DNA from: a virus
DNA length: 57,378 bases
Reading direction: 5' to 3' (one strand)
Virus record (IMG/VR): IMGVR_UViG_3300047200_000271
Location: 1-57,378 of that record
The position numbers and the translations under genes were made by a program. Below the pieces are notes generated by a model. It was not told the DNA's origin. It ran no database searches and was given only the letters and a program-made list of their open reading frames with translations. Below are positions 1 to 57,378 of the stretch, one piece after another (positions within the stretch are counted from its first letter, which is position 1; every line of letters begins with the position of its first letter).

Positions 1-65
1 GGGCAGCATTTCCGGTTACACCCGGCCACGGACCCACAGCTTTTCACCGGTTGCAGGTCTTCGCC

Positions 66-134
66 CTGCCCTCCCATTCATCCGCTCGCTTCGCTCGCGG
101 ATGGTCACACAACACACGCAGGTAACATATGCCA
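66..134 (-). promoter_or_regulatory. Outward-facing promoter-like element with hairpin (copy A)
   Basis: This stretch holds an inverted repeat CATCCGCTCGC/GCGAGCGGATG (about 79-102), a CA-rich spacer and the heptamer GCAGGTA at 118-124. On the minus strand a -10-like TATGTT (129-124) precedes TACCTGC. A second copy of the same composite lies at 3241-3307. If the genome is circular, transcription from here would cross position 1 and enter the minus-strand operon that starts at 57344. The first 65 bases hold nothing else I recognise. The promoter role is inferred from motif resemblance only. Confidence 0.45.
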
Positions 135-147
135 TAAATGACAAACA

Positions 148-176
148 AAAACGCCACCCGTATTGGATGGCGTTTT
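148..176. terminator. Bidirectional intrinsic terminator
   Basis: A stem AAAACGCCA/TGGCGTTTT extends by further pairs (one wobble) around a short loop and is flanked by T-rich sequence on the minus-strand exit side. It lies just downstream of the leftward gene ending at 186, so it would end that three-gene transcript before the outward promoter at 66-134. Confidence 0.75.
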
Positions 177-185
177 GGATTTGGG

Positions 186-902
186 TTATCGACCTACTTC
201 CAGTTTACATTTGCATTCTGGACACTGGAGCCACCATGTGTGCGCGTTGGATGCTATCTTCAGGTTCTCGTCGGTGAAGGTCGATGCGCTCGAATATTCT
301 CCATCTAGATACCAATGATATGCATCATCGGTTGTTAGGTAGTGTCTATTCTTGCAATACAGGGTGGCATTGGCGTAAGACCACATGTCATCCGTTGCCT
401 CCGCGATTACATACTCGCCGTATCCGCCACGGACATCGCATCCTTGGTGCACCGCTATGGCATAGTAGTCACCACATAGATTTGGGATGTCAATCGAAAG
501 GTACGTAACGTCCTGTGTCAACAAGGTTTGGCTGTTGCAAGTATTCCCACTCTTTTCACGGTCGATATCCGCACCGATAGAGTCTAGGTATGCAACGAGG
601 CATTTGTACCAGTCGTTTTCTGTATTGCGCTTGGAACGTGAGAATGCCATCAGTTTAGTAGTGTGCTCTCGATCAAAGTCAAACCCGTGATACATCCAGT
701 CAGCCACGTTGCGGGATACCTCAAAGTGTGTCGGACGTACCTCCAAACTGTAGTCCCAACCCGTTAGCTGTTCATCGGTCTTGATGGCATTACGCTCGTG
801 GTGTCTGCCGTATGCACCGCCAGAGTCTAGGAAGTGCCGACCCGTATCCTGCTTGAGGAGACGGGCGATGATTCTACGTTGCCATTCAGCGTTACTTCGC
901 AT
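186..902 (-). CDS. Hypothetical protein with C-terminal Cys cluster
   Basis: This 238-residue protein is not recognised. It is rich in Trp, Tyr and Asp and ends in a CPECKC cluster that could be half of a zinc ribbon. It is the last gene of a three-gene leftward operon and overlaps the end of the preceding gene by 11 nt. I placed the start at the ATG at 902, which has a GTGGAG stretch about 10 nt upstream. The frame stays open to a TTG at 935, but nothing like a ribosome binding site precedes that. The downstream terminator at 148-176 supports it as the operon end. Accessory early gene; function unknown. Confidence 0.6.
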   Translation of the reverse strand: MRSNAEWQRRIIARLLKQDTGRHFLDSGGAYGRHHERNAIKTDEQLTGWDYSLEVRPTHFEVSRNVADWMYHGFDFDREHTTKLMAFSRSKRNTENDWYKCLVAYLDSIGADIDREKSGNTCNSQTLLTQDVTYLSIDIPNLCGDYYAIAVHQGCDVRGGYGEYVIAEATDDMWSYANATLYCKNRHYLTTDDAYHWYLDGEYSSASTFTDENLKIASNAHTWWLQCPECKCKLEVGR

Positions 903-1140
903 TGATTGTAAACTCCACTTCACCTGCATCTTCAAAGATGGTTACATCTACCTTGCCAGACAGGATGCCGTGCACGACAGTTTCATCCATCATCGGGTGT
1001 TCCCACGACATGATGAGGTTCACGAATTTCTGCTTGTCTGCTTTCTTTCGGCTGGTCTTGTAGCCGTGTTGCGCGTACCGGAATATCCCCGGCGCATGGA
1101 TCATCGGATTACTTGTTAGCCGCACAGATACACTATTCAC
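892..1140 (-). CDS. Small hypothetical protein, GTG start
   Basis: This 82-residue protein is not recognised. It has a basic middle segment (about residues 20-40) and a beta-type C-terminal end (VDVTIFEDAGEVEFTI). The start is a GTG at 1140, chosen because GAGGAG sits 7 nt upstream. It overlaps the preceding gene by 8 nt and the following one by 11 nt, which is typical of translationally coupled phage genes. Function unknown. Confidence 0.6.
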   Translation of the reverse strand: MNSVSVRLTSNPMIHAPGIFRYAQHGYKTSRKKADKQKFVNLIMSWEHPMMDETVVHGILSGKVDVTIFEDAGEVEFTINAK

Positions 1141-1369
1141 TTTCAGTCTCCTCTACTTCCCAATGCCAGCCGTCTGGCATAGTCACAACCAATTCTCTGT
1201 CACCGATGGCGATAGGGAATATTGTCTTGGCAATATTCTCTGCTGTCATGTCATTGATGCCCCATGTGGTGCGAAGCATCACGATTGTTGATTCGAGGTC
1301 CCGTTGGGAACCAATGTCCCGCAACCATTCGGATGGCGGGACCTGTCCACATTGCAAACCTAACGTCAT
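1133..1369 (-). CDS. Small hypothetical protein, first gene of leftward operon
   Basis: This 78-residue acidic protein is not recognised. Its ATG at 1369 follows a strong AAAGGAG ribosome binding site. It is the first gene of the leftward operon (1369 to 186) and lies directly downstream of a promoter candidate at 1393-1422. The C-terminal half (DRELVVTMPDGWHWEVEE) looks like a beta hairpin. The divergent arrangement with the plus-strand early genes suggests an early accessory role. Confidence 0.6.
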   Translation of the reverse strand: MTLGLQCGQVPPSEWLRDIGSQRDLESTIVMLRTTWGINDMTAENIAKTIFPIAIGDRELVVTMPDGWHWEVEETESE

Positions 1370-1392
1370 ACTAGTAACTCCTTTAGAATGCG

Positions 1393-1422
1393 ATTGTACA
1401 TATAGTCCATTGAAGTATGCAA
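1393..1422 (-). promoter_or_regulatory. Sigma70-type promoter for the leftward operon
   Basis: On the minus strand, TTGCAT (1422-1417) and TACAAT (1398-1393) are separated by 18 nt. They sit about 24 nt upstream of the ATG at 1369, with a strong ribosome binding site between. Both hexamers match the consensus at most positions. Confidence 0.55.
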
Positions 1423-1536
1423 GTTTATGTATGCCTAAGCTGGCAGCATCATGATAGACCCAAAGTCAAGCCGTGCTAGGAAGTCCAGGAATATGATGCA
1501 CCCAAGATCGGATCTGCTACCCGCAGCTGGATTCTC

Positions 1537-1565
1537 TTGCGGATCTATGCCGGTTTGTGTATATT
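1537..1565 (+). promoter_or_regulatory. Sigma70-type promoter for the early plus-strand genes
   Basis: TTGCGG (1537-1542) and TATATT (1560-1565) have a 17-nt spacer. The predicted transcript would start near 1572 and run into the small gene at 1655 and those after it. The rest of the 1370-1654 gap holds the divergent promoter and a short AC repeat, and nothing else I recognise. Confidence 0.55.
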
Positions 1566-1614
1566 GATGTCACGTTCGTGCTCGCACGGGCGATGGTACG
1601 AAAGGTTACTAGTG

Positions 1615-1630
1615 ACACACACACACACAC
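1615..1630. repeat. (AC)8 microsatellite
   Basis: Eight uninterrupted AC dinucleotides lie in the leader between the early promoter at 1537-1565 and the start codon at 1655. Runs like this are prone to slippage, so length could vary between genomes. No function is claimed. Confidence 0.8.
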
Positions 1631-1654
1631 GCCGTCTAAGATATGTGAGGAATC

Positions 1655-1735
1655 ATGGATAACCCATTCCCCACACTCCTAGTGTTCTTTGGATTTGCAT
1701 TGTTCATCGAGTTTTTGAAAAGGAAAAGTAAATGA
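1655..1735 (+). CDS. 26-residue single-span membrane peptide
   Basis: This very short gene encodes a peptide beginning MDNPFPTLLVFFGF, with one hydrophobic segment (about residues 5-20) followed by a basic tail ending KRKSK, which suggests an inner-membrane peptide with its C-terminus in the cytoplasm. The ATG follows GTGAGG by a few bases. The stop TGA overlaps the next ATG in an ATGA junction, which supports it as a real, coupled gene and first in the early operon. Function unknown. Tiny membrane peptides are common in early phage operons. Confidence 0.6.
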   Translation: MDNPFPTLLVFFGFALFIEFLKRKSK

Positions 1736-2352
1736 TTAGTAAAGCAACCATGTGGGATAAAGACCTACAGCTTACAAAAGCAATATCATGCGATTGGGAA
1801 GAAGATCATGGGAACAATATATCCATGATGGTCCAATCGTTTGAAGGTGATGTAGACATTACGCATTGGAATCATAATAAACTTACACAAGCCATCGCGG
1901 ATGGCAAAATCAAGTGGGGCAATGCAGAGTCTGTCATCGAATGGTACAGGTACAACGACATCTTGGTTGAATTGCCATGCCTTCACAAACATCAGGTTAT
2001 TGTTGGCAATATTGGGACAGTACGATCAACGTACATGTACAACACCGCTGAAGTCGCGTTTGAATCCTATACCAGCGAGCATCTAGAGGGACGTGGCAAG
2101 GGTGAGCCGGTTACATGGATGTATGACGGAGAGATAGTCAAGGAATACAACCCTATGGGTTTTGCAGGGAAGCTTGCATCCATGCTGAACGATTCATCCT
2201 TTGACGAAGAACCAACCATCATGGTTACCGTCACACTCAGAGATGGGTCCAAGATTGTCGCGACACCATACATTGCTATGATTGCTGATGTAACCTACCC
2301 TCACATTACAATCCTTGCAGACGAAGTAGGACGCGGTGACGAAGATGCATAG
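1732..2352 (+). CDS. Hypothetical early protein
   Basis: This 206-residue acidic protein is not recognised. No signal peptide or membrane segment is visible. The C-terminal third (TIMVTVTLRDGSKIVATPYIAMIADVTY) reads as beta strands. It begins at an ATG overlapping the stop of the small membrane peptide upstream and is followed by a coupled gene at 2345. Its place directly after the early promoter suggests early expression, possibly in takeover of the host, but nothing in the sequence shows a mechanism. Confidence 0.65.
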   Translation: MISKATMWDKDLQLTKAISCDWEEDHGNNISMMVQSFEGDVDITHWNHNKLTQAIADGKIKWGNAESVIEWYRYNDILVELPCLHKHQVIVGNIGTVRSTYMYNTAEVAFESYTSEHLEGRGKGEPVTWMYDGEIVKEYNPMGFAGKLASMLNDSSFDEEPTIMVTVTLRDGSKIVATPYIAMIADVTYPHITILADEVGRGDEDA

Positions 2353-2827
2353 TATCTACAGCAATAGACTTGCCATATCTGGGACCAAGGAAGATGTTTC
2401 CGTATGGCTGAAGGAAAACACCGATGTAACCATCGGGTTCCCATACATCGAGCTTGATATGAGCGTCTCATGCCATATCCCTGATGACGAGTTGTGGGAA
2501 GACGCGATTGGTGCTTGTTATCGTGGTACAGATGACGTGCTTGAAATTAAAGATGACGGCCAGACGGCTGTTATCTACTTTGAGACCGGTGACAACATCC
2601 CTCTGGTCTACGATCATGATGCAGATACCATCTGGGTCAAACGTGGGTGGTTGAAGGAGGTAGCGGCGAAGTATCCACATCTATCATTCGGTCTGAACGC
2701 CCATTCCTACGATGATGACTACGTGATTGAAATGGAGTGGGCAAACGGTGAGCTTACGTCTGGTTCCGCCAGATGCGGCGCGTCAGACACCCTGACCGAT
2801 GATGACCGATTTATATTGGGAGATTAG
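2345..2827 (+). CDS. Hypothetical protein, weakly Api92/DUF1281-like
   Basis: This protein has 160 residues from the ATG at 2345. A GTG at 2336 is an alternative start with a closer AGGAC. The opening (NRLAISGTKEDVSVWLKE) and the later segment with FGLNAHSYDDDYVIEMEW resemble in style the ferredoxin-like Api92/DUF1281 phage proteins, but I would not rely on that. It overlaps the upstream gene by 8 nt and is strongly acidic, like its neighbours. Function unknown. Confidence 0.6.
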   Translation: MHSIYSNRLAISGTKEDVSVWLKENTDVTIGFPYIELDMSVSCHIPDDELWEDAIGACYRGTDDVLEIKDDGQTAVIYFETGDNIPLVYDHDADTIWVKRGWLKEVAAKYPHLSFGLNAHSYDDDYVIEMEWANGELTSGSARCGASDTLTDDDRFILGD

Positions 2828-2829
2828 AC

Positions 2830-3174
2830 ATGAAAGTAACAGCAGTGGAGATTAGCGCAGATGACATGGAAAACATTGTCTGCGCCGCATTCGAGGGGGG
2901 CATCAATTATTGGTGCTCCTCCGCCGATGGTATGCATACTCAAGCAGAAAACTATTGCCCAGATGGCTGGGCATACAGCATCCATGTGAAGGATGAGTGT
3001 GCAGACGAAGATGACATCAAGCCAGCTACGCTGGACGCAGAGACATTGCAGAAAGGCATCATGATCTGCCTCGAAAAGTATCCTTGGCATGTTGACCTAA
3101 CTGGAGACTTTGACGCAGAGAATGCCGATTCCATCGTGCAATGTGCGATATTCGGAGACATAACCTTCGGTTAG
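2830..3174 (+). CDS. Hypothetical protein of the EGGxNYW phage type
   Basis: This 114-residue acidic protein contains the segment CAAFEGGINYWC near residue 18. That pattern recurs in small uncharacterised phage proteins, usually followed by a ligand-like Cys/Trp segment. The ATG follows GGGAGATTAGAC, a good ribosome binding site, and starts 2 nt after the preceding stop. It is the last gene before a strong terminator at 3194-3227, so it closes the first early operon. Function unknown. Confidence 0.65.
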   Translation: MKVTAVEISADDMENIVCAAFEGGINYWCSSADGMHTQAENYCPDGWAYSIHVKDECADEDDIKPATLDAETLQKGIMICLEKYPWHVDLTGDFDAENADSIVQCAIFGDITFG

Positions 3175-3193
3175 AGCTCCAAGCTGAACACTT

Positions 3194-3227
3194 ACACCCG
3201 CTACCTGATCGGTGGCGGGTGTTTTTT
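3194..3227 (+). terminator. Strong intrinsic terminator
   Basis: A 12-bp stem ACACCCGCTACC/GGTGGCGGGTGT (one G-T wobble) with a 5-nt loop is followed by six T residues. It begins 19 nt after the stop codon at 3174 and separates the 1655-3174 transcript from the genes starting at 3400. Confidence 0.9.
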
Positions 3228-3240
3228 GTGCCAACATTCG

Positions 3241-3307
3241 CTGCCCTTACAGCTCATGTTCATCCGCTCGCGGATGTGCACACACCCCACGCAGGTATGT
3301 TATGCAT
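3241..3307. promoter_or_regulatory. Intergenic element with hairpin and GCAGGTA box (copy B)
   Basis: This is the second copy of the element at 66-134. It has CTGCCC, the inverted repeat CATCCGCTCG/CGGATG, a CA-rich spacer and GCAGGTA at 3291-3297, followed by TATG. Another TACCTGC occurs at 3336-3342, before a TACAAT. The gap 3175-3399 therefore holds the terminator, this element and probably the promoter for the gene at 3400. Which strand it fires on is unclear. Confidence 0.5.
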
Positions 3308-3399
3308 CATATGGGGAATCCACACACTGTTTAGATACCTGCTGGGTTATGGGATACAATCGACACGTTGGATTGGTATTTAATTTTAAGAGGTAATTA

Positions 3400-3816
3400 T
3401 TGAACACACTAGTGATTGCACAAAAGATCGTTGATGCATGGGCTGCTGACGCAGATCCACAGCTGAAGGGTGGCTGGAGTCAGGTTGAGGTCCGCCTTGG
3501 TAAACGTGGTGATAAACCAATGGGTATTGTCATATGGCCATCATGGAGACTTGACGTTGTATCCTTCCTTATCCCAGACACACTGCCTGAATGTTTTAAA
3601 GACATCGAAACCTGTGACATGACGTTTGAGGCAAAGGATGGCACGATTATAACGAAGACACACGCAGCTGACAAAACATACGATTTTGATAATCTCCCAC
3701 ACGCTGTAGCCTGTATGGTAGTAGATGAATTCCTATCAGGGACATGGACACCACCATGGCAGTGTGGTTATTGCAGAGATCGTAAGCAAGGCATTGTGAA
3801 ACCTAACTGGTGGTAA
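3400..3816 (+). CDS. Hypothetical protein, TTG start
   Basis: This 138-residue protein is not recognised. The TTG start at 3400 is chosen because AAGAGG lies 8 nt upstream and no ATG occurs nearby in frame. The C-terminus carries WQCGYCRDRKQG, a single CxxC pair. It is the first gene after the 3175-3399 regulatory gap, and its stop codon directly abuts the next ATG. Function unknown. Confidence 0.6.
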   Translation: MNTLVIAQKIVDAWAADADPQLKGGWSQVEVRLGKRGDKPMGIVIWPSWRLDVVSFLIPDTLPECFKDIETCDMTFEAKDGTIITKTHAADKTYDFDNLPHAVACMVVDEFLSGTWTPPWQCGYCRDRKQGIVKPNWW

Positions 3817-4335
3817 ATGTTTTACTGTTGTCGTATGCCAGGTAGGACTAAATGGTTTAAGAAAAAGATAGATGCTGAGATAGAGCTACGTCTTATGCTT
3901 CTTACCATGAGAGATAAAAAAGCAAGCGGTAATGTTCTTGTGTATACGTGCAAAAGGATGTTTGAAACCCTTGATGAGTTAGTAGCTTTCCTAAATGGGA
4001 AACACACTATGAAGCTCATTAAGGGATATGCACATTCCGATGGAACTATTGTAAATCGCTTGAACACAAATGATAAGTTTAGTGTGCGTAATGCGTGGTT
4101 TTTTCCAGAAATACATCCATCATCAAAACATGCATCGTGGGTTTATTTCATCGATAATAACCTTGATGTGAAAGAGCTCGTTGCTAGAGCTCCTGACCCA
4201 AAAGCATTACACATTGCGTTCAAGTTAGCTGGAATTACAACAGATCAAGATGGCGTTCAGATGAACGCGGCCATTGCTAAGTACGTATGGAATTACACAC
4301 ACAATATAATGGTTGAAGGAAGTGATTCGTTCTGA
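3817..4335 (+). CDS. Hypothetical basic protein
   Basis: This 172-residue protein starts with an ATG immediately after the previous stop. The N-terminus is basic (RTKWFKKKIDAEIELRL) and the rest mixed, with no recognisable motif or membrane span. The segment FETLDELVAFLNGKH appears amphipathic. A structured gap (4336-4423) follows, so it probably ends a transcript. Function unknown. Confidence 0.6.
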   Translation: MFYCCRMPGRTKWFKKKIDAEIELRLMLLTMRDKKASGNVLVYTCKRMFETLDELVAFLNGKHTMKLIKGYAHSDGTIVNRLNTNDKFSVRNAWFFPEIHPSSKHASWVYFIDNNLDVKELVARAPDPKALHIAFKLAGITTDQDGVQMNAAIAKYVWNYTHNIMVEGSDSF

Positions 4336-4337
4336 TA

Positions 4338-4397
4338 TTCTACGGTCGTAGAAAACACAGGGCCCCACGATACGAGGTTGTATATCGTAAGACCCTG
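4338..4397 (+). other. Structured intergenic region (two hairpins)
   Basis: A perfect hairpin TTCTACG-GT-CGTAGAA spans 4338-4353. It is followed by a larger fold in which CAGGG (4358-4362) can pair with CCCTG (4393-4397) around an inner ACGATAC/GTATATCGT stem. There is no T-run, so this is not a classical terminator. It could be an attenuator, a processing site or a small RNA. The next start (4424) has TATAAA 7 nt upstream. Confidence 0.4.
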
Positions 4398-4423
4398 CCA
4401 ATAGGAGACGTATAAAGTCTATC

Positions 4424-4822
4424 ATGTTAGAAGCTGAGCTCCAGAATCACGTACGTCAATCATTAGCATTGCTGGGTTACACGATCGTTGAGATAGGTAA
4501 ATCTAGGGGTAAGACCAAGTGTAATAAATGTGGCTCATATAGTCACGCAACTGGATGGCAAGGTAACACCGTTGGTGCACCTGATATCTACATTCATGCA
4601 CCATGGTGGGCCAGTTGTGCAGTTGGGATAGAACTAAAGACAAAGAAGGGGACTGTAAGAAAACAGCAACAAAACCTTGCTGATCAAGGCATGACATCAA
4701 TATGTCGTAGTTTGAGTGACGTTTTGGACGTTGTGATTTTGTTTGAGAACAACTTATCGCATTTCGCCCAGGCGGAGAAAGTTAGTAAGTTTAAAGAGGT
4801 TAATAAGCATGTTTGTATTTGA
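4424..4822 (+). CDS. VRR-NUC domain nuclease
   Basis: This is a small (132-residue) stand-alone VRR-NUC endonuclease of the PD-(D/E)XK superfamily, a phage type thought to act on branched or replication-intermediate DNA. The core is visible: GAPD at residues 51-54, IELKTKKG at 69-76 with Glu70 and Lys72, and QQQ at 81-83. A CNKC pair (residues 33-36) lies before the core. The ribosome binding site is poor (AGGAGA about 16 nt away), but TATAAA lies 7 nt before the ATG, so a leaderless start is possible. It heads a recombination-type cluster with the annealing and Gam-like genes. Confidence 0.8.
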   Translation: MLEAELQNHVRQSLALLGYTIVEIGKSRGKTKCNKCGSYSHATGWQGNTVGAPDIYIHAPWWASCAVGIELKTKKGTVRKQQQNLADQGMTSICRSLSDVLDVVILFENNLSHFAQAEKVSKFKEVNKHVCI

Positions 4823-5477
4823 TAGGGACGATTGGCAATTCATCGTTCAAAAGAATAGTTTAGATACGGTCTGGTATGCATCCCATCCAGATGACGAAGT
4901 AGATTCGATTAGTACCGTGATGGCAAATATTGCTGGTGAAAACTACTTGATTGTTGCTGACTCAGAAGAAGAGCTTAGCACCCAAGTTGTCATGAAGAAC
5001 AACGAACCATACGTTGCAAAACAAATGACATGGCACACTGTCGGTTCAATGTTTAGGTTTATCTTTTACAAAGACAAGCCAAGATTCTTTGCGGGAGGAC
5101 GAGACTTCCGTGCTAACAGTATCCTTACTTGCCCCGGCGGTGAACTTGTACCAGACATCTACTCGTTCATTGCTATTGGACAAAACGAAGATGGCACATA
5201 CGTTATGCATAACAATGCGGTAGTTGCTGAAACAAATCCGTATGACTTACTTGCTGTGATTGACCAACTTAAACTTAATTACAAAGTAGAGAACATTATC
5301 TCTATGCCATTGATGCAAGCAGCTCCAATGTTTGAAAGACTATGGCACGATGATCGTGTACACGAAATGGGCGAACGCCTTGTCTTTGACCCTAAGTGTA
5401 TTGACATGGTGTTTGGTGAGAGTGACCCAGAAGATATGGAAGAACGTTTGCTTAGGAAGTTGAAGGAATTGAAATGA
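4809..5477 (+). CDS. Hypothetical protein in recombination cluster
   Basis: This 222-residue protein starts at the ATG at 4809, preceded by AAAGAGG, and overlaps the nuclease gene by 14 nt. No known domain is evident. The C-terminus is charged (EDMEERLLRKLKELK) and probably helical. Its stop overlaps the next start (ATGA). Position between the nuclease and the annealing protein suggests a DNA-metabolism role, which is only a context inference. Confidence 0.65.
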   Translation: MFVFDRDDWQFIVQKNSLDTVWYASHPDDEVDSISTVMANIAGENYLIVADSEEELSTQVVMKNNEPYVAKQMTWHTVGSMFRFIFYKDKPRFFAGGRDFRANSILTCPGGELVPDIYSFIAIGQNEDGTYVMHNNAVVAETNPYDLLAVIDQLKLNYKVENIISMPLMQAAPMFERLWHDDRVHEMGERLVFDPKCIDMVFGESDPEDMEERLLRKLKELK

Positions 5478-6094
5478 GAATCGAAGACCACTTAGTTAAA
5501 ATGAAAGGGGGCAAGCTTTATGCCCCCGTGTATGTTCGCATCGCATTGTTTCGTGAAGACCATCCCGTTTCTGACGGATGGGGTATTACAGCAGAGGTCA
5601 TTGAGACCGATGAAGTATCGTGTTTGGCACGAGCTTGCATAACTGACCCTCAAGGTCGAGTTGTCGCAACCGGACACAAACGTGAACATCGTGCTCATTT
5701 TCCTGATTTTGAGGAGAAGTCACTTACTGGTGCGGTAGGCCGTGCACTCCTCTTTGCTGGATACGGTACGCAGTATGCATTGGATGAACTTGACGAAGGC
5801 GAGCGCATTGTGGATGCACCTATCCCTAGCGTAATTAACGCATCAGCAGTAGTCAAGGCTAAAGGGGCAGGGCCAGATCCCAAGGAAGAGTTCAAGACTC
5901 ACCTCGAAAGACTCATTCCAGGCATGAAACCTAGTGACATGAAGCTTACTTTCTACGGCCTCATGGGTGAAGGTACTGCATTCTCGAATGAGAACTTCTC
6001 GATTGCTAACTCACTGTTACGCATGATGCAAACACCTGACGCACTTGAGCAGTACATGGTCAAGGCAGCTGAAGGGGTAAAGACCATTGACTAA
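5474..6094 (+). CDS. Putative ssDNA-annealing recombination protein
   Basis: This 206-residue protein carries the segment EEKSLTGAVGRALLFAGYGTQ near residues 84-104. This matches the conserved EKAxTxAIGRALxxxGYGT pattern of Rad52/Erf-type and related phage single-strand annealing or binding proteins, which pair complementary strands during phage recombination. The N-terminal half is beta-rich, and the C-terminal half (after about residue 130) is variable. It lies between a nuclease-cluster gene and a Gam-like gene, typical for such proteins. The subfamily cannot be fixed by eye. Confidence 0.55.
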   Translation: MRIEDHLVKMKGGKLYAPVYVRIALFREDHPVSDGWGITAEVIETDEVSCLARACITDPQGRVVATGHKREHRAHFPDFEEKSLTGAVGRALLFAGYGTQYALDELDEGERIVDAPIPSVINASAVVKAKGAGPDPKEEFKTHLERLIPGMKPSDMKLTFYGLMGEGTAFSNENFSIANSLLRMMQTPDALEQYMVKAAEGVKTID

Positions 6095-6683
6095 CGACAT
6101 TGAATGGGTTGAAATCCCAGACGAAGAAGGTGTCATTCATCTATATCACCCGGAAACGGGTGAGTATGCTGGACCTAAGAGTAAGTGGTTGAACCCTGAT
6201 ATTCAGGGTGAGGAGGATGCGCTCGCTGTACTCAGGGCTATCGCTGAGACACGATCAAGAGCTACCGCTATCAAGGCTCGCTACGACCTGTTGCTTCGGC
6301 AGCAGGAACGCGAGCTCAAGCGCACAACCAGCAAGGAACAGTGGTTGATGACAACGTACGAAAACCAACTTGGTCGGTACGCTGAATCAGCATTGCCACG
6401 TAAAGCAGATGGAACCTACCGCATCAAGACGCTCAGTCTTCCGTGGGGTGACATCGCTGTACGTGACAGCAAGGCCAAACTGTCAGTTGACTCTGAAGAA
6501 GCAGCTGTATTCTGGGCACGAGAACATTGTCCCGGCGCAGTCAAGGTGAAGGAGTCAGTACTCGTTAGCCTTATCCCTGAAGCAGTCAAACAGGAGATGC
6601 TGGACTGGCCAGGATTAGCTATCCTGCACGGCTTGTCTGTCACTCCTGCTGAGACCAAGTACGTCATTAAGACTGTCGATTAA
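6087..6683 (+). CDS. Gam-like host-nuclease inhibitor / DNA-end binding protein
   Basis: This 198-residue protein resembles Mu Gam-type proteins, which bind DNA ends and block exonuclease attack. It has a helical N-terminal region (about residues 40-95, rich in Arg, Glu and Gln) followed by a beta region with TLSLPWGDIAVRDSKAKLSVD and a C-terminal VKxSVLxSLIPEAVKQ. The start is a TTG at 6087 with AAGGGG about 10 nt upstream, overlapping the annealing gene by 8 nt. The pairing with an annealing protein and VRR-NUC supports a recombination and protection role. Confidence 0.7.
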   Translation: MTNDIEWVEIPDEEGVIHLYHPETGEYAGPKSKWLNPDIQGEEDALAVLRAIAETRSRATAIKARYDLLLRQQERELKRTTSKEQWLMTTYENQLGRYAESALPRKADGTYRIKTLSLPWGDIAVRDSKAKLSVDSEEAAVFWAREHCPGAVKVKESVLVSLIPEAVKQEMLDWPGLAILHGLSVTPAETKYVIKTVD

Positions 6684-6814
6684 TGCCTGCAATACTTGTT
6701 GGCATAGCCATATTCGTTGGCATTCTGATCCTGATCCCGGTGTTTATCATCGGGGTTTTGGCAGATGGAATCAACCGATGGTACGAGGAAAGTAGAGAGA
6801 TGGACAATGACTGA
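6683..6814 (+). CDS. 43-residue single-span membrane protein
   Basis: This short gene encodes MPAILVGIAIFVGILIL and continues hydrophobic to about residue 27, then a polar tail rich in Glu, Arg and Asp. This looks like one transmembrane helix. The start overlaps the previous stop (TAATG) and the end overlaps the next start by 8 nt, so the coupling supports it as real. Function unknown. Confidence 0.6.
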   Translation: MPAILVGIAIFVGILILIPVFIIGVLADGINRWYEESREMDND

Positions 6815-7352
6815 AGAAGTTGTACACATTGGCTCTATGCCATCTTCGGTCCGCATATCGGATGTTGGGGTCACGTTCACTGAAGAGATTGCATTCCAAG
6901 ATTGGTCACGTCTCATGGAGACATTGTCTCGCATGGAGACCGCATTTCAATTCGCTATTGGTGATGCACTGGTCTACGGGCAAACTGCATACGGTGAGAA
7001 GTATAGCCAAGCTATGGATGCTACAGGACATTCGTATCAGGCACTGGCGAACTACTGCTGGGTCAGCAAGTCAGTTCCCATCGATGTCCGACAATCAGGA
7101 TTGAGTTGGACACATCACAGGATTGTGGCTAAGCTTCCTCCGGATGAACAGCAATCAATGCTTACGGCATCGATCCATAACGAATGGACTATCGATCAAT
7201 TGTCTGAGGTTATACGGGGTAAACCCGTCGAGCCAAGGGTGATAGAAACAATCAAGGTCCCTACAGGGATGTCTCCATCTGATGCAGAGAAGATACTGAA
7301 GACAGCACAGAAGTGCACCAAGGAACTATGCGACACTTGTCCATATAGGTAA
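6807..7352 (+). CDS. KorB/ParB-like DNA-binding protein
   Basis: This protein has 181 residues from the ATG at 6807. An upstream in-frame ATG at 6765 is less likely because it would overlap the membrane-protein gene much further. The middle contains a helical segment with GQTAYGEKYSQAMDATGHS and LSWTHHRIVAKLPPDEQ, a pattern of ParB/KorB-like helix-turn-helix proteins found in phages and plasmids. The C-terminus has CTKELCDTC, a possible metal site. It directly precedes the replication initiator, so a role in replication or its control is plausible. Confidence 0.55.
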   Translation: MTEEVVHIGSMPSSVRISDVGVTFTEEIAFQDWSRLMETLSRMETAFQFAIGDALVYGQTAYGEKYSQAMDATGHSYQALANYCWVSKSVPIDVRQSGLSWTHHRIVAKLPPDEQQSMLTASIHNEWTIDQLSEVIRGKPVEPRVIETIKVPTGMSPSDAEKILKTAQKCTKELCDTCPYR

Positions 7353-7356
7353 TCAA

Positions 7357-8121
7357 ATGATTGATGTTTTTAATGGCCGGAGGCGTAATGCCTCTGGCCA
7401 GTCTAGTCTTTCGTACGTTCAGATTTCACACGAACTGAAGCAACACTTGAAGCTGTTCACTGGATCATCATGGGTGGTGTTTACATGCCTATCACTGCAT
7501 GCAGACCAAGATGGCCGCTGTTGGCCCTCCATCTCGCTCATTGCGGAGGAAACAGGCCTAACAGATAAAACTATCCATACTGCCATCAAACACCTCTGTA
7601 CGGTCAAAATAGACGGCAAATCAGTACTATCCATTGAACCCAGGTACAGCGAAAGTGGTAGGCAGACGAGCAATCTGTACACGGTATTCCCAGAAGGGGA
7701 GGGTGTAAAATTTACTACGGGGGAGGGGGGTAAAATTTACCACCCCCATTACATTGAAGAAAATACAGAAAGAAGTATCCCCTGTAGTCCCCAAAAGAAA
7801 CCTAGGAAACAGGCTCAGCTCCCGAAGGATGATGACCCAGCGCTAGACTTGTACGTGACGTATCGGATGGCCTTGGGTATGGACCCAGAGTTCACTGTTG
7901 GTGAATGGCAAGGCGTACACATTTGCCTTAGACAGATGATCCATCACGGGGTCACGGCTGAGGACATCGCGATGCGAACAAGAGCTCTTGCGAAGAAGTG
8001 GGGTAAGCCACACATGGTTACCGTGCATGCTCTGTGGAAACACTGGGGTAGCGCTATCCCGCAACAAGACACGGGTGAACGAGCTGCAATGATCTTGGAT
8101 TTTGTTCAGAAATTAGGTTGA
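7357..8121 (+). CDS. Helix-turn-helix replication initiation protein
   Basis: This 254-residue protein begins with a winged-helix domain: FTCLSLHADQDGRCWPSISLIAEETGLTDKTIHTAIKHL (about residues 45-85, quoted in outline) is typical of HTH_36/RepA-type initiators. A low-complexity linker follows (VKFTTGEGG KIYHPHY, about 116-132). The C-terminal domain (residues 155-250) has the DnaD-like helical look of phage initiators. The linker DNA contains two GTAAAATTTAC sites, probably the origin iterons. It is encoded upstream of the loader and helicase, the usual phage order. Confidence 0.7.
   Translation: MIDVFNGRRRNASGQSSLSYVQISHELKQHLKLFTGSSWVVFTCLSLHADQDGRCWPSISLIAEETGLTDKTIHTAIKHLCTVKIDGKSVLSIEPRYSESGRQTSNLYTVFPEGEGVKFTTGEGGKIYHPHYIEENTERSIPCSPQKKPRKQAQLPKDDDPALDLYVTYRMALGMDPEFTVGEWQGVHICLRQMIHHGVTAEDIAMRTRALAKKWGKPHMVTVHALWKHWGSAIPQQDTGERAAMILDFVQKLG
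7701..7747 (+). repeat. Iteron-like repeats inside the initiator gene (candidate origin)
   Basis: GTAAAATTTAC occurs at 7705-7715 and 7730-7740, 25 bp apart. Each is near-palindromic around the central A, and each is preceded by a G-rich run. The second copy extends into a hairpin, GGGGG...CCCCC. Origins embedded in the initiator gene are known for lambda-type and many Gram-positive phages. The origin assignment is inference. Confidence 0.5.
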
Positions 8122-8150
8122 CAAGTAAGCAGAGTATCTTGTATACCTGC
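8118..8150 (+). promoter_or_regulatory. Promoter with TACCTGC box
   Basis: A perfect TTGACA (8118-8123) lies 18 nt before TATACC (8142-8147), which overlaps the recurrent heptamer TACCTGC (8144-8150). The ATG at 8169 follows a GGGGAGAGG ribosome binding site. The promoter would drive the loader and helicase genes separately from the initiator. Confidence 0.5.
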
Positions 8151-8168
8151 GGGGAGAGGTGGTTAGTA

Positions 8169-8591
8169 ATGATTACAGAGATTAGTTTAGAAGACAGGCT
8201 TGATTCGTATTTCGTTGGTAAGAAGTTGGAGTATCCTGACGGCATAACTCGTCGGGCTGGTCAAGTCCACACGGATATGGATCATGTTGCGACAGATGTA
8301 GTGCGGTTTTTCGTTACATTGCAATCAGACACTAAGACTATTGCATTCAAAGAGAATACTCAGTATTTGACTATTGGCATCACCAAGTCTTTACCCAAGG
8401 GTAGTGGGATCATTTCGTTTACAGCTGACTTTGAGGGTGAAAACTTTACCAAGTTCATACTCTATCGATGCATTGGTCGAGAGACTAATACCTACATGTG
8501 GGACGAAAACAATGTCTCAAAGTGCATTGGCGGTGTCCTGACTCGTAAATACGTACAAGGCATCATGCTCGATATCTTCGGACGTATCTGA
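8169..8591 (+). CDS. Hypothetical protein in replication module
   Basis: This protein has 140 residues from the ATG at 8169, chosen for its GGGGAGAGG ribosome binding site. A TTG at 8118 is in frame but overlaps the promoter signal. The sequence alternates beta-type strands (VVRFFVTLQSDTKTIAFKEN, TIGITKSLPKGSGIISFTADFEG) and shows no known motif. The stop overlaps the next ATG. It lies between initiator and loader, so a replication or control role is possible. Function unknown. Confidence 0.6.
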   Translation: MITEISLEDRLDSYFVGKKLEYPDGITRRAGQVHTDMDHVATDVVRFFVTLQSDTKTIAFKENTQYLTIGITKSLPKGSGIISFTADFEGENFTKFILYRCIGRETNTYMWDENNVSKCIGGVLTRKYVQGIMLDIFGRI

Positions 8592-9097
8592 TGACAAAGC
8601 CATGCTTTTCAAGCATTGCGAACATCCTATCTACGATGCCATCGCAGAATCAATGGGACGACAAAGTAGCCAGCGTGTACGCGCTGGCTATGGCCACTTG
8701 GAGAGATGACATTGCAATGCTGGCAACAGTAACAGCATTGAAGACAAAGAACTTCCGCCCAACACCAGCTGAGCTAAGACACATTGCGTTGGGATTCATA
8801 CACGATATGACTCCAATGACGGCGATGAATGAGATCAGTGAGATCATCAGGAAGTACCAACTCAAGGATAGGGACAGTAAGTGCACAGCTCCATTGAAGG
8901 CTATCGTTGATGCATGTGGTGGATGGTACGCAATGGGCAATCGTGACCGTGAGGCTAACGCTAAAATGGTGAATGAAGTATTCGACAATGTAATGAATAC
9001 TATTGACACCAGTGACGTGCTGTCTAATCCTCCAGACATCCCCGAACTGGAAGGTGTAAGGGGGTTGATTGGAAATGGTACGAAGAAACTCACCTAG
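8591..9097 (+). CDS. Putative helicase loader (G39P-like)
   Basis: This 168-residue helical protein has the segment FRPTPAELRHIALGFIHDMTP (about residues 57-77, in outline) followed by PLKAIVDACGGWYAMGNRD. The PTPAEL and GGW pattern resembles phage helicase-loader or replisome-organiser proteins of the SPP1 G39P type, which bring the replicative helicase to the origin. Position between the initiator and the DnaB-type helicase supports this. No ATP-binding motif is seen, so it is not a DnaC-type loader. Confidence 0.5.
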   Translation: MTKPCFSSIANILSTMPSQNQWDDKVASVYALAMATWRDDIAMLATVTALKTKNFRPTPAELRHIALGFIHDMTPMTAMNEISEIIRKYQLKDRDSKCTAPLKAIVDACGGWYAMGNRDREANAKMVNEVFDNVMNTIDTSDVLSNPPDIPELEGVRGLIGNGTKKLT

Positions 9098-9353
9098 CCC
9101 AGGCATGTGCTTAAGGGGCCTCACGAACGATTCAATCGCAATGGAGGCCCTGCTTGACTTTACCAAGCTCTACCTGAGCAAGGATAAACACCGCGCCGTA
9201 TACCGCAGGGTAAAGGAAGCACGACTAGGTAGAGATATACCGATAGAGATCGTTACCTACATTGAATACGAACTAGACCTAGTTGCTTACAACTTAGGAT
9301 TTAGCTTCGGTCAAAACCCAGATAGGGAGGACGAATGGGGATTCTATGAATAA
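9075..9353 (+). CDS. Hypothetical small helical protein
   Basis: This protein has 92 residues from the ATG at 9075, which has AGGGGG about 10 nt upstream and overlaps the loader gene by 23 nt. An ATG at 9141 would give the conserved-looking helical core (MEALLDFTKLYLSKDKHR) alone. It overlaps the helicase start by 8 nt. The later segment EIVTYIEYELDLVAYNLGF is helical. Function unknown; it may be an accessory of the replication module. Confidence 0.55.
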   Translation: MVRRNSPSPGMCLRGLTNDSIAMEALLDFTKLYLSKDKHRAVYRRVKEARLGRDIPIEIVTYIEYELDLVAYNLGFSFGQNPDREDEWGFYE

Positions 9354-10668
9354 AGTACCACCGCACAATATCGAGGCAGAGATGTCCGTATTGGGTGCGA
9401 GTATGATTGGTGGTTCAAAGACATTCAATGTGATTAGTGGTTTGTTAGATGAGTTAGACTTTTATCGTCACGCTAACTCGCAGGTATATACTGCTATATG
9501 TGAGCTCGAAAAAACTAAAACAGCAATTGACTTAGTGACAGTTAGTAGTTGGCTTACAGATAATAATCTGATCGATGAAGTTGGTGGGATAGGTTATTTG
9601 ATGCAAGTCATTGACTTTGTTCCGACTACCAGCAATATTGAGTACTACGCAAACATTGTCAAGCAACATTCAGACAGACGGTTAGTTATTACAGAAGCTA
9701 TGTCCGTTATCGACCAAGCATACGATCCAACATGTGATTCAGCTGAAGTAGTTAACGAGTTCATGAGTAACTGTATGAAGGTTGCTAGTGGACATCAAAA
9801 GAAACCATACAGTCATATTGATGAAGAGGTCGAGCAAGTCATTAATGAGATTAATGACAGGAAAGACAACCAGAAGATATCAGGGATCAGTAGTGGATGG
9901 AGAAGTTTGGATGATGTAGTTGGAGGCTGGAGGAAAGGTGAACTAGTTGTACTAGGGGCCAGGCCAAGTATGGGTAAGAGTGCTCTTGCATTAGCATTTA
10001 TACGAAACGCTGTAAAGCAAAAGCAAGTCAGCCTATTTATAAGTATTGAGATGAGCGCAGCAATGACAACGCACCGTCTCCTTAGCATGGAAACAAGCAT
10101 AGACTTACGCCGTATGTCGAACAGTGTTTTGAATGCCCAAGAGAAGCATATGGTACGTGTAGCAAGGGCATCTCTTTACGATGAGCCGCTCTATATCAGT
10201 AGTACAAACCCAACATCATTAAATGACATAAAGGCTAAATGCTTAAAGCTAAAACAGAAGGAGGGACTTGATTTAGTAATTATCGACTACTTGCAAATGA
10301 TAGAGACCAAGGGTTTCAATCGCGTCCAAGAGGTTGGGCAACTGAGCCGTGGCCTTAAACAGATTGCGAGAGAGATGATGATCCCTGTAATAGTGTTGTC
10401 CAGTCTGTCTCGCGCAAGCGAGAAGCGTGATGACAAGAGACCAGTAATGAGTGACCTTAGAGAATCAGGTGACATCGAAAGCGATGCAGATGTTGCATTG
10501 ATGTTGTATAGACCAAGTTACTACAACTCAGTTCAACCAGAGCCTGATCAGCCAGATGATATAGAGATTATTGTTAGGAAGAATAGGAACGGACCTATAG
10601 GTTCGGTTACTCTTCAGTACATCCCATGTACTGGGCAGTTCCACGAATTAGAATATGGAGGATTGTAG
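9346..10668 (+). CDS. Replicative DNA helicase, DnaB family
   Basis: This 440-residue, full-length DnaB-type helicase would form the hexameric ring that unwinds DNA at the fork. The N-terminal domain starts NIEAEMSVLGASM (residues 8-20). The RecA-type domain has Walker A GARPSMGKS (204-212) and Walker B LVIIDYLQM (310-318), then LSQLSR-type and KNRNGP motifs near the C-terminus (about 408). No primase is fused or adjacent, so host primase is probably recruited. It is preceded by an initiator and a loader candidate. Confidence 0.95.
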   Translation: MNKVPPHNIEAEMSVLGASMIGGSKTFNVISGLLDELDFYRHANSQVYTAICELEKTKTAIDLVTVSSWLTDNNLIDEVGGIGYLMQVIDFVPTTSNIEYYANIVKQHSDRRLVITEAMSVIDQAYDPTCDSAEVVNEFMSNCMKVASGHQKKPYSHIDEEVEQVINEINDRKDNQKISGISSGWRSLDDVVGGWRKGELVVLGARPSMGKSALALAFIRNAVKQKQVSLFISIEMSAAMTTHRLLSMETSIDLRRMSNSVLNAQEKHMVRVARASLYDEPLYISSTNPTSLNDIKAKCLKLKQKEGLDLVIIDYLQMIETKGFNRVQEVGQLSRGLKQIAREMMIPVIVLSSLSRASEKRDDKRPVMSDLRESGDIESDADVALMLYRPSYYNSVQPEPDQPDDIEIIVRKNRNGPIGSVTLQYIPCTGQFHELEYGGL

Positions 10669-11081
10669 TGTTACAGGAAATAAGTGATTACGTAAACTTG
10701 TGGTTACCCAATGAGTTTATAGCAACAATTGAAATGGAAGGCCCAAGTGGTTCCATATACACTCGCTATGAGCAGATTCAAATTGAGCTTATCTTAGAGC
10801 GTCACTTTGAAGGGCTGTACAAAATTGCAGACGTCATCGTTAATCACGCTAATAAGATTCCATCCCTCAGTATCAACATTGAGGAGCCTATGTGGTACAG
10901 AATTTTACTTGACATCATTGTCGAGTGTCTAGAAACAAAAACCGAAGAACCAGTTAAGGATATGGAACAGTACGCCCGTGAATGGTTGACAGAAACCCTA
11001 AAAGAATACAATGGCACAGTACTACACTACGCAGAGAAACGATACGAAGACGTTTCAGATGGATCGTATTGGCGTGAATAA
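10668..11081 (+). CDS. Hypothetical acidic protein, GTG start
   Basis: This protein has 137 residues from a GTG that shares its first base with the last base of the helicase stop codon. GGAGG lies 7 nt upstream and decides this start. It is acidic and helical, with no recognised motif. It closes the replication module together with the helix-turn-helix gene that follows. Function unknown. Confidence 0.6.
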   Translation: MLQEISDYVNLWLPNEFIATIEMEGPSGSIYTRYEQIQIELILERHFEGLYKIADVIVNHANKIPSLSINIEEPMWYRILLDIIVECLETKTEEPVKDMEQYAREWLTETLKEYNGTVLHYAEKRYEDVSDGSYWRE

Positions 11082-11084
11082 TAA

Positions 11085-11417
11085 GTGAGTTCACGTAAAC
11101 CAACTCGAATGACACCATGGCTGCGGGTAGTTCTATCCGCAGTCATTTTGTCTAACAGTCAGGAAGAAGCTGCACGTAGACTACATGTAGAACTACGGCA
11201 GCTTGCTCGCGATATCCAAAAGGTGAAGTACCTAACAAAGACCAGGAGTCCTATGCTGGCAGCTATCAAGCTTGGCATCATACGGATTGATTACGATCAC
11301 ATTCCAGACTGGTTGTCAGTTGATGATGTATTTTTAGCTCCAGGCTTATCCATGAAAGTCACTGCCCGTGAAGACGGTGTGGATACATCCTGGGAGATGA
11401 ATAATCTCCCAGATTAA
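11085..11417 (+). CDS. LuxR-like helix-turn-helix protein
   Basis: This protein has 110 residues from a GTG. The segment SQEEAARRLHVELRQLARDIQKV followed by TRSPMLAAIKLGII (residues about 26-64) has the shape of a LuxR/GerE-type helix-turn-helix with its characteristic final helix. The C-terminal 40 residues are acidic. It is the last early gene, and its stop codon overlaps that of the giant late gene in a TTAA. A role in early/late switching is conceivable but unproven. A second LuxR-type gene is at 53881. Confidence 0.5.
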   Translation: MSSRKPTRMTPWLRVVLSAVILSNSQEEAARRLHVELRQLARDIQKVKYLTKTRSPMLAAIKLGIIRIDYDHIPDWLSVDDVFLAPGLSMKVTAREDGVDTSWEMNNLPD

Positions 11418-14400
11418 TCCTGCCCTCTAAACAATCCTATAAGTCCTTGTTGTTCAATCACTGACTTAGCGGATGGAGCTTCAGCACTGTTGGATTCATA
11501 GTTTTTACGCTTTCGTTCTTTAAGTGCCTTGACAGGTTTGATCTCAGTCTTAAGACCAATGAAGTTTAGACCAGTGTTTAGTCCAGAGTAAACAGCTGGG
11601 TTTGCACCATACTTATCTGCGGCATAATAGGAATCGATAAACTGTGTGACGGCGGTTGGGAAACGTTCAATGAAAGCATTACTTACACGTACGTCAGTCA
11701 TCCATGGCTGAATACCACCATTCATCTCAATCAATCTAGGTAGAACCAACTGATTGTAAACATGAGTGGCTGCTTCGTTCTGACCAAACATAGGTTCACC
11801 AATCGGTGTCTTCCCTGTTTGGAAAATACCTACTGCCATGTTCAACATTGGACTAGCCTTGTAAGACACCTCACGCCCAAGGTCCGAAGCTATCTTCTCA
11901 ATGATTGTCCCATCGGATTTCTTAGCCTTCTTAGCATCAGATGGACCTGTTTGCAGAGCAGCTTCCATTAATCGATATCCAAGCCTGTAGTGGTCAAACA
12001 AACCAGCCGGTGGGTCAATTCTGAAGTCACCAATACGAATGCGTCCAGCTTGACGCGTTACATCAGTCTCAACTTCTGTCTCAGGGTTAAAGTTCTGCCA
12101 TAGGATAGCCAAGATCATCATAAAGATCTGGCCACCGACAAGTCTGCCATACATCGTACGTCCAAGAGATGCCGCAGCTTGATCGCCCTTGTACAGATTC
12201 CATACAGGGTTATCATGCCCCATAAGATCATGTAGTAACGAGAACGAATCGCCGCTCAGTACACTGTTCACCCATGGATCAATAAGAGCACGAGACATAA
12301 CCCAGCGTGGAGCAGTAAAGAGTAGCTTAGCAATACGACCAGCAGTAGCATCACGTTGCTTGTTGGTTGAGTAAGCTACGTCACCTGTTGTTACGGCGAG
12401 GATTCGTGCACCATCTTTCAATGCACGCTTCATCTTTTCCGAGCCCTCTACATAACCCATTGCAAGGAACTGCTTGTGCCAGTTGTCAAATGCCAATAGC
12501 AGAATCTGGTCATGTAGAATTGCATTGAAGCGCTCGAACTGACCTTGACCTGGAAGGTGACGAGACAGTCGGTTCTTGATGAACCATTCGTCGTTTGTAC
12601 CCAACTCATCAATATCCATGAGTGTTGTACGGCAGTCATCAAGTGTTGCGTCTGGATTGATACGACGAAGGTTATGTAACTCTATGGACAAAGCGTCTGC
12701 AAAACGCTCATCAATCTCAAACATACCAAGTGGAAGACCTGCTTCACGAGCAAGCTCGTAGGCTGGATTCTGGCGCATTGCGTCACCAATATCATGATAG
12801 ACCTCGCGTCCAAGTTTTCGGTGTCCAATACCTCCAAACCATTCGACTCTCAGGTTCGGCGCAAATCCACGCATGGCCATCAGGAATGCCTTGAATCCAA
12901 TAGCCGGATTAGAAAGCGAGATAATACCAGCCTGGAGAGTCATAAACGCAAGGTCACTCGATAGGGTAAGACGAGTGACGTCATTGATAAAGTCAACAAT
13001 CGAAGTTAACTTGTCAGCTGTGTCAGGGACTCTTGTCTTACGTACACGAATAGGTGTTTCTGCCCTAGGTCCGGATGTTGCAGCTGGCTCAGCTTTACCT
13101 GCGTAATCAGGTTTGTAGTTGATGTCAGGCATCCTGCCCATGAATGCTACATCTTCATTCATCCATTCATCCTGTGACTTATCACGAAGGATGTAATCAA
13201 ATTCAGATGGATACGCTGTAGGCACTGACTTAGTTTCAGTCCACGTAGTCCACGGTAACTTAGCATGATTACTACGGGGAAGAATAATGTTTTGTGTTGT
13301 ATTCAATCCACCAATGCTATGCTTTGCGTTCAGTAAGACTATGCCATCACGAGTTGGGTTCTTTGCGAACATATTCTCTACAGATACGGCATCCATACCT
13401 TGACCACTTAAGTCAACTACCAATGGGTTATCAACACGAAGGTAGTAACCAAACTGGTTGTATCCAGTTTGATCAGATGGTCCACCAGACATTACAAATC
13501 CACCAGCACTACGTAGCCAGGATAATGTCTTATTTGGAGCAAAACCAACTGTTACAAGAGGTCTACCTGTGCGAGGCCTCGTAGATGCATCCTGATATGA
13601 ATCTGAATCAGCAGTGTGAATGCGAGCAGTATCAAACTTAGCCGAAGCCAGTTGTTGAGAAACAGTATCAATCAACGCTTGCAATTCATTTGGATCATCG
13701 ATTGCAGCATCTATACCTTGACGAATCTCTGCGAGGGTTGTCTCCCCACGCAGGTAGTCATCCATCAATACTTCAAGTTCAACAGCGTCTTCTGGAGTGA
13801 GTGTTCCATTGAGAGACTTGGCAAACTTGACGATTGACTTACCAGACATGTACTTTCGGATATTGGCGCGAACCGCCGGTGCAATCTCACCAATCGCCAC
13901 ATTAGGACGCAAGTCGCTGGTTGTAATAGCCTCAACTACAGGATTGTTACCAGACCATTTCTTAAAGGCCTTGGTTTCTGTGCGTGCGTAGTTTAATAAC
14001 GCTGCACCATCTGACATAGTAGTCGCAGCACGGTACAGGTTGTACACGTTAGATGGTTTTCCACGGCTGTCTCTAACAATGTCACCATCAATACGACCAG
14101 ATTTAATCATTGACTGAATGATAGGTTTAAGCTCAGTGCGTACTTCAGTTGAATTAATTGGTAAGTTAGCTTTCTTATCTGCTTCGGACAGAACAATCTT
14201 AGGAAGCTTGCCAGATAGAGCAATTTCTTCGATATGCGAGTTACGCATTATCTCTTGCTTATTATTCAACTCAGCCAACAACATAGCAGTCACCCACGAT
14301 CGTTTAGGTAACAGTCTGTGGCCTTGAGTCATGTAAGGTTTGAGGACAACTGTATCCGGGTTATATTGCTTAGCCTTGGCCGTGTAAGGCAAGAATTGAT

Positions 14401-17400
14401 CTGTACCAGCAGCCTTGAATAAAGTATCTCCAGATGACACACTCACTTTAAGCGTGCCTAAAGGATGAGTCTGCTGTGCTTTAACTCGATCAAATATGAC
14501 ACTGCCATCTTGTAGCGTTATCGGTACAGGACTAAACTTACCAGTAGCCCCCTGGTTGTGACGGAATAAGTCAACTAGCCCTTCCTTTAACTCATAAGAA
14601 ACAGCTTCACGGTAGTTCCTAATCTCATGTTCTTTATATGGATACCGTGGTACGTATTCACCATTTGCTTCTCGTGACATATAGTCCAATGACAAAGCCA
14701 ACTCTAACCGTGAGTTCATTCGTTGGAAATCACCAGGATTTGATATTGTTCCGTCAATAATCTTTCGTGCGTAATCACGTAGGTGTATCTGGACTGACCC
14801 ACCTTTAGGATTGAACATGTATTCCATGTCAATATCATTACGATAAAAACCCTGTAAACCCTTAGCCATAGCTTGCCATGTAGCAGGATTGATTCTCGAC
14901 CGTTTGTCATTACTGAGTTGCATCTTCTCAAGTAACTTGACCGCTTCATCACTGTCAACAGAATTCATAGCCAAATAAACAGCACTGTCAAATCCTGTAC
15001 CAGGATTCATCTGACCATTATCTACTGTTGATCTAGGATTGGCAACGTACTCCGCAGCTTTATCCAAGGCGTATGCTAATGGAGTGCGTCTTGATGGGTT
15101 ACCATACTCAAATAGTCTGTTGATATTAGCAAGAGTTAGAGGTTCGTATTTAAATATCTCGTCGATTACCGGTTTCATCTTAACCATGTCGGCCCAGTGT
15201 TTAAGGCCATCTTGGCCAAACCGCGCATAGATGCGACCAAGTAACATGTCATGTCCAATACTGTTAAGATTAGCAGTGCGTAACATGTCGTGTCCAGATG
15301 TAGTAACACCAAGTAAGTGCATTAACTGTCCATCATTCAGCATTGTTGAGATATTTGACAGTATCTCACTAACCGTATAAGGGTCACGCCTATCGGTGCT
15401 ACCCAATTCCATAGGATTTATCATCATGTCACGCATGGACAAATCACGATTTTGCATCATGTTAATGACGTTAGTTCTAGCTGCATCCCTTAGTGCATTT
15501 AACTGTGATGACCACTTGTATTGATTAGTTGATACCGCATTACTGAGAACACCTTGATTAATTAGTGCGGTTCTTAATCTCATACCACTAAGGCCCCTGA
15601 TGTCACTGTAACCACTAGTCCACACAAATACTTTACTAGGTATTTTGTTATAAGGAATACCAGTTAACAAGTGAAGGTTGACGTCGGTTGGGCTAAATCC
15701 AACAGGAAATAAATCGCCATTATCTATAACTTTTATACCAGTGCCATCAAACAATTCCCGTAAAGCATCGAGTTCATGTTGTTGTTGAGTCGATACCACG
15801 ACAATAGGATTGCCGTCGTATTCGTACTCAGGCTTTATCGTTTCTTTGGTGGCTATGTAGTTATTAGGTTGTGCTTGCTCATCAGGCTGTTGACCCTCTT
15901 GGTTACCTTGGTCCGTTTCACTGCTTGCGATTGAGTCACTTGTACCAGTAGACGGAACCAACGTGTCGTTAAAGTCTTCCATTAAATGCTTGACTGACTT
16001 CCAGATGTTTGCATCTGATTCACGGTAGTAAGCACCAAGGTACTTAGATAAGGTCTCAAGCATGCCTGGGTTAAACCCTTGAGTAAGCCCACCCAGGTTT
16101 GAGATATCACCGCGATCTATCAGTACAGGGTTCTGGTCACCAGCAATATGGACTTCAACTTTACCTTCAGGAGCATACGAAGTTCTATAAGCATCGTAAG
16201 CGGCCTTATCTTTTGGATCAGGCTTTGTAACGATGGCCAAGTTATCTTCGCCATCTTTGCTAACATAGACCTGCATGCCCTTGAACAGGCGAATATTTGG
16301 ATCAAATGGTGCAACCCACTGAGTCAGATTGTCTCCATTTTGGTTTTTAATGTTCTTGCCAGTAACTGTAGAAAAGACTTCATTTAAATACTTTCCAGTA
16401 CCATTCCAGAATAGATCCAAATCCCTAGCCTGAACTCGTGGATCACCACTCTCGTAGTTACCTTGAACTACAGGAGTTACCTGATTACGTAGAGATGCAA
16501 CAAACATTCCAACAAACAACTCTTCAGAATCTATAGGCATAGCATCGCTGAACACGCCAGCACTTGCACGAGTTCGTTGCATCTGTGCAAGCAACTTATC
16601 TCGATATGGTTTATCCATCCCACGAAGCAAAGCATGGGCTATCTCATGTACTCCAGTCTCTTCATCCCTAGATGCAAAAGCGGCAATGACATTGAACGAT
16701 GTGCCATCTTCACGAGCAGCTTTGAATGTTGCACCGTACCCAACGTCATCAAGCTTAGACAGGTCTGACACGTAAGCAAACGCAGCAAACCTGTCACGGT
16801 AAAACTCACGCATTAGCATCGCAACAGACTTGACTGTTTCTTCGTCTTGCCGAAGAACGCGATGCATAACGAGCTCTACAGTTCCTTCAGATGTTGTACG
16901 CTCAGTAGGACGGATATCACGAACTCTCTGACGGGCTGCCAACTGGCGCACAGCCCAAGCACGAGCGAAATGATCAACAATACCAGACCAATAGTTCGCT
17001 CCTGTTTGCGTATATCCATACTGTTCACGTAGTACCGTTTTAAGTTGAGTTCTATTGTTGACGATAGTTGCGTCAAACTTATATTGAGTACCATTGATTT
17101 CTTTAAGTACGGTTACGATCTCTCGGTTCTGAACAATGGATTCAATCTCAGATTCTTTGTAGACAGTTTCTTTCTTTACACGCTTAGGTGTTTCAGTGGA
17201 TGTACCAACATTATTTAACTGTTTAGTAAGATTTTCTATCTGAGTATTCAGTTCATCAATTTTTGTGTCATACCCAGATTCGATCATTCTCATCTGAGCA
17301 AGCAATGCGTTGATACGTGCATCGTTGTCTGTAGTGTCAGAAGACAATTGAACACTACGCCCAGCAAGTTCTTGCTGTTGTTTAATTACTTGTTCAATTA

Positions 17401-20400
17401 ATTGTTCAATCTTCTTTTCAAGCTGAGATGTAGCAAGCTTGTCGGCGTTCTGAACACCGTCAACAATACGTTGAAGAGCAGCAATATCAGCTTGGTGCTT
17501 TTTGGATTGGGATTCAAGGGCTGATTCAATAGCTTCAGCCTGACGTTTCTCTGCGTCGTTTTTAGCTTCCTTAGCCTTCTTCTTAGCCTTACGCAGTCGA
17601 TCTGTAACATCAGTCAACTGATCCTTTACAGATTTAAGGTCATCTGATGCTTGTTGAGCAGACGCTCCAATATCGGTCTGTAGTTTTTCAAGCTTTGATT
17701 TAAGGTCGGTAATTTCTGCGGAAGTATCAGTGGTTTTCTGCTTTACACGCAGCTCTTCACGCTTGATCTCGTTTGCCTGTTCTGCCAATCGTTCACGCAA
17801 GGCAAGCTCGGCTTGCCACTTATCTTTATTGGCCTGTCTCTGTTTTTCTTTATTGGCTTCAACTTCGGCTCTCTTGGCCTCCGCTTCTGCTTTACGTGCT
17901 GATAGATCACTCGCTTTTCGCTGTGCCTCCGGTGATTGCTCAACTGAAACATCTGTCGCAGACTTCCAGTTAGGATCAGAGTTCTTCATCCCAATGGAAT
18001 GATTAACCATTCCACGGACGAGGTTACGCATAAAGTCGCGGTCCGAACCCTTGACAGTAAAGAATGCCGAAGCGTCTCGCTGATCACCATAGACCGTATT
18101 GAAGACGTGCCACTCGCCACCTTGCTGACGCTTGGCAGTGTACTCTGTTACCGCCTGACCAGTTACGTTCTTCTTCTTTGCGTCGTACTGAGTCATCTCC
18201 ATGCGGACACGTACATCACCAGCATCGTCACGATTAATCTTGACGTTTAGTACTGTGTTCTTTACAGTGACTATGAATCCATCTTTAGTCCGGTTAGCAG
18301 CTCTCCCTGTAAACGATGGACGCTTAGCCATAAATGCATCATCAACATTAGATGTGTCTATTTTCTCTTTCGGGCGGAAAAATCCATCATTAATAGTTGA
18401 TTGTAAACTAGGCCTCCCCTTATATAGATCCCTGTATGTCGCTGTAGCAACGTCTATTAATTCGTTTCTTTTTTCAGAGTCTACTCCAATGCCATCTAAA
18501 TACTTGGTAAGTAACTCCTTTATAACTGGGACTTGATTATTAAAACCCAAGGATTTACTTGCAACAATATAACGATTAGTTGTGTACGCTAGTCCTAACT
18601 TGTGAGCATTGGTAACTATGTTACGAACATTGAACTCATCGTAGTAAATCTTATCGAGATCAAGGCGTTTGCCAATAGGTCCAAGTGATTCAATAGCCTT
18701 GCGGCGAGATGTACCTACAGCTGTTTCTTCTGTGTCATTACCTACATCACCAGTGCCAGTATCAGTTACACCTTCACCCTTGAGTGCAGACATAAGTGGA
18801 GCTAAACGTTCGTTAAGCCAATTTCTATTTGCACTTGCTTCAGCGACATTGTCAATCACCTTGTCAAATGACTGGTTCGTAAAGTCAACTAGGTTCTTTG
18901 CGTTACGCCGACCCCAACTTCCACCATCATAATTTGGTATGACTAAGTTCTGAAGACGAGCATCTACAGGATCTACTCCTGCGTCATAACCGGCAAGCTT
19001 ACGTACATCACCATACTTGGCATCGAGTGATTCAGAAACCTCTCGCAATGAAGGCAAGCCATAGTATTCGGACATAGCAGCTGAGCTGCCCTTGTTGAGC
19101 CAGTTTTCTCCTAATCCAAAGAATGGATACCACTGGCCAGGGTTTACTCCATCTTTAGGATTATGCCCAGTCGAACAATAAAATGGTATCTTCGCGCCAT
19201 TAATATCAACTACAGTGATAATGCGATCAGAGTAATTGAATATCTCAGACGTGTAAGTCTGCGCATTACCCATTGAGGCAAATAACTTACCATTAAGATA
19301 TGCACCAGTTGACTTGAATCCTGGAAGTTGTAACTGTGTGTGCTTACCTAGTGGACGTTTTCCATCTACAAATCCATCAAGTTGTCCATTAGTCTTGGTT
19401 AGCTTAGCAATACTGTCCACATCATCCGTGGCAATGGAATCTGGATCAATATATTCTGACGCACTAGGAGACTTGGACTTGGAAACAGCCTCTCGTACAC
19501 GCCTTAGTGTTTCATCAATGTTCTTCCGGAGGTTTTCAGCAGTGTCAGGTCGTTCGTTTTCAGCAGGAGACAACCCCTCATTGATTTGTGTTACATGACT
19601 TGCAGGTTTACGATTAAACGTAAAGCCAACCTTTGGTAGATCAGGCACAGACCTGACGTCACCAAGGTTTTGATCTAAGTATTGAGCGACCTTTGTAAAC
19701 TCAGGTGAGCCGTAATAAGACGTAATCTCTGGACCAGATGATTTATTAAACCAAGATCCTGCACCGATACCAAAGAACGGATACCACTTCCCTGGCGGGA
19801 CATCTTTCTTGCCACCAAGGCCACTTGAGCAATAGAAAGGAACTTGAATACCGTTTATGTAGACAAGTACAACTTTCCTGTCGTTGTAATTGATTATCTT
19901 ACTTTTACCAACAAACTCCTGCACAGCTTCACCACGAGCCGGAGAATATCTTGCCTCATATCGGATAGGCACAAAGTCAACATTGAGTCCTTCAATATTG
20001 GGTTTATCCCTTAAAACAGTGCGTACTTTATGTGCTGTGTCATGAAGTACAACACCGGGTGCAAGAGCTTCAGTATCCGTACCAGTATCTGTACCTGCAT
20101 CCGTACCAGTATCCGTACCAGTATCCACTACGTCCTTTGGCTTCTCACCAAGCAATGCTGTTGGACCGGTGTCAATACCTTCGTCAACAATCTCAGCGTC
20201 GATGATTTCAGGTGTTACATCTTCTATTTCACCTTCAGCAAAATCACCGTCACGAATGTCATCGGCAATACCTGAGTTATCTAAAAAATCAGATACTTGT
20301 TGTGCCAGCTTACCCTTTGTGTAAGGTGACAGTTCAATCTCGTCAACTTTTTCGTGATCAGGCTCAAGCTTAGGAGCACCTACAGTTTCTTCTTTGACAT

Positions 20401-22429
20401 CAACTGGCTCGACTGGCGTAGATTCAAACTTTTCACCAAAGTCAGGATTAGTGTATTCATCCTGCGTTGCAGACGGAGTCTCACCGAGCACAGATTCTGC
20501 CTCACGGCGAGACAATTCACCCTTGATGGATGAAGGCTGCACAGTGAACGATCCAATGCGTGGATGGTCAACCAGGCGCACTATATGACCATACTTGTTT
20601 TGGCCGACAACAATAGCCGTTTGTTCACCAAACTGGCTAGTGTTTACATCAATAACATCTCCGCGTTTATAACGTTTTGATGGACCCTCGAAATCAATTA
20701 TTGACTCAGCAGCTTTGGCAATACGACCAAGGTTTAACTCAATAGCCGCAGCTCGCTGTTCCTTGTTGCGAATACCCTTGATTGCCTCAAGGTCTGATCC
20801 AAACTGGCGACGTATTTTACCTACTACAGTAAGCTGTTCTGGAGTTAACTCAAGAACCGCTTCGTTTTCAGAACCTTGACCAAACTTCCATTGATTCTTT
20901 AGGATTTTCTCCGGTGGTATAAGGTCAGATAAGCTACGTGGAAGTTCGTTTTCTTGCACTTGACCACGAGGTATTACAGCACCAGCTTCATCAACATTGA
21001 TCTGAGATTCATGCACACGCATGTGCGTCCCATCAGGTAGTGCAACAATGTACATACCCTGACGCTTCTGGTTGACCTGTTTTACAACACGAGCTGGAAA
21101 TGCTGGGAGACTAGGATCAAGCGTAACTTCTGCATCAAACACTTGTTTGTTAAAGTTATCAAACGCCTCTGGCATAAACGGAGCTGGTTTATCATTCGGC
21201 TTTACACCATGCTCAGTCATTACGTTTGCAATACGTGTTGCAATCTTCTCGTTTCGTATTTCAGTTAGAGGAACGGTACTAATTCGCGACACACCATCAG
21301 GACCAATGTCTTTAACTACAACGCCAGCATCGCGGCTGATGCCGAGGATAGACCTGCGAACACCAGCTGCTTTGTCTGTGTACTCAATTAACGGAGTGCG
21401 CTTGAATATGAACTCAGTACTCGTAAGAGAGTCAGCTGCGTTTTTGGATCTATATCCTTCCAGCACAAAGTCATTGTCTGTATGTATCCATGCGCGACGT
21501 TTTTCAGGATCGTATACAGCGTATTCAGCACCCTTAATAATAGGCTGACCTTCAGCATTGACATCTCCGCTCAACCTACCACCTAGGTTGAACCGACGAT
21601 ACCGACTTTCTGTCGGTGTGATCGTCCCCTCTTGCTCTCGCATTTGAGTCTGTCTGCGCTCTACTTGATCAGCTTTGACCTCCGCACGTTTATTCGCAAG
21701 TTTATTGAGATTTGAGAGCATAAATTCAGGACTCTTAAGCCTGTTGTAAGGCTCAGTCATAGCCTTACCAAATTTAGTCTCACCACTAAGAAGAGCACCT
21801 ACTGCTCCATTACCAAGAATCTGCCACGCACTTAAGCCAGGTAAACCTTGACGCTTTTGTTCTTCCGATTGTTGATAACTTTCAAATGCACCTTGTGCAA
21901 ATTCAGTCGAACGGTCAGCTAGATCGTGCACGGTTTCACGCACACCTTCATTTCTTAACGCTTTACCGCCTTGCTTATTAAGGGCACTGACTGCTTTACG
22001 TACTCCTACGCCTGGAATCTTAAGTGATGGAGCAAAGAACGTCATGTCACCAGCAAGTGAACCAATACTTTGTGCTTGACTATAATTTACTGCGTTGAAC
22101 TGTTGAGCTTCACGACGTTTATTCATCGCTGCTGCACCAATAAGGTGCTCAAGAGCTCTGTCGTTAATCTCTTGGTTTATGTTAGTGCCAATGGTTCCAC
22201 CACCAGCTGCACCAAGTACAGTTCCAAGCAGAATACCTAAGCCACGGTATTTACCCTTGACTAGTTTTCCACCTAGAGCACCGCCACCCATAGCACCAAG
22301 GTCGCCACCAATGAGAGTTCCTGGCATACTAGCGATACGTTCGCCGTACGCCATTCCAGCAGCTTCACCTGCACCAACAAGAGGGCTCTCTGACTGACGA
22401 AACACACTACCTGAATCATTACCACGCAA
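11414..22429 (-). CDS. Giant polyvalent-type internal virion protein (main part)
   Basis: The open frame covers 3,671 residues, the last and largest gene of the late block. Visible parts: a Gly-rich hydrophobic N-terminus (about 30-90); a DTGTDTG linker (about 773-795); two copies of an FYCS...WYPFFG...YYG module (about 860 and 1083); a long Lys/Glu/Ala coiled coil (about 1500-1745); a zinc-peptidase motif HEIAHALLRG (about 1927); a segment resembling the ADP-ribosyltransferase fold of polyvalent proteins (GYYLRVDNPLVVDL, DGIVLLNAKH, about 2950-3060); and a C-terminal region like the large polyvalent-protein-associated domains with a membrane-like segment at about 3430. Such proteins are packaged and injected with the DNA. 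The listed start is a TTG without a clear ribosome binding site. The true N-terminus probably lies in the overlapping gene at 22273-23019 (see findings). Confidence 0.85.
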   Translation of the reverse strand: MRGNDSGSVFRQSESPLVGAGEAAGMAYGERIASMPGTLIGGDLGAMGGGALGGKLVKGKYRGLGILLGTVLGAAGGGTIGTNINQEINDRALEHLIGAAAMNKRREAQQFNAVNYSQAQSIGSLAGDMTFFAPSLKIPGVGVRKAVSALNKQGGKALRNEGVRETVHDLADRSTEFAQGAFESYQQSEEQKRQGLPGLSAWQILGNGAVGALLSGETKFGKAMTEPYNRLKSPEFMLSNLNKLANKRAEVKADQVERRQTQMREQEGTITPTESRYRRFNLGGRLSGDVNAEGQPIIKGAEYAVYDPEKRRAWIHTDNDFVLEGYRSKNAADSLTSTEFIFKRTPLIEYTDKAAGVRRSILGISRDAGVVVKDIGPDGVSRISTVPLTEIRNEKIATRIANVMTEHGVKPNDKPAPFMPEAFDNFNKQVFDAEVTLDPSLPAFPARVVKQVNQKRQGMYIVALPDGTHMRVHESQINVDEAGAVIPRGQVQENELPRSLSDLIPPEKILKNQWKFGQGSENEAVLELTPEQLTVVGKIRRQFGSDLEAIKGIRNKEQRAAAIELNLGRIAKAAESIIDFEGPSKRYKRGDVIDVNTSQFGEQTAIVVGQNKYGHIVRLVDHPRIGSFTVQPSSIKGELSRREAESVLGETPSATQDEYTNPDFGEKFESTPVEPVDVKEETVGAPKLEPDHEKVDEIELSPYTKGKLAQQVSDFLDNSGIADDIRDGDFAEGEIEDVTPEIIDAEIVDEGIDTGPTALLGEKPKDVVDTGTDTGTDAGTDTGTDTEALAPGVVLHDTAHKVRTVLRDKPNIEGLNVDFVPIRYEARYSPARGEAVQEFVGKSKIINYNDRKVVLVYINGIQVPFYCSSGLGGKKDVPPGKWYPFFGIGAGSWFNKSSGPEITSYYGSPEFTKVAQYLDQNLGDVRSVPDLPKVGFTFNRKPASHVTQINEGLSPAENERPDTAENLRKNIDETLRRVREAVSKSKSPSASEYIDPDSIATDDVDSIAKLTKTNGQLDGFVDGKRPLGKHTQLQLPGFKSTGAYLNGKLFASMGNAQTYTSEIFNYSDRIITVVDINGAKIPFYCSTGHNPKDGVNPGQWYPFFGLGENWLNKGSSAAMSEYYGLPSLREVSESLDAKYGDVRKLAGYDAGVDPVDARLQNLVIPNYDGGSWGRRNAKNLVDFTNQSFDKVIDNVAEASANRNWLNERLAPLMSALKGEGVTDTGTGDVGNDTEETAVGTSRRKAIESLGPIGKRLDLDKIYYDEFNVRNIVTNAHKLGLAYTTNRYIVASKSLGFNNQVPVIKELLTKYLDGIGVDSEKRNELIDVATATYRDLYKGRPSLQSTINDGFFRPKEKIDTSNVDDAFMAKRPSFTGRAANRTKDGFIVTVKNTVLNVKINRDDAGDVRVRMEMTQYDAKKKNVTGQAVTEYTAKRQQGGEWHVFNTVYGDQRDASAFFTVKGSDRDFMRNLVRGMVNHSIGMKNSDPNWKSATDVSVEQSPEAQRKASDLSARKAEAEAKRAEVEANKEKQRQANKDKWQAELALRERLAEQANEIKREELRVKQKTTDTSAEITDLKSKLEKLQTDIGASAQQASDDLKSVKDQLTDVTDRLRKAKKKAKEAKNDAEKRQAEAIESALESQSKKHQADIAALQRIVDGVQNADKLATSQLEKKIEQLIEQVIKQQQELAGRSVQLSSDTTDNDARINALLAQMRMIESGYDTKIDELNTQIENLTKQLNNVGTSTETPKRVKKETVYKESEIESIVQNREIVTVLKEINGTQYKFDATIVNNRTQLKTVLREQYGYTQTGANYWSGIVDHFARAWAVRQLAARQRVRDIRPTERTTSEGTVELVMHRVLRQDEETVKSVAMLMREFYRDRFAAFAYVSDLSKLDDVGYGATFKAAREDGTSFNVIAAFASRDEETGVHEIAHALLRGMDKPYRDKLLAQMQRTRASAGVFSDAMPIDSEELFVGMFVASLRNQVTPVVQGNYESGDPRVQARDLDLFWNGTGKYLNEVFSTVTGKNIKNQNGDNLTQWVAPFDPNIRLFKGMQVYVSKDGEDNLAIVTKPDPKDKAAYDAYRTSYAPEGKVEVHIAGDQNPVLIDRGDISNLGGLTQGFNPGMLETLSKYLGAYYRESDANIWKSVKHLMEDFNDTLVPSTGTSDSIASSETDQGNQEGQQPDEQAQPNNYIATKETIKPEYEYDGNPIVVVSTQQQHELDALRELFDGTGIKVIDNGDLFPVGFSPTDVNLHLLTGIPYNKIPSKVFVWTSGYSDIRGLSGMRLRTALINQGVLSNAVSTNQYKWSSQLNALRDAARTNVINMMQNRDLSMRDMMINPMELGSTDRRDPYTVSEILSNISTMLNDGQLMHLLGVTTSGHDMLRTANLNSIGHDMLLGRIYARFGQDGLKHWADMVKMKPVIDEIFKYEPLTLANINRLFEYGNPSRRTPLAYALDKAAEYVANPRSTVDNGQMNPGTGFDSAVYLAMNSVDSDEAVKLLEKMQLSNDKRSRINPATWQAMAKGLQGFYRNDIDMEYMFNPKGGSVQIHLRDYARKIIDGTISNPGDFQRMNSRLELALSLDYMSREANGEYVPRYPYKEHEIRNYREAVSYELKEGLVDLFRHNQGATGKFSPVPITLQDGSVIFDRVKAQQTHPLGTLKVSVSSGDTLFKAAGTDQFLPYTAKAKQYNPDTVVLKPYMTQGHRLLPKRSWVTAMLLAELNNKQEIMRNSHIEEIALSGKLPKIVLSEADKKANLPINSTEVRTELKPIIQSMIKSGRIDGDIVRDSRGKPSNVYNLYRAATTMSDGAALLNYARTETKAFKKWSGNNPVVEAITTSDLRPNVAIGEIAPAVRANIRKYMSGKSIVKFAKSLNGTLTPEDAVELEVLMDDYLRGETTLAEIRQGIDAAIDDPNELQALIDTVSQQLASAKFDTARIHTADSDSYQDASTRPRTGRPLVTVGFAPNKTLSWLRSAGGFVMSGGPSDQTGYNQFGYYLRVDNPLVVDLSGQGMDAVSVENMFAKNPTRDGIVLLNAKHSIGGLNTTQNIILPRSNHAKLPWTTWTETKSVPTAYPSEFDYILRDKSQDEWMNEDVAFMGRMPDINYKPDYAGKAEPAATSGPRAETPIRVRKTRVPDTADKLTSIVDFINDVTRLTLSSDLAFMTLQAGIISLSNPAIGFKAFLMAMRGFAPNLRVEWFGGIGHRKLGREVYHDIGDAMRQNPAYELAREAGLPLGMFEIDERFADALSIELHNLRRINPDATLDDCRTTLMDIDELGTNDEWFIKNRLSRHLPGQGQFERFNAILHDQILLLAFDNWHKQFLAMGYVEGSEKMKRALKDGARILAVTTGDVAYSTNKQRDATAGRIAKLLFTAPRWVMSRALIDPWVNSVLSGDSFSLLHDLMGHDNPVWNLYKGDQAAASLGRTMYGRLVGGQIFMMILAILWQNFNPETEVETDVTRQAGRIRIGDFRIDPPAGLFDHYRLGYRLMEAALQTGPSDAKKAKKSDGTIIEKIASDLGREVSYKASPMLNMAVGIFQTGKTPIGEPMFGQNEAATHVYNQLVLPRLIEMNGGIQPWMTDVRVSNAFIERFPTAVTQFIDSYYAADKYGANPAVYSGLNTGLNFIGLKTEIKPVKALKERKRKNYESNSAEAPSAKSVIEQQGLIGLFRGQD

Positions 22430-23019
22430 CCGATCATCGATTGCACCAAGTGGTGAGCAATAGGACCAGCTTGACTAAACTGGTTTGCAGCTTCAGCGTC
22501 ATTAAAAGACTTACTGATGATTGGAAGTTCTGCACCACCTACATAAGGAATATTTTCATTTAACTGACCAGACGTATCTGGACCAAAACGATAAACATCT
22601 TCAGGTGTATAACCTAGTGCCCCTAGGTACTTTTGTGTATTACTCTTATCAAGACTAGCTTCTGCTGAAAGCGCATCTTTTTTACTAGTACGGAACTGTT
22701 CGATTTGCTCAGGAGATAGATCTGGCCTGAACTCACGATCTACAAACTGCTTGCGCTTTACTGGGTCTTGAGTAAGTTCGACCGCACGATTAGCTTTAAA
22801 TGCAGCGTATTCATTCCGTTGCTTTGGTGTTATAAGTTCTTTTTCAGACAGCTTTTGAACAATGTCTGAAAACTTGTTACTGAATAACACGTCATCGTAC
22901 TGTGTGCCTTGTTGTAAAAATTTGAGAGCACCTTGCTTTGTACTAAAGTTAGGTAAGTTCTCAATTAATTCACGAGCACCAGCACTACGAGCGAATTCTT
23001 CTTTTATTCGGTCGGGCAT
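22273..23019 (-). CDS. N-terminal part of the giant protein, out of frame at its end
   Basis: This 248-residue frame starts with a hydrophilic helical protein (MPDRIKEEFARSAGAREL) and looks like normal coding sequence to about residue 190. The last 50 residues switch to a hydrophobic, Cys/Val/Leu-rich stretch that is out of phase with the good coding sequence in the giant gene's frame over the same DNA. A -1 shift or one missing base near 22440-22475 would join the two into one protein of 3,868 residues. The start has TAAAAT exactly 6 nt upstream and no ribosome binding site, so it is probably leaderless. Confidence 0.6.
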   Translation of the reverse strand: MPDRIKEEFARSAGARELIENLPNFSTKQGALKFLQQGTQYDDVLFSNKFSDIVQKLSEKELITPKQRNEYAAFKANRAVELTQDPVKRKQFVDREFRPDLSPEQIEQFRTSKKDALSAEASLDKSNTQKYLGALGYTPEDVYRFGPDTSGQLNENIPYVGGAELPIISKSFNDAEAANQFSQAGPIAHHLVQSMIGCVVMIQVVCFVSQRALLLVQVKLLEWRTANVSLVCQELSLVATLVLWVAVL

Positions 23020-23031
23020 GAAGTCATTTTA
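23020..23031 (-). promoter_or_regulatory. Leaderless-type -10 box before the giant gene
   Basis: On the minus strand TAAAAT (23031-23026) is followed by 6 nt and the ATG at 23019. No Shine-Dalgarno is present. The same 6-nt spacing occurs at five other starts in the window. It would give the giant gene its own transcript in addition to read-through of the late operon. The -35 region is weak. Confidence 0.45.
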
Positions 23032-23063
23032 CAACATGCCCAACTTACACAATAGCAACCCTG

Positions 23064-24869
23064 TTACTTGCCTTCACCAAATATTCTATTAAACATTTGA
23101 TCTCTTGTTTCACCAGTTGGTTTTCGTTCTACTGGTTTTGGCGGCTTTGTCGGCTTTGGTGGTTGTGTCGGCTTTGGTGGTTGTGTCGGCTTTGGTGGGT
23201 TAGGCCCTCCACCCATACCTGCACTATCAGGAGTTCTTCCTCCAAACCCTCCGAAGTTATTATTTACTCTAGCCATTGTTGCGTCTGTTGGAGCTTGATA
23301 AAGACCAGCGGATCTGTCAACCTCGTAACCGTGACGTGAACCCATAGTTCCAAACATAGCAGGATTATTTTGAATAGCATGTCCAAGTGCTGCCATTAAA
23401 GGGTTGTCAGTTAAAAAACCGGTATTAGCCATGTCATTACCAATAATTCCAAGGTTTGCCCACTCCATTGGTGAACCTGTCTCAGTTACACCCCATCTAT
23501 TCATTTCTCCTACTTGAGTATTCAAACCAGCAACCATATCGTCAATTTCTTTTATTGCAGCTTGTGTATTCTTGTTACTCGGATCGTAGTTTGGGCTATT
23601 TATAATTTTTGTTTTTTCTTGTATAGCCATAGTCATAGACTTCTTTAAGTCACCAGTAGCAGTAAAGATGCTGCGAACATTCAGGTTTCTCTCGTCGCCA
23701 ACTTTACGTTCCAAGTCTGCATTACGGTACGTCATCATGTCACCGTGCCGGTTATTTAAATTCTGTTCTTTGAGTTGTGCAAACGCAAGTCTAGCCCTAC
23801 CAAGAGCTTGACTGGCCATTGCCGCAGATGCCTTTAACGGCGCAAATCGTACATCCGTTAGAGCTTTCTTAGTCCTAGCTTCCATTAAAGCTATTTCAGG
23901 TAGAAGCTTTTTCTCCGCTATCTGAATCCTACTTGTTGATGCAGCAGCAGATGCTTTCTTTGATTCTATAGCAGCTTTATCTGTTTCCTTCATGCCGTAT
24001 GTAGCACGTACAGGAACATCCTTGGGTGTTGCTTCACGCTCACGCGAAATCATTACGCTGTCAGGAATGCCAGACTTAACTGCTTTTTGAATTTGTTCAG
24101 GCGAACGGAACATGTCCTCTGGTTTCATAGACATCATGTCGCCGAAGTTTTGAGGCATGTTAGCAGTAGTCACCCCGCCGTAATACTTTGCAGCACCTTG
24201 ACCCATCATTCCCATCAAGTCTTTAGTTTGATCATTTATAGGGGCATTGGAAAACTCTAGGAAGTTACGGCTACCTTCAGGACGAGTGGCCATAGATTGA
24301 CCAACCTGTGGAGTGTCTGCGCCGTAAATCTCCTGAATAGACTGAGGATCATAAAACTGTGTAGTTGGATCATTACCGTAATCAGGATTGACTAGATTAC
24401 CAGCTCCAATTTTGCGTTCAGTAACACCTGGAATGATTGAACCAGGAGCAGCAAGTGATCTGTCAAGTTGATCTTGTGTAAGTCCCCAAGGACGATCTGG
24501 AGTAGCTCCATAAAGATTCATGATATTGCCGCGAAGTTGATGAATACCAGTGTCAAGTTCTGCGCCCGTTCTACCTTCAAGGCGTTTCATCCCACGGTCC
24601 ATCTCAAGGCCAACATCACCAAGTGTTTTCTGACGAAATTCTTCTTGTTTAAGTCTTCCAGCAGCAACGTCAGATTTACGTTTGTCCGCTCTGTCTTCTT
24701 CAAGAGAAGTTAACTTAGCCATCTCAATAGCGTTGCGCTGTCGATCAGATTTAAGTCGTGCGTTAGTAGTAATCAAGTTCTGACGTTCACGTCGGCCTTG
24801 ACTTCGTGCATTCATGTAACCTTGACCTAGACCAAGTAGAGCTCGTGTTAATCCAGAACTTACTGCCAT
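23064..24869 (-). CDS. Internal virion / ejection-type protein with PPKPT repeats
   Basis: This protein has 601 residues and is predicted to be mostly helical and hydrophilic. The N-terminus (LTRALLGLGQGYMNARSQ) is amphipathic, residues 20-110 are strongly charged, and a Pro-Lys-Pro-Thr repeat (PPKPTQPPKPTQPPKPT) precedes the C-terminal 25 residues. Position between the nozzle/fibre genes and the giant protein, and the Gln/Lys/Ala-rich helical make-up, match podovirus internal core or ejection proteins. No enzyme motif was found. AGGTGA is a good ribosome binding site. Confidence 0.55.
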   Translation of the reverse strand: MAVSSGLTRALLGLGQGYMNARSQGRRERQNLITTNARLKSDRQRNAIEMAKLTSLEEDRADKRKSDVAAGRLKQEEFRQKTLGDVGLEMDRGMKRLEGRTGAELDTGIHQLRGNIMNLYGATPDRPWGLTQDQLDRSLAAPGSIIPGVTERKIGAGNLVNPDYGNDPTTQFYDPQSIQEIYGADTPQVGQSMATRPEGSRNFLEFSNAPINDQTKDLMGMMGQGAAKYYGGVTTANMPQNFGDMMSMKPEDMFRSPEQIQKAVKSGIPDSVMISREREATPKDVPVRATYGMKETDKAAIESKKASAAASTSRIQIAEKKLLPEIALMEARTKKALTDVRFAPLKASAAMASQALGRARLAFAQLKEQNLNNRHGDMMTYRNADLERKVGDERNLNVRSIFTATGDLKKSMTMAIQEKTKIINSPNYDPSNKNTQAAIKEIDDMVAGLNTQVGEMNRWGVTETGSPMEWANLGIIGNDMANTGFLTDNPLMAALGHAIQNNPAMFGTMGSRHGYEVDRSAGLYQAPTDATMARVNNNFGGFGGRTPDSAGMGGGPNPPKPTQPPKPTQPPKPTKPPKPVERKPTGETRDQMFNRIFGEGK

Positions 24870-24878
24870 TTATTTCAC

Positions 24879-26243
24879 CTAAAATCCAAATCGACCAGGC
24901 GTGTTATTGATTCCATAATATAGATCAGGAGTGAATTGTGATTGATAACCGTAATCATCAGGTTGACTTGCTAAATTCATGTTACCCATACGTGGACCAG
25001 ACCTTTTGAAAGTTGGAATGTCAACAGTAGGGTTGCCGCCTTGAAAATCAAACTGTCGATTACCTACACCGGGCATCTGTCCAGGCATTTGTGTCTGTGG
25101 GGCCATCCCACCAGGAGTTCCACCAGCTCGTTGTGCTACAAGATCTCTAACATTCATACCACCATAAGGCATAGACTGAGCCTCATCGCCCATGCCGTAC
25201 ATTTTCATCAATCGATCCATCTGCGATTGATTAGCTTGATCACCTAGGTAAGACATTCCAAGTTGTGCTATGCCACCCATAGCAGCTCCCTCACGATCTC
25301 TGTTGGCTTGAGACAATGCGTCAGCTCTGGCTTTTTCTTGAGCGTTAAGGTTGTACATGTTCTGATCAAGCTGGAACATATTTTGTCTACCTTGATTAAA
25401 CAACCCTTGACCACGATTAATCTGATTGCCAATCATGCCAGACATCTGATTAATATAGCCTGGTTGTTGGTTCATGTTATTCATGGCGGCGTTATAGCCA
25501 CCTTGCGCCTGAGCTCCAATAGCAGCTTGATTAATTCCGCCAAAACCTGATAATGCTTGACCGCCACCAATCATTCCACTAGTGGCTCGCATTCTAGCTT
25601 CGGCAGCACGCCGTGCCGATTCAGTGTTAGCTGCCGCACCAGCCATCTGCCTTGTGTTGTATTCAGTAGACAATCCACGCTCAGACAGTTCTCTGAGTTT
25701 TCCAATTTGATCTTCAAGCATTGGATTGTACTTATCAAGCATGGACCTACCAGTGCCCATGTCTTCTCCGTACGATCCACGCATTGATTGCATGTTCCCT
25801 TTAGCTTGACCCATTTCAATCTCTTGTTGTGAAGGGCCACTTTTTCGGCCAATACCAAGAGACTTACCAAGTGAACTTAATCCACCAAGGGCAGCTGGTA
25901 AAAGAGCACCAATCATTTGAGCTTGGCCAACACCTGGGATAGCCATCCCAAGTGCTTTCATGCCAGCACCTCCAAGGCCTTGTCTTAGAGCATATTGACC
26001 AAGGGAGGCCATTGGGCCAGCTTTAGACCCAAATAGCATGCCCGGCAATGCGCCCATACCATAGTCTCGAAGACCACCCATCAATCCAGCCGCTGCTCCT
26101 TGTGAACCATTTTGTGCAGCGTTCTGAGTTGGAAATCGAGGGTCTGGATTTTGACCAGGCGCATTAAGTTTAAATTGGTTAGGCTTTGTCTTAAAGTACG
26201 CTCCACTACCACCGCCATAAGATCCTGGTCCATTTGTACTCAT
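24879..26243 (-). CDS. Gly/Met/Gln-rich internal virion protein
   Basis: This protein has 454 residues from the ATG at 26243, which overlaps the previous stop (TAATG) and follows AAGGTAG. A GTG/ATG further up is in frame but less likely. It contains a Gly/Ala/Leu-rich hydrophobic stretch (about residues 45-125, LPGMLFGSKAGP...LLPAALGGLSSLG), then Gln/Asn/Met-rich helical sequence. This composition suits a membrane-interacting ejection protein. The neighbouring 23064 and giant genes would form the inner-capsid set. The role is an inference from position and composition. Confidence 0.5.
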   Translation of the reverse strand: MSTNGPGSYGGGSGAYFKTKPNQFKLNAPGQNPDPRFPTQNAAQNGSQGAAAGLMGGLRDYGMGALPGMLFGSKAGPMASLGQYALRQGLGGAGMKALGMAIPGVGQAQMIGALLPAALGGLSSLGKSLGIGRKSGPSQQEIEMGQAKGNMQSMRGSYGEDMGTGRSMLDKYNPMLEDQIGKLRELSERGLSTEYNTRQMAGAAANTESARRAAEARMRATSGMIGGGQALSGFGGINQAAIGAQAQGGYNAAMNNMNQQPGYINQMSGMIGNQINRGQGLFNQGRQNMFQLDQNMYNLNAQEKARADALSQANRDREGAAMGGIAQLGMSYLGDQANQSQMDRLMKMYGMGDEAQSMPYGGMNVRDLVAQRAGGTPGGMAPQTQMPGQMPGVGNRQFDFQGGNPTVDIPTFKRSGPRMGNMNLASQPDDYGYQSQFTPDLYYGINNTPGRFGF

Positions 26244-26686
26244 TACGCTACCTTCACCCATCCATTAAAAGTGCTAAACTTGATACCTATAAACATTGCA
26301 GCTTGATACTGCGATGAAAGATTAGTAAACGCAGCCAGCTTGTAAACTGTTTCACCACTAGCCGCATTGATAGTGACAGTGTTAGCTGAAGAATCTGTTT
26401 TCATAACTGCAACTAGTTTACCAACACCTGATCCACCAGTAGGTAACGTAATAACCACAGCTGCCGCAGACGCATCAGCCATGATTAGTAACGGAGAATC
26501 AACAAATGTTTGAGATGCTGTTATGACTTTTGTAATCATGTTGACTGGAGCGTAAGGCAACAACGGTGTGCCAAAAATGGTTGTCTGTTCAATATCTACA
26601 ACAGTTACTCCATTAAGTGAGCCTGTACTAGATGAACTACTACTACTTGGTGATGAGTCATCAGGGTAGATGATATCCATTGACAT
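26243..26686 (-). CDS. Small beta-rich virion appendage protein
   Basis: This 147-residue protein opens with a Ser-rich linker (SSPSSSSSSSTGS), followed by a beta-rich domain with ITLPTGGSGVGKLVAVMKTDSSANTVTINAASGETVY (outlined, about residues 78-115). That pattern is common in phage tail-fibre and decoration domains, where the VKKTDSSANTVTI motif recurs. It is coupled to both neighbours by TAATG-type overlaps. It is probably an appendage or an accessory of the nozzle-like protein encoded upstream. Confidence 0.55.
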   Translation of the reverse strand: MSMDIIYPDDSSPSSSSSSSTGSLNGVTVVDIEQTTIFGTPLLPYAPVNMITKVITASQTFVDSPLLIMADASAAAVVITLPTGGSGVGKLVAVMKTDSSANTVTINAASGETVYKLAAFTNLSSQYQAAMFIGIKFSTFNGWVKVA

Positions 26687-29600
26687 TAGAGTGACCTCGC
26701 AATACGTGCGTCAGCACAGTGTATATGGGAAGAATAAATTCGATTAGGTGTATTTGACCAACCGTACAGGTTTAACTGCATAACAGTTGCTAGAGTAGAT
26801 CTGTTTACACTTCTAATACCAAAGGTACGGTTGAAGTTAATTGGTATAAACCAAGTTCCTGTTCCGTGTTTATTTGTACTTGTTTCATCTTGAATAGCCC
26901 AGTTAAAAGCAAACCCGTGAGCAGCTGCAATTCCAGTGCCAGTTACTGATGATGATATTGCTGAACCATCTAAGTTCTTCACTGTAAATGATGATCCAGT
27001 AGCAGATGAAATTAAGTAGTAAGTATTCACCACTACATTAGTTACAATATTGACACTAAGTAGAACTAAGTCATTTGCATTGAATGTATTTGTTGCTGTG
27101 ATAACAGGTCCTACATATGATGTTGATCCGGTTAATCCAGATATTCCAGCACCAGTAAACATATGGCAGTCAAGTTGCGAGACGCGGTTTTGATTGTAAT
27201 ATGCAATACCTTCCGAATACGTTTGCCCGTATTGCCTGGTAGTCAAGGACCAGTAAATAGGGTTGGTCGTAGTTGTTGTCTGCATGTCTACATTGCCAGA
27301 TAATTTGTATATCTGACCATTAGTTCCTAGTGCATAAAAGTCAGCTTGGTCATTTCCAAAACTCATTGACACGCCACCAGTAAACCCTTGGAATGAAGTT
27401 GGAGCTGTACCGTACGTTGACGTAGTAGGTATAGTACGCCATCGTGTCCAACCATTAGTACGTGTGTCATACACATAGACATAAGTATTAACTGAGTCAC
27501 CAACGCCAGGGGCAAAGACAAACAGTCGAGCATTATGCACAGCGTAGCTTATACCCCTGTAGGCAGACGCTGTTAAATCAGGAGCACCAGTTGCTTTATC
27601 AAGAGACAACATCTTCCTAAGTTCTATACTCCTAGGAACAATGTTTCCATTAGTAAATTCAACTACACCTATTGGACTTTGCCACATCAGTTGGCCAAAC
27701 ACAGATAATGCAGCTCTAGGTGCAACGCACCCTGTAGATGCTTCTGTAATCATTGACTGAATTGTAAACGTATTTGGATCCCAACCAAGTAAAGGGTAAA
27801 CACTACGCTCTCTAACAACCAGCATTGCAGCCGATGAACTGTTGTTAAAGAACATCTGGTCACCAGAATATGAAAGTAAAGTTACGATTTTTTCATTGTC
27901 TGATTTAGAAGATAGCGTAAAACTAGTTCCTTTAGAATCATGTGATGGGTCAGTCGCATCAGGAACTAGGGTTGTATATAGAGAATATTCATTCCCATAG
28001 TTTAGTACCCAGGAGCCATAAACAGTGTTTCCTTTAGACACCCATAGACGTTTTTGATGAATAGCAAGAGACGTGCAACCATTCGGAATTTGATCTCTAC
28101 CCGCTTCAAAGAATTGACCTTGGTCGTATGGACCAGCTTCATAAAATAGATCACCATCTGGCACGTTATCAAAAAACGTAATCTCATTCCAAGTACCAGA
28201 CGTAGTTACAGATGTAGCTGTTGAAGTCCAGTTAGTACCACTACTAGATGCACTAATTGGAACAACAGCAATGAGTCTAAATCGTCCATCAGGGAATACG
28301 CCATTAGCTCTACGGTAAACAAGTACGTGACTGTACTTATATGTAGATGCTGATGCGTAAGTTGGATTATGCCTAAGCCATACCGCAGTAGTACCTGTAA
28401 ATGCTGTTACGTTTTTGATTGCAAAAGACAACGTGGCTGGTACATTTGCAGTCAAAACAACCGTTCGTCCAGCAGTTCCAGTTGAATCGGTGTATGTAAG
28501 AGTTCCAGTAGAAGTAGATATTACAGATAATTGATTAGCAGCTGGAATTGTGTCTGTAACAAATTCACTAGGTGATGCCGATATTACAAGTGGATATGTA
28601 TCCCATTGAAGATCGGATGCAGGGTCAACCTGTGGGTTGATAACAACAGACGCCTTACTGTACGCTGCTGTTGTGTGAATAGAGTTACTAGCGTTAGATG
28701 GAAGCGTCTCAAGACCTGTCTGGTATGTAGTTCCTTCGTGATAAGTTGGAGGACGCAAGTTTGTCTGATCACTGCTATACCACCGGGTAAATGCATATTC
28801 GTAATCGGTTTCAGGAGTCAAGTTACCGTTTGATACAAGTTCGCCTACTGAGAATAATATGGAGTTATTAATTACGTCAGAATACTCAGTCTCACACCGT
28901 AGATACATATATTGAATATTGTTACGTTTAACCTGAGAGATTCCATATATTTTCCACGTCATATATCCCTTATCTGGATCATAAACTCCATAGCCAGTCC
29001 ACTCAGGAGCAGTGGCTCCAGTGTTTAAAAGCCCAAGGCTAAGGTAAGGAATATTAGTTTTTATTGCAGTCGGAAAATCCATTCGTAAACTGATTGTGTC
29101 TTCTTTTGAAAAGTCTACTTTATTCAAATTACTGAATCTAAGACTAGTGCCTTTAATGTAACCAGCAGCTAGTGGTGACACAGATGTGTTGACTTGTTTT
29201 GCTCTAATACTAACTAGGGATTGCCCGTCGAGAGCATTCTGTAAATCTGGAACGACGTGATCAACAATACTGTAAAAACAAATATTGTCAGCAAAAATAC
29301 CTTGATCTGAACCAGTAGTTTGAGCTGGGTTACCTACAGCTAATGAAATAGAAACTTTACCTATTGAACTTGTCCAAGCGCGAAAATCAACAACTACACT
29401 AACAGCCTTCCAGTCATTAGTCGATGTTGCTACAACTGGTGAAATATTCTGTGTAAATACAGCTCCTGTAATAGCTGTACCTGAACTATCCTTTCCAGTA
29501 ACAGTAATACGTACTGACTGATTACGTGGTGCAGTCATACTGTCGTTGTTAAACATCACGCACTTGAATACAAATAAAGCTGCCTTCTTAGTCTCTCCGT

Positions 29601-30966
29601 TGTATGTATAAGATGGAACTACTTTGTCTTTGGAAGTTATAATGTCTGTTCCTTTATCGAGAAGTAACGCTTTTGTGCCACCTCCGTATCCGAGTATGGT
29701 TCCAGCACCTCCATACCATTGACTTGACGTAACTGTTTTGACTGTAGGACTACCACCTGAAGTCCAATAAACTGCACTTGGAACTGATCCAGCAGTATCA
29801 CTTTCAAACGTGTAACCAGTTGTTGTAACCGTATTAGTTATTAATTCTGCATCACCAGCGTTGAAAAATGTAGCAGTAGTTGTAGGAGATCCAGTAGTTG
29901 CTGGCGTAAGAAGTGCACCAGTCGGAGCTACCGATATAGCCATTGTAGTAGTTGTTAGTGTTCTAACGTAGTAAGTTACACCAGCCGTAATGTTAGTTGG
30001 CAATGAACCAGTCGTTGAGAATACAACCGTAGAGCCAACAGCAACATATGTTGTTACGTCTGTAGCGCAGTTAACAGGTGTTGGACCTGACGTTGCAAAA
30101 GTGACTACAGAAGTAGCAACTGAACTAGATGTAAACGCTGGATCAAATCCTGTAGACAAAGCGTTGTCGATACCGCGAAGTGAGTATGCGTTATATGTAG
30201 CAGATGTGGTTGGTGTAAGAGCCGCTCCACCAGACGTTGCACTAACTGAAAAGGATGATCCAGATAGACCAGTTGCTCTCACATAGTAAACAGTATTAGG
30301 CAGTAATACAGTATCAACTGATGCTACAAATACGATTGGCTCATTAGCTACAAAAGTATTTGTTGAAGTAATTGTTGAGCTTGCTGCCGCAAATGTCACA
30401 GATGTTGCTACTTGGGCGATAGGTCTTATAGCAGATGTTAATGGAGTTGCTTTTGGAGTTATAAGATCTGTTCCGTTTTTATATGGCGGTTTAATTCCTG
30501 GGATAACGTCAAGGGTTGTTCCATCTGTGCGGAATACGTTTCCACCACCTTCACCAGGCACACCGTAAACATACTTACCAAACTGAACCATGCGAACTTT
30601 TGCTGGGTCAGCAGTTACAGTGCCAAGTAAAGTTGTACTAGTTCCACCGGTTACAAACTTACGGATGTTAGCGGTCGTGCCACCAGCTGTGCCTTCAGCA
30701 TAGATAATGAAGTTACTAGAGTTATCAGCCTGTCGATATGCAACAGGCTCATAACTAGATGTAAGGCCAGACAGGGATGTAAGCTGTGCTTGCCAACCTG
30801 GGCGCGTAACTAAAGCCCCGCCATCATTCCATAGATTGACTGCATCCTGGAGATATCCATCCTCTAGGTTGTTAGGTTGAAGGTTTGTGTTGATGCCAAC
30901 AAAACGCCTATCACCAAACGTGTATGTTTGATTGACTACGTTTGCGCTACGTGTATTATCTGCCAT
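26686..30966 (-). CDS. Tail nozzle-like structural protein with inserted beta modules
   Basis: This 1,426-residue protein opens with FVGINTNLQPNNLEDGYL and ALVTRPGWQ, which resembles the start of podovirus tail-nozzle / P22 gp10-type beta-propeller proteins (NxRxxxxGGLxxRPG). The remainder (EFTNGNIVPRS, YVYDTRTNGWTRWR) also suits propeller blades. Three short beta modules ending in YYV/YYL-SFxV are inserted at about residues 189-252, 285-360 and 1277-1352. Related modules appear in the 40204 gene. It would sit at the tail tip. Identification is by sequence style and gene order. Confidence 0.6.
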   Translation of the reverse strand: MADNTRSANVVNQTYTFGDRRFVGINTNLQPNNLEDGYLQDAVNLWNDGGALVTRPGWQAQLTSLSGLTSSYEPVAYRQADNSSNFIIYAEGTAGGTTANIRKFVTGGTSTTLLGTVTADPAKVRMVQFGKYVYGVPGEGGGNVFRTDGTTLDVIPGIKPPYKNGTDLITPKATPLTSAIRPIAQVATSVTFAAASSTITSTNTFVANEPIVFVASVDTVLLPNTVYYVRATGLSGSSFSVSATSGGAALTPTTSATYNAYSLRGIDNALSTGFDPAFTSSSVATSVVTFATSGPTPVNCATDVTTYVAVGSTVVFSTTGSLPTNITAGVTYYVRTLTTTTMAISVAPTGALLTPATTGSPTTTATFFNAGDAELITNTVTTTGYTFESDTAGSVPSAVYWTSGGSPTVKTVTSSQWYGGAGTILGYGGGTKALLLDKGTDIITSKDKVVPSYTYNGETKKAALFVFKCVMFNNDSMTAPRNQSVRITVTGKDSSGTAITGAVFTQNISPVVATSTNDWKAVSVVVDFRAWTSSIGKVSISLAVGNPAQTTGSDQGIFADNICFYSIVDHVVPDLQNALDGQSLVSIRAKQVNTSVSPLAAGYIKGTSLRFSNLNKVDFSKEDTISLRMDFPTAIKTNIPYLSLGLLNTGATAPEWTGYGVYDPDKGYMTWKIYGISQVKRNNIQYMYLRCETEYSDVINNSILFSVGELVSNGNLTPETDYEYAFTRWYSSDQTNLRPPTYHEGTTYQTGLETLPSNASNSIHTTAAYSKASVVINPQVDPASDLQWDTYPLVISASPSEFVTDTIPAANQLSVISTSTGTLTYTDSTGTAGRTVVLTANVPATLSFAIKNVTAFTGTTAVWLRHNPTYASASTYKYSHVLVYRRANGVFPDGRFRLIAVVPISASSSGTNWTSTATSVTTSGTWNEITFFDNVPDGDLFYEAGPYDQGQFFEAGRDQIPNGCTSLAIHQKRLWVSKGNTVYGSWVLNYGNEYSLYTTLVPDATDPSHDSKGTSFTLSSKSDNEKIVTLLSYSGDQMFFNNSSSAAMLVVRERSVYPLLGWDPNTFTIQSMITEASTGCVAPRAALSVFGQLMWQSPIGVVEFTNGNIVPRSIELRKMLSLDKATGAPDLTASAYRGISYAVHNARLFVFAPGVGDSVNTYVYVYDTRTNGWTRWRTIPTTSTYGTAPTSFQGFTGGVSMSFGNDQADFYALGTNGQIYKLSGNVDMQTTTTTNPIYWSLTTRQYGQTYSEGIAYYNQNRVSQLDCHMFTGAGISGLTGSTSYVGPVITATNTFNANDLVLLSVNIVTNVVVNTYYLISSATGSSFTVKNLDGSAISSSVTGTGIAAAHGFAFNWAIQDETSTNKHGTGTWFIPINFNRTFGIRSVNRSTLATVMQLNLYGWSNTPNRIYSSHIHCADARIARSL

Positions 30967-33479
30967 TAGTCACAAGATCCTCTTCTCCATTGTAGTACAA
31001 GAGTCTCGCTGCTTTTGAATGCATTGCTCAGTGTAAATGTAGGAGTAAATGTCGATGTCAATGTCTGCCACGTAACATAGGTGTTTACTAGTGAAGATGA
31101 CGGATTCCATGACGTTGATAACGTACCATCGTTTTCAAAAGTATATACCGATGTTGGTGGATAACTAAACGCCACAGCATTTGGCTGTGAGTATGTGTAC
31201 GTTGTAGTAAGCGTAGCCGCCACGTTATACAACGGCATCAGTGTAGTGTTGTACGTCCACAGTGAACCGTGCGATGAAGTAGCAAGTGCCAGGTCGTAGA
31301 AACGAAATACAGGTATCGTAAATGGGAATGGCAGTTGCTGTACTGTTACGCAACTTTGCTGATCCTTAATCCATCCACAAGACCAGTCGTATATGTTCTG
31401 CCACGGTGGACATATACATAACCGACTACCATTAGCAGAAATAGTCGATGTGCCAACAATAGAACTTGATAAGCCTAGCCCTGTTACCGCAGCAGTAACA
31501 GTTGCATTAGCAGACGTATTAACTGCAAGGAATTGAGCTGAAGTAGCCGAAGATTCTAATGTAGCAAAACCTGACTGCAATGACGTTACAGATATAACTG
31601 CGTTTGTCGTAGCCGTCGTGGCGTTGCCTGAAATCGATGACTGGACAGTTCTTAGTAAAGTACTAGATAATGTCGCATTACCACTTGTCAACGAAGCGGA
31701 AGGACGCTCTACACTTGCAGAGACAGTTGCTTGACCAGAAAGTGAACTACTTGCACCTAACGAACGAATCGCTTCTGTTGTTGCAAATCCAGAAGTAGTC
31801 GTAGTAACTGGGCGTGTTACGTTAGATGTAACTGTCGCATTAGCAAAAAGTTGAGATGATACATCTTGAGATATAGACGATTGAACTGTAGCAAACCCAC
31901 TAGTGTCAGTAGTTTTTAGCAGTGTTATGTTTGCAGTTAAAGTTGCAAATCCAGATGCATTAATTGCAGCTGATCCAACAGGAGTAGTAGTGACTGTGGC
32001 AAAACCACTAGTGGTTGCTGTAGAAGGTCTTTGTATTGCCGATGTTAGAGTAGCAAAACCTGACGTACCTACACTTGTTGATATCGATACACTACTTGAT
32101 AACGTTGACGTTGTAGACGCAGTTATCGAAACAGGCAACTCCACAATAGAAGTGACAGATGCATTTGCCGACGTTACAGTTGTACTTTGCCTTTGAGCAT
32201 CCGCTGTCAGTTGTGCAAAACCAGATGTACTTGTAGTTTTGTTTTGTTGTGCAGCTACAGTTACTGTTGCAAATGCAGATGTTGTAAAGGCAGCGTTTCT
32301 CTCAGCAGACGATGAGAGAGTTGCGTATGCAGATGTAGTATCTGTGACCACATATGAAACAGAACTGGAAAACGTTGCGTTGCTAGATGTAGACGCAGAG
32401 ACTAACTGGACTGCATTACTGGTTGCCGTAGCAAACGCAGACGTTCCTGTTGATACCGATTGTGATGCCGAACTAGTAAATTCAGCCCTACTACTAGTAT
32501 CAGTAACTGCATTTCTAATAGCGTCAGTAGTTAAAGTAGCGTTAGACGTGCTTGTTACAGAAGCTGAAGTTGACGCTGTATTAGATACTGTTGCAAAGCC
32601 AGATGTCGTTGTTGTTGAAGGTCTTGTTACGCTACTAGAAGCTGTTGCATTACTGCTAGTGTTAACCAATGCATTCTGTACAGCATTGCTTGCAACTGTT
32701 GCACTGGACGATGTTGTTACACTGCCAAATACAGTCGCAGTGCTAGATAAAGTAGCCTGACTAGATCCCGATGTTGAAATAAACTGAGTTGCGCTACTAT
32801 CTAAAGTAGACTCAGTAGACATTGAACTTGATGCAGCTAGGTTTGTTTCCGATGATGCAACTAATTCAGCATATCCAGATGCCGATGACTGTAAGGAATA
32901 CCTAACAGACGCAGACAACGTAGCGTTACCACTAGTAGACGCACTAATAAACTGAGATGCATTACTAGTAAATAATGCACTAGCAGACGTATCACTTTCG
33001 GCATCTGAATTAACTGAAGCAGAAGATGTAAACGTAGCATTGCCAGATTGTAATGACGCTACGGAATAAATAGCTGACGATGAAAAAGCGGCTCTACTAC
33101 TGGTTGATGTAGATGATAAGTAAGATGCCCCTGATGTAACCGTTGCAAAACCAGAAGCGTTGGTTACTACAGGTCGAACTGCATTTGCAGTAAACGTAGC
33201 AAAACCTAAAGCGGATGGAATAGATGAAACTACATCTAATCCAGACGAAACAGTGGCTGTTGCACGAGATGAAACACTAAACGCAACAGAAATTGTCGGG
33301 GTGACCGACATTGTTGCCTTTGCGCTTTTAGATGTATATACACCTATTACAGCACTGGAAGTAGCTGTAGCAAAACCCGAAAGGCTGGATGCATTTGTGA
33401 CTGGCAATCCGCCAATCGGTGCACCCAGCCTTGCCGCTACAAAGGCTATACCTATATAGCCAAGCGGTATGATCGGCAT
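30966..33479 (-). CDS. 18-residue-repeat fibre-like protein
   Basis: This 837-residue protein is rich in Ser, Thr, Ala and Val. From about residue 30 to 680 it is built of repeats with a strict 18-residue period, each with a core such as SGFATVTSNA or SSNATLSSSA. The C-terminal 150 residues form a different domain with a Cys cluster (LCICPPW, DWSCGWIKDQQSC) and aromatic beta strands. Regular 18-residue repeats fit a beta-solenoid or fibrous shaft, with the C-terminal domain as a tip or anchor. I do not recognise the family. It is likely a fibre or receptor-binding protein. Confidence 0.6.
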   Translation of the reverse strand: MPIIPLGYIGIAFVAARLGAPIGGLPVTNASSLSGFATATSSAVIGVYTSKSAKATMSVTPTISVAFSVSSRATATVSSGLDVVSSIPSALGFATFTANAVRPVVTNASGFATVTSGASYLSSTSTSSRAAFSSSAIYSVASLQSGNATFTSSASVNSDAESDTSASALFTSNASQFISASTSGNATLSASVRYSLQSSASGYAELVASSETNLAASSSMSTESTLDSSATQFISTSGSSQATLSSTATVFGSVTTSSSATVASNAVQNALVNTSSNATASSSVTRPSTTTTSGFATVSNTASTSASVTSTSNATLTTDAIRNAVTDTSSRAEFTSSASQSVSTGTSAFATATSNAVQLVSASTSSNATFSSSVSYVVTDTTSAYATLSSSAERNAAFTTSAFATVTVAAQQNKTTSTSGFAQLTADAQRQSTTVTSANASVTSIVELPVSITASTTSTLSSSVSISTSVGTSGFATLTSAIQRPSTATTSGFATVTTTPVGSAAINASGFATLTANITLLKTTDTSGFATVQSSISQDVSSQLFANATVTSNVTRPVTTTTSGFATTEAIRSLGASSSLSGQATVSASVERPSASLTSGNATLSSTLLRTVQSSISGNATTATTNAVISVTSLQSGFATLESSATSAQFLAVNTSANATVTAAVTGLGLSSSIVGTSTISANGSRLCICPPWQNIYDWSCGWIKDQQSCVTVQQLPFPFTIPVFRFYDLALATSSHGSLWTYNTTLMPLYNVAATLTTTYTYSQPNAVAFSYPPTSVYTFENDGTLSTSWNPSSSLVNTYVTWQTLTSTFTPTFTLSNAFKSSETLVLQWRRGSCD
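31440..33400 (-). repeat. 54-bp-period coding repeats
   Basis: About 35 degenerate units of 54 bp encode the 18-residue repeats of the fibre-like protein. Spacing is exact over long runs (for example FATV/NATL/RAEF/FATA/NATF/YATL anchors every 18 residues), while the DNA of each unit has diverged, so this is an old expansion under selection on the protein. Open frames on the plus strand here are a by-product of the biased codons. Confidence 0.8.
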
Positions 33480-33946
33480 TATTCGAGGCTTATGGTTATG
33501 TTGTTAGCAGCAAATGTAATTGTCTGTCCGTTACCGAGTGTTACACTACCGCCAGTAATATCTCCATAATAGAGAATTGTTGCATCGCTTGACGCAGCAC
33601 CACTGATAGTTGCTGATGTACAGACTGCAATACCAGCAATAGTAATTGTGCCGCTTGCTGTAAATGTGACAGCATTACAGTTACTTAAGCCAGCGCTACC
33701 AGCAGTCGCAGCCGTAGCCGCAACGCCACCAACGCCAAAGCATTGTGATGTTGTAGCAGTCATTGTGATTCTTGTAGTGTAACCAGCACCAGATGCATTC
33801 TCCGCTAGAGATCCATCAGCTGTTACGTTAGTCATCAAAGCAATGTATAAAGTTGCTCCACCAGTTGCAGTCCTAGCCGTTCCACGCAGTGTTGTGTTTA
33901 GCAACTCTGCCTCTAGGTTGTTTGTCATAGCCGTTGTTGTTGGCAT
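33479..33946 (-). CDS. Phage tail-fibre-like small beta protein
   Basis: This 155-residue protein matches a widespread phage type: an N-terminal LEAELLNTTLRGTA, then LYIALMTN, GYTTRITMTA, a middle strand GTITIAGIAV and the ending LYYGDITGGSVTLGNGQTITF. These tail-fibre or appendage proteins are small beta domains of unknown exact position in the virion. It has AGGTGGGA upstream of its ATG, and its stop overlaps the start of the repeat-fibre gene. Probably a minor tail or head appendage. Confidence 0.65.
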   Translation of the reverse strand: MPTTTAMTNNLEAELLNTTLRGTARTATGGATLYIALMTNVTADGSLAENASGAGYTTRITMTATTSQCFGVGGVAATAATAGSAGLSNCNAVTFTASGTITIAGIAVCTSATISGAASSDATILYYGDITGGSVTLGNGQTITFAANNITISLE

Positions 33947-33949
33947 TTC

Positions 33950-34789
33950 TTATCCCACCTTTGTAATTGGATAGGCCCCTGAGCTAGTTACAATAGCCAT
34001 TGACCAGATTATGGTTGTATCTGCTTCATCATATACGTTCACTGCCGTACCACTAGATGCATCAACCTTATTACGTAGTATACGCAATGCGTTCCTCACA
34101 GTTCTTTCATTCGCCGTTGTAGACGTTTCATTACCGGAACTATCGAGCTTCCTTGCAAGTATCGCATCAGCAATTGCACCTAAAGCTGATGATGCTAACT
34201 CAGAACTTGTAATCGCACCCGTGGCTATAGCAGTAGAGTCAATAGCCCCAGAAGCAAATGAAGATGATGTAATTCCGCCTGTACCAACAGATCCTACGGA
34301 ACCAGATACAGACGTTATTTGTTGTGATGTAGCAATAGTTGTTGCTGTTAATCCAACTGTAGTTGTTGGAGATCCAACGTTTGCCCAGTCTAATCCAGCC
34401 TCACCACCAGTACTTACGTCAAGAGTACGACCAGGTGATGTTGAGTATAAGTAAGCCTGGTTGCGAAGTGTAAATCGACCAACACATGAACCAACCACGC
34501 TAACGGTATCTACAGTTCCTGTTGTTATAACGCACTCAAAAGTGCCACCGTTTGCATAGAAAGTACCATCGGTTGATGTGTCGATCCTGACATGATTAAG
34601 CCCAGTTACCGAATCAAAGTCAGCAGTGAGAGTTACACCAGTAGTGCTTTGAGTGGTGCTGTTATCTTTATATACCGAGATAACAGGTGACCCAGCAAAC
34701 GTAAACGTTGCACCAGATGATGGGCGAAACGTAGTGAATTTAAAATCGATGATTCCACCAGCTGCGTAATCACCAAGGTATTTACTCAT
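33950..34789 (-). CDS. Virion fibre protein sharing a C-terminal domain with the 36125 gene
   Basis: This 279-residue protein has a beta-rich N-terminal domain (about residues 1-115) and a Gly/Ser/Thr linker. Its C-terminal domain (about 205-279) contains ADAILARKLDSSGNE, ERTVRNALRILRNKV and VYDEADTTIIWS. Nearly the same domain ends the protein encoded at 36125-37345. The start overlaps the stop of the beta-helix gene (ATGA). It is likely a fibre or spike subunit; the shared domain may mediate assembly. Confidence 0.55.
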   Translation of the reverse strand: MSKYLGDYAAGGIIDFKFTTFRPSSGATFTFAGSPVISVYKDNSTTQSTTGVTLTADFDSVTGLNHVRIDTSTDGTFYANGGTFECVITTGTVDTVSVVGSCVGRFTLRNQAYLYSTSPGRTLDVSTGGEAGLDWANVGSPTTTVGLTATTIATSQQITSVSGSVGSVGTGGITSSSFASGAIDSTAIATGAITSSELASSALGAIADAILARKLDSSGNETSTTANERTVRNALRILRNKVDASSGTAVNVYDEADTTIIWSMAIVTSSGAYPITKVG

Positions 34790-35904
34790 CCTACGTAACC
34801 TCCAAGAGGGTTGGCTGCAACTCCTGATGTGTACAGTGTAGTCTGCTCTGATGCACCAATAGATGGTGGGTTTGGACGAGTAGTACTATGAACGTCATTT
34901 GTCGGCGCACCTGTAGCAGTACCATCACCGTTAAGGACATTGGCAACGTATGGCATATACCAAGGCATTCTAGGAGTGTAGTCAAACAGGAATGACATAC
35001 CCATATCAATATTCAGGTTACCAACCAGGTTTGTGTTATTACCGTTAGTTGCTATGTTAGTCGTTGGTGTCGAACACATTGCAAACCTGTTGTAATCTTC
35101 TGTAACTTGACCAGTTGTTCCAGCCGATATACCAGTGGCACAAAGATAGAACAAAGAATTTGTAACAGTAACGCCGTTTGTAGCGTAGCGCCCAGCAGCA
35201 ACGGCAATACCGGTAGGTGCAGTCATAGTGCAGTTTGTAATTGTTACGCCAGATGCTACACGAAGTGTCCCTGTACCAGTGCCGACAAAAATTGCACGTT
35301 GTTGCATAGAGTGCAAAACACAATTTTCTATGGCTAGATTTAAAGACCAATCACTACCACCACCAAAGTTTGGAGCAATGAGTAAGCAGTCTTGAATGGT
35401 GTGAATAATACAACGTCTAATATTGCACCCTAACGCAACACTAGCACCAGATGAGAGAGCTATTGTTCCCTGGCTACCATTGATTAGTACACAATCTTCA
35501 ACGTCAATATTGATTGATCCAGAGTTGATGTCAATACACCGAGAAGCATTTTCCATCCTGATTCCACGAATAGTGATGTTGTCTCTGGAGTTCATGCTTA
35601 ATAGGCTTACGCCAGACCCTGCCGCATCATCAGAGGTTAGATAACCTGACCACCTAACTTCACCCTTCGTTCCAAAAATAGCACCATCGTAATCACCAAT
35701 TACAAAAGCGCGTGTAGTAGGCGATGTGTTTAGTGCTGTAACTGTTTCACGATATACACCTGGTTCAACATACACAGTGTCACCACTAGTGAAACCCGTT
35801 GTTGAAAAGGCCTTGGTAAAAGTAGCCCAGGCTGTAGTTGTACTAGTACCCGCAGCTGAATCACTACCTCCGTTTGCAGGAGTCCTTACGTAGTACGTAG
35901 CCAT
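34786..35904 (-). CDS. Right-handed beta-helix tail spike/fibre protein
   Basis: This protein has 372 residues from the ATG at 35904 (MATYYVRTPANGGSDSAAG), which overlaps the previous stop by one base. The opening, followed by SGDTVYVEPGVYRETV and then repeated short turns (NITIRGIRMENASRCIDI, SINIDVEDCVLINGS, LAIENCVLHSM, GVTITNCTM), is the classical pattern of pectate-lyase-like parallel beta-helix spikes. Such proteins bind or degrade surface glycans. No catalytic acid pair can be assigned by eye. It lies within the fibre cluster. Confidence 0.75.
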   Translation of the reverse strand: MATYYVRTPANGGSDSAAGTSTTTAWATFTKAFSTTGFTSGDTVYVEPGVYRETVTALNTSPTTRAFVIGDYDGAIFGTKGEVRWSGYLTSDDAAGSGVSLLSMNSRDNITIRGIRMENASRCIDINSGSINIDVEDCVLINGSQGTIALSSGASVALGCNIRRCIIHTIQDCLLIAPNFGGGSDWSLNLAIENCVLHSMQQRAIFVGTGTGTLRVASGVTITNCTMTAPTGIAVAAGRYATNGVTVTNSLFYLCATGISAGTTGQVTEDYNRFAMCSTPTTNIATNGNNTNLVGNLNIDMGMSFLFDYTPRMPWYMPYVANVLNGDGTATGAPTNDVHSTTRPNPPSIGASEQTTLYTSGVAANPLGGYVG

Positions 35905-36125
35905 TAAGGAGTCACTTCGTCTTTTATGTAGGTAATGAACATACCCAAGATGTCGAGTTGAAAGTCTTCCGTCTGACTGTTCCACCAGCCATTAATATCT
36001 GTTCCATCTGGCCCAAAGTCAGCAACCTTGTTGCCTTCCGTGTCATACACGTCTGCCTTAATAATCCAGTTTGGGACAGGAGATGTTACACGAATGTATT
36101 CAACATTTTTTAAAACAGTTGTCAT
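35904..36125 (-). CDS. Small hypothetical virion-cluster protein
   Basis: This 73-residue acidic protein has VLKNVEYIRVTSP near the start and IIKADVYDTEGNKVADFGPDG in the middle, suggesting a short beta-sandwich. GGAGG precedes the ATG, which overlaps the stop of the 36125 gene (TAATG), and its own stop overlaps the beta-helix start. It is probably a small connector or chaperone within the fibre cluster. Function unknown. Confidence 0.6.
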   Translation of the reverse strand: MTTVLKNVEYIRVTSPVPNWIIKADVYDTEGNKVADFGPDGTDINGWWNSQTEDFQLDILGMFITYIKDEVTP

Positions 36126-37345
36126 TATGCACCTCCTGTAGGATCAACCGTTACATCTGACGTGTTACTTACTGTTCCACTCCATGCAATGGTTGAATCA
36201 TCCTCTTTGTATACAGTCATAGTACCAGTGGCTACAGATACTTTATTACGCATTGCTCGCATAGCAGATCGCACAGTTCGTTCGTCTAGTGTGTCCGTTC
36301 CATTACCAGTACTGTCTAACTTTCTATTAAGTATAGCGTCCGCTATTTGTATTGCAGTTGGGGCAGTTCCTGTTGCACTAGAATTTAACGCCTCACCTGT
36401 TGTGCCAGCAGTTAAGTGACCTGACAAAACCTCATCCCATACTGCATCTGCGATGGCAACAGCAGTAGGAGGCGCGGTTGCTAACGAATAGCCAGTCTTA
36501 TCACCGTTGCCAGTTATAGTCCTGGTTGTTGCTGACCAAACATCCGTGGCTACTAGCGTTGAACGTGAAGTAACAGTAGCGTTCAAGTTGTCTACCAGTA
36601 GTTTCCCGACAGAGTTTAATACGGTAAGGTTAGACGTTAATCGATCCCATATTGACTGAATAGCAGCAGCACCTAATGCACTAGTTACTGAACCAACGCT
36701 TCCAGTTGTACTGAATGTTTGTGAAGCAGTTAACGAATAGGCTCCCTTATCGTTGTTTGTGCCTACCGTTACAGCACCTGTGGACAAGGATAACTGACCT
36801 GTTCCAGTACCCGGAGAAAGCAATACAGATGCACCAATGTCACGAGCTGTCTGTGCAGTGCCGTTAATCTGCAATGTATTGACAGCACCACCCGCAGCAA
36901 CTGATAACGGAACACCATTAATTGCGCCAGCAACAGCGTTGGGAAGTGAGGTCAACCCCATTCGTACGCCGTCAAATACATCAACTGCTACAACTTCAAT
37001 CTCAAGCACAACGGGAGCCATGTTAGTTGCTCCCTTAAAATAGATGACAGTTATACCAGCGGTATCTAACGCAGCATTAGGTATGTCAAATCTATAGAGG
37101 CCTGGCATATTCGTGGCATCTACTTCTTTAAACCCACCTGTTGACCATGCTGTTGTAATTAACGCAAGAGTAGCCAGTGTTACTGATGTTGCAGCGCCTA
37201 ACGCGCCTTTACGGTAATAGCAGGTTAATCCAGCTGAGTTAAATACTAATCCAGTTAAACCAGCTCCAACTGTACTTGATGAGTTCAACACAAAGATATC
37301 TATGGTCTGAGAAGTTGAGCCAGATTTAATCCATCGTTTACTCAT
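36125..37345 (-). CDS. Fibre/baseplate-type protein with GATNMAPV domain
   Basis: This protein has 406 residues. The N-terminal 130 residues (GLTGLVFNSAGLTCYYRKG, GGFKEVDATNMPGLYRFDIP, FKGATNMAPVVLEIEVVA) match a widely distributed phage domain found at the N-terminus of tail-fibre or appendage proteins. A Ser/Thr/Ala-rich middle follows, and the C-terminal 75 residues (IADAILNRKLDSTGN, ERTVRSAMRAMRNKV, TVYKEDDSTIAWS) are shared with the 33950 gene product. It starts with an ATG after GAGAGG. Confidence 0.6.
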   Translation of the reverse strand: MSKRWIKSGSTSQTIDIFVLNSSSTVGAGLTGLVFNSAGLTCYYRKGALGAATSVTLATLALITTAWSTGGFKEVDATNMPGLYRFDIPNAALDTAGITVIYFKGATNMAPVVLEIEVVAVDVFDGVRMGLTSLPNAVAGAINGVPLSVAAGGAVNTLQINGTAQTARDIGASVLLSPGTGTGQLSLSTGAVTVGTNNDKGAYSLTASQTFSTTGSVGSVTSALGAAAIQSIWDRLTSNLTVLNSVGKLLVDNLNATVTSRSTLVATDVWSATTRTITGNGDKTGYSLATAPPTAVAIADAVWDEVLSGHLTAGTTGEALNSSATGTAPTAIQIADAILNRKLDSTGNGTDTLDERTVRSAMRAMRNKVSVATGTMTVYKEDDSTIAWSGTVSNTSDVTVDPTGGA

Positions 37346-37346
37346 G

Positions 37347-38486
37347 TTAGCCTCTCATTCCGCCAGTCATTCCCGGATGAACTAACATGCCGCCAGTTGC
37401 TCCACCTGCATCTAAACCTGTAATAATCGCTTGCATTGCAAAAAGTCGGTTAGTGTTTTCAGTCCATGCACCAGCGTTGGTTCTTTCAGTGTACTGAATG
37501 TCAGTAGCAGTTCCAATTACGGCAGTTTTATCTCCATCAGTTCTAAATGTAAAATATTGTAATGGACCCATTGCAGTAGTAGTCGCTGGCCTTACCACAA
37601 GCCTGTAATAAGATCCTGCGGTAAGAGTAGGTAATGTAGTGCCAGTAAACATACAATCTATTGCTCCTTGAGCAGATAAATTCCCAAAACTTTGGTCGTA
37701 TGTATATGAGGCTAACACCGTTGTACCGTTAGTATCGTATAAGATTACGTCAAAATCAGTAGCTGGCAATGTGCCAATTCTTGCACCGGCTACTTGGTAA
37801 AAACCACACGTTCCAGTTGGAATTCTGAAATACATTCCGTATTCATCTGGAGTACTACTACTACTATTGTTTAAAGAAACAACAGTTTCATATGGATATC
37901 CGAAGGTTTTTGTTGATGATCTGTACAGAAACGTAGGTAAATCAACATCGTTATCAGCGTATGACGCGCCTGTCATTCCAACTGAATAAGGAAATCTAAT
38001 ATCTGGATAAGCTGAGTTGAATCCTGTGCGTATACTTAACAAATTTCCAGTTGTCCAAGTGCCACTTACTGGATCCATTACAATACCAAATCTAGTACCA
38101 CGGGTAATTACTACTGATGTTGTTAGTGTTGCAATAAGATTTTGACCTGCGGTTATACCTGAAGTAGCATTGAAGTCTTGATAGGCTGTTCCAGCTGCAC
38201 CACTAAACGTTCCATTTGCAAATGTAGGTGGCGAAGTTGTAGGAAAACCCGTAGTCGCATCTACGTAACATATTCCAAAACGCAAACCTGACGTTGCGTT
38301 TCCCGGCGATCCAGTCCTAGATACAATGTATGCTCCTACAGCCGTTATAGTCATATCTTCAGCTGCTTGGCAAATCCAACCCTGTACGTCACCAGTGCCA
38401 TCTATATTGGCTGTTGCCTCTGCAATTATGCCAGTGTGAGGCATGATGACTTTTGGGTATAGAAAGTCTATTTCTACTATAGCCAA
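37347..38486 (-). CDS. Hypothetical virion protein, TTG start
   Basis: This 379-residue beta-rich protein has two carbohydrate-binding-like segments with regular aromatic strands (WICQAAEDMTITAVGAYIV; CGFYQVAGARIGTLP; SYYRLVVRPATTTAMGPLQYF). The C-terminus is Gly/Met-rich (GGMLVHPGMTGGMRG). The start is a TTG directly after the holin stop with AGAAGG about 10 nt upstream. It lies between the holin and the fibre genes, so it is probably part of the fibre or tail apparatus. The family is not recognised. Confidence 0.55.
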   Translation of the reverse strand: MAIVEIDFLYPKVIMPHTGIIAEATANIDGTGDVQGWICQAAEDMTITAVGAYIVSRTGSPGNATSGLRFGICYVDATTGFPTTSPPTFANGTFSGAAGTAYQDFNATSGITAGQNLIATLTTSVVITRGTRFGIVMDPVSGTWTTGNLLSIRTGFNSAYPDIRFPYSVGMTGASYADNDVDLPTFLYRSSTKTFGYPYETVVSLNNSSSSTPDEYGMYFRIPTGTCGFYQVAGARIGTLPATDFDVILYDTNGTTVLASYTYDQSFGNLSAQGAIDCMFTGTTLPTLTAGSYYRLVVRPATTTAMGPLQYFTFRTDGDKTAVIGTATDIQYTERTNAGAWTENTNRLFAMQAIITGLDAGGATGGMLVHPGMTGGMRG

Positions 38487-38792
38487 TTACTCACTAACCT
38501 TCTTAAGAGCTTTCTCAATAAGGATATTAAAAGCTTGAACAGTTCTAAGCCCAAGTGTGCCAAGCAGAAAGGATAAGCCAATCATCTGATGTGGCTGCTC
38601 CCATCCAATTTGTTTAGCAACCATAGGAGTCAAGTAAATTGCAGACGCAGTACCAGACAACACTGTAATAGCCCCCTGGATTACATTCTTAATCTTCTTC
38701 CAATCAGTGCCAATTAAAGCACCGACGAAACCAGCAAGTAAAGTGTTTACATCAATCTGCAATTTATCCATCGGTCTACCCTGTCGCTCCAT
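38487..38792 (-). CDS. Holin candidate
   Basis: This 101-residue protein has an N-terminal hydrophobic stretch (VNTLLAGFVGALIG), a second (VIQGAITVLSGTASAIYLTPMVA) and a third (MIGLSFLLGTLGLRTVQAF), then a Lys/Glu-rich tail. Three predicted spans and a charged tail fit a class I holin, which opens the inner membrane for the endolysin. The endolysin gene lies about 16.5 kb away at 55337, so the lysis genes are split. The ATG at 38771 is an alternative start. Confidence 0.55.
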   Translation of the reverse strand: MERQGRPMDKLQIDVNTLLAGFVGALIGTDWKKIKNVIQGAITVLSGTASAIYLTPMVAKQIGWEQPHQMIGLSFLLGTLGLRTVQAFNILIEKALKKVSE

Positions 38793-38813
38793 TGATTTGA
38801 TTACCCTTTAGTT

Positions 38814-39557
38814 TCATTGTTGCATTATGACTGGGGGTATTGCGTATGGACCACCCGCCTGTCTAAGACCAGCGTCCAATTGCATGTATAATTTCATACG
38901 ACCTTCGTTATACCAATTCTTCCAAAACATTCTATTACCAAGTGTCGGATCATCTACGTTTTTCATGATCAACTTAGTAGCTGCGTAAGATGGAATCATT
39001 TGATTCATTAAATCATCAGGAATAAACGACAAAGATGTACCAGTAGCGTTAGTAATATTAGGTATTCCGTAGCCATAAACAGTCACTGTTGTATCAGTTG
39101 CATTGGAGCAATAGGGGTACAAGCTAACAGAGTAGTTGTCCATCCTGTACCAGTTAGTAATGCCAGTAGAGGTCGCAACTACAGTTGATGCGTAACTCAA
39201 ATCGTTAGCACGTACGCTGGACTCAGAGGCGTGTACTAGCCTGGTTGACCCAACATACGCATCGGTTACAAACCAAATCGAAGAAGTTGCCGGTGTATTA
39301 TTGGCAATAACCATACTCGACAATAAACGGTTTCTAGTGTTTTGTGAAAACAACAAAGACCCAGACACTTGAAACGCAACACATGTGCGACAGATCTCGG
39401 ATACGGCTTCGCCGATGAATCCCCTGATTGTAGTGTCTGATTCATTACCAGCAGAAACAGTGCCGTCACCGGCGCTCACAATTCCCAACGTGGAGTTTGT
39501 TGCCTCGTTAAGCAGCTTGTATGTCTCTGTGGTCAATTGAGCCATTGTGAGGGCCAT
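38814..39557 (-). CDS. Head-tail adaptor-type protein
   Basis: This protein has 247 residues. Its C-terminal half shares a pattern with the neighbouring 39557 gene product: YSVSLYPYCSNATD and YGYGIPNITNATG here against KVSVYPPPSAI and EGYAIPGDYWVY there, each followed by a helical region with YAATK or LAQR. This is the style of podovirus head completion or adaptor proteins that join portal and tail. The start overlaps the previous stop (TAATGG) with AAGGAG upstream. Confidence 0.5.
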   Translation of the reverse strand: MALTMAQLTTETYKLLNEATNSTLGIVSAGDGTVSAGNESDTTIRGFIGEAVSEICRTCVAFQVSGSLLFSQNTRNRLLSSMVIANNTPATSSIWFVTDAYVGSTRLVHASESSVRANDLSYASTVVATSTGITNWYRMDNYSVSLYPYCSNATDTTVTVYGYGIPNITNATGTSLSFIPDDLMNQMIPSYAATKLIMKNVDDPTLGNRMFWKNWYNEGRMKLYMQLDAGLRQAGGPYAIPPVIMQQ

Positions 39558-40204
39558 TAGACGGGTCTCCTTGCATAAGTTGCTGCAAACGATTCAACCA
39601 TTCCAAGTCGATCAGTGTATTGAGAATTAAAAATCTGAAAACCTTCAGCGTCTTTAGATTGCATTGCTCGTTGTGCAAGAACACCGTAAACAAGACAGTC
39701 ATGAGCCACCGCAGGTAGTGGACATTCACTAGCGTCTGTCATTGTTTGAGCTACACCATTAGAATCGTACACCCAGTAATCACCAGGAATGGCGTAACCC
39801 TCAATCATAAGACCTTGAGTAATAATTGCTGATGGTGGTGGATACACGGACACTTTATTCATGCCAGTAAACACGGCAATCGTTGGGAATAAAGATGATC
39901 CATCACCGCGAACCATATCAACCTTGCGGTTGTAAGCGTCTAGGATACGCATACGTTGCCAGTCACCGCCGGTGTTTTTAACCTGGACGTTACGTACGCG
40001 ATAAATATCGGGAGCGCAGTAGTCTGATGTATCAGCAGCCAGATCAAGATACCTTCTGCCTGTAAAGCAGTCAGTTGACCTGGCTATCTGATTAGTAGTT
40101 TCGATAATGAGGAGGTCAAGACCAAACGGATCCTGGTCCGATTCCGAACCAAAATAATGCCGTCCAAGAAGACGTATACGCCGTTTGATCTCACCTCTAG
40201 TCAT
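39557..40204 (-). CDS. Head-tail adaptor-type protein (paralogue)
   Basis: This 215-residue protein has an N-terminal helical part (MTRGEIKRRIRLLGRHYFG, IIETTNQIARSTDCFTGRRYLDL), followed by beta segments with VSVYPPP and IEGYAIPGDYWVY, and C-terminal helices. It looks like a P22 gp4-like adaptor. The gene lies between the decoration-type genes and the second adaptor-type gene, and its start overlaps the preceding stop. Function is assigned by resemblance and position. Confidence 0.55.
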   Translation of the reverse strand: MTRGEIKRRIRLLGRHYFGSESDQDPFGLDLLIIETTNQIARSTDCFTGRRYLDLAADTSDYCAPDIYRVRNVQVKNTGGDWQRMRILDAYNRKVDMVRGDGSSLFPTIAVFTGMNKVSVYPPPSAIITQGLMIEGYAIPGDYWVYDSNGVAQTMTDASECPLPAVAHDCLVYGVLAQRAMQSKDAEGFQIFNSQYTDRLGMVESFAATYARRPV

Positions 40205-41250
40205 TAGGAATAGGCTCCATCACGGGAAGTAACAATGTCACACCGTACTGTTGCAGTAGGGTTAATTGATGTTCCACTAAATGTACATACCGCAGAAAAA
40301 CGATAGTACTTATAGTTATCTTGCTGGATACCAGATGCATTTGTGGACATGCCAACTGGCGCAACTATTGGTAGAAAGATTTCCCCACCAAAGTTAGGTG
40401 CATTGATTGATACGCTTGTAGATGCGGCTGCACCTTGCACATAGTTATTTGCAGTACCGACACCAGCACTGTCAGCAATTACACGGAAGAAAACAGATGT
40501 TGCAACACCAGTGTTTGCTGCACGGGTGACAACAATATTCTGTCCATCTACAATGGTATATGCAGAACCACCAACGCCATCTAGTCCAGCAGTAAACGTA
40601 CCCTTGATCTGAAATACGTCACCAGGTGCAATAGGCGCAGGAGTTACTTTACTGATTGAGAATGCACCAGTAGTACCAGTAAAGGTAATAGGCGCACCAC
40701 CTGGTGTAGCGGAAAGCGTGATGTTCGACTGTGGAGTTGCGGCAGCTGCTACTGGGGTTGAACTAACTACGTAATACGGTGTACCAGTTGCAAATGGAGC
40801 AGTGGTTGCCGCAAACGTAAACACATCACCCACTACTGCGTATGGCGCAGCAGGGATAGTCGAGTTTCCGTTAGTAAACGTAGGGCTTGACGTTGCGTTT
40901 ACAATATGAGGAATTGTCAAACTCTGTGCAGAGATAGCAAGACTTCCCTGAATGTATACATAATGCGTTTTCAATGCATCTGTATCAGTTGGAAATTGAC
41001 TAACTTGAGTCCATGTGTTTCCATCCTTTGATGCTGATACATGAAAGTGGAAGTTGTATGTACCAGCTGCAATAGGAACAGCAGCGTATGTTGGCTGACT
41101 GAGAATAAACCTAGCCCACAACTGTGAGTGTGTTCCATTTGATCCAAATGGTTCAACACTAACAGTTGGGCTGTAGTACGTAGTAGCACTTACCCAAGGA
41201 GACGGCGCATTAATTAGTGCCGACTGAGTAAGCAAAGCGTCTTTTGCCAT
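40204..41250 (-). CDS. Decoration-type virion protein with inserted domain
   Basis: This 348-residue protein is a paralogue of the upstream neighbour (41295). Both share FHFHVSASKDGNTWTQVS-type and IFLPIVAPVG...NASGIQQDNYKYYRF-type segments, but this copy carries about 170 extra residues (about 112-290), including TPYYVVSSTPVAAAAT and a PGGAPITFTG strand like the modules in the nozzle-like protein. It probably decorates the capsid or the connector. The ATG follows AAAGGA. A terminator lies just upstream, so it is transcribed less than, or separately from, the capsid gene. Confidence 0.55.
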   Translation of the reverse strand: MAKDALLTQSALINAPSPWVSATTYYSPTVSVEPFGSNGTHSQLWARFILSQPTYAAVPIAAGTYNFHFHVSASKDGNTWTQVSQFPTDTDALKTHYVYIQGSLAISAQSLTIPHIVNATSSPTFTNGNSTIPAAPYAVVGDVFTFAATTAPFATGTPYYVVSSTPVAAAATPQSNITLSATPGGAPITFTGTTGAFSISKVTPAPIAPGDVFQIKGTFTAGLDGVGGSAYTIVDGQNIVVTRAANTGVATSVFFRVIADSAGVGTANNYVQGAAASTSVSINAPNFGGEIFLPIVAPVGMSTNASGIQQDNYKYYRFSAVCTFSGTSINPTATVRCDIVTSRDGAYS

Positions 41251-41262
41251 AATATTCCTTTC

Positions 41263-41288
41263 AAAAAAGGAGAGGGTTTCCCCTCCCC
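41263..41288 (-). terminator. Intrinsic terminator after the capsid/decoration genes
   Basis: On the minus strand an 8-bp stem GGGGAGGG-GAAA-CCCTCTCC is followed by TTTTTT. It lies between the genes at 41295 and 41250, inside the long late operon. This partial terminator would give higher levels of capsid and decoration mRNA than of downstream tail mRNA. Confidence 0.85.
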
Positions 41289-41294
41289 TATATA

Positions 41295-41876
41295 TTAGAT
41301 ACCGCCGTCTTTTGCGTTAACAATCGCACCACTAATAGTGGCTGATAGTTGCCAAGACGAACCAGCTGGAGCGTTGTTTGTACCAGTACCAAGAACGCGA
41401 GTCATAATTCGCACTCTGAAATATCGGTAATTATCTTCTGCCGCACCACTAGCGTTTTGTGAGATTGTTCCAGCAGGTGCGTACAACGGTACAAACACTT
41501 GACTCGAACTATCTCCACTAATAGTGGTAGCAGTAGCATAAGCAATCTTCAACGCGGCTACATCAACTGGAAGCGTTGAAACAACACTAAAGTTGACGTT
41601 ATCCTTACTTGCTTCAACAAGTGGAATAACTGTCCAATAATCGCCAGTACCACCACCAGTTACAGCCGTTGCGTTAACGTTGATCTTGACAAATAACTCA
41701 GAACGATTGTTCTGTCCGCCAATAGCACCAAGATCAACAACTGCTGAACCTGCGTTTAAAAGCAAGTTTGTAGTACCAGTTGAATAACCAGTAGTTGCAG
41801 TAATTGTCGGAGCCGCCAACGTACTTGCGAGAGATAACGTCAGTGAACCAAAGTTGAGAAGAAAATCTCTTGCCAT
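41295..41876 (-). CDS. Capsid decoration-type protein
   Basis: This 193-residue beta-rich protein is encoded directly downstream of the major capsid gene, with AAGGAG before its ATG. Its segments VIPLVEASKDNVNFSVVS and VFVPLYAPAGTISQNASGAAEDNYRYFRV are shared with the next gene (40204). The size, beta composition and place after the capsid gene suit a decoration or cement protein. The gene is followed by a strong terminator, so it should be expressed together with the capsid gene. Confidence 0.55.
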   Translation of the reverse strand: MARDFLLNFGSLTLSLASTLAAPTITATTGYSTGTTNLLLNAGSAVVDLGAIGGQNNRSELFVKINVNATAVTGGGTGDYWTVIPLVEASKDNVNFSVVSTLPVDVAALKIAYATATTISGDSSSQVFVPLYAPAGTISQNASGAAEDNYRYFRVRIMTRVLGTGTNNAPAGSSWQLSATISGAIVNAKDGGI

Positions 41877-41886
41877 CAGTTACTCC

Positions 41887-42936
41887 TTATGCAACCTTGA
41901 TGTTGTAGACACGTCCTACAGCACGTACGTGAGGCATCCAAAGACCAACACCCCAGTCAAAAACGATGTTGTGAAGAACGCCATTTTCCTTAGAAAGACC
42001 AAGGTAGGTTGGCTTGAATGGGCCTGACTGCCATCCTGTTGCGTAGCCGGAGCCATAGCGAACAGCATAGATGGATTCAAGACCAGTAGCCGTTGTTGCT
42101 TCAACACCAGCTGCTGTTTCATCCTTAAGGACGTGAGTCACACCATCTACACGACGGCCTACAGAGCGAACGGTTGCAGCCTTGTACTTCTCAACAGGTC
42201 GATCGAAGGAATCCTTCGTAATATCAAATCCTGCGCCGATGCCCATGTTACGGATGGCCCACTCAATACGACGCTTGAGACGCTCTGATACGTAAAGAAC
42301 CACGCCATCTCCATCGGGACTGTTCATGTTGTCAAGCAGTTGCTGGATGTACAGCATCATGTTGTTAGCAATAGCAGAAGCAGAGGTAGCTGTCGTAAGG
42401 TCAGTACCAGCGGCATTTACAGACATTTCACCAGGGATATCAAACTGGTCTGGGTTAGCTAGACGATAACGAAGTCCAGGGAAACAATCGACATCACCGC
42501 TTGCAGCGGTGGGGTCATTGTTTATGAATTTCGTATTGAAGTCATAAGCAAACGACTCCATGAAGATCTGAACCTGTGCTTCAATTGGATCAACAATGTT
42601 ATTGGGCTGATCAAGAAGTACGTGGTCAATCTGAATCTTGTTACGGATCAGATACATAGATTCTTCGTACTGCTTTGGTTTACCCTTGCTGACTGTCGGC
42701 TCTTCGTTAACCGTTGCCCAGTTAATCGTAGGTAGCGAGCCCTGTTGGTTCGTAAACCGTACGCCAACCTGACGCAGCGATGGCGAAGATGTCAGAGGAA
42801 TATCCTTAAGCGCATTCCACGTTTTATGAAGTGCCTTTGTAATTTCCTTGACAAGAGGGTCGTTAGAGATGATTGCCTGATCGGCGAGAGTTAGTGCCTG
42901 TGTATCAAGCAGGACTGCTCCAGATGCGATTGCCAT
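41887..42936 (-). CDS. Major capsid protein
   Basis: This 349-residue protein follows the scaffold candidate. It has helical and beta segments typical of HK97-fold capsid proteins, including YEESMYLIRNKIQIDH, AQVQIFMESFAYDFNTKFI, VVLYVSERLKRRIEW and a C-terminal strand region with YAVRYG...GVGLWMPHVRAVGRVYNI. The start follows AAGGAA. The order portal, scaffold, capsid is canonical. No protease was found, so the scaffold may leave without cleavage as in P22. Confidence 0.85.
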   Translation of the reverse strand: MAIASGAVLLDTQALTLADQAIISNDPLVKEITKALHKTWNALKDIPLTSSPSLRQVGVRFTNQQGSLPTINWATVNEEPTVSKGKPKQYEESMYLIRNKIQIDHVLLDQPNNIVDPIEAQVQIFMESFAYDFNTKFINNDPTAASGDVDCFPGLRYRLANPDQFDIPGEMSVNAAGTDLTTATSASAIANNMMLYIQQLLDNMNSPDGDGVVLYVSERLKRRIEWAIRNMGIGAGFDITKDSFDRPVEKYKAATVRSVGRRVDGVTHVLKDETAAGVEATTATGLESIYAVRYGSGYATGWQSGPFKPTYLGLSKENGVLHNIVFDWGVGLWMPHVRAVGRVYNIKVA

Positions 42937-42949
42937 TTGTTTCTATTCC

Positions 42950-43852
42950 TTATAGAGTTCCACGGCCCCGCTGAATTCCAAGTAACGCTGCAAAACCAGA
43001 TGGGCGATTTTGTCCACCACCACCAGTTGGGCCCATACGAGCTGCTTGCCCCTGACTCATTGGTTGCGGTGTTCGCTGCTGCTTTTTGATGCGACTTGTG
43101 ATCTCAGGGACCATTGCCTGTGTCAATGTGCGTACTTGTTCGTGTACAGCTTGGGCCGCATAAACTGGATCAACACCAGCTTGGATCAAGTTGTCAACCA
43201 ACACTTCTGCACGAGCTGCCAGTGGATATGCTTGAAAAGCAGCTTCACGCTGCTGGTACATCATATATTCCTGGACTTGTTGCATCTGCCGTTCATAACC
43301 CATGCGAGCTGATTCAGCTTCATACTGGGCTTCTGCGACGGCTGGATCCAACAGTTGCGAATCTACGAGTTGTTGATATCGCTGACGAACCGCTTGGTCT
43401 TCTGCTGCTTGTCGTTGTTGTTCAAGTGCAGCATCTACCTGCGATGCGTCGGTGTATCCCTGTTGCTCAAATTGTTCGATAACGCGACCCCATTTCTGGA
43501 GTTTCGTTTCATATTCCTCTGCTTGTCGGGCTCGCTCGTTTACCTCGCGGAACCTTTCATATGGCACAGGGTTAGGTTGCTCTGAATAAGCGTCCTGTTG
43601 CGAGTGATGTGGTTCGGATTCTACGCCAAGAATGTCATTGACAATATCGTCGTAGTTTTCGTCTTCACCGTCACCGTACTCGTCGAACTGATCCGCATCT
43701 TGACCTGCTTGCTCGCTTATCGCCCATTGCGAGTTATCATCAGAACCGGCGGCGTTCTGAATAAAGTCTGATACAGCGTTCCCCAAACCACCTGTCTCGC
43801 CCATCGCTACGGCTGATGAATCCGTAGTTCGTGTCATCATCTCTTCAGGCAT
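42950..43852 (-). CDS. Scaffold protein
   Basis: This 300-residue acidic protein with many Gln, Glu and Ala has long predicted coiled-coil helices (residues about 105-220: EVNERARQAEEYETKLQ, DAALEQQRQAAEDQAVRQRYQ) and an unstructured N-terminus rich in Asp. It lies between portal and capsid genes, the usual scaffold position. The C-terminus is basic (SRIKKQQRTPQPM), which suits capsid binding as in P22 scaffold. AAGGAGAA precedes its ATG. Confidence 0.75.
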   Translation of the reverse strand: MPEEMMTRTTDSSAVAMGETGGLGNAVSDFIQNAAGSDDNSQWAISEQAGQDADQFDEYGDGEDENYDDIVNDILGVESEPHHSQQDAYSEQPNPVPYERFREVNERARQAEEYETKLQKWGRVIEQFEQQGYTDASQVDAALEQQRQAAEDQAVRQRYQQLVDSQLLDPAVAEAQYEAESARMGYERQMQQVQEYMMYQQREAAFQAYPLAARAEVLVDNLIQAGVDPVYAAQAVHEQVRTLTQAMVPEITSRIKKQQRTPQPMSQGQAARMGPTGGGGQNRPSGFAALLGIQRGRGTL

Positions 43853-43881
43853 TAAAACAAGTTCTCCTTATTCTAGCACAC

Positions 43882-46089
43882 CTATTTTTTAGATTTCGCC
43901 ACTGCTGGCTTTGTAGGTTGTGCGTTCTCCTGACCACTGCCCCCAGTGATCATGTCTTTACTTAGGTCGGCAATTTGCTTCGCTGCGTATTCATTGTTGG
44001 TTAGTTCAGACTTCTGTGCTTGTTTTTGCATGTCAAATTGACCTTGCATCTGCATCATCTGTGCCTGTTTCTCCATATCAAGCTGAGCCTTCATTTGTTC
44101 AGCTTCAGGGTTAAACATCTTCTGTTGCTCAAGTTGCATTTGCATTTGTTGCATCTGTTGTGCTTGCTCTTGCATTCCCTGCTGCTTTGCTTGCTGCATT
44201 GCGAGGTTCTGTAATATGTCAGACGTTTCTGGTAACTGAAGCATTCGTATTACAAGAGCATTAGTTTCTGGATCCTGCGGATCTCCGAACAGACCCATCT
44301 GCCGGAGTAAAACAATTTTCTGTAACTTCTGATCATCGGATTCACGTTGTGATGAACCTGGGATGTATACAACTCGGTATTGTCCACCATCACGAATGCT
44401 GTCAAACGTAATGATGCCTTGTTGGATCTCGTTCTTAGGATTGACCTGATCATCAACAGAGCCAATAAACGGGGCAACTGCAAACTGATCTACCAGTGCA
44501 ATCTCCCACTCTTTGATGCGAGCAATCGACGCTTCTATATCCGCACGGACAAACGAGTGTTGTGTATTATCTGCACGTTGTAACAACCTAACGGATTCAG
44601 CTGGAGTTCCGGCAGCCGCTTGACCTTGACTTACATCATGTAGTCCAGCAACATCCATCATGTCTTTTTCAAGCACTTGAAGGAATGGGAACAAATCTGC
44701 ACTAATTCCAGGAGCCCGTTGAATTTGCGGTGGGTGACTTCCACGGTCGTAATAAATCTTGCGATAGATACGCCCCTTATCATCAATGTCTTCAGCTGCT
44801 TGATCAAACGCATCTGCACCAACACGAGATAACCGCTCAACCATTACATAGTCTTTGTTTTGTTCAAACTGTTCCAAAGCCCTAGAATAGATACGGTTAT
44901 ACGATTGCTGAAGCGGACAAAGATCAAAGCCAAGGCTATGTCCGTACGGAGTTCCGCTTCGTGGTTGCCAACGTAACGGTATAAAAGGGAAATCATCTTT
45001 CTTCTTGTAAGGCCAATCACCAGCATAAAGCAATGCTCGGTTAGTACTTACAATGTAACGTCCTTCTGGATATTGTGCAGTAGGTTTTTCCCAATACTCA
45101 TAAACAATAGCAGCATGTTTCTTGCTGTCTACATTGTTCAAACGAGCCGATGAAGGTTGCACCCATCCGTTACCAGATCCGTTTGCACCTTCTAGATATG
45201 CGTCAACGTACCCAGCATTTTGTCCAGCTATAGCATCTGCGCGAACAGCTTTGCCAGCATCGCCATAATTATCAACAAACCACGATAGAGGTTTAATGGA
45301 TGCATGAATAACCCAACGGATGTCATGATCTCGTTGCGCTGTAGGATCCAACAGGATGTTGAAACAGGGGACAATTTCTTCCTCTACATCTCCAAGTGGC
45401 AAAGATTCGTACGCAGTAATTTCACCTGTAGACATATCACGTAGTGGCATGACTACTTCAGATTTAGCGTTCCAATAAACTTTTATAAACGATGTCCCTG
45501 TAACGCATGCCCACCGAACACGTTCTTTAGTTTGCGTTTCTCGGTCAAACTTCCTAGTATAGTGCCCAGCAATAAAGTTAGCTTCGTCACTAGCTTGTTG
45601 ATCTTTAGGGTTCATTGACAACGGAACGGCACGGCAATCCGGAGCAACTTGAGTAAGTTTACCTACTACGCCATCTATGAGTGGCCTCATCTTATTGACT
45701 GTTATATATCGGTTAGCTTCAGCTGGGTTTTGTAATTGAACAAGGTTACGTGTTTGGCTATTGATACGAAACCATTGCCGTCCCTCAAAAAACGCCAATG
45801 CTTGCGCCCATTCAAGTTCCATTTCCTGGCGAGCTCTGTATGCTGTGTCAAATTGCTCTCGTACGTAATTGTATAAACGTACTGCTTCTTCAGGTTGTTC
45901 TTTAGGGTCTACACTCCATTGATTACCTTCATGGTCAAGCGTAAGGTCTTCTTTGTTTGTAAGATTTAAGTTGCCTGTTGGAAAAGAACCAGGCGTACCA
46001 GTATTGTTTTGTTTCTTTAGTGCCAAGACACGCGATTTCATATTAGGTGCGCCAGGAAGACCACCCATTCCGTTAATGTCTGGAGCCAT
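43882..46089 (-). CDS. Portal protein (P22-like)
   Basis: This 735-residue portal forms the dodecameric DNA channel. The N-terminal third (EFARQ-type DTAYRARQEMELEWAQALAFFEGRQW, then NKMRPLIDGVVGKL and DEANFIAGHYTRKF) matches P22-type podovirus portals. The length is right for that family. The last 130 residues are Gln/Met-rich coiled coil (QQAKQQGMQEQAQQMQQMQ), a barrel-like extension. The ATG overlaps the stop of a small membrane-protein gene (TAATG). Confidence 0.85.
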   Translation of the reverse strand: MAPDINGMGGLPGAPNMKSRVLALKKQNNTGTPGSFPTGNLNLTNKEDLTLDHEGNQWSVDPKEQPEEAVRLYNYVREQFDTAYRARQEMELEWAQALAFFEGRQWFRINSQTRNLVQLQNPAEANRYITVNKMRPLIDGVVGKLTQVAPDCRAVPLSMNPKDQQASDEANFIAGHYTRKFDRETQTKERVRWACVTGTSFIKVYWNAKSEVVMPLRDMSTGEITAYESLPLGDVEEEIVPCFNILLDPTAQRDHDIRWVIHASIKPLSWFVDNYGDAGKAVRADAIAGQNAGYVDAYLEGANGSGNGWVQPSSARLNNVDSKKHAAIVYEYWEKPTAQYPEGRYIVSTNRALLYAGDWPYKKKDDFPFIPLRWQPRSGTPYGHSLGFDLCPLQQSYNRIYSRALEQFEQNKDYVMVERLSRVGADAFDQAAEDIDDKGRIYRKIYYDRGSHPPQIQRAPGISADLFPFLQVLEKDMMDVAGLHDVSQGQAAAGTPAESVRLLQRADNTQHSFVRADIEASIARIKEWEIALVDQFAVAPFIGSVDDQVNPKNEIQQGIITFDSIRDGGQYRVVYIPGSSQRESDDQKLQKIVLLRQMGLFGDPQDPETNALVIRMLQLPETSDILQNLAMQQAKQQGMQEQAQQMQQMQMQLEQQKMFNPEAEQMKAQLDMEKQAQMMQMQGQFDMQKQAQKSELTNNEYAAKQIADLSKDMITGGSGQENAQPTKPAVAKSKK

Positions 46090-46229
46090 TATAAGTACTG
46101 ATCCCTAAGTTTTTCATACGCATCTTGTTGCCAAGACCTTAAACGAATTGAGTGTAAATTCCACCAACAAAGCCCGGAAAATACAGCACAAGTAAGCAAT
46201 AGCAGTATTTGGATAATATCACTGAGCAT
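46089..46229 (-). CDS. 46-residue membrane protein between terminase and portal
   Basis: This short gene sits exactly in the 140-nt interval between the large terminase and portal genes. It encodes MLSDIIQILLLLTCAVFSGLC and then a polar tail ending KLRDQYL, with one transmembrane span (about residues 5-23). Both ends overlap neighbours by one base (TAATG at each), which is strong evidence of a real coupled gene. Function unknown. It may be a membrane accessory for lysis (spanin or pinholin-like) or for virion assembly, but no motif shows which. Confidence 0.65.
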   Translation of the reverse strand: MLSDIIQILLLLTCAVFSGLCWWNLHSIRLRSWQQDAYEKLRDQYL

Positions 46230-47962
46230 TAGACAAACCCGTCATCCTTATCTTTGTTCATCCACGTAGGTGTCCAAGGTTTAATCTTATGAGTTTCTGG
46301 GCATGTTACAGGAAACTCACGCCACATTACACCGTACCTAAAAGAGTCAAGCGCGTGGTCAGATTTAGTACCAGCATCAAGATCTTCTGGGTCACGAGGA
46401 TCAGACATAGCAACTTCTAGTTCACGAATCAAGTTAGGGCATGTACTTCGTAAAATGCGTATTCTAGGATAGACAACACCATTTGTAACACGTTTACCAG
46501 CCAGCCATTCCATGACTCGCCTCCAACCAGCCTTACGGTCTTTTACAGCCCTTACAGCGGGAAGGTTGCGTCTCCACCATATTTCAACAGGGTACTCACC
46601 AATGCGTTGATCACCACGTTCAGGAGGGAAGGTATTAGCCCAGTCAAATGCTATCGCCTCAAGTTTTGTGTTCCAAGGTCCGTCTAAATTGTTTTTATTT
46701 ATTGGAGATGCGTAACCTCGTGTTTTTAGTTTTTGTATTACATCTTCAGCTTGTTTACTTGAAACACGACCAGCTTCATATATCTCATCAAACACGTAGA
46801 TGTCTTCGTTCTCATCTGATGCGTAAAATAATGTAGCTGCTGGTGCTGCTGTACCAAAGTCATGACTTGCCCATATACGCCACCAAGGTTTAATGTCCAA
46901 TTGATCAACAACATGCCAAGGTTTTCCAGATGAATCAAACTGTTTGAAGTCAGGAAATAATCGGCCACCTACTCCAACTTCATGTTGACATTCACGTAAG
47001 AACGAAATGATTCCGTAGTCATCAATTTCTCTTTGACAAACTTCAAGATTTTTATGCGCCCAAGTTGCAGTGCCACTAGTGATTTTATATCCAGTGCGTT
47101 TATCTTCACGTTCAAACGGCTCGTATGTTAGGCCCTCTAGCGCAGGAACAATAGGTGATTGAACACGATGTTGAAGCATGTCCAGTTCACCGGACAACGT
47201 CTGAGACATTACGCTATTAGCGTGGATCTTGTTTTGAACAAAAACTATCGCGCAGTCGGTTGACTTTGCTGGCAGGATAGTCTGGGTGATTGTCGCAATC
47301 TTCTTTTCAACGCGATTAACACTGTCATCAAGCTCATCAATGTCGTCAAGGATGATGAAATCAGGACGAAGGTGGTCAAGTTTGACGCCTCTTGCGCCGG
47401 TGTCAAGGCCAAACGCCAAAACGTTAAACCCATTAGCAGTCCTAAGCTTAGACGCATTCCAACCTTTGCTAAAGCCATAACGGTTAAGTGCCCTTTCAAT
47501 CCCGCATCGTTCCATAGCGTGTGCTATGTCAGATACGTGGCGGTCAGCTGCTTCTTGAGTACTACAAACGTATAGCAGAAAGCGACGTGTACCCTTAACG
47601 GCTATACGAGCAGCAATGTGTTCCATGGTAGTGGACTTGCCTCCACCACGAAACCAACACTCAATAAGAGCCGGTGGAGGTGTACCTGGGCTAATGCTTT
47701 CAGCCCACTCCCAAGCACGTTCGTGATGAGTACCCATATCTGAAGACATAGCGTGTGGTGCAAATGTACGCAGCCAGGTTTTATAATCTAACGATGCGCC
47801 GTCTATTGGGAAAGCCTTACCACTATCGTAGTCCCCCGTTTTTATTACTTCACCAATCTGTGCATTAAGTGCTTCAAGTAATGCAACCGCTAATGGTTTA
47901 TCTGACTGAGTAAAACGCCTAAACTCTTTTGGGGTGGACCTATACGCTTGTGACTTGGACAT
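46229..47962 (-). CDS. Terminase large subunit
   Basis: This protein has 577 residues from the ATG at 47962, which has AGGTGAGG just upstream; a GTG at 47971 is an alternative. The ATPase has Walker A RGGGKST (about residues 105-111) and Walker B FIILDDIDE (202-210). The C-terminal RNase H-like nuclease shows the SHDFG motif (about 372) and DHALDSFRYGV (about 545). It packages DNA at the portal and cuts concatemers. The gene is downstream of the small-terminase candidate. Confidence 0.9.
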   Translation of the reverse strand: MSKSQAYRSTPKEFRRFTQSDKPLAVALLEALNAQIGEVIKTGDYDSGKAFPIDGASLDYKTWLRTFAPHAMSSDMGTHHERAWEWAESISPGTPPPALIECWFRGGGKSTTMEHIAARIAVKGTRRFLLYVCSTQEAADRHVSDIAHAMERCGIERALNRYGFSKGWNASKLRTANGFNVLAFGLDTGARGVKLDHLRPDFIILDDIDELDDSVNRVEKKIATITQTILPAKSTDCAIVFVQNKIHANSVMSQTLSGELDMLQHRVQSPIVPALEGLTYEPFEREDKRTGYKITSGTATWAHKNLEVCQREIDDYGIISFLRECQHEVGVGGRLFPDFKQFDSSGKPWHVVDQLDIKPWWRIWASHDFGTAAPAATLFYASDENEDIYVFDEIYEAGRVSSKQAEDVIQKLKTRGYASPINKNNLDGPWNTKLEAIAFDWANTFPPERGDQRIGEYPVEIWWRRNLPAVRAVKDRKAGWRRVMEWLAGKRVTNGVVYPRIRILRSTCPNLIRELEVAMSDPRDPEDLDAGTKSDHALDSFRYGVMWREFPVTCPETHKIKPWTPTWMNKDKDDGFV

Positions 47963-48737
47963 CTGCCTCACCTACAATCTCAGCGTCTTGAATCTCAACC
48001 TCTTGATCAGCATGATGCATACGCAGTAACTTATTAATACCACTTTGTATAGCAACAAGTTCGTCTGCATCGCGGATCGATGTTTTTACAACTTCTACAA
48101 TCTGCATAACTAACATAAATGCTTGATCTGCCTCAAGTGTATAAGCCTTGGTTTGCATAATACGTTGTTCAGCTTCTACCAAGTCAGAACGACGAGCAAT
48201 AAGATCAATGACGTCTTTACTTGCAGCATACTCATCCATGCGCTCATCTAATAAATCACCAATCTGCTCAAACGCATCAATAAAGTCAGGACTGCCTAGC
48301 TTTGATTTAGCTAATGAGTAAGCGGCCTCAACTTTACGATACTGTTCTAAACCTACGCCTTCAGCAGCAGCTTCAGCGCGTGTGTCCATTAACGCTGTTA
48401 TGTAAGCGGTGTCGTCTCGAAGAGAAAACAGATCAGGGTCATCTCGATAGTTATCTACTTTTTCTAATAGGTCTTTACCAATGCGCTTAAATCTTTTTCG
48501 TTCTTTTTGGAACAAGTGAGCTAAATACTGTGGCTTTTCTGCTTTTTGTAAAGCTTGTGATCCATGAGCCGTACAGTATTGACTACCTGTTAAAGCTGGG
48601 TTTTTACAGTTGCGTTTTTGATTTCCGTCCATGACAAACGCAGCGCAGCACTTAACGTATTTGCCAAATGTTTTTCTGTATAACCCATCTGAACGTTCAA
48701 TGAACATAGGGTCATCTACGTTTTGCGAGTCTATCAT
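47940..48737 (-). CDS. Small terminase candidate with Cys/His cluster
   Basis: This protein has 265 residues from the ATG at 48737, chosen because a -10 hexamer ends exactly 6 nt upstream. A GTG at 48740 is also possible. Its N-terminus has a zinc-type CCAAF...CKNPALTGSQYCTAHG cluster (about residues 33-60), as in the HGG-type proteins commonly encoded before large terminase. Long helices follow. The acidic C-terminus overlaps the large subunit gene by 23 nt. It is probably the DNA-recognition subunit. Confidence 0.6.
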   Translation of the reverse strand: MIDSQNVDDPMFIERSDGLYRKTFGKYVKCCAAFVMDGNQKRNCKNPALTGSQYCTAHGSQALQKAEKPQYLAHLFQKERKRFKRIGKDLLEKVDNYRDDPDLFSLRDDTAYITALMDTRAEAAAEGVGLEQYRKVEAAYSLAKSKLGSPDFIDAFEQIGDLLDERMDEYAASKDVIDLIARRSDLVEAEQRIMQTKAYTLEADQAFMLVMQIVEVVKTSIRDADELVAIQSGINKLLRMHHADQEVEIQDAEIVGEADVQVTSV

Positions 48738-48757
48738 CACGCAAGTATACTACCTGC
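48723..48757. promoter_or_regulatory. Divergent overlapping leaderless promoters
   Basis: The palindrome AGTATACT (48744-48751) gives a TATACT -10 on both strands, each 6 nt from an ATG (48758 plus, 48737 minus). On the plus strand TTGCGA (48723-48728) is 17 nt upstream, and TACCTGC (48751-48757) abuts the ATG. Only one direction is likely to fire at a time, so the two genes could be mutually exclusive. Confidence 0.6.
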
Positions 48758-49012
48758 ATGCCTAAGTACGCACCCGATCATTACCGTAACCTTGAATTTC
48801 CAGTTGTTGTAGTAGCTAGAGCATGGGGTCTTGGATTTGAATTGTTTACTGCACTTAAATACATAGCTAGAGCCGGTAAGAAATTAGGTGAAACAGAAAC
48901 TGATGACTTAGTCAAATGCATTTGGTACATTACGTTTTACATTACTCAAGACACAAAAGACGCTGACTGGCTTGTAGAAAAGCTTTTGAAGCGAATGAGT
49001 AAAGCAAGTTAA
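48758..49012 (+). CDS. DUF3310-like (T7 gp1.7-related) protein
   Basis: This 84-residue protein has the DUF3310 pattern: DHYRNLE at the start, LFTALKYIARAGKK, then ETDDLVKCIWYITFYI. T7 gp1.7 of this family is a nucleotide kinase, but whether this shorter stand-alone version has that activity is unknown. It is the only plus-strand gene in the 41 kb minus-strand late block. It has its own leaderless promoter, and its stop codon overlaps the tail of the 49009 gene in TTAA. Placement suggests a recent insertion (moron-like). Confidence 0.7.
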   Translation: MPKYAPDHYRNLEFPVVVVARAWGLGFELFTALKYIARAGKKLGETETDDLVKCIWYITFYITQDTKDADWLVEKLLKRMSKAS

Positions 49013-50175
49013 TATCCCAGTTTAGATCTTTGTGCGTCAAAAAACATAAGCTGTTGTCTAGCCTGGGCTAACGATAATCGGTCTTCAGGTTTTACATTAG
49101 GATTTTGCATTAATGCATCAAGCCTTACTAACTCTGCTTGTCTACGAGTATCGTTATAGCGACCAATTGCATCACCGCCACGACTAGCACTATTTTTCAA
49201 CTCATCGAATAACGGATTGCTAATATTAACCCTACCACCACTAGCCAATAAACCAAGCGCAGGAATTGCGTTTGCTGCAATATCAGGAATATTCATTCCA
49301 ACGCTATTAACTAAATCCATTGGCGCAACTGAATTTGCAGGTTGTTGCCTAAACGTCGAGTCGTTAAAAGTGGAATTCGTAGGCATAAAACGTTTCAAAA
49401 TCATTTTAATTGAATCGTGATCAGATAGGTCCATTGCACTAGGGTTATGCATTGCCTTGACAATGTGTTTAACTGCCTGATCTGGTAAACCCGCACTTGC
49501 CAATTGGTTTTTAAAATCTGTAAGAATAAACTCAGCTTTTTCACGGCCTTTAGGTTCAGTCAGCATTTTTTCTAAATAACTAGGATCACTAAGAGTTATA
49601 TATCGACGCATTATATTGTCAGTCAGTTGTGTGCGTCTTATACCCTCATCTGCCTGATATGGATCACCTGTTGCTCCAGACATAGATATAGCAGTAAGCG
49701 ATTTTTGTGCTAACCCTGGAGCGCCTTTAGTCAGTGATCCAGTAAAGTTTTTAATTGGAGAAGCTATCTTAGTGTTGTAAGCACTTGCCACTTTACCCAA
49801 CGGACCTGCTGCAACTTTTCCAACAGCTTGACGTACAGGCCTAACTAAAGGCTTAACATATTTATTTACTAACGGCGCAGCATCAAGATCATATGCTACC
49901 TTTGCGCTAGTTAAAGCCTTGTCAATGAATGGCATGCCTGTACGGAATGCAGATTGAGCTGCGCCACCTACTTTTTGAGCCGCCGTACCTACTTTTTGAG
50001 CAGCAGCACCAATTACTGGAGCAGCTTTAGCTGCTGCCCCAGGTAATCGTTTTTTGATTTGATTTACACCAACAACTGAAGCAGCGCCTAGTGCCGGAAT
50101 CATAAGTTCTGGATCTAGCATTCCTTCACCTTGAGCTTTCAATAGATCAAGTAATGTTGGTTGTTTTGGTGGCAT
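49009..50175 (-). CDS. Ala-rich hypothetical virion-associated protein
   Basis: This 388-residue protein has an Ala/Val/Gly/Lys-rich N-terminal third (residues 25-165, PGAAAKAAPVIGAAAQKVGT), amphipathic like an internal or ejection protein, then a helical hydrophilic region. It is the last gene before the small terminase in the minus operon, and its end abuts the plus-strand 48758 gene. Its role is unknown. It may be packaged, judging by composition and position in the late block. Confidence 0.5.
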   Translation of the reverse strand: MPPKQPTLLDLLKAQGEGMLDPELMIPALGAASVVGVNQIKKRLPGAAAKAAPVIGAAAQKVGTAAQKVGGAAQSAFRTGMPFIDKALTSAKVAYDLDAAPLVNKYVKPLVRPVRQAVGKVAAGPLGKVASAYNTKIASPIKNFTGSLTKGAPGLAQKSLTAISMSGATGDPYQADEGIRRTQLTDNIMRRYITLSDPSYLEKMLTEPKGREKAEFILTDFKNQLASAGLPDQAVKHIVKAMHNPSAMDLSDHDSIKMILKRFMPTNSTFNDSTFRQQPANSVAPMDLVNSVGMNIPDIAANAIPALGLLASGGRVNISNPLFDELKNSASRGGDAIGRYNDTRRQAELVRLDALMQNPNVKPEDRLSLAQARQQLMFFDAQRSKLGY

Positions 50176-51509
50176 TAACGTAAAGCCCTTGCCTTAATGT
50201 CGGCGTAAGTAGCACCCTTCGGTGCTGAATCTGCGTTTCGACCCATTGCACGATATTCATCAAGAATACGTCCAGCTTTACCCGGATTTTCCCTGTCAAA
50301 CTTCTGAGCAATACCTTCAGACTTGTAGTCTTTAAGGGTTGATTGTGAACCAATCTTTTTGTCGTAACGTGCTATCAATCTAGTTGCTGTGTCTGAATCA
50401 ACAGAATCACGAGCAATCATACCTTGAAGATGTTTACGTCCAACATCACGTCCACGCTTTACAGTTGCGTCAAAAGCTTCACCTAAATACTCTTCAGGAT
50501 TACGATTAGCTTTATTGTTTCCACGTACACGTTCTGTAAGTGTTGGTTGCTTAGGAGCCGTTCCGCCACCAGCACCAGGTGCGTTAGATGCACCACCAGC
50601 AGGTGGATATAACTGAGCATCAGGTCCATTTCCAGCGGATGGTGGATTATTACGTCCAGCAACTCCAACTTCGGGAGAAGCAGCAGCTGGTTTTGCAGCA
50701 GCTTCATTCTCATTACGTTTACGAGTTGCAAGATACGTTAATCCACCAGCAGCAGCTGCTACTGTAGCAAGCCCCAACAATCGTCCTTTAAGACGACGAT
50801 TCATTCCTTTTGGTAGATTTGTCATTTTTGCAGCATCATCGATTGACCCAGTAAGTAATCGAGGCCCACTACTTACAGATTTAGCTGCCGAAGGTGGTGG
50901 TGGAGCAACTTTACGATATGGTTGTGAACCACGTTCAAAGAAGTTTTCGTCACCAGGATTATATCTAGGTGCAGTTACCAGAGGGCTTGGAGGTGGAGTT
51001 GGAGGCATAATCCTAGGACGTACTGGCCCAGGATTAGGAGTATTAACCTTCCCTCCATCTGCTCGATAAGGTACTTTATCAGGTACTCCAGGTTGAGGTC
51101 GCAAAGCTAATGCGCCGCCTTTTCCACCTTGAAATGGACTTGGTGGAGGAGGAGCAGGAGGTGTTACTCTTCGTGCCTGTATAGGTGGCCCAGTATATTT
51201 GACAGCCCCACGAACAGGCCGTGTAAACGAATCATTTTTGTGCGGTGTACGTACTACAAGTGCAGATCCACTATTACCTGTATTAGGATTAATTTTAGGT
51301 GGTTGCACACCACTATATAATCTTGCTGATAATTGTCGAAGTCCTTCCTTGCTACCATTACCTAATGCTTCGCGAGTTTTATCTTTTCCTATGGGAGTTT
51401 TACGTACTACAGGTGCGCCACTTGAATTATTAAAATCAATAGCTCCTTGTCCCGGAGGTGTTGGTTTAGCTTTTGGTGGTTTAGCCTTAGTTCCTTTAGG
51501 TTCTGCCAT
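50175..51509 (-). CDS. Pro-rich protein with one membrane segment
   Basis: This protein has 444 residues from the ATG at 51509 (AAGGG about 12 nt upstream); a GTG at 51518 is the alternative. Residues 1-220 are Pro/Gly/Lys/Arg-rich and disordered (PPAPPPPSPFQGGKGG). A short hydrophobic helix (GRLLGLATVAAAAGGLTYLA, about 243-262) follows, and the C-terminal part is charged and helical. This suggests a structural protein that interacts with membranes or DNA. Not recognised. Confidence 0.5.
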   Translation of the reverse strand: MAEPKGTKAKPPKAKPTPPGQGAIDFNNSSGAPVVRKTPIGKDKTREALGNGSKEGLRQLSARLYSGVQPPKINPNTGNSGSALVVRTPHKNDSFTRPVRGAVKYTGPPIQARRVTPPAPPPPSPFQGGKGGALALRPQPGVPDKVPYRADGGKVNTPNPGPVRPRIMPPTPPPSPLVTAPRYNPGDENFFERGSQPYRKVAPPPPSAAKSVSSGPRLLTGSIDDAAKMTNLPKGMNRRLKGRLLGLATVAAAAGGLTYLATRKRNENEAAAKPAAASPEVGVAGRNNPPSAGNGPDAQLYPPAGGASNAPGAGGGTAPKQPTLTERVRGNNKANRNPEEYLGEAFDATVKRGRDVGRKHLQGMIARDSVDSDTATRLIARYDKKIGSQSTLKDYKSEGIAQKFDRENPGKAGRILDEYRAMGRNADSAPKGATYADIKARALR

Positions 51510-51511
51510 GG

Positions 51512-51637
51512 TTAGCACTTACCCTTCTTGCACATTGGGCATTTGCATTCAGACGGATGAGCTTTTTTTACGCCCATCATGTCAGACATTGTTTTCGTTG
51601 AAGTCATAGTCTTAACAGGTTTCATCACTTTAGCCAT
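51512..51637 (-). CDS. 41-residue Cys-rich small protein
   Basis: This gene lies in the 118-nt interval between two longer ones. It encodes MAKVMKPVKTM...AHPSECKCPMCKKGKC, with four Cys in C-x-C-x2-C-x4-C spacing, so a small zinc-binding knuckle is likely. The ATG overlaps the previous stop (TAATGG), and the next ATG comes shortly after its stop. It belongs to a run of tiny basic proteins at the head of the late operon. Confidence 0.6.
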   Translation of the reverse strand: MAKVMKPVKTMTSTKTMSDMMGVKKAHPSECKCPMCKKGKC

Positions 51638-51882
51638 TACTTTGCCCTCGCTCTTCCTTTGTAACCTTTACCAATAATCACATTGCCATTTGGCTGAATG
51701 TGTTCTTTGCGTTCCATCATCATAATTTGCGACATTGAAGGAGCACGTTTAAGTCCGTGTTCTTTCATCTCCATCTTCTTCATCTGAGCTTTAGTTGGAG
51801 TTTTTTTTATACCGTGTTCACGGCGTTCAATATCAGGCAGATCACGGGTGAATGTTTGAGCGTGATTAATGTTTTTATTCAT
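51637..51882 (-). CDS. Basic protein with internal tandem repeat
   Basis: This protein has 81 residues, of which about 63 form near-repeated 22-residue units: REHGIKKTPTKAQMKKMEM, then KEHGLKRAPSMSQIMMMER, then KEH. The spacing of EHG(I/L)K and the charged/Met pattern are conserved, suggesting helical repeats or a DNA-binding role. The C-terminus is Lys/Gly/Arg-rich. It is the third gene of the late operon. Function unknown. Confidence 0.6.
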   Translation of the reverse strand: MNKNINHAQTFTRDLPDIERREHGIKKTPTKAQMKKMEMKEHGLKRAPSMSQIMMMERKEHIQPNGNVIIGKGYKGRARAK

Positions 51883-51884
51883 AT

Positions 51885-52490
51885 CTATTTATTGCGACCA
51901 ATCATTTGTTGCATTCTTTGCATCTGCATCATCTTCTGTCTTTGAGGATCCACAAATGAATCGCTAGGACGTTGGGCATTCAATGCATTCATGGCCCCCA
52001 TCAGTCCTTGTCCTGCTCCACTCATTGGTGGTGCACTCATTTGTGGCATATTCATTGGTGTGCCCATAGGAGCCATTCCACTTTTTGTACCCATATTAGG
52101 ATTCATCATAGGGGATGGCAGTTCTTGTTCTTGTGGCTGTGCACCCATCATTTGAGACATATTCATGCCTGACATGTTTACCATTGGATTAGGATGCATA
52201 AGATTTTGCATCTTTGGCATCTGCGGATTTTGTTGTTGTTGTGACATATGCTGGCCAAGCATTTGTCGCATGCCATCTTCGTCCATTTTATTTTGCATTT
52301 GTGGATCTTGTGGATGACGTTGCAACATATCCATAGCTTGAGTCATAGGAGACATTCGTGTAGCACCACCAAATGCATCTTGAATAGAATGCATTGGGTT
52401 GCCCATACCCATGCGCCCAATCATATTCATAGGATTAGCTTGACTAAGCACATTTCCCATGTTTACTTTAGGCATCCTGAAGTTAAACAT
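51885..52490 (-). CDS. Methionine-rich low-complexity protein
   Basis: This 201-residue protein has 42 Met residues by my count (about 21%), with many Gln, Pro, Gly and Asn. Typical runs are MNPNMGTKSGMAPMGTPMNM and QQQQNPQMPKMQNLMHPNP. No domain is seen. It could be an unstructured virion or assembly protein, or a metal-binding protein given the Met density. It is coupled to both neighbours. The composition is unlike any other gene in the window. Confidence 0.6.
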   Translation of the reverse strand: MFNFRMPKVNMGNVLSQANPMNMIGRMGMGNPMHSIQDAFGGATRMSPMTQAMDMLQRHPQDPQMQNKMDEDGMRQMLGQHMSQQQQNPQMPKMQNLMHPNPMVNMSGMNMSQMMGAQPQEQELPSPMMNPNMGTKSGMAPMGTPMNMPQMSAPPMSGAGQGLMGAMNALNAQRPSDSFVDPQRQKMMQMQRMQQMIGRNK

Positions 52491-52741
52491 TATTTACAGT
52501 TCCATGCACGCAAGCTTTTATTAATTCGACTATTAGGATCATTTGCCGTTTTAGTCGATGTGTTTGCGCGTTTCATACCTTCCATACGTGCACAAAACGA
52601 TTTACGACGCAAAGCGTCTTTTGGCGTTTTAGGGTTAGTAGCAGGAGGTTTCAGATTAAGCCCTTCGGTTTTTTTGTAATGTGCTCTACCAGCAGCATTT
52701 AATCCTCCGGACGGGTTCTGATACTTTTTTACAACACCCAT
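52490..52741 (-). CDS. DUF6321-like small basic protein
   Basis: This 83-residue basic protein contains AAGRAHYKKTEGLNLKPP and RRKSFCARMEGMKRA, then DPNSRINKSLRAWNC. That sequence pattern is common in a family of small uncharacterised phage proteins (DUF6321-type, from memory). It is the first gene of the minus late block and follows a -10 TATAAT (52803-52798) that overlaps the dUTPase promoter. Function unknown. Confidence 0.65.
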   Translation of the reverse strand: MGVVKKYQNPSGGLNAAGRAHYKKTEGLNLKPPATNPKTPKDALRRKSFCARMEGMKRANTSTKTANDPNSRINKSLRAWNCK

Positions 52742-52773
52742 AATGTTGATTGTACTATAGCTAAATCACTACG

Positions 52774-52808
52774 TTGCACTCGCATGTAGGCAGGTATATT
52801 ATAGTGTA
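52774..52808. promoter_or_regulatory. Overlapping divergent promoters: late operon and dUTPase
   Basis: On the plus strand TTGCAC (52774-52779) and TATTAT (52797-52802) are 17 nt apart, and the ATG at 52809 comes 6 nt after the -10, so the dUTPase mRNA should be leaderless. On the minus strand TATAAT (52803-52798) faces the late operon, and GCAGGTA (52790-52796) lies between. The gap thus looks like the main early/late switch point. Confidence 0.6.
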
Positions 52809-53264
52809 ATGGAACCAATTAAGATTGCAATCAGATCTATATCTGACAACCCTCGTTTTATAAAACCATCACAAGCAACACCTGGAAGTCATGGGTTTGA
52901 TATATGCGCGTCTGTAAGTAAAGTGACGTCTATTCAACCAGGCAAAATTGCTATTATCCCTACTGATATTAAGTTACAAATGCCATCAAATGTGGAAGCT
53001 CAAGTACGTAGTCGTAGTGGGTTAGCGGCTAAGAATGGCGTGTTTGTTCTTAATAGCCCTGGAACTATTGATTCAGATTACACCGGTGAAGTCAAAGTAA
53101 TTCTTGCTAACTTTGGTAATGACGTGTTTTTTGTACAACCAGGAATGCGTATTGCACAATTAGTATTTGCAACAGTCCCCACTGTAGAGTTAGTCAATAC
53201 ATCTACTGGTGACTTATTCACAACTGATCGTGGAGTAGGTGGATTTGGAAGCACTGGCGTATGA
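52809..53264 (+). CDS. dut: dUTP pyrophosphatase (dUTPase)
   Basis: This 151-residue, full-length trimeric dUTPase hydrolyses dUTP to dUMP and pyrophosphate, protecting DNA from uracil and feeding ThyX. Motifs: PGSHGFDICA (residues 25-34, motif I), RSRSGLAAKNGV (67-78), GTIDSDYTGE (85-94) and RGVGGFGSTG (141-150, motif V). Motif I has SHGFD where SAGYD is usual, a conservative change. There is no ribosome binding site. A -10 box lies 6 nt upstream of the ATG, so it is probably leaderless. The stop overlaps the ThyX start. Confidence 0.95.
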   Translation: MEPIKIAIRSISDNPRFIKPSQATPGSHGFDICASVSKVTSIQPGKIAIIPTDIKLQMPSNVEAQVRSRSGLAAKNGVFVLNSPGTIDSDYTGEVKVILANFGNDVFFVQPGMRIAQLVFATVPTVELVNTSTGDLFTTDRGVGGFGSTGV

Positions 53265-53881
53265 AGACCCAAGCTAGACTCGTATGGATAACACCTGACG
53301 CTGAATCCCACATTGCATATTGTGCACGGGTTAGTAATCCAAAAAATCAAGATAACCCAGACTTTGCCAAGCTATTAAAGTACTGCAAACGTAAAAAGCA
53401 CTGGTCTGTGTTTGAGATGGCAAACGCATGCTTGGAGATCAAGACGTCAATAGCGGTCGCTATGCAAATGCAACGTCACAAGTCAATGTCGTTCCAGGTG
53501 TTTTCTCAACGGTATTCTCCTGTAGTAGAAAAGCCAATGCCTATACAACTAAGGCTAAAGCATCCAACCAATAGGCAGTCATCAATTATTGACGATCAAA
53601 ATCCTGAACTTCGAGAAATGGAATGCCTAGCTGATGAATCTGTAGCACTGGCATTTGACACCTATGAAAAGATGATTGCATTTGGTGTTGCACCAGAGAC
53701 AGCTCGCAACGTGTTACCTATGTGTACGCCTACAACCATGTACGTTAATGGGACTCTCCGGAGTTGGATCCATTACCTAGAAAGCCGTCTTGAAGAGGGG
53801 GCGCAAGACGAACATCAGCATGTTGCCACTATTGTATTGGCCATACTGAGACAACAATGCCCCACTGTGTGGGAGGACTAA
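53261..53881 (+). CDS. thyX: FAD-dependent thymidylate synthase ThyX
   Basis: This 206-residue ThyX methylates dUMP to dTMP using methylenetetrahydrofolate, NADPH and FAD. The signature RHRxxSxNExSxRY is present in altered form (R72-H-K-x-x-S-x-Q-V-x-S-x-R-Y85): Arg to Lys at the third position, Asn to Gln and Glu to Val. ARNVLPMCTPTTMYVNGTLRS and ESRLEEGAQDEH match the family. The gene overlaps the dUTPase stop (ATGA) and is followed by a LuxR-type gene. Confidence 0.9.
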   Translation: MKTQARLVWITPDAESHIAYCARVSNPKNQDNPDFAKLLKYCKRKKHWSVFEMANACLEIKTSIAVAMQMQRHKSMSFQVFSQRYSPVVEKPMPIQLRLKHPTNRQSSIIDDQNPELREMECLADESVALAFDTYEKMIAFGVAPETARNVLPMCTPTTMYVNGTLRSWIHYLESRLEEGAQDEHQHVATIVLAILRQQCPTVWED

Positions 53882-54129
53882 TGTCTGAAGAAAAAACTGT
53901 AGAGTCTACAAACTCTGAGCTCACGTATCCACTTTCGGATCGTGAGCTTGAGATTTTGCGTATGTTGCCTAAAGGTCGTACGGCAAAGATGATGGGTGTA
54001 GCTCTGTCTATTAGCCACAGAACGGTAAACTTTCATCTTGACAACCTATATTGGAAGCTTGGTGTAAGTGGAATTGACGCTAAAACCAGAGCCCTTAAAA
54101 AAGGAAGAGCACTAGGTCTTATCGACTAG
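53881..54129 (+). CDS. LuxR/GerE-type helix-turn-helix regulator
   Basis: This 82-residue stand-alone DNA-binding domain shows LSDRELEILRMLPKGRTAKMMGVALSISHRTVNFHLDNLYWKLGV (outlined, about residues 18-62), the full LuxR-type HTH, ending RALKKGRALGLID. There is no receiver or ligand domain, so it probably acts constitutively or by dimerisation. The ATG overlaps the thyX stop (TAATG). It may control the dUTPase/ThyX or late promoters. Confidence 0.8.
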   Translation: MSEEKTVESTNSELTYPLSDRELEILRMLPKGRTAKMMGVALSISHRTVNFHLDNLYWKLGVSGIDAKTRALKKGRALGLID

Positions 54130-54138
54130 TGCTCTCCA

Positions 54139-54163
54139 CTTGCTTGAACCCAACTCAAGCAAG
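54139..54163. terminator. Hairpin between convergent genes
   Basis: A perfect 9-bp stem CTTGCTTGA-7 nt-TCAAGCAAG lies between the convergent genes ending at 54129 and 54165. It lacks a clear T-run on either side, so it is either a weak bidirectional terminator or an RNA end-stabilising hairpin. Confidence 0.5.
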
Positions 54164-54164
54164 A

Positions 54165-54428
54165 CTACAGGTCGGATTCATCAATTTTACGAATAATGAT
54201 TGGTGTACCTTCACCCATGTATGCCCCAACAATGTTGAAGTCAATGTACTCAATAGCTTCGTCCCATGTCATACCGTCTTCTTCGCACTGTTTAACCATA
54301 AGATTAAAGTCGTATGCTACTACGGTATTGTGGCAAGGCCTGATAGCGATACCAAAGATAGCGCTATCAAACCCGTCAAGTGTCAACGCACATTCGTCTA
54401 CAAAGTCACCAATTGATTCACTAGTCAT
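54165..54428 (-). CDS. Phage protein with conserved GAYxGEGTP motif
   Basis: This 87-residue acidic protein has the segments GIAIRPCHNTVVAYDFNLMV and MTWDEAIEYIDFN, then GAYMGEGTPIII, a pattern I know from small uncharacterised phage proteins. The ATG at 54428 overlaps the SSB stop by 8 nt. It is the last gene of the SSB transcript before the hairpin at 54139-54163. Function unknown. Confidence 0.65.
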   Translation of the reverse strand: MTSESIGDFVDECALTLDGFDSAIFGIAIRPCHNTVVAYDFNLMVKQCEEDGMTWDEAIEYIDFNIVGAYMGEGTPIIIRKIDESDL

Positions 54429-54813
54429 CGCCAAACGGATCCGAGATGTCTTCAGTCTTTACAGGCTGACGTTGTTGTGGAGCCTGATAAGCGTTTTGGG
54501 TTCCACTAGAATCCTTCTTGCTGTCAAGTGGTTGGATGTTGTCCACAATGACTTCAGCAGATTTGCGCTTCTCACCATTGTGCTCGTACTGACGAATGCG
54601 AAGCTTGCCCTGGATTGCAATCAAGCGACCCTTAGAAAGGTATGTACTAGCAAACTCTGCTGTTTTGCCAAAAGCGGAAAGGTCAATGAAGTCAGATTCT
54701 TCATTTTTTCCACGATCTACTGCAATACGCATGTTGGCTACAGCATTACCGCTTGCCAATGTCTTTGAATCTGGATCAGCTACAAGCCGTCCAATTAGCA
54801 CTACGTTATTCAT
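54421..54813 (-). CDS. ssb: Single-stranded DNA-binding protein
   Basis: This 130-residue protein has a bacterial-type OB fold (MNNVVLIGRLVADPD, AVANMRIAVDRGKNEESDFIDLSAFGKTAEF, SKGRLIAIQGKLRI), followed by a disordered linker and an acidic tip DPFGDD, the site that recruits partner proteins in cellular SSB. It coats ssDNA during replication and recombination. A strong AGGAGACAAA precedes the ATG. It is downstream of a promoter candidate at 55110-55121. Confidence 0.95.
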   Translation of the reverse strand: MNNVVLIGRLVADPDSKTLASGNAVANMRIAVDRGKNEESDFIDLSAFGKTAEFASTYLSKGRLIAIQGKLRIRQYEHNGEKRKSAEVIVDNIQPLDSKKDSSGTQNAYQAPQQRQPVKTEDISDPFGDD

Positions 54814-54821
54814 TTTGTCTC

Positions 54822-55079
54822 CTAGATAATGACGGTTTCGTCAGTGATGATTGTTGCGTTGCGCTTGTTCTGCAACATCATAGAGTTGATGATACTGCTC
54901 GCAATCTCAATCATAATCCGGCCTGGGACCTTACTGGTCTCATTCAGGGCAACCAAACGCTCCCATGCTGGAACGCATGCAAGCTCTTCTCCGTTGATGG
55001 CATAGTGAATGCCTGTAACACCTTGGACGATTTTAATATCAACGTCACAAGTGTTGCTTTTCTTTGCAATAGTAATCAT
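54822..55079 (-). CDS. Hypothetical protein upstream of ssb
   Basis: This protein has 85 residues from the ATG at 55079, where AGAGGT is 4-5 nt upstream and decides the start. A GTG at 55109 is in frame but lies on the promoter. It alternates short beta-like and helical segments (TCDVDIKIVQGVTGIHYAING, IMIEIASSIINSMML). It is cotranscribed with ssb. Function unknown. Confidence 0.6.
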   Translation of the reverse strand: MITIAKKSNTCDVDIKIVQGVTGIHYAINGEELACVPAWERLVALNETSKVPGRIMIEIASSIINSMMLQNKRNATIITDETVII

Positions 55080-55109
55080 AAATACCTCTGACTTATTGTG
55101 GTCACCCAC

Positions 55110-55121
55110 GCAGGTATTATA
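55110..55121 (-). promoter_or_regulatory. Promoter -10 with TACCTGC box for the ssb operon
   Basis: On the minus strand TATAAT (55121-55116) is directly followed by ACCTGCGTGGG. The heptamer TACCTGC (55116-55110) is the recurrent element of this genome. The transcript would have a short leader with a ribosome binding site before the ATG at 55079. No convincing -35 is visible. Confidence 0.5.
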
Positions 55122-55340
55122 TCATTGATTGCGTTTACGTAGCTCCTTTGCAGCAGTTACAAAAACTTTTCGTAGAAGTACTGCATCCATTGATGAAAAC
55201 TCACCATGAAGATTAACGTTCTTGCAAAGATCCTGGAATGACTTTACTGGTTCATACTCAACGCCAAATAGTTTGCATGCGTCTTCGATGTTGTCTGGCG
55301 CAACTTTAACACCAAGTATTTTTGCTATAAAGTTTTTCAA
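55122..55340 (-). CDS. Small helical protein, TTG start
   Basis: This protein has 72 residues from a TTG at 55340 that shares TTGA with the endolysin stop. TGAGGG is about 6-7 nt upstream, and no ATG lies nearby except at 55385 inside the endolysin gene, which would need a 49-nt overlap. The sequence is helical with DNIEDACKLFGVEYEP and ends KELRKRNQ. Function unknown. Coupling to the endolysin may suggest a lysis role, but no membrane segment is seen. Confidence 0.55.
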   Translation of the reverse strand: MKNFIAKILGVKVAPDNIEDACKLFGVEYEPVKSFQDLCKNVNLHGEFSSMDAVLLRKVFVTAAKELRKRNQ

Positions 55341-55873
55341 AAGTTTACCCTCAATATTCCACCGAGCTTTCCAAGCTCGCTCCATTTACGATTTTTCTTG
55401 TATACACCATCACCGTCTCGTTCAACTACACTGTCAGATTCTGGCTCAGGTGAAGTGTTTCCTTCAATAGTCCACATGTATGTTGCTTTTACATCAAGCA
55501 CTATTCCTACGTGGCCAATGCGCCCAAGTTGTGAGAAGTAGAATAAAGCAATATCCCCTTTACGTGGGATAACTGACCCATCTTTAATGGATGCCACAGG
55601 AACCCATAAGCCAGTTTGTTTAGCGTAATTAGCCCAGTCAGGAGTGTATCCAGATCTAGGAAAAGCTGTGTCGTAAGTAGTACTAAGCTGGGTAGCAGAC
55701 GTTTTCATCATGGCACGGACAAAAGCAGCACACCATGGGTTACCTGCACTCAAAGGGGGTTTACATTGACTAAGGTAGAACTCTACTTTGTCACCTGAGT
55801 TCTCGCCTTCTTCCTGAGTCCCCACGGCCAGTAGAGCATTACGAATCATCTGCATTGCAATAGGACGGTCCAT
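55337..55873 (-). CDS. CHAP-type endolysin
   Basis: This 178-residue protein has a CHAP-domain pattern: PWCAAFV with catalytic Cys48, GHVGIVLD with His121, and TIEGNTS with Glu137/Asn139. CHAP endolysins cut peptidoglycan as amidases or endopeptidases. No separate cell-wall-binding domain is visible, so this is a minimal single-domain enzyme. The start is probably leaderless (TATAAC 6 nt upstream of the ATG). The holin candidate is far away at 38487. Confidence 0.85.
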   Translation of the reverse strand: MDRPIAMQMIRNALLAVGTQEEGENSGDKVEFYLSQCKPPLSAGNPWCAAFVRAMMKTSATQLSTTYDTAFPRSGYTPDWANYAKQTGLWVPVASIKDGSVIPRKGDIALFYFSQLGRIGHVGIVLDVKATYMWTIEGNTSPEPESDSVVERDGDGVYKKNRKWSELGKLGGILRVNF

Positions 55874-55914
55874 ACAACGGTTATATCATGCTGGTTTAGC
55901 CGTAAAATGCACAC
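55874..55914. promoter_or_regulatory. Divergent leaderless promoters
   Basis: In this 41-nt gap the minus strand has TATAAC (55885-55880) 6 nt before the endolysin ATG, and the plus strand has TAAAAT (55903-55908) 6 nt before the ATG at 55915. No Shine-Dalgarno sequence is seen for either gene. -35 elements are weak. Confidence 0.5.
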
Positions 55915-56358
55915 ATGTTGATAGACGAAATAAGCATCGAAACCACCGCAAGCATATTGTGGTTAGCTAGGCAGGGGTACAGCTTTAATGCCATAGCATG
56001 CGACTTGGACTATAGGGATATAGAACCACCAACTACAGGTAAAGTTCTCCGCCCTGGAGATCCTGTAGTGTGGTCAATTAACCTTGTAAAACAAGTTATA
56101 GCAAAGACTATTGGCACTAAGCCAGCAGTCAAACGTCGCAACCATTCTATGTACTTAGAACGTCAAATGATGTTCCTAAAGGACCATAGAGACATGACTT
56201 GCAATGATATAGCTGATTACCTAAACGAGTGCGGATCATACAATGTTGAGTGCGGAGAATGGAACGGCGAAGCTGTGAAGAAAGTACTCCAGCGTTATCG
56301 TGCGTATTGCAATAGTAACAACATTGACCCATTTGAGCCATACCCGCAAGTACCTTAA
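55915..56358 (+). CDS. Tandem recombinase-like DNA-binding protein
   Basis: This 147-residue protein has two related helical modules. The first (about residues 12-64, LARQGYSFNAIACDLD...WSINLVKQVI) and second (about 82-132, FLKDHRDMTCNDIADYLNECGSY...WNGEAVKKVLQRY) both follow the pattern of the DNA-binding C-terminal domain of large serine recombinases, but no catalytic domain is present. It may be a DNA-binding regulator. The start is likely leaderless. Confidence 0.55.
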   Translation: MLIDEISIETTASILWLARQGYSFNAIACDLDYRDIEPPTTGKVLRPGDPVVWSINLVKQVIAKTIGTKPAVKRRNHSMYLERQMMFLKDHRDMTCNDIADYLNECGSYNVECGEWNGEAVKKVLQRYRAYCNSNNIDPFEPYPQVP

Positions 56359-56364
56359 ACAAAA

Positions 56365-56490
56365 GCCACCCCGGTGCTTATTCAGGGTGGTTCATTTGGT
56401 TGTTGTTTTAACACTCACCGTTAGGTGGCATAAACATTGTACCAAGCACTAGACAGCAAAAAAGACCAGTGTGGCTGACTGGTCTTTCCT
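56365..56490. terminator. Two hairpins: ends of convergent transcripts
   Basis: CCACCC/GGGTGG (about 56367-56391) follows the plus-strand gene ending at 56358 and is followed by a T-rich stretch. A second, perfect stem AAAGACCAGT/ACTGGTCTTT (56461-56487) has T-richness on both exits and would end the minus-strand regulator transcript. The rest of the gap to 56568 holds a CTGATC-TTTC-GATCAG hairpin and nothing else I recognise. Confidence 0.7.
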
Positions 56491-56568
56491 GTTTGCAGAG
56501 TTTAAGTATGTCGGGATTGGCCGGAGTAAGGAGCCTTTCCTTTTACTGATCTTTCGATCAGTTCGATG

Positions 56569-56763
56569 TTATCGCGATTTTAGCAAAGCCTCATGTTTTA
56601 TTCTGTTTCTGTGCAGCATTAATCTGTGACTCCATCGCTCCCCTTTCACTATCCGCCTAACCTGCTCATAGCTAACCCCGCAGGTAGATGCCAGCTGTTT
56701 GATAGACGCGCCATCTGTATACCTACTGAGTATGAATTCAATATCTTTAACTGTTAGCTTCAC
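56569..56763 (-). CDS. Small Hin/Fis-like helix-turn-helix protein
   Basis: This 64-residue protein has the core GASIKQLASTCGVSYEQVRRIVKGERW (outlined, residues about 18-44), a simple helix-turn-helix as in invertase or homing-endonuclease-associated domains (the final KGERW pattern). The C-terminus is basic (HRLMLHRNRIKHEALLKSR). Its start overlaps the upstream regulator gene by 17 nt. It is probably a DNA-binding regulator with no other domain. Confidence 0.65.
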   Translation of the reverse strand: MKLTVKDIEFILSRYTDGASIKQLASTCGVSYEQVRRIVKGERWSHRLMLHRNRIKHEALLKSR

Positions 56764-57073
56764 TGTTGTGTCTGATCACGTAATTAAACGCCTCGTAAGC
56801 GTTCACAATCGTAGTGTCATCAACGTCAAGCTCGTCAATAAAATACGATGGGATCTGACCGAGGTAAAAGTGTAGCACCCACGGGTCAACCATTAAAGCG
56901 TGAGACAAATCTGTAATGTAAGGCTTAAAACTCCTGCGCCCATGCTCAATACAGTTCATGAGCTGGGGTGAAATTGAGCCGTCACCGTCAGTTCGCCGAA
57001 TTTTACTAGCAAGCTCACGCTGCGTTATACCAATGTGCTCACGGCGTAGCGTTATGTATTTAGGTCCAGTCAT
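56747..57073 (-). CDS. Cro/CI-type (XRE) regulator
   Basis: This protein has 108 residues from the ATG at 57073, with GGGGAG about 8 nt upstream. The N-terminal domain (YITLRREHIGITQRELASKI, then SPQLMNCIEHGRRSFKP, ITDLSHALMVDP) is an XRE helix-turn-helix with an added loop (RRTDGDGS). The C-terminal half is acidic. It is the best candidate for binding the recurrent TACCTGC boxes, which is an inference. It may be a repressor or Cro-like switch, but no integrase is present. Confidence 0.75.
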   Translation of the reverse strand: MTGPKYITLRREHIGITQRELASKIRRTDGDGSISPQLMNCIEHGRRSFKPYITDLSHALMVDPWVLHFYLGQIPSYFIDELDVDDTTIVNAYEAFNYVIRHNSEANS

Positions 57074-57077
57074 AGTT

Positions 57078-57344
57078 CTACTCCCCGAAGAAGACTCTCT
57101 TGATGCGTTCCAATACACCGAGGGGCTCCGCTACACGCATCTCACTGTAATCACCAACAGCTTCCATAGCGTCAATAAGCTGAGTCATCAACTCACTGGC
57201 TTTACGCATGTCCTTGATTAGATCAACGCTCTCATAGTCACCCTCGATGACCGTAACACGACGCATAACTTCTATATCTGCCTGACACGCAAGTAGCTGA
57301 CCAAGCAGCACACCATAGCGAATCCTAACGTCCCTACTGATCAT
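57078..57344 (-). CDS. Hypothetical helical protein, first gene of regulator operon
   Basis: This 88-residue protein appears largely helical (LLGQLLACQADIEVMRRV, VDLIKDMRKASELMTQLIDAM). The ATG at 57344 follows GGAGG, a strong ribosome binding site. The gene ends 4 nt before the next start. It is the first gene of the minus-strand regulator operon, whose promoter may lie beyond the end of this linear window. Function unknown. Confidence 0.6.
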   Translation of the reverse strand: MISRDVRIRYGVLLGQLLACQADIEVMRRVTVIEGDYESVDLIKDMRKASELMTQLIDAMEAVGDYSEMRVAEPLGVLERIKRVFFGE

Positions 57345-57360
57345 AACCGTCCTCCTACTT

Positions 57361-57375
57361 GCAGGTGCTACCTGC
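57361..57375. repeat. GCAGGT-GCT-ACCTGC inverted repeat at the right end
   Basis: A perfect 6-bp inverted repeat with a 3-nt spacer sits in the leader of the 57344 gene and contains both orientations of the recurrent heptamer core. It is a natural dimeric operator candidate. The remaining bases to 57378 and 1-65 hold nothing else I recognise. Confidence 0.5.
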
Positions 57376-57378
57376 TAG

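What the first reader, a model, noticed from the sequence alone, without database searches (positions are those of the whole stretch)
11414..22429. A giant protein combines a zinc-peptidase motif, an ADP-ribosyltransferase-like segment and a duplicated FYCS/WYPFFG module
Seen: HEIAHALLRG (nt about 16620-16650), an ART-like GYYLRVDNPLVVDL...DGIVLL segment (about 13255-13570), a 240-residue coiled coil and two copies of an unassigned module (about 19690-19900 and 19020-19200) with shared VPFYCS/IPFYCS, KWYPFFG/QWYPFFG and a YYG segment. Knowledge: polyvalent phage proteins string effector domains together for injection. Inference: this one delivers a peptidase and maybe an ART into the host; the duplicated module is possibly new.
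Basis: partly seen in the sequence, partly recalled or inferred. Interest (0 to 1): 0.75.

Follow-up and report, generated by a model that had tools for sequence, protein, structure and literature searches.

The report
Giant phage protein with new domain
An uncultured virus of bacteria makes one enormous particle-type protein that strings together a predicted zinc protease, a worn-out toxin-like fold and two copies of a domain with no known fold, which turns up almost only in viral proteins of the sort that travel into the host with the viral DNA and so may be a new tool for taking over bacteria.

Summary
The ORF (11414-22429, minus, 3671 aa) and the reported motifs are real; its N-terminal ~195 residues lie in the overlapping ORF 22273-23019. 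A dozen homologues (2845-4841 aa) sit in uncultured phages with the same terminase family. HExxH plus a downstream Glu is invariant in 13 aligned homologues: a zincin-type peptidase of the polyvalent-protein kind. The ART segment matches 58 ART-PolyVal domains by profile (93%; controls at most 7%), but the catalytic His is missing throughout, so it is probably inactive. The FYCS/WYPFFG module is the real find: a ~180-residue domain, predicted at pLDDT 96, without match in PDB or Pfam, in more than 100 viral contigs but one of 84,980 prokaryote genomes. It occurs in three virion-linked settings: giant proteins with LPD39, ART-PolyVal or zincin domains; virion protein gp067 of crassvirus phi14:2 (MS/MS); and solo proteins with T4-like capsid-targeting leaders in T4-type phages. 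Its Cys is not conserved. Most likely it is a delivered effector or counter-defence domain; a packaging or anchoring role is the main rival.

The parts
11414..22429 (-). giant ORF, 3671 aa from a TTG
   Evidence: homologues of 2845-4841 aa
22273..23019 (-). overlapping ORF whose first ~195 residues are the N-terminus of the same protein; frame break near nt 22430
   Evidence: 35% identity to residues 11-197 of L127's giant protein, E 7e-35
22169..22324 (-). glycine-zipper-like, membrane-type segment (residues 36-87)
   Evidence: weak profile matches only: PF05433, YiaD_Gzip; sequence
20060..20119 (-). DTGTD-rich linker before the FYCS cassette (residues 771-790)
   Evidence: sequence; the break point against L126 and L127 homologues lies here
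19475..20008 (-). FYCS domain copy 1 (residues 808-985; motif core 846-933 = nt 19631-19894)
   Evidence: profile E 5e-41; AlphaFold2 pLDDT 96.1
18785..19360 (-). FYCS domain copy 2 (residues 1024-1215; motif core 1064-1150 = nt 18980-19240)
   Evidence: profile E 7.5e-39; 49% to copy 1
18722..18769 (-). TDTGT-rich linker after the FYCS pair (residues 1221-1236)
   Evidence: sequence
17096..17959 (-). coiled coil (residues ~1491-1778)
   Evidence: SMC/PspA-type profile matches
16334..16873 (-). zincin-like peptidase region (residues 1853-2032)
   Evidence: alignment A2 of 13 homologues; profile E 8e-63
16634..16648 (-). HEIAH motif
   Evidence: H, E, H invariant in 13 of 13
16520..16522 (-). 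predicted third zinc ligand, Glu 1970
   Evidence: invariant column
16079..16318 (-). SH3/Tudor-like barrel (residues 2038-2117)
   Evidence: pLDDT 72-89 locally; Foldseek probability ~1 but E 0.07 to PWWP/Tudor domains
13244..13657 (-). degenerate ART-PolyVal-like domain (residues 2925-3062)
   Evidence: hhalign 93.4%, P 2.6e-7 against 58 ART-PolyVal sequences; catalytic His absent
11417..13117 (-). conserved C-terminal domain (residues 3105-3671), unassigned
   Evidence: in all homologues that reach the C-terminus, 22-56% identity

Best explanation
The ORF encodes a giant polyvalent protein that is most likely packaged in the virion and ejected into the host with the DNA. A fixed frame (N-terminal region, zincin peptidase, pseudo-ART, C-terminal domain) carries exchangeable cassettes. 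The zincin most likely cuts the chain, in the head or after entry, to free its parts. The ART-like domain is probably a relic or binding module without transferase activity. The FYCS cassette is a phage-borne cargo module that most likely acts on a host target early in infection (host takeover or counter-defence). Shown: the domain map, conservation of the zinc signature, the missing His, the confident fold prediction without a solved counterpart, and the recurrence of FYCS in virion-linked contexts. Inferred: injection of this protein, self-cleavage, and the activity of FYCS.
For: Zinc signature invariant in 13 divergent homologues. ART relation by profile with controls, His missing. FYCS: pLDDT 96; no PDB fold; fold matches only in phage giant proteins; 101 viral contigs; one prokaryote genome hit, within a frame that also has LPD39 and ART-PolyVal; LPD39 in other FYCS giants; MS/MS-annotated virion protein phi14:2 gp067 carries it; solo FYCS proteins have L/I-x-E capsid-targeting-like leaders, and three of their contigs have gp23 and gp21-type genes (PMC9026906). 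The FYCS pair is a clean, optional insertion in the family.
Against: No proteomics for this phage group, and no biochemical activity is known for FYCS. The peptidase fold was not confirmed (pLDDT 40-65). Two of the three protease matches are below Pfam's cut-off. The ~120-kb contigs with solo FYCS (L171, L173, L182) show neither such a leader nor gp23/gp21 matches. Optional cassettes can also be structural.
Confidence: 0.6

Rival explanations
1. FYCS is a virion-structural domain, for example one that docks proteins to the portal, the core or DNA inside the head, and has no role in the host. The giant protein is then mainly an ejection-channel or packing protein.
For: phi14:2 gp067 and phi17:2 gp039 are virion structural proteins; the phiCrAss001 cargo protein gp45 has a portal-bound domain (PMC10172136), so cargo proteins do carry docking parts.
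Against: The domain is optional within the family, and solo forms carry a separate targeting-like leader, which would be redundant. It occurs across phages with unrelated terminases, whose head parts would differ.
Confidence: 0.3
2. FYCS is a cysteine enzyme of the E2 (ubiquitin-conjugating-like) kind, with the Cys of FYCS as catalyst.
For: Weak Pfam E2-ntca match over copy 2 (E 0.01-0.08).
Against: The Cys is L, Q, I, R or K in most relatives; no E2-like fold match in PDB; copy 1 does not hit.
Confidence: 0.02
3. The ART-like domain is an active ADP-ribosyltransferase with an unusual active site and, together with the peptidase, modifies host proteins.
For: ART-PolyVal relation; the strand-5 Asp is kept in all aligned members.
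Against: The His is replaced by Gly, Ala, Ser or Val in nine of nine aligned members; no conserved Tyr or Glu in the family.
Confidence: 0.08

Closest known systems
Phage polyvalent proteins (Iyer et al. 2017, PMC5512222)
   Same: One very large chain with a zincin peptidase, an ART-related domain and further modules, in the structural gene block of a phage; FYCS-bearing relatives carry PF18858 (LPD39) and PF18760 (ART-PolyVal).
   Different: No domain of this chain reaches a Pfam cut-off; the ART is degenerate; the C-terminal domain and FYCS match no described domain here.
Crassvirus cargo proteins (phi14:2 gp067; phiCrAss001 gp45-gp50, PMC10172136)
   Same: Giant virion proteins encoded beside the structural genes; gp067 contains a FYCS domain.
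   Different: No RNA polymerase signature was recognised here; apart from FYCS no similarity to crassvirus proteins was detected.
phrog_32390
   Same: A family as long as phi17:2 gp039, which contains a FYCS domain near positions 1704-1784.
   Different: There the domain is neither delimited nor given a function.
T4 internal proteins and Alt (PMC9026906)
   Same: Solo FYCS proteins have a short leader ending in L/I-x-E, in contigs with T4-type capsid and protease genes.
   Different: No sequence similarity to IPI-IPIII or Alt was tested or seen; packaging is inferred.

Membership tests
Phage polyvalent protein | several disparate domains in one large chain | tested here: met
   domain map
Phage polyvalent protein | zincin-type peptidase signature (HExxH and a downstream Glu) | tested here: met
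   13 of 13 homologues
Phage polyvalent protein | present in the head and injected | not testable with these tools
   no proteomics of these uncultured phages
Zincin MPTase | zincin fold | tested here: inconclusive
   order of helices and strands fits, but pLDDT 40-65 and no such match in PDB search
ART-PolyVal (H-Y-D) | profile similarity to the family | tested here: met
   93.4%, P 2.6e-7; five control pairs 0.1-7%; no Pfam hit by single sequences
ART-PolyVal (H-Y-D) | catalytic His in strand 1 | tested here: not met
   Gly, Ala, Ser or Val in nine of nine aligned members
ART-PolyVal (H-Y-D) | Asp in strand 5 | tested here: met
   invariant
ART-PolyVal (H-Y-D) | Tyr in strand 2 | tested here: inconclusive
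   no conserved Tyr in the family, but the alignment is loose there
Prokaryotic E2 (E2-ntca), for FYCS | conserved catalytic Cys | tested here: not met
T4 CTS-tagged internal protein, for solo FYCS proteins | short leader ending in L/I-x-E | tested here: met
   L158-L169 and L228; not in L171, L173, L182
T4 CTS-tagged internal protein, for solo FYCS proteins | T4-type capsid and prohead protease in the same phage | tested here: met
   L163, L169, L221; two protease matches below the Pfam cut-off; other contigs are fragments or negative
T4 CTS-tagged internal protein, for solo FYCS proteins | packaged, cut and ejected | not testable with these tools
   needs virion proteomics

The most novel reading that the evidence does not exclude
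FYCS is a phage-specific protein fold that serves as a general injected effector, carried by podovirus-like phages, crassviruses and T4-type phages alike, with a host target (for example a defence system) not yet known.
Probability: 0.4. Interest if true: 0.8.

Novelty: new variant of a known kind. Interest (0 to 1): 0.62.

Why it matters
Polyvalent and internal proteins are what phages appear to send in first. A domain that recurs in three unrelated delivery contexts, has a confident predicted fold without a solved counterpart and is nearly absent from cellular genomes is a clear candidate for a new way of overcoming the host. The solo ~180-aa versions make it directly testable, and phi14:2 offers a cultured phage in which it is already annotated as part of the particle.

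Tried and rejected
Pfam, PHROGs and NCBIfam on the whole protein and its pieces gave no domain above cut-off; PDB sequence profiles gave none. An E2-type cysteine enzyme was rejected because the Cys varies. LPD38 for the C-terminal domain: no match in 13 related records, but the search rang nowhere, so it is uninformative. A 1200-aa fold of the peptidase-to-ART stretch was mostly poor (pLDDT 51), and its PDB search showed only an SH3-like barrel. A first hhalign with only 3 ART sequences was too thin (4.8%); with 58 it became clear. Programmed frameshifting at nt ~22430 is unlikely because relatives have one continuous frame; error versus private mutation is undecided. Searches with the whole giant protein in viral contigs and in cultured phages found nothing. 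Searches failed on frame, length or format; one search was a malformed report.

Full report
OBSERVATION. The minus-strand ORF at 11414-22429 is open for 3671 codons. The two FYCS modules are 49% identical over 86 residues (E 4e-28). The coiled coil is picked up by SMC-type profiles. The window is a 57,378-base IMG/VR virus record. It has terminase, portal and major head genes, and its portal is distantly related to that of Microbacterium phage Shocker (26%). In Shocker, too, a giant gene of unknown function (1743 aa) stands at the end of the structural block, just before the endolysin genes.

FAMILY. The terminase has 263 relatives in viral contigs. Searching the records behind 25 of them, and later the conserved C-terminus, gave a family of giant proteins of 2845-4841 aa, with one longer member split over the ends of its contig. 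Complete members share, in order, a zincin region, the ART-like region (not recognised in the distant L137) and ~570 C-terminal residues. Homologues start ~200 residues earlier than the window ORF; those residues are found in the overlapping ORF 22273-23019 (35% identity to L127's protein, E 7e-35). The window copy is therefore split by a frame break near nt 22430. The relatives compared do not show it, so an error or a private mutation is likelier than programmed frameshifting.

PEPTIDASE. Across 13 homologues, at 14-37% identity to the window, the only invariant residues are H, E and H of HExxH and a Glu 42 residues after the first His in the window. This is the zincin pattern described for polyvalent-protein MPTases (PMC5512222). 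No Pfam or PDB sequence match was found, and the predicted fold of that stretch was too uncertain to confirm it (pLDDT 40-65). The assignment thus rests on conservation, not on structure. Iyer et al. propose that such domains cut the polyvalent chain into working parts; I take that as most likely here.

ART-LIKE DOMAIN. The segment is conserved in the family. I collected true ART-PolyVal domains through PF18760 hits inside FYCS-bearing giant proteins and a collection scan, and compared profiles: 16 family segments against 58 ART-PolyVal sequences gave 93.4% (P 2.6e-7) over 52 columns from the NP motif to the DG motif; five control pairs gave 0.1-7%. The strand-5 Asp is kept. The His of YHGT is replaced by Gly, Ala, Ser or Val in all nine aligned members. 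By the H-Y-D rule of that family the domain should be inactive.

FYCS DOMAIN. It is absent from the closest homologues: window residues 788-1397 correspond to ~20 residues in L126's protein, and 792-1357 to ~7 in L127's. In the window the cassette is flanked by TDTGT-rich linkers. A more distant member (L142/L183; terminase 70%) has the pair at the same place, and each copy is closest to its counterpart there, so the duplication is older than that split and the cassette was lost or exchanged elsewhere. A profile-derived scan found the domain in 101 viral contigs. Two pattern-based scans of 84,980 prokaryote genomes gave a single hit, in a Stenotrophomonas contig, in a 3480-aa frame that also has LPD39 and ART-PolyVal. 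Plasmids: none. These scans need a conserved peptide, so distant relatives could be missed.

CONTEXTS OF FYCS. (a) Giant proteins with LPD39, or with ART-PolyVal plus HExxH in the same frame (L203). (b) Cellulophaga crassvirus phi14:2 gp067, residues 1357-1531 (E 9e-16), annotated as a virion protein from MS/MS and encoded beside the virion RNA polymerase; BFVD fold matches agree. (c) Solo proteins of ~180 aa, most with a leader of the type MKHLKTY(K/Q)(I/L)FE-S. Three large contigs with solo FYCS (L163, L169, L221) have the T4 major capsid protein gp23 and a gp21-type prohead protease, two of the protease matches being below Pfam's cut-off. T4 internal proteins use a short N-terminal leader cut at L/I-x-E (PMC9026906, PMC5694885). 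Nearly the same leader also stands on an unrelated protein in L163. Three ~120-kb contigs with solo FYCS (L171, L173, L182) have neither the leader nor these T4 genes, so this is not universal.

FOLD. With 37 diverse sequences AlphaFold2 gives pLDDT 96.1 and pTM 0.91 for window residues 808-985: a run of beta strands followed by helices. Foldseek finds nothing significant in PDB (best E 0.41), and in BFVD the top matches are phage giant proteins. Invariant residues of the modelled segment are R44, F58, Y59, S61, G63, K67, G73, W75, Y76, P77, F79, G80, W86, K89, Y99, L111, G116 and N143. The FYCS Cys is not among them, which argues against a cysteine enzyme and against the weak E2 match.

MECHANISM. 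The best reading is that the protein is packaged, ejected with the DNA and cut by its own zincin, and that the FYCS cassette acts in the host. Virion linkage and near-restriction to phages are supported for FYCS proteins elsewhere; injection of this one, self-cleavage and the FYCS target are inferred. The chief rival is that FYCS anchors proteins inside the head. Its optional presence in the family and its pairing with a separate targeting-like leader in T4-type phages argue against that but do not exclude it.

NOVELTY. The giant protein is a new, divergent member of the polyvalent kind; the FYCS domain is, as far as the libraries held here show, an undelimited phage domain (hidden inside phrog_32390) with a probable new fold. 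Overall: a new variant of a known kind.

Noticed in passing
window 22273-22460 (-): Frame break splitting the N-terminus of the giant protein from the rest; homologues have one continuous frame.
   Followed up: partly
window 16079-16318 (-): Confidently folded SH3/Tudor-like barrel just after the peptidase (Foldseek probability ~1 but E 0.07).
   Followed up: partly
window 11417-13117 (-): The most conserved part of the family is a C-terminal ~570-residue domain without any database match.
   Followed up: partly
L163:90-650 and L163:623-1177: Two unrelated proteins with nearly identical leaders MK(H/Y)LKTY(K/Q)(I/L)FES lie side by side, as expected of a shared capsid-targeting leader.
   Followed up: partly
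L260:40997-45262: phi14:2 gp065, an RNA-polymerase-associated virion protein, has an HEIMH motif of its own.
   Followed up: no
L263:2874-10262: The only prokaryote-genome hit for FYCS: a Stenotrophomonas contig with a polyvalent giant protein (LPD39, ART-PolyVal), probably phage-derived.
   Followed up: partly
window 23064-33479 (-): Five further genes upstream of the giant gene (601, 460, 147, 1426 and 837 aa) have no Pfam match above cut-off; only the 147-aa one has a PHROG match (phrog_8859, unknown function).
   Followed up: no
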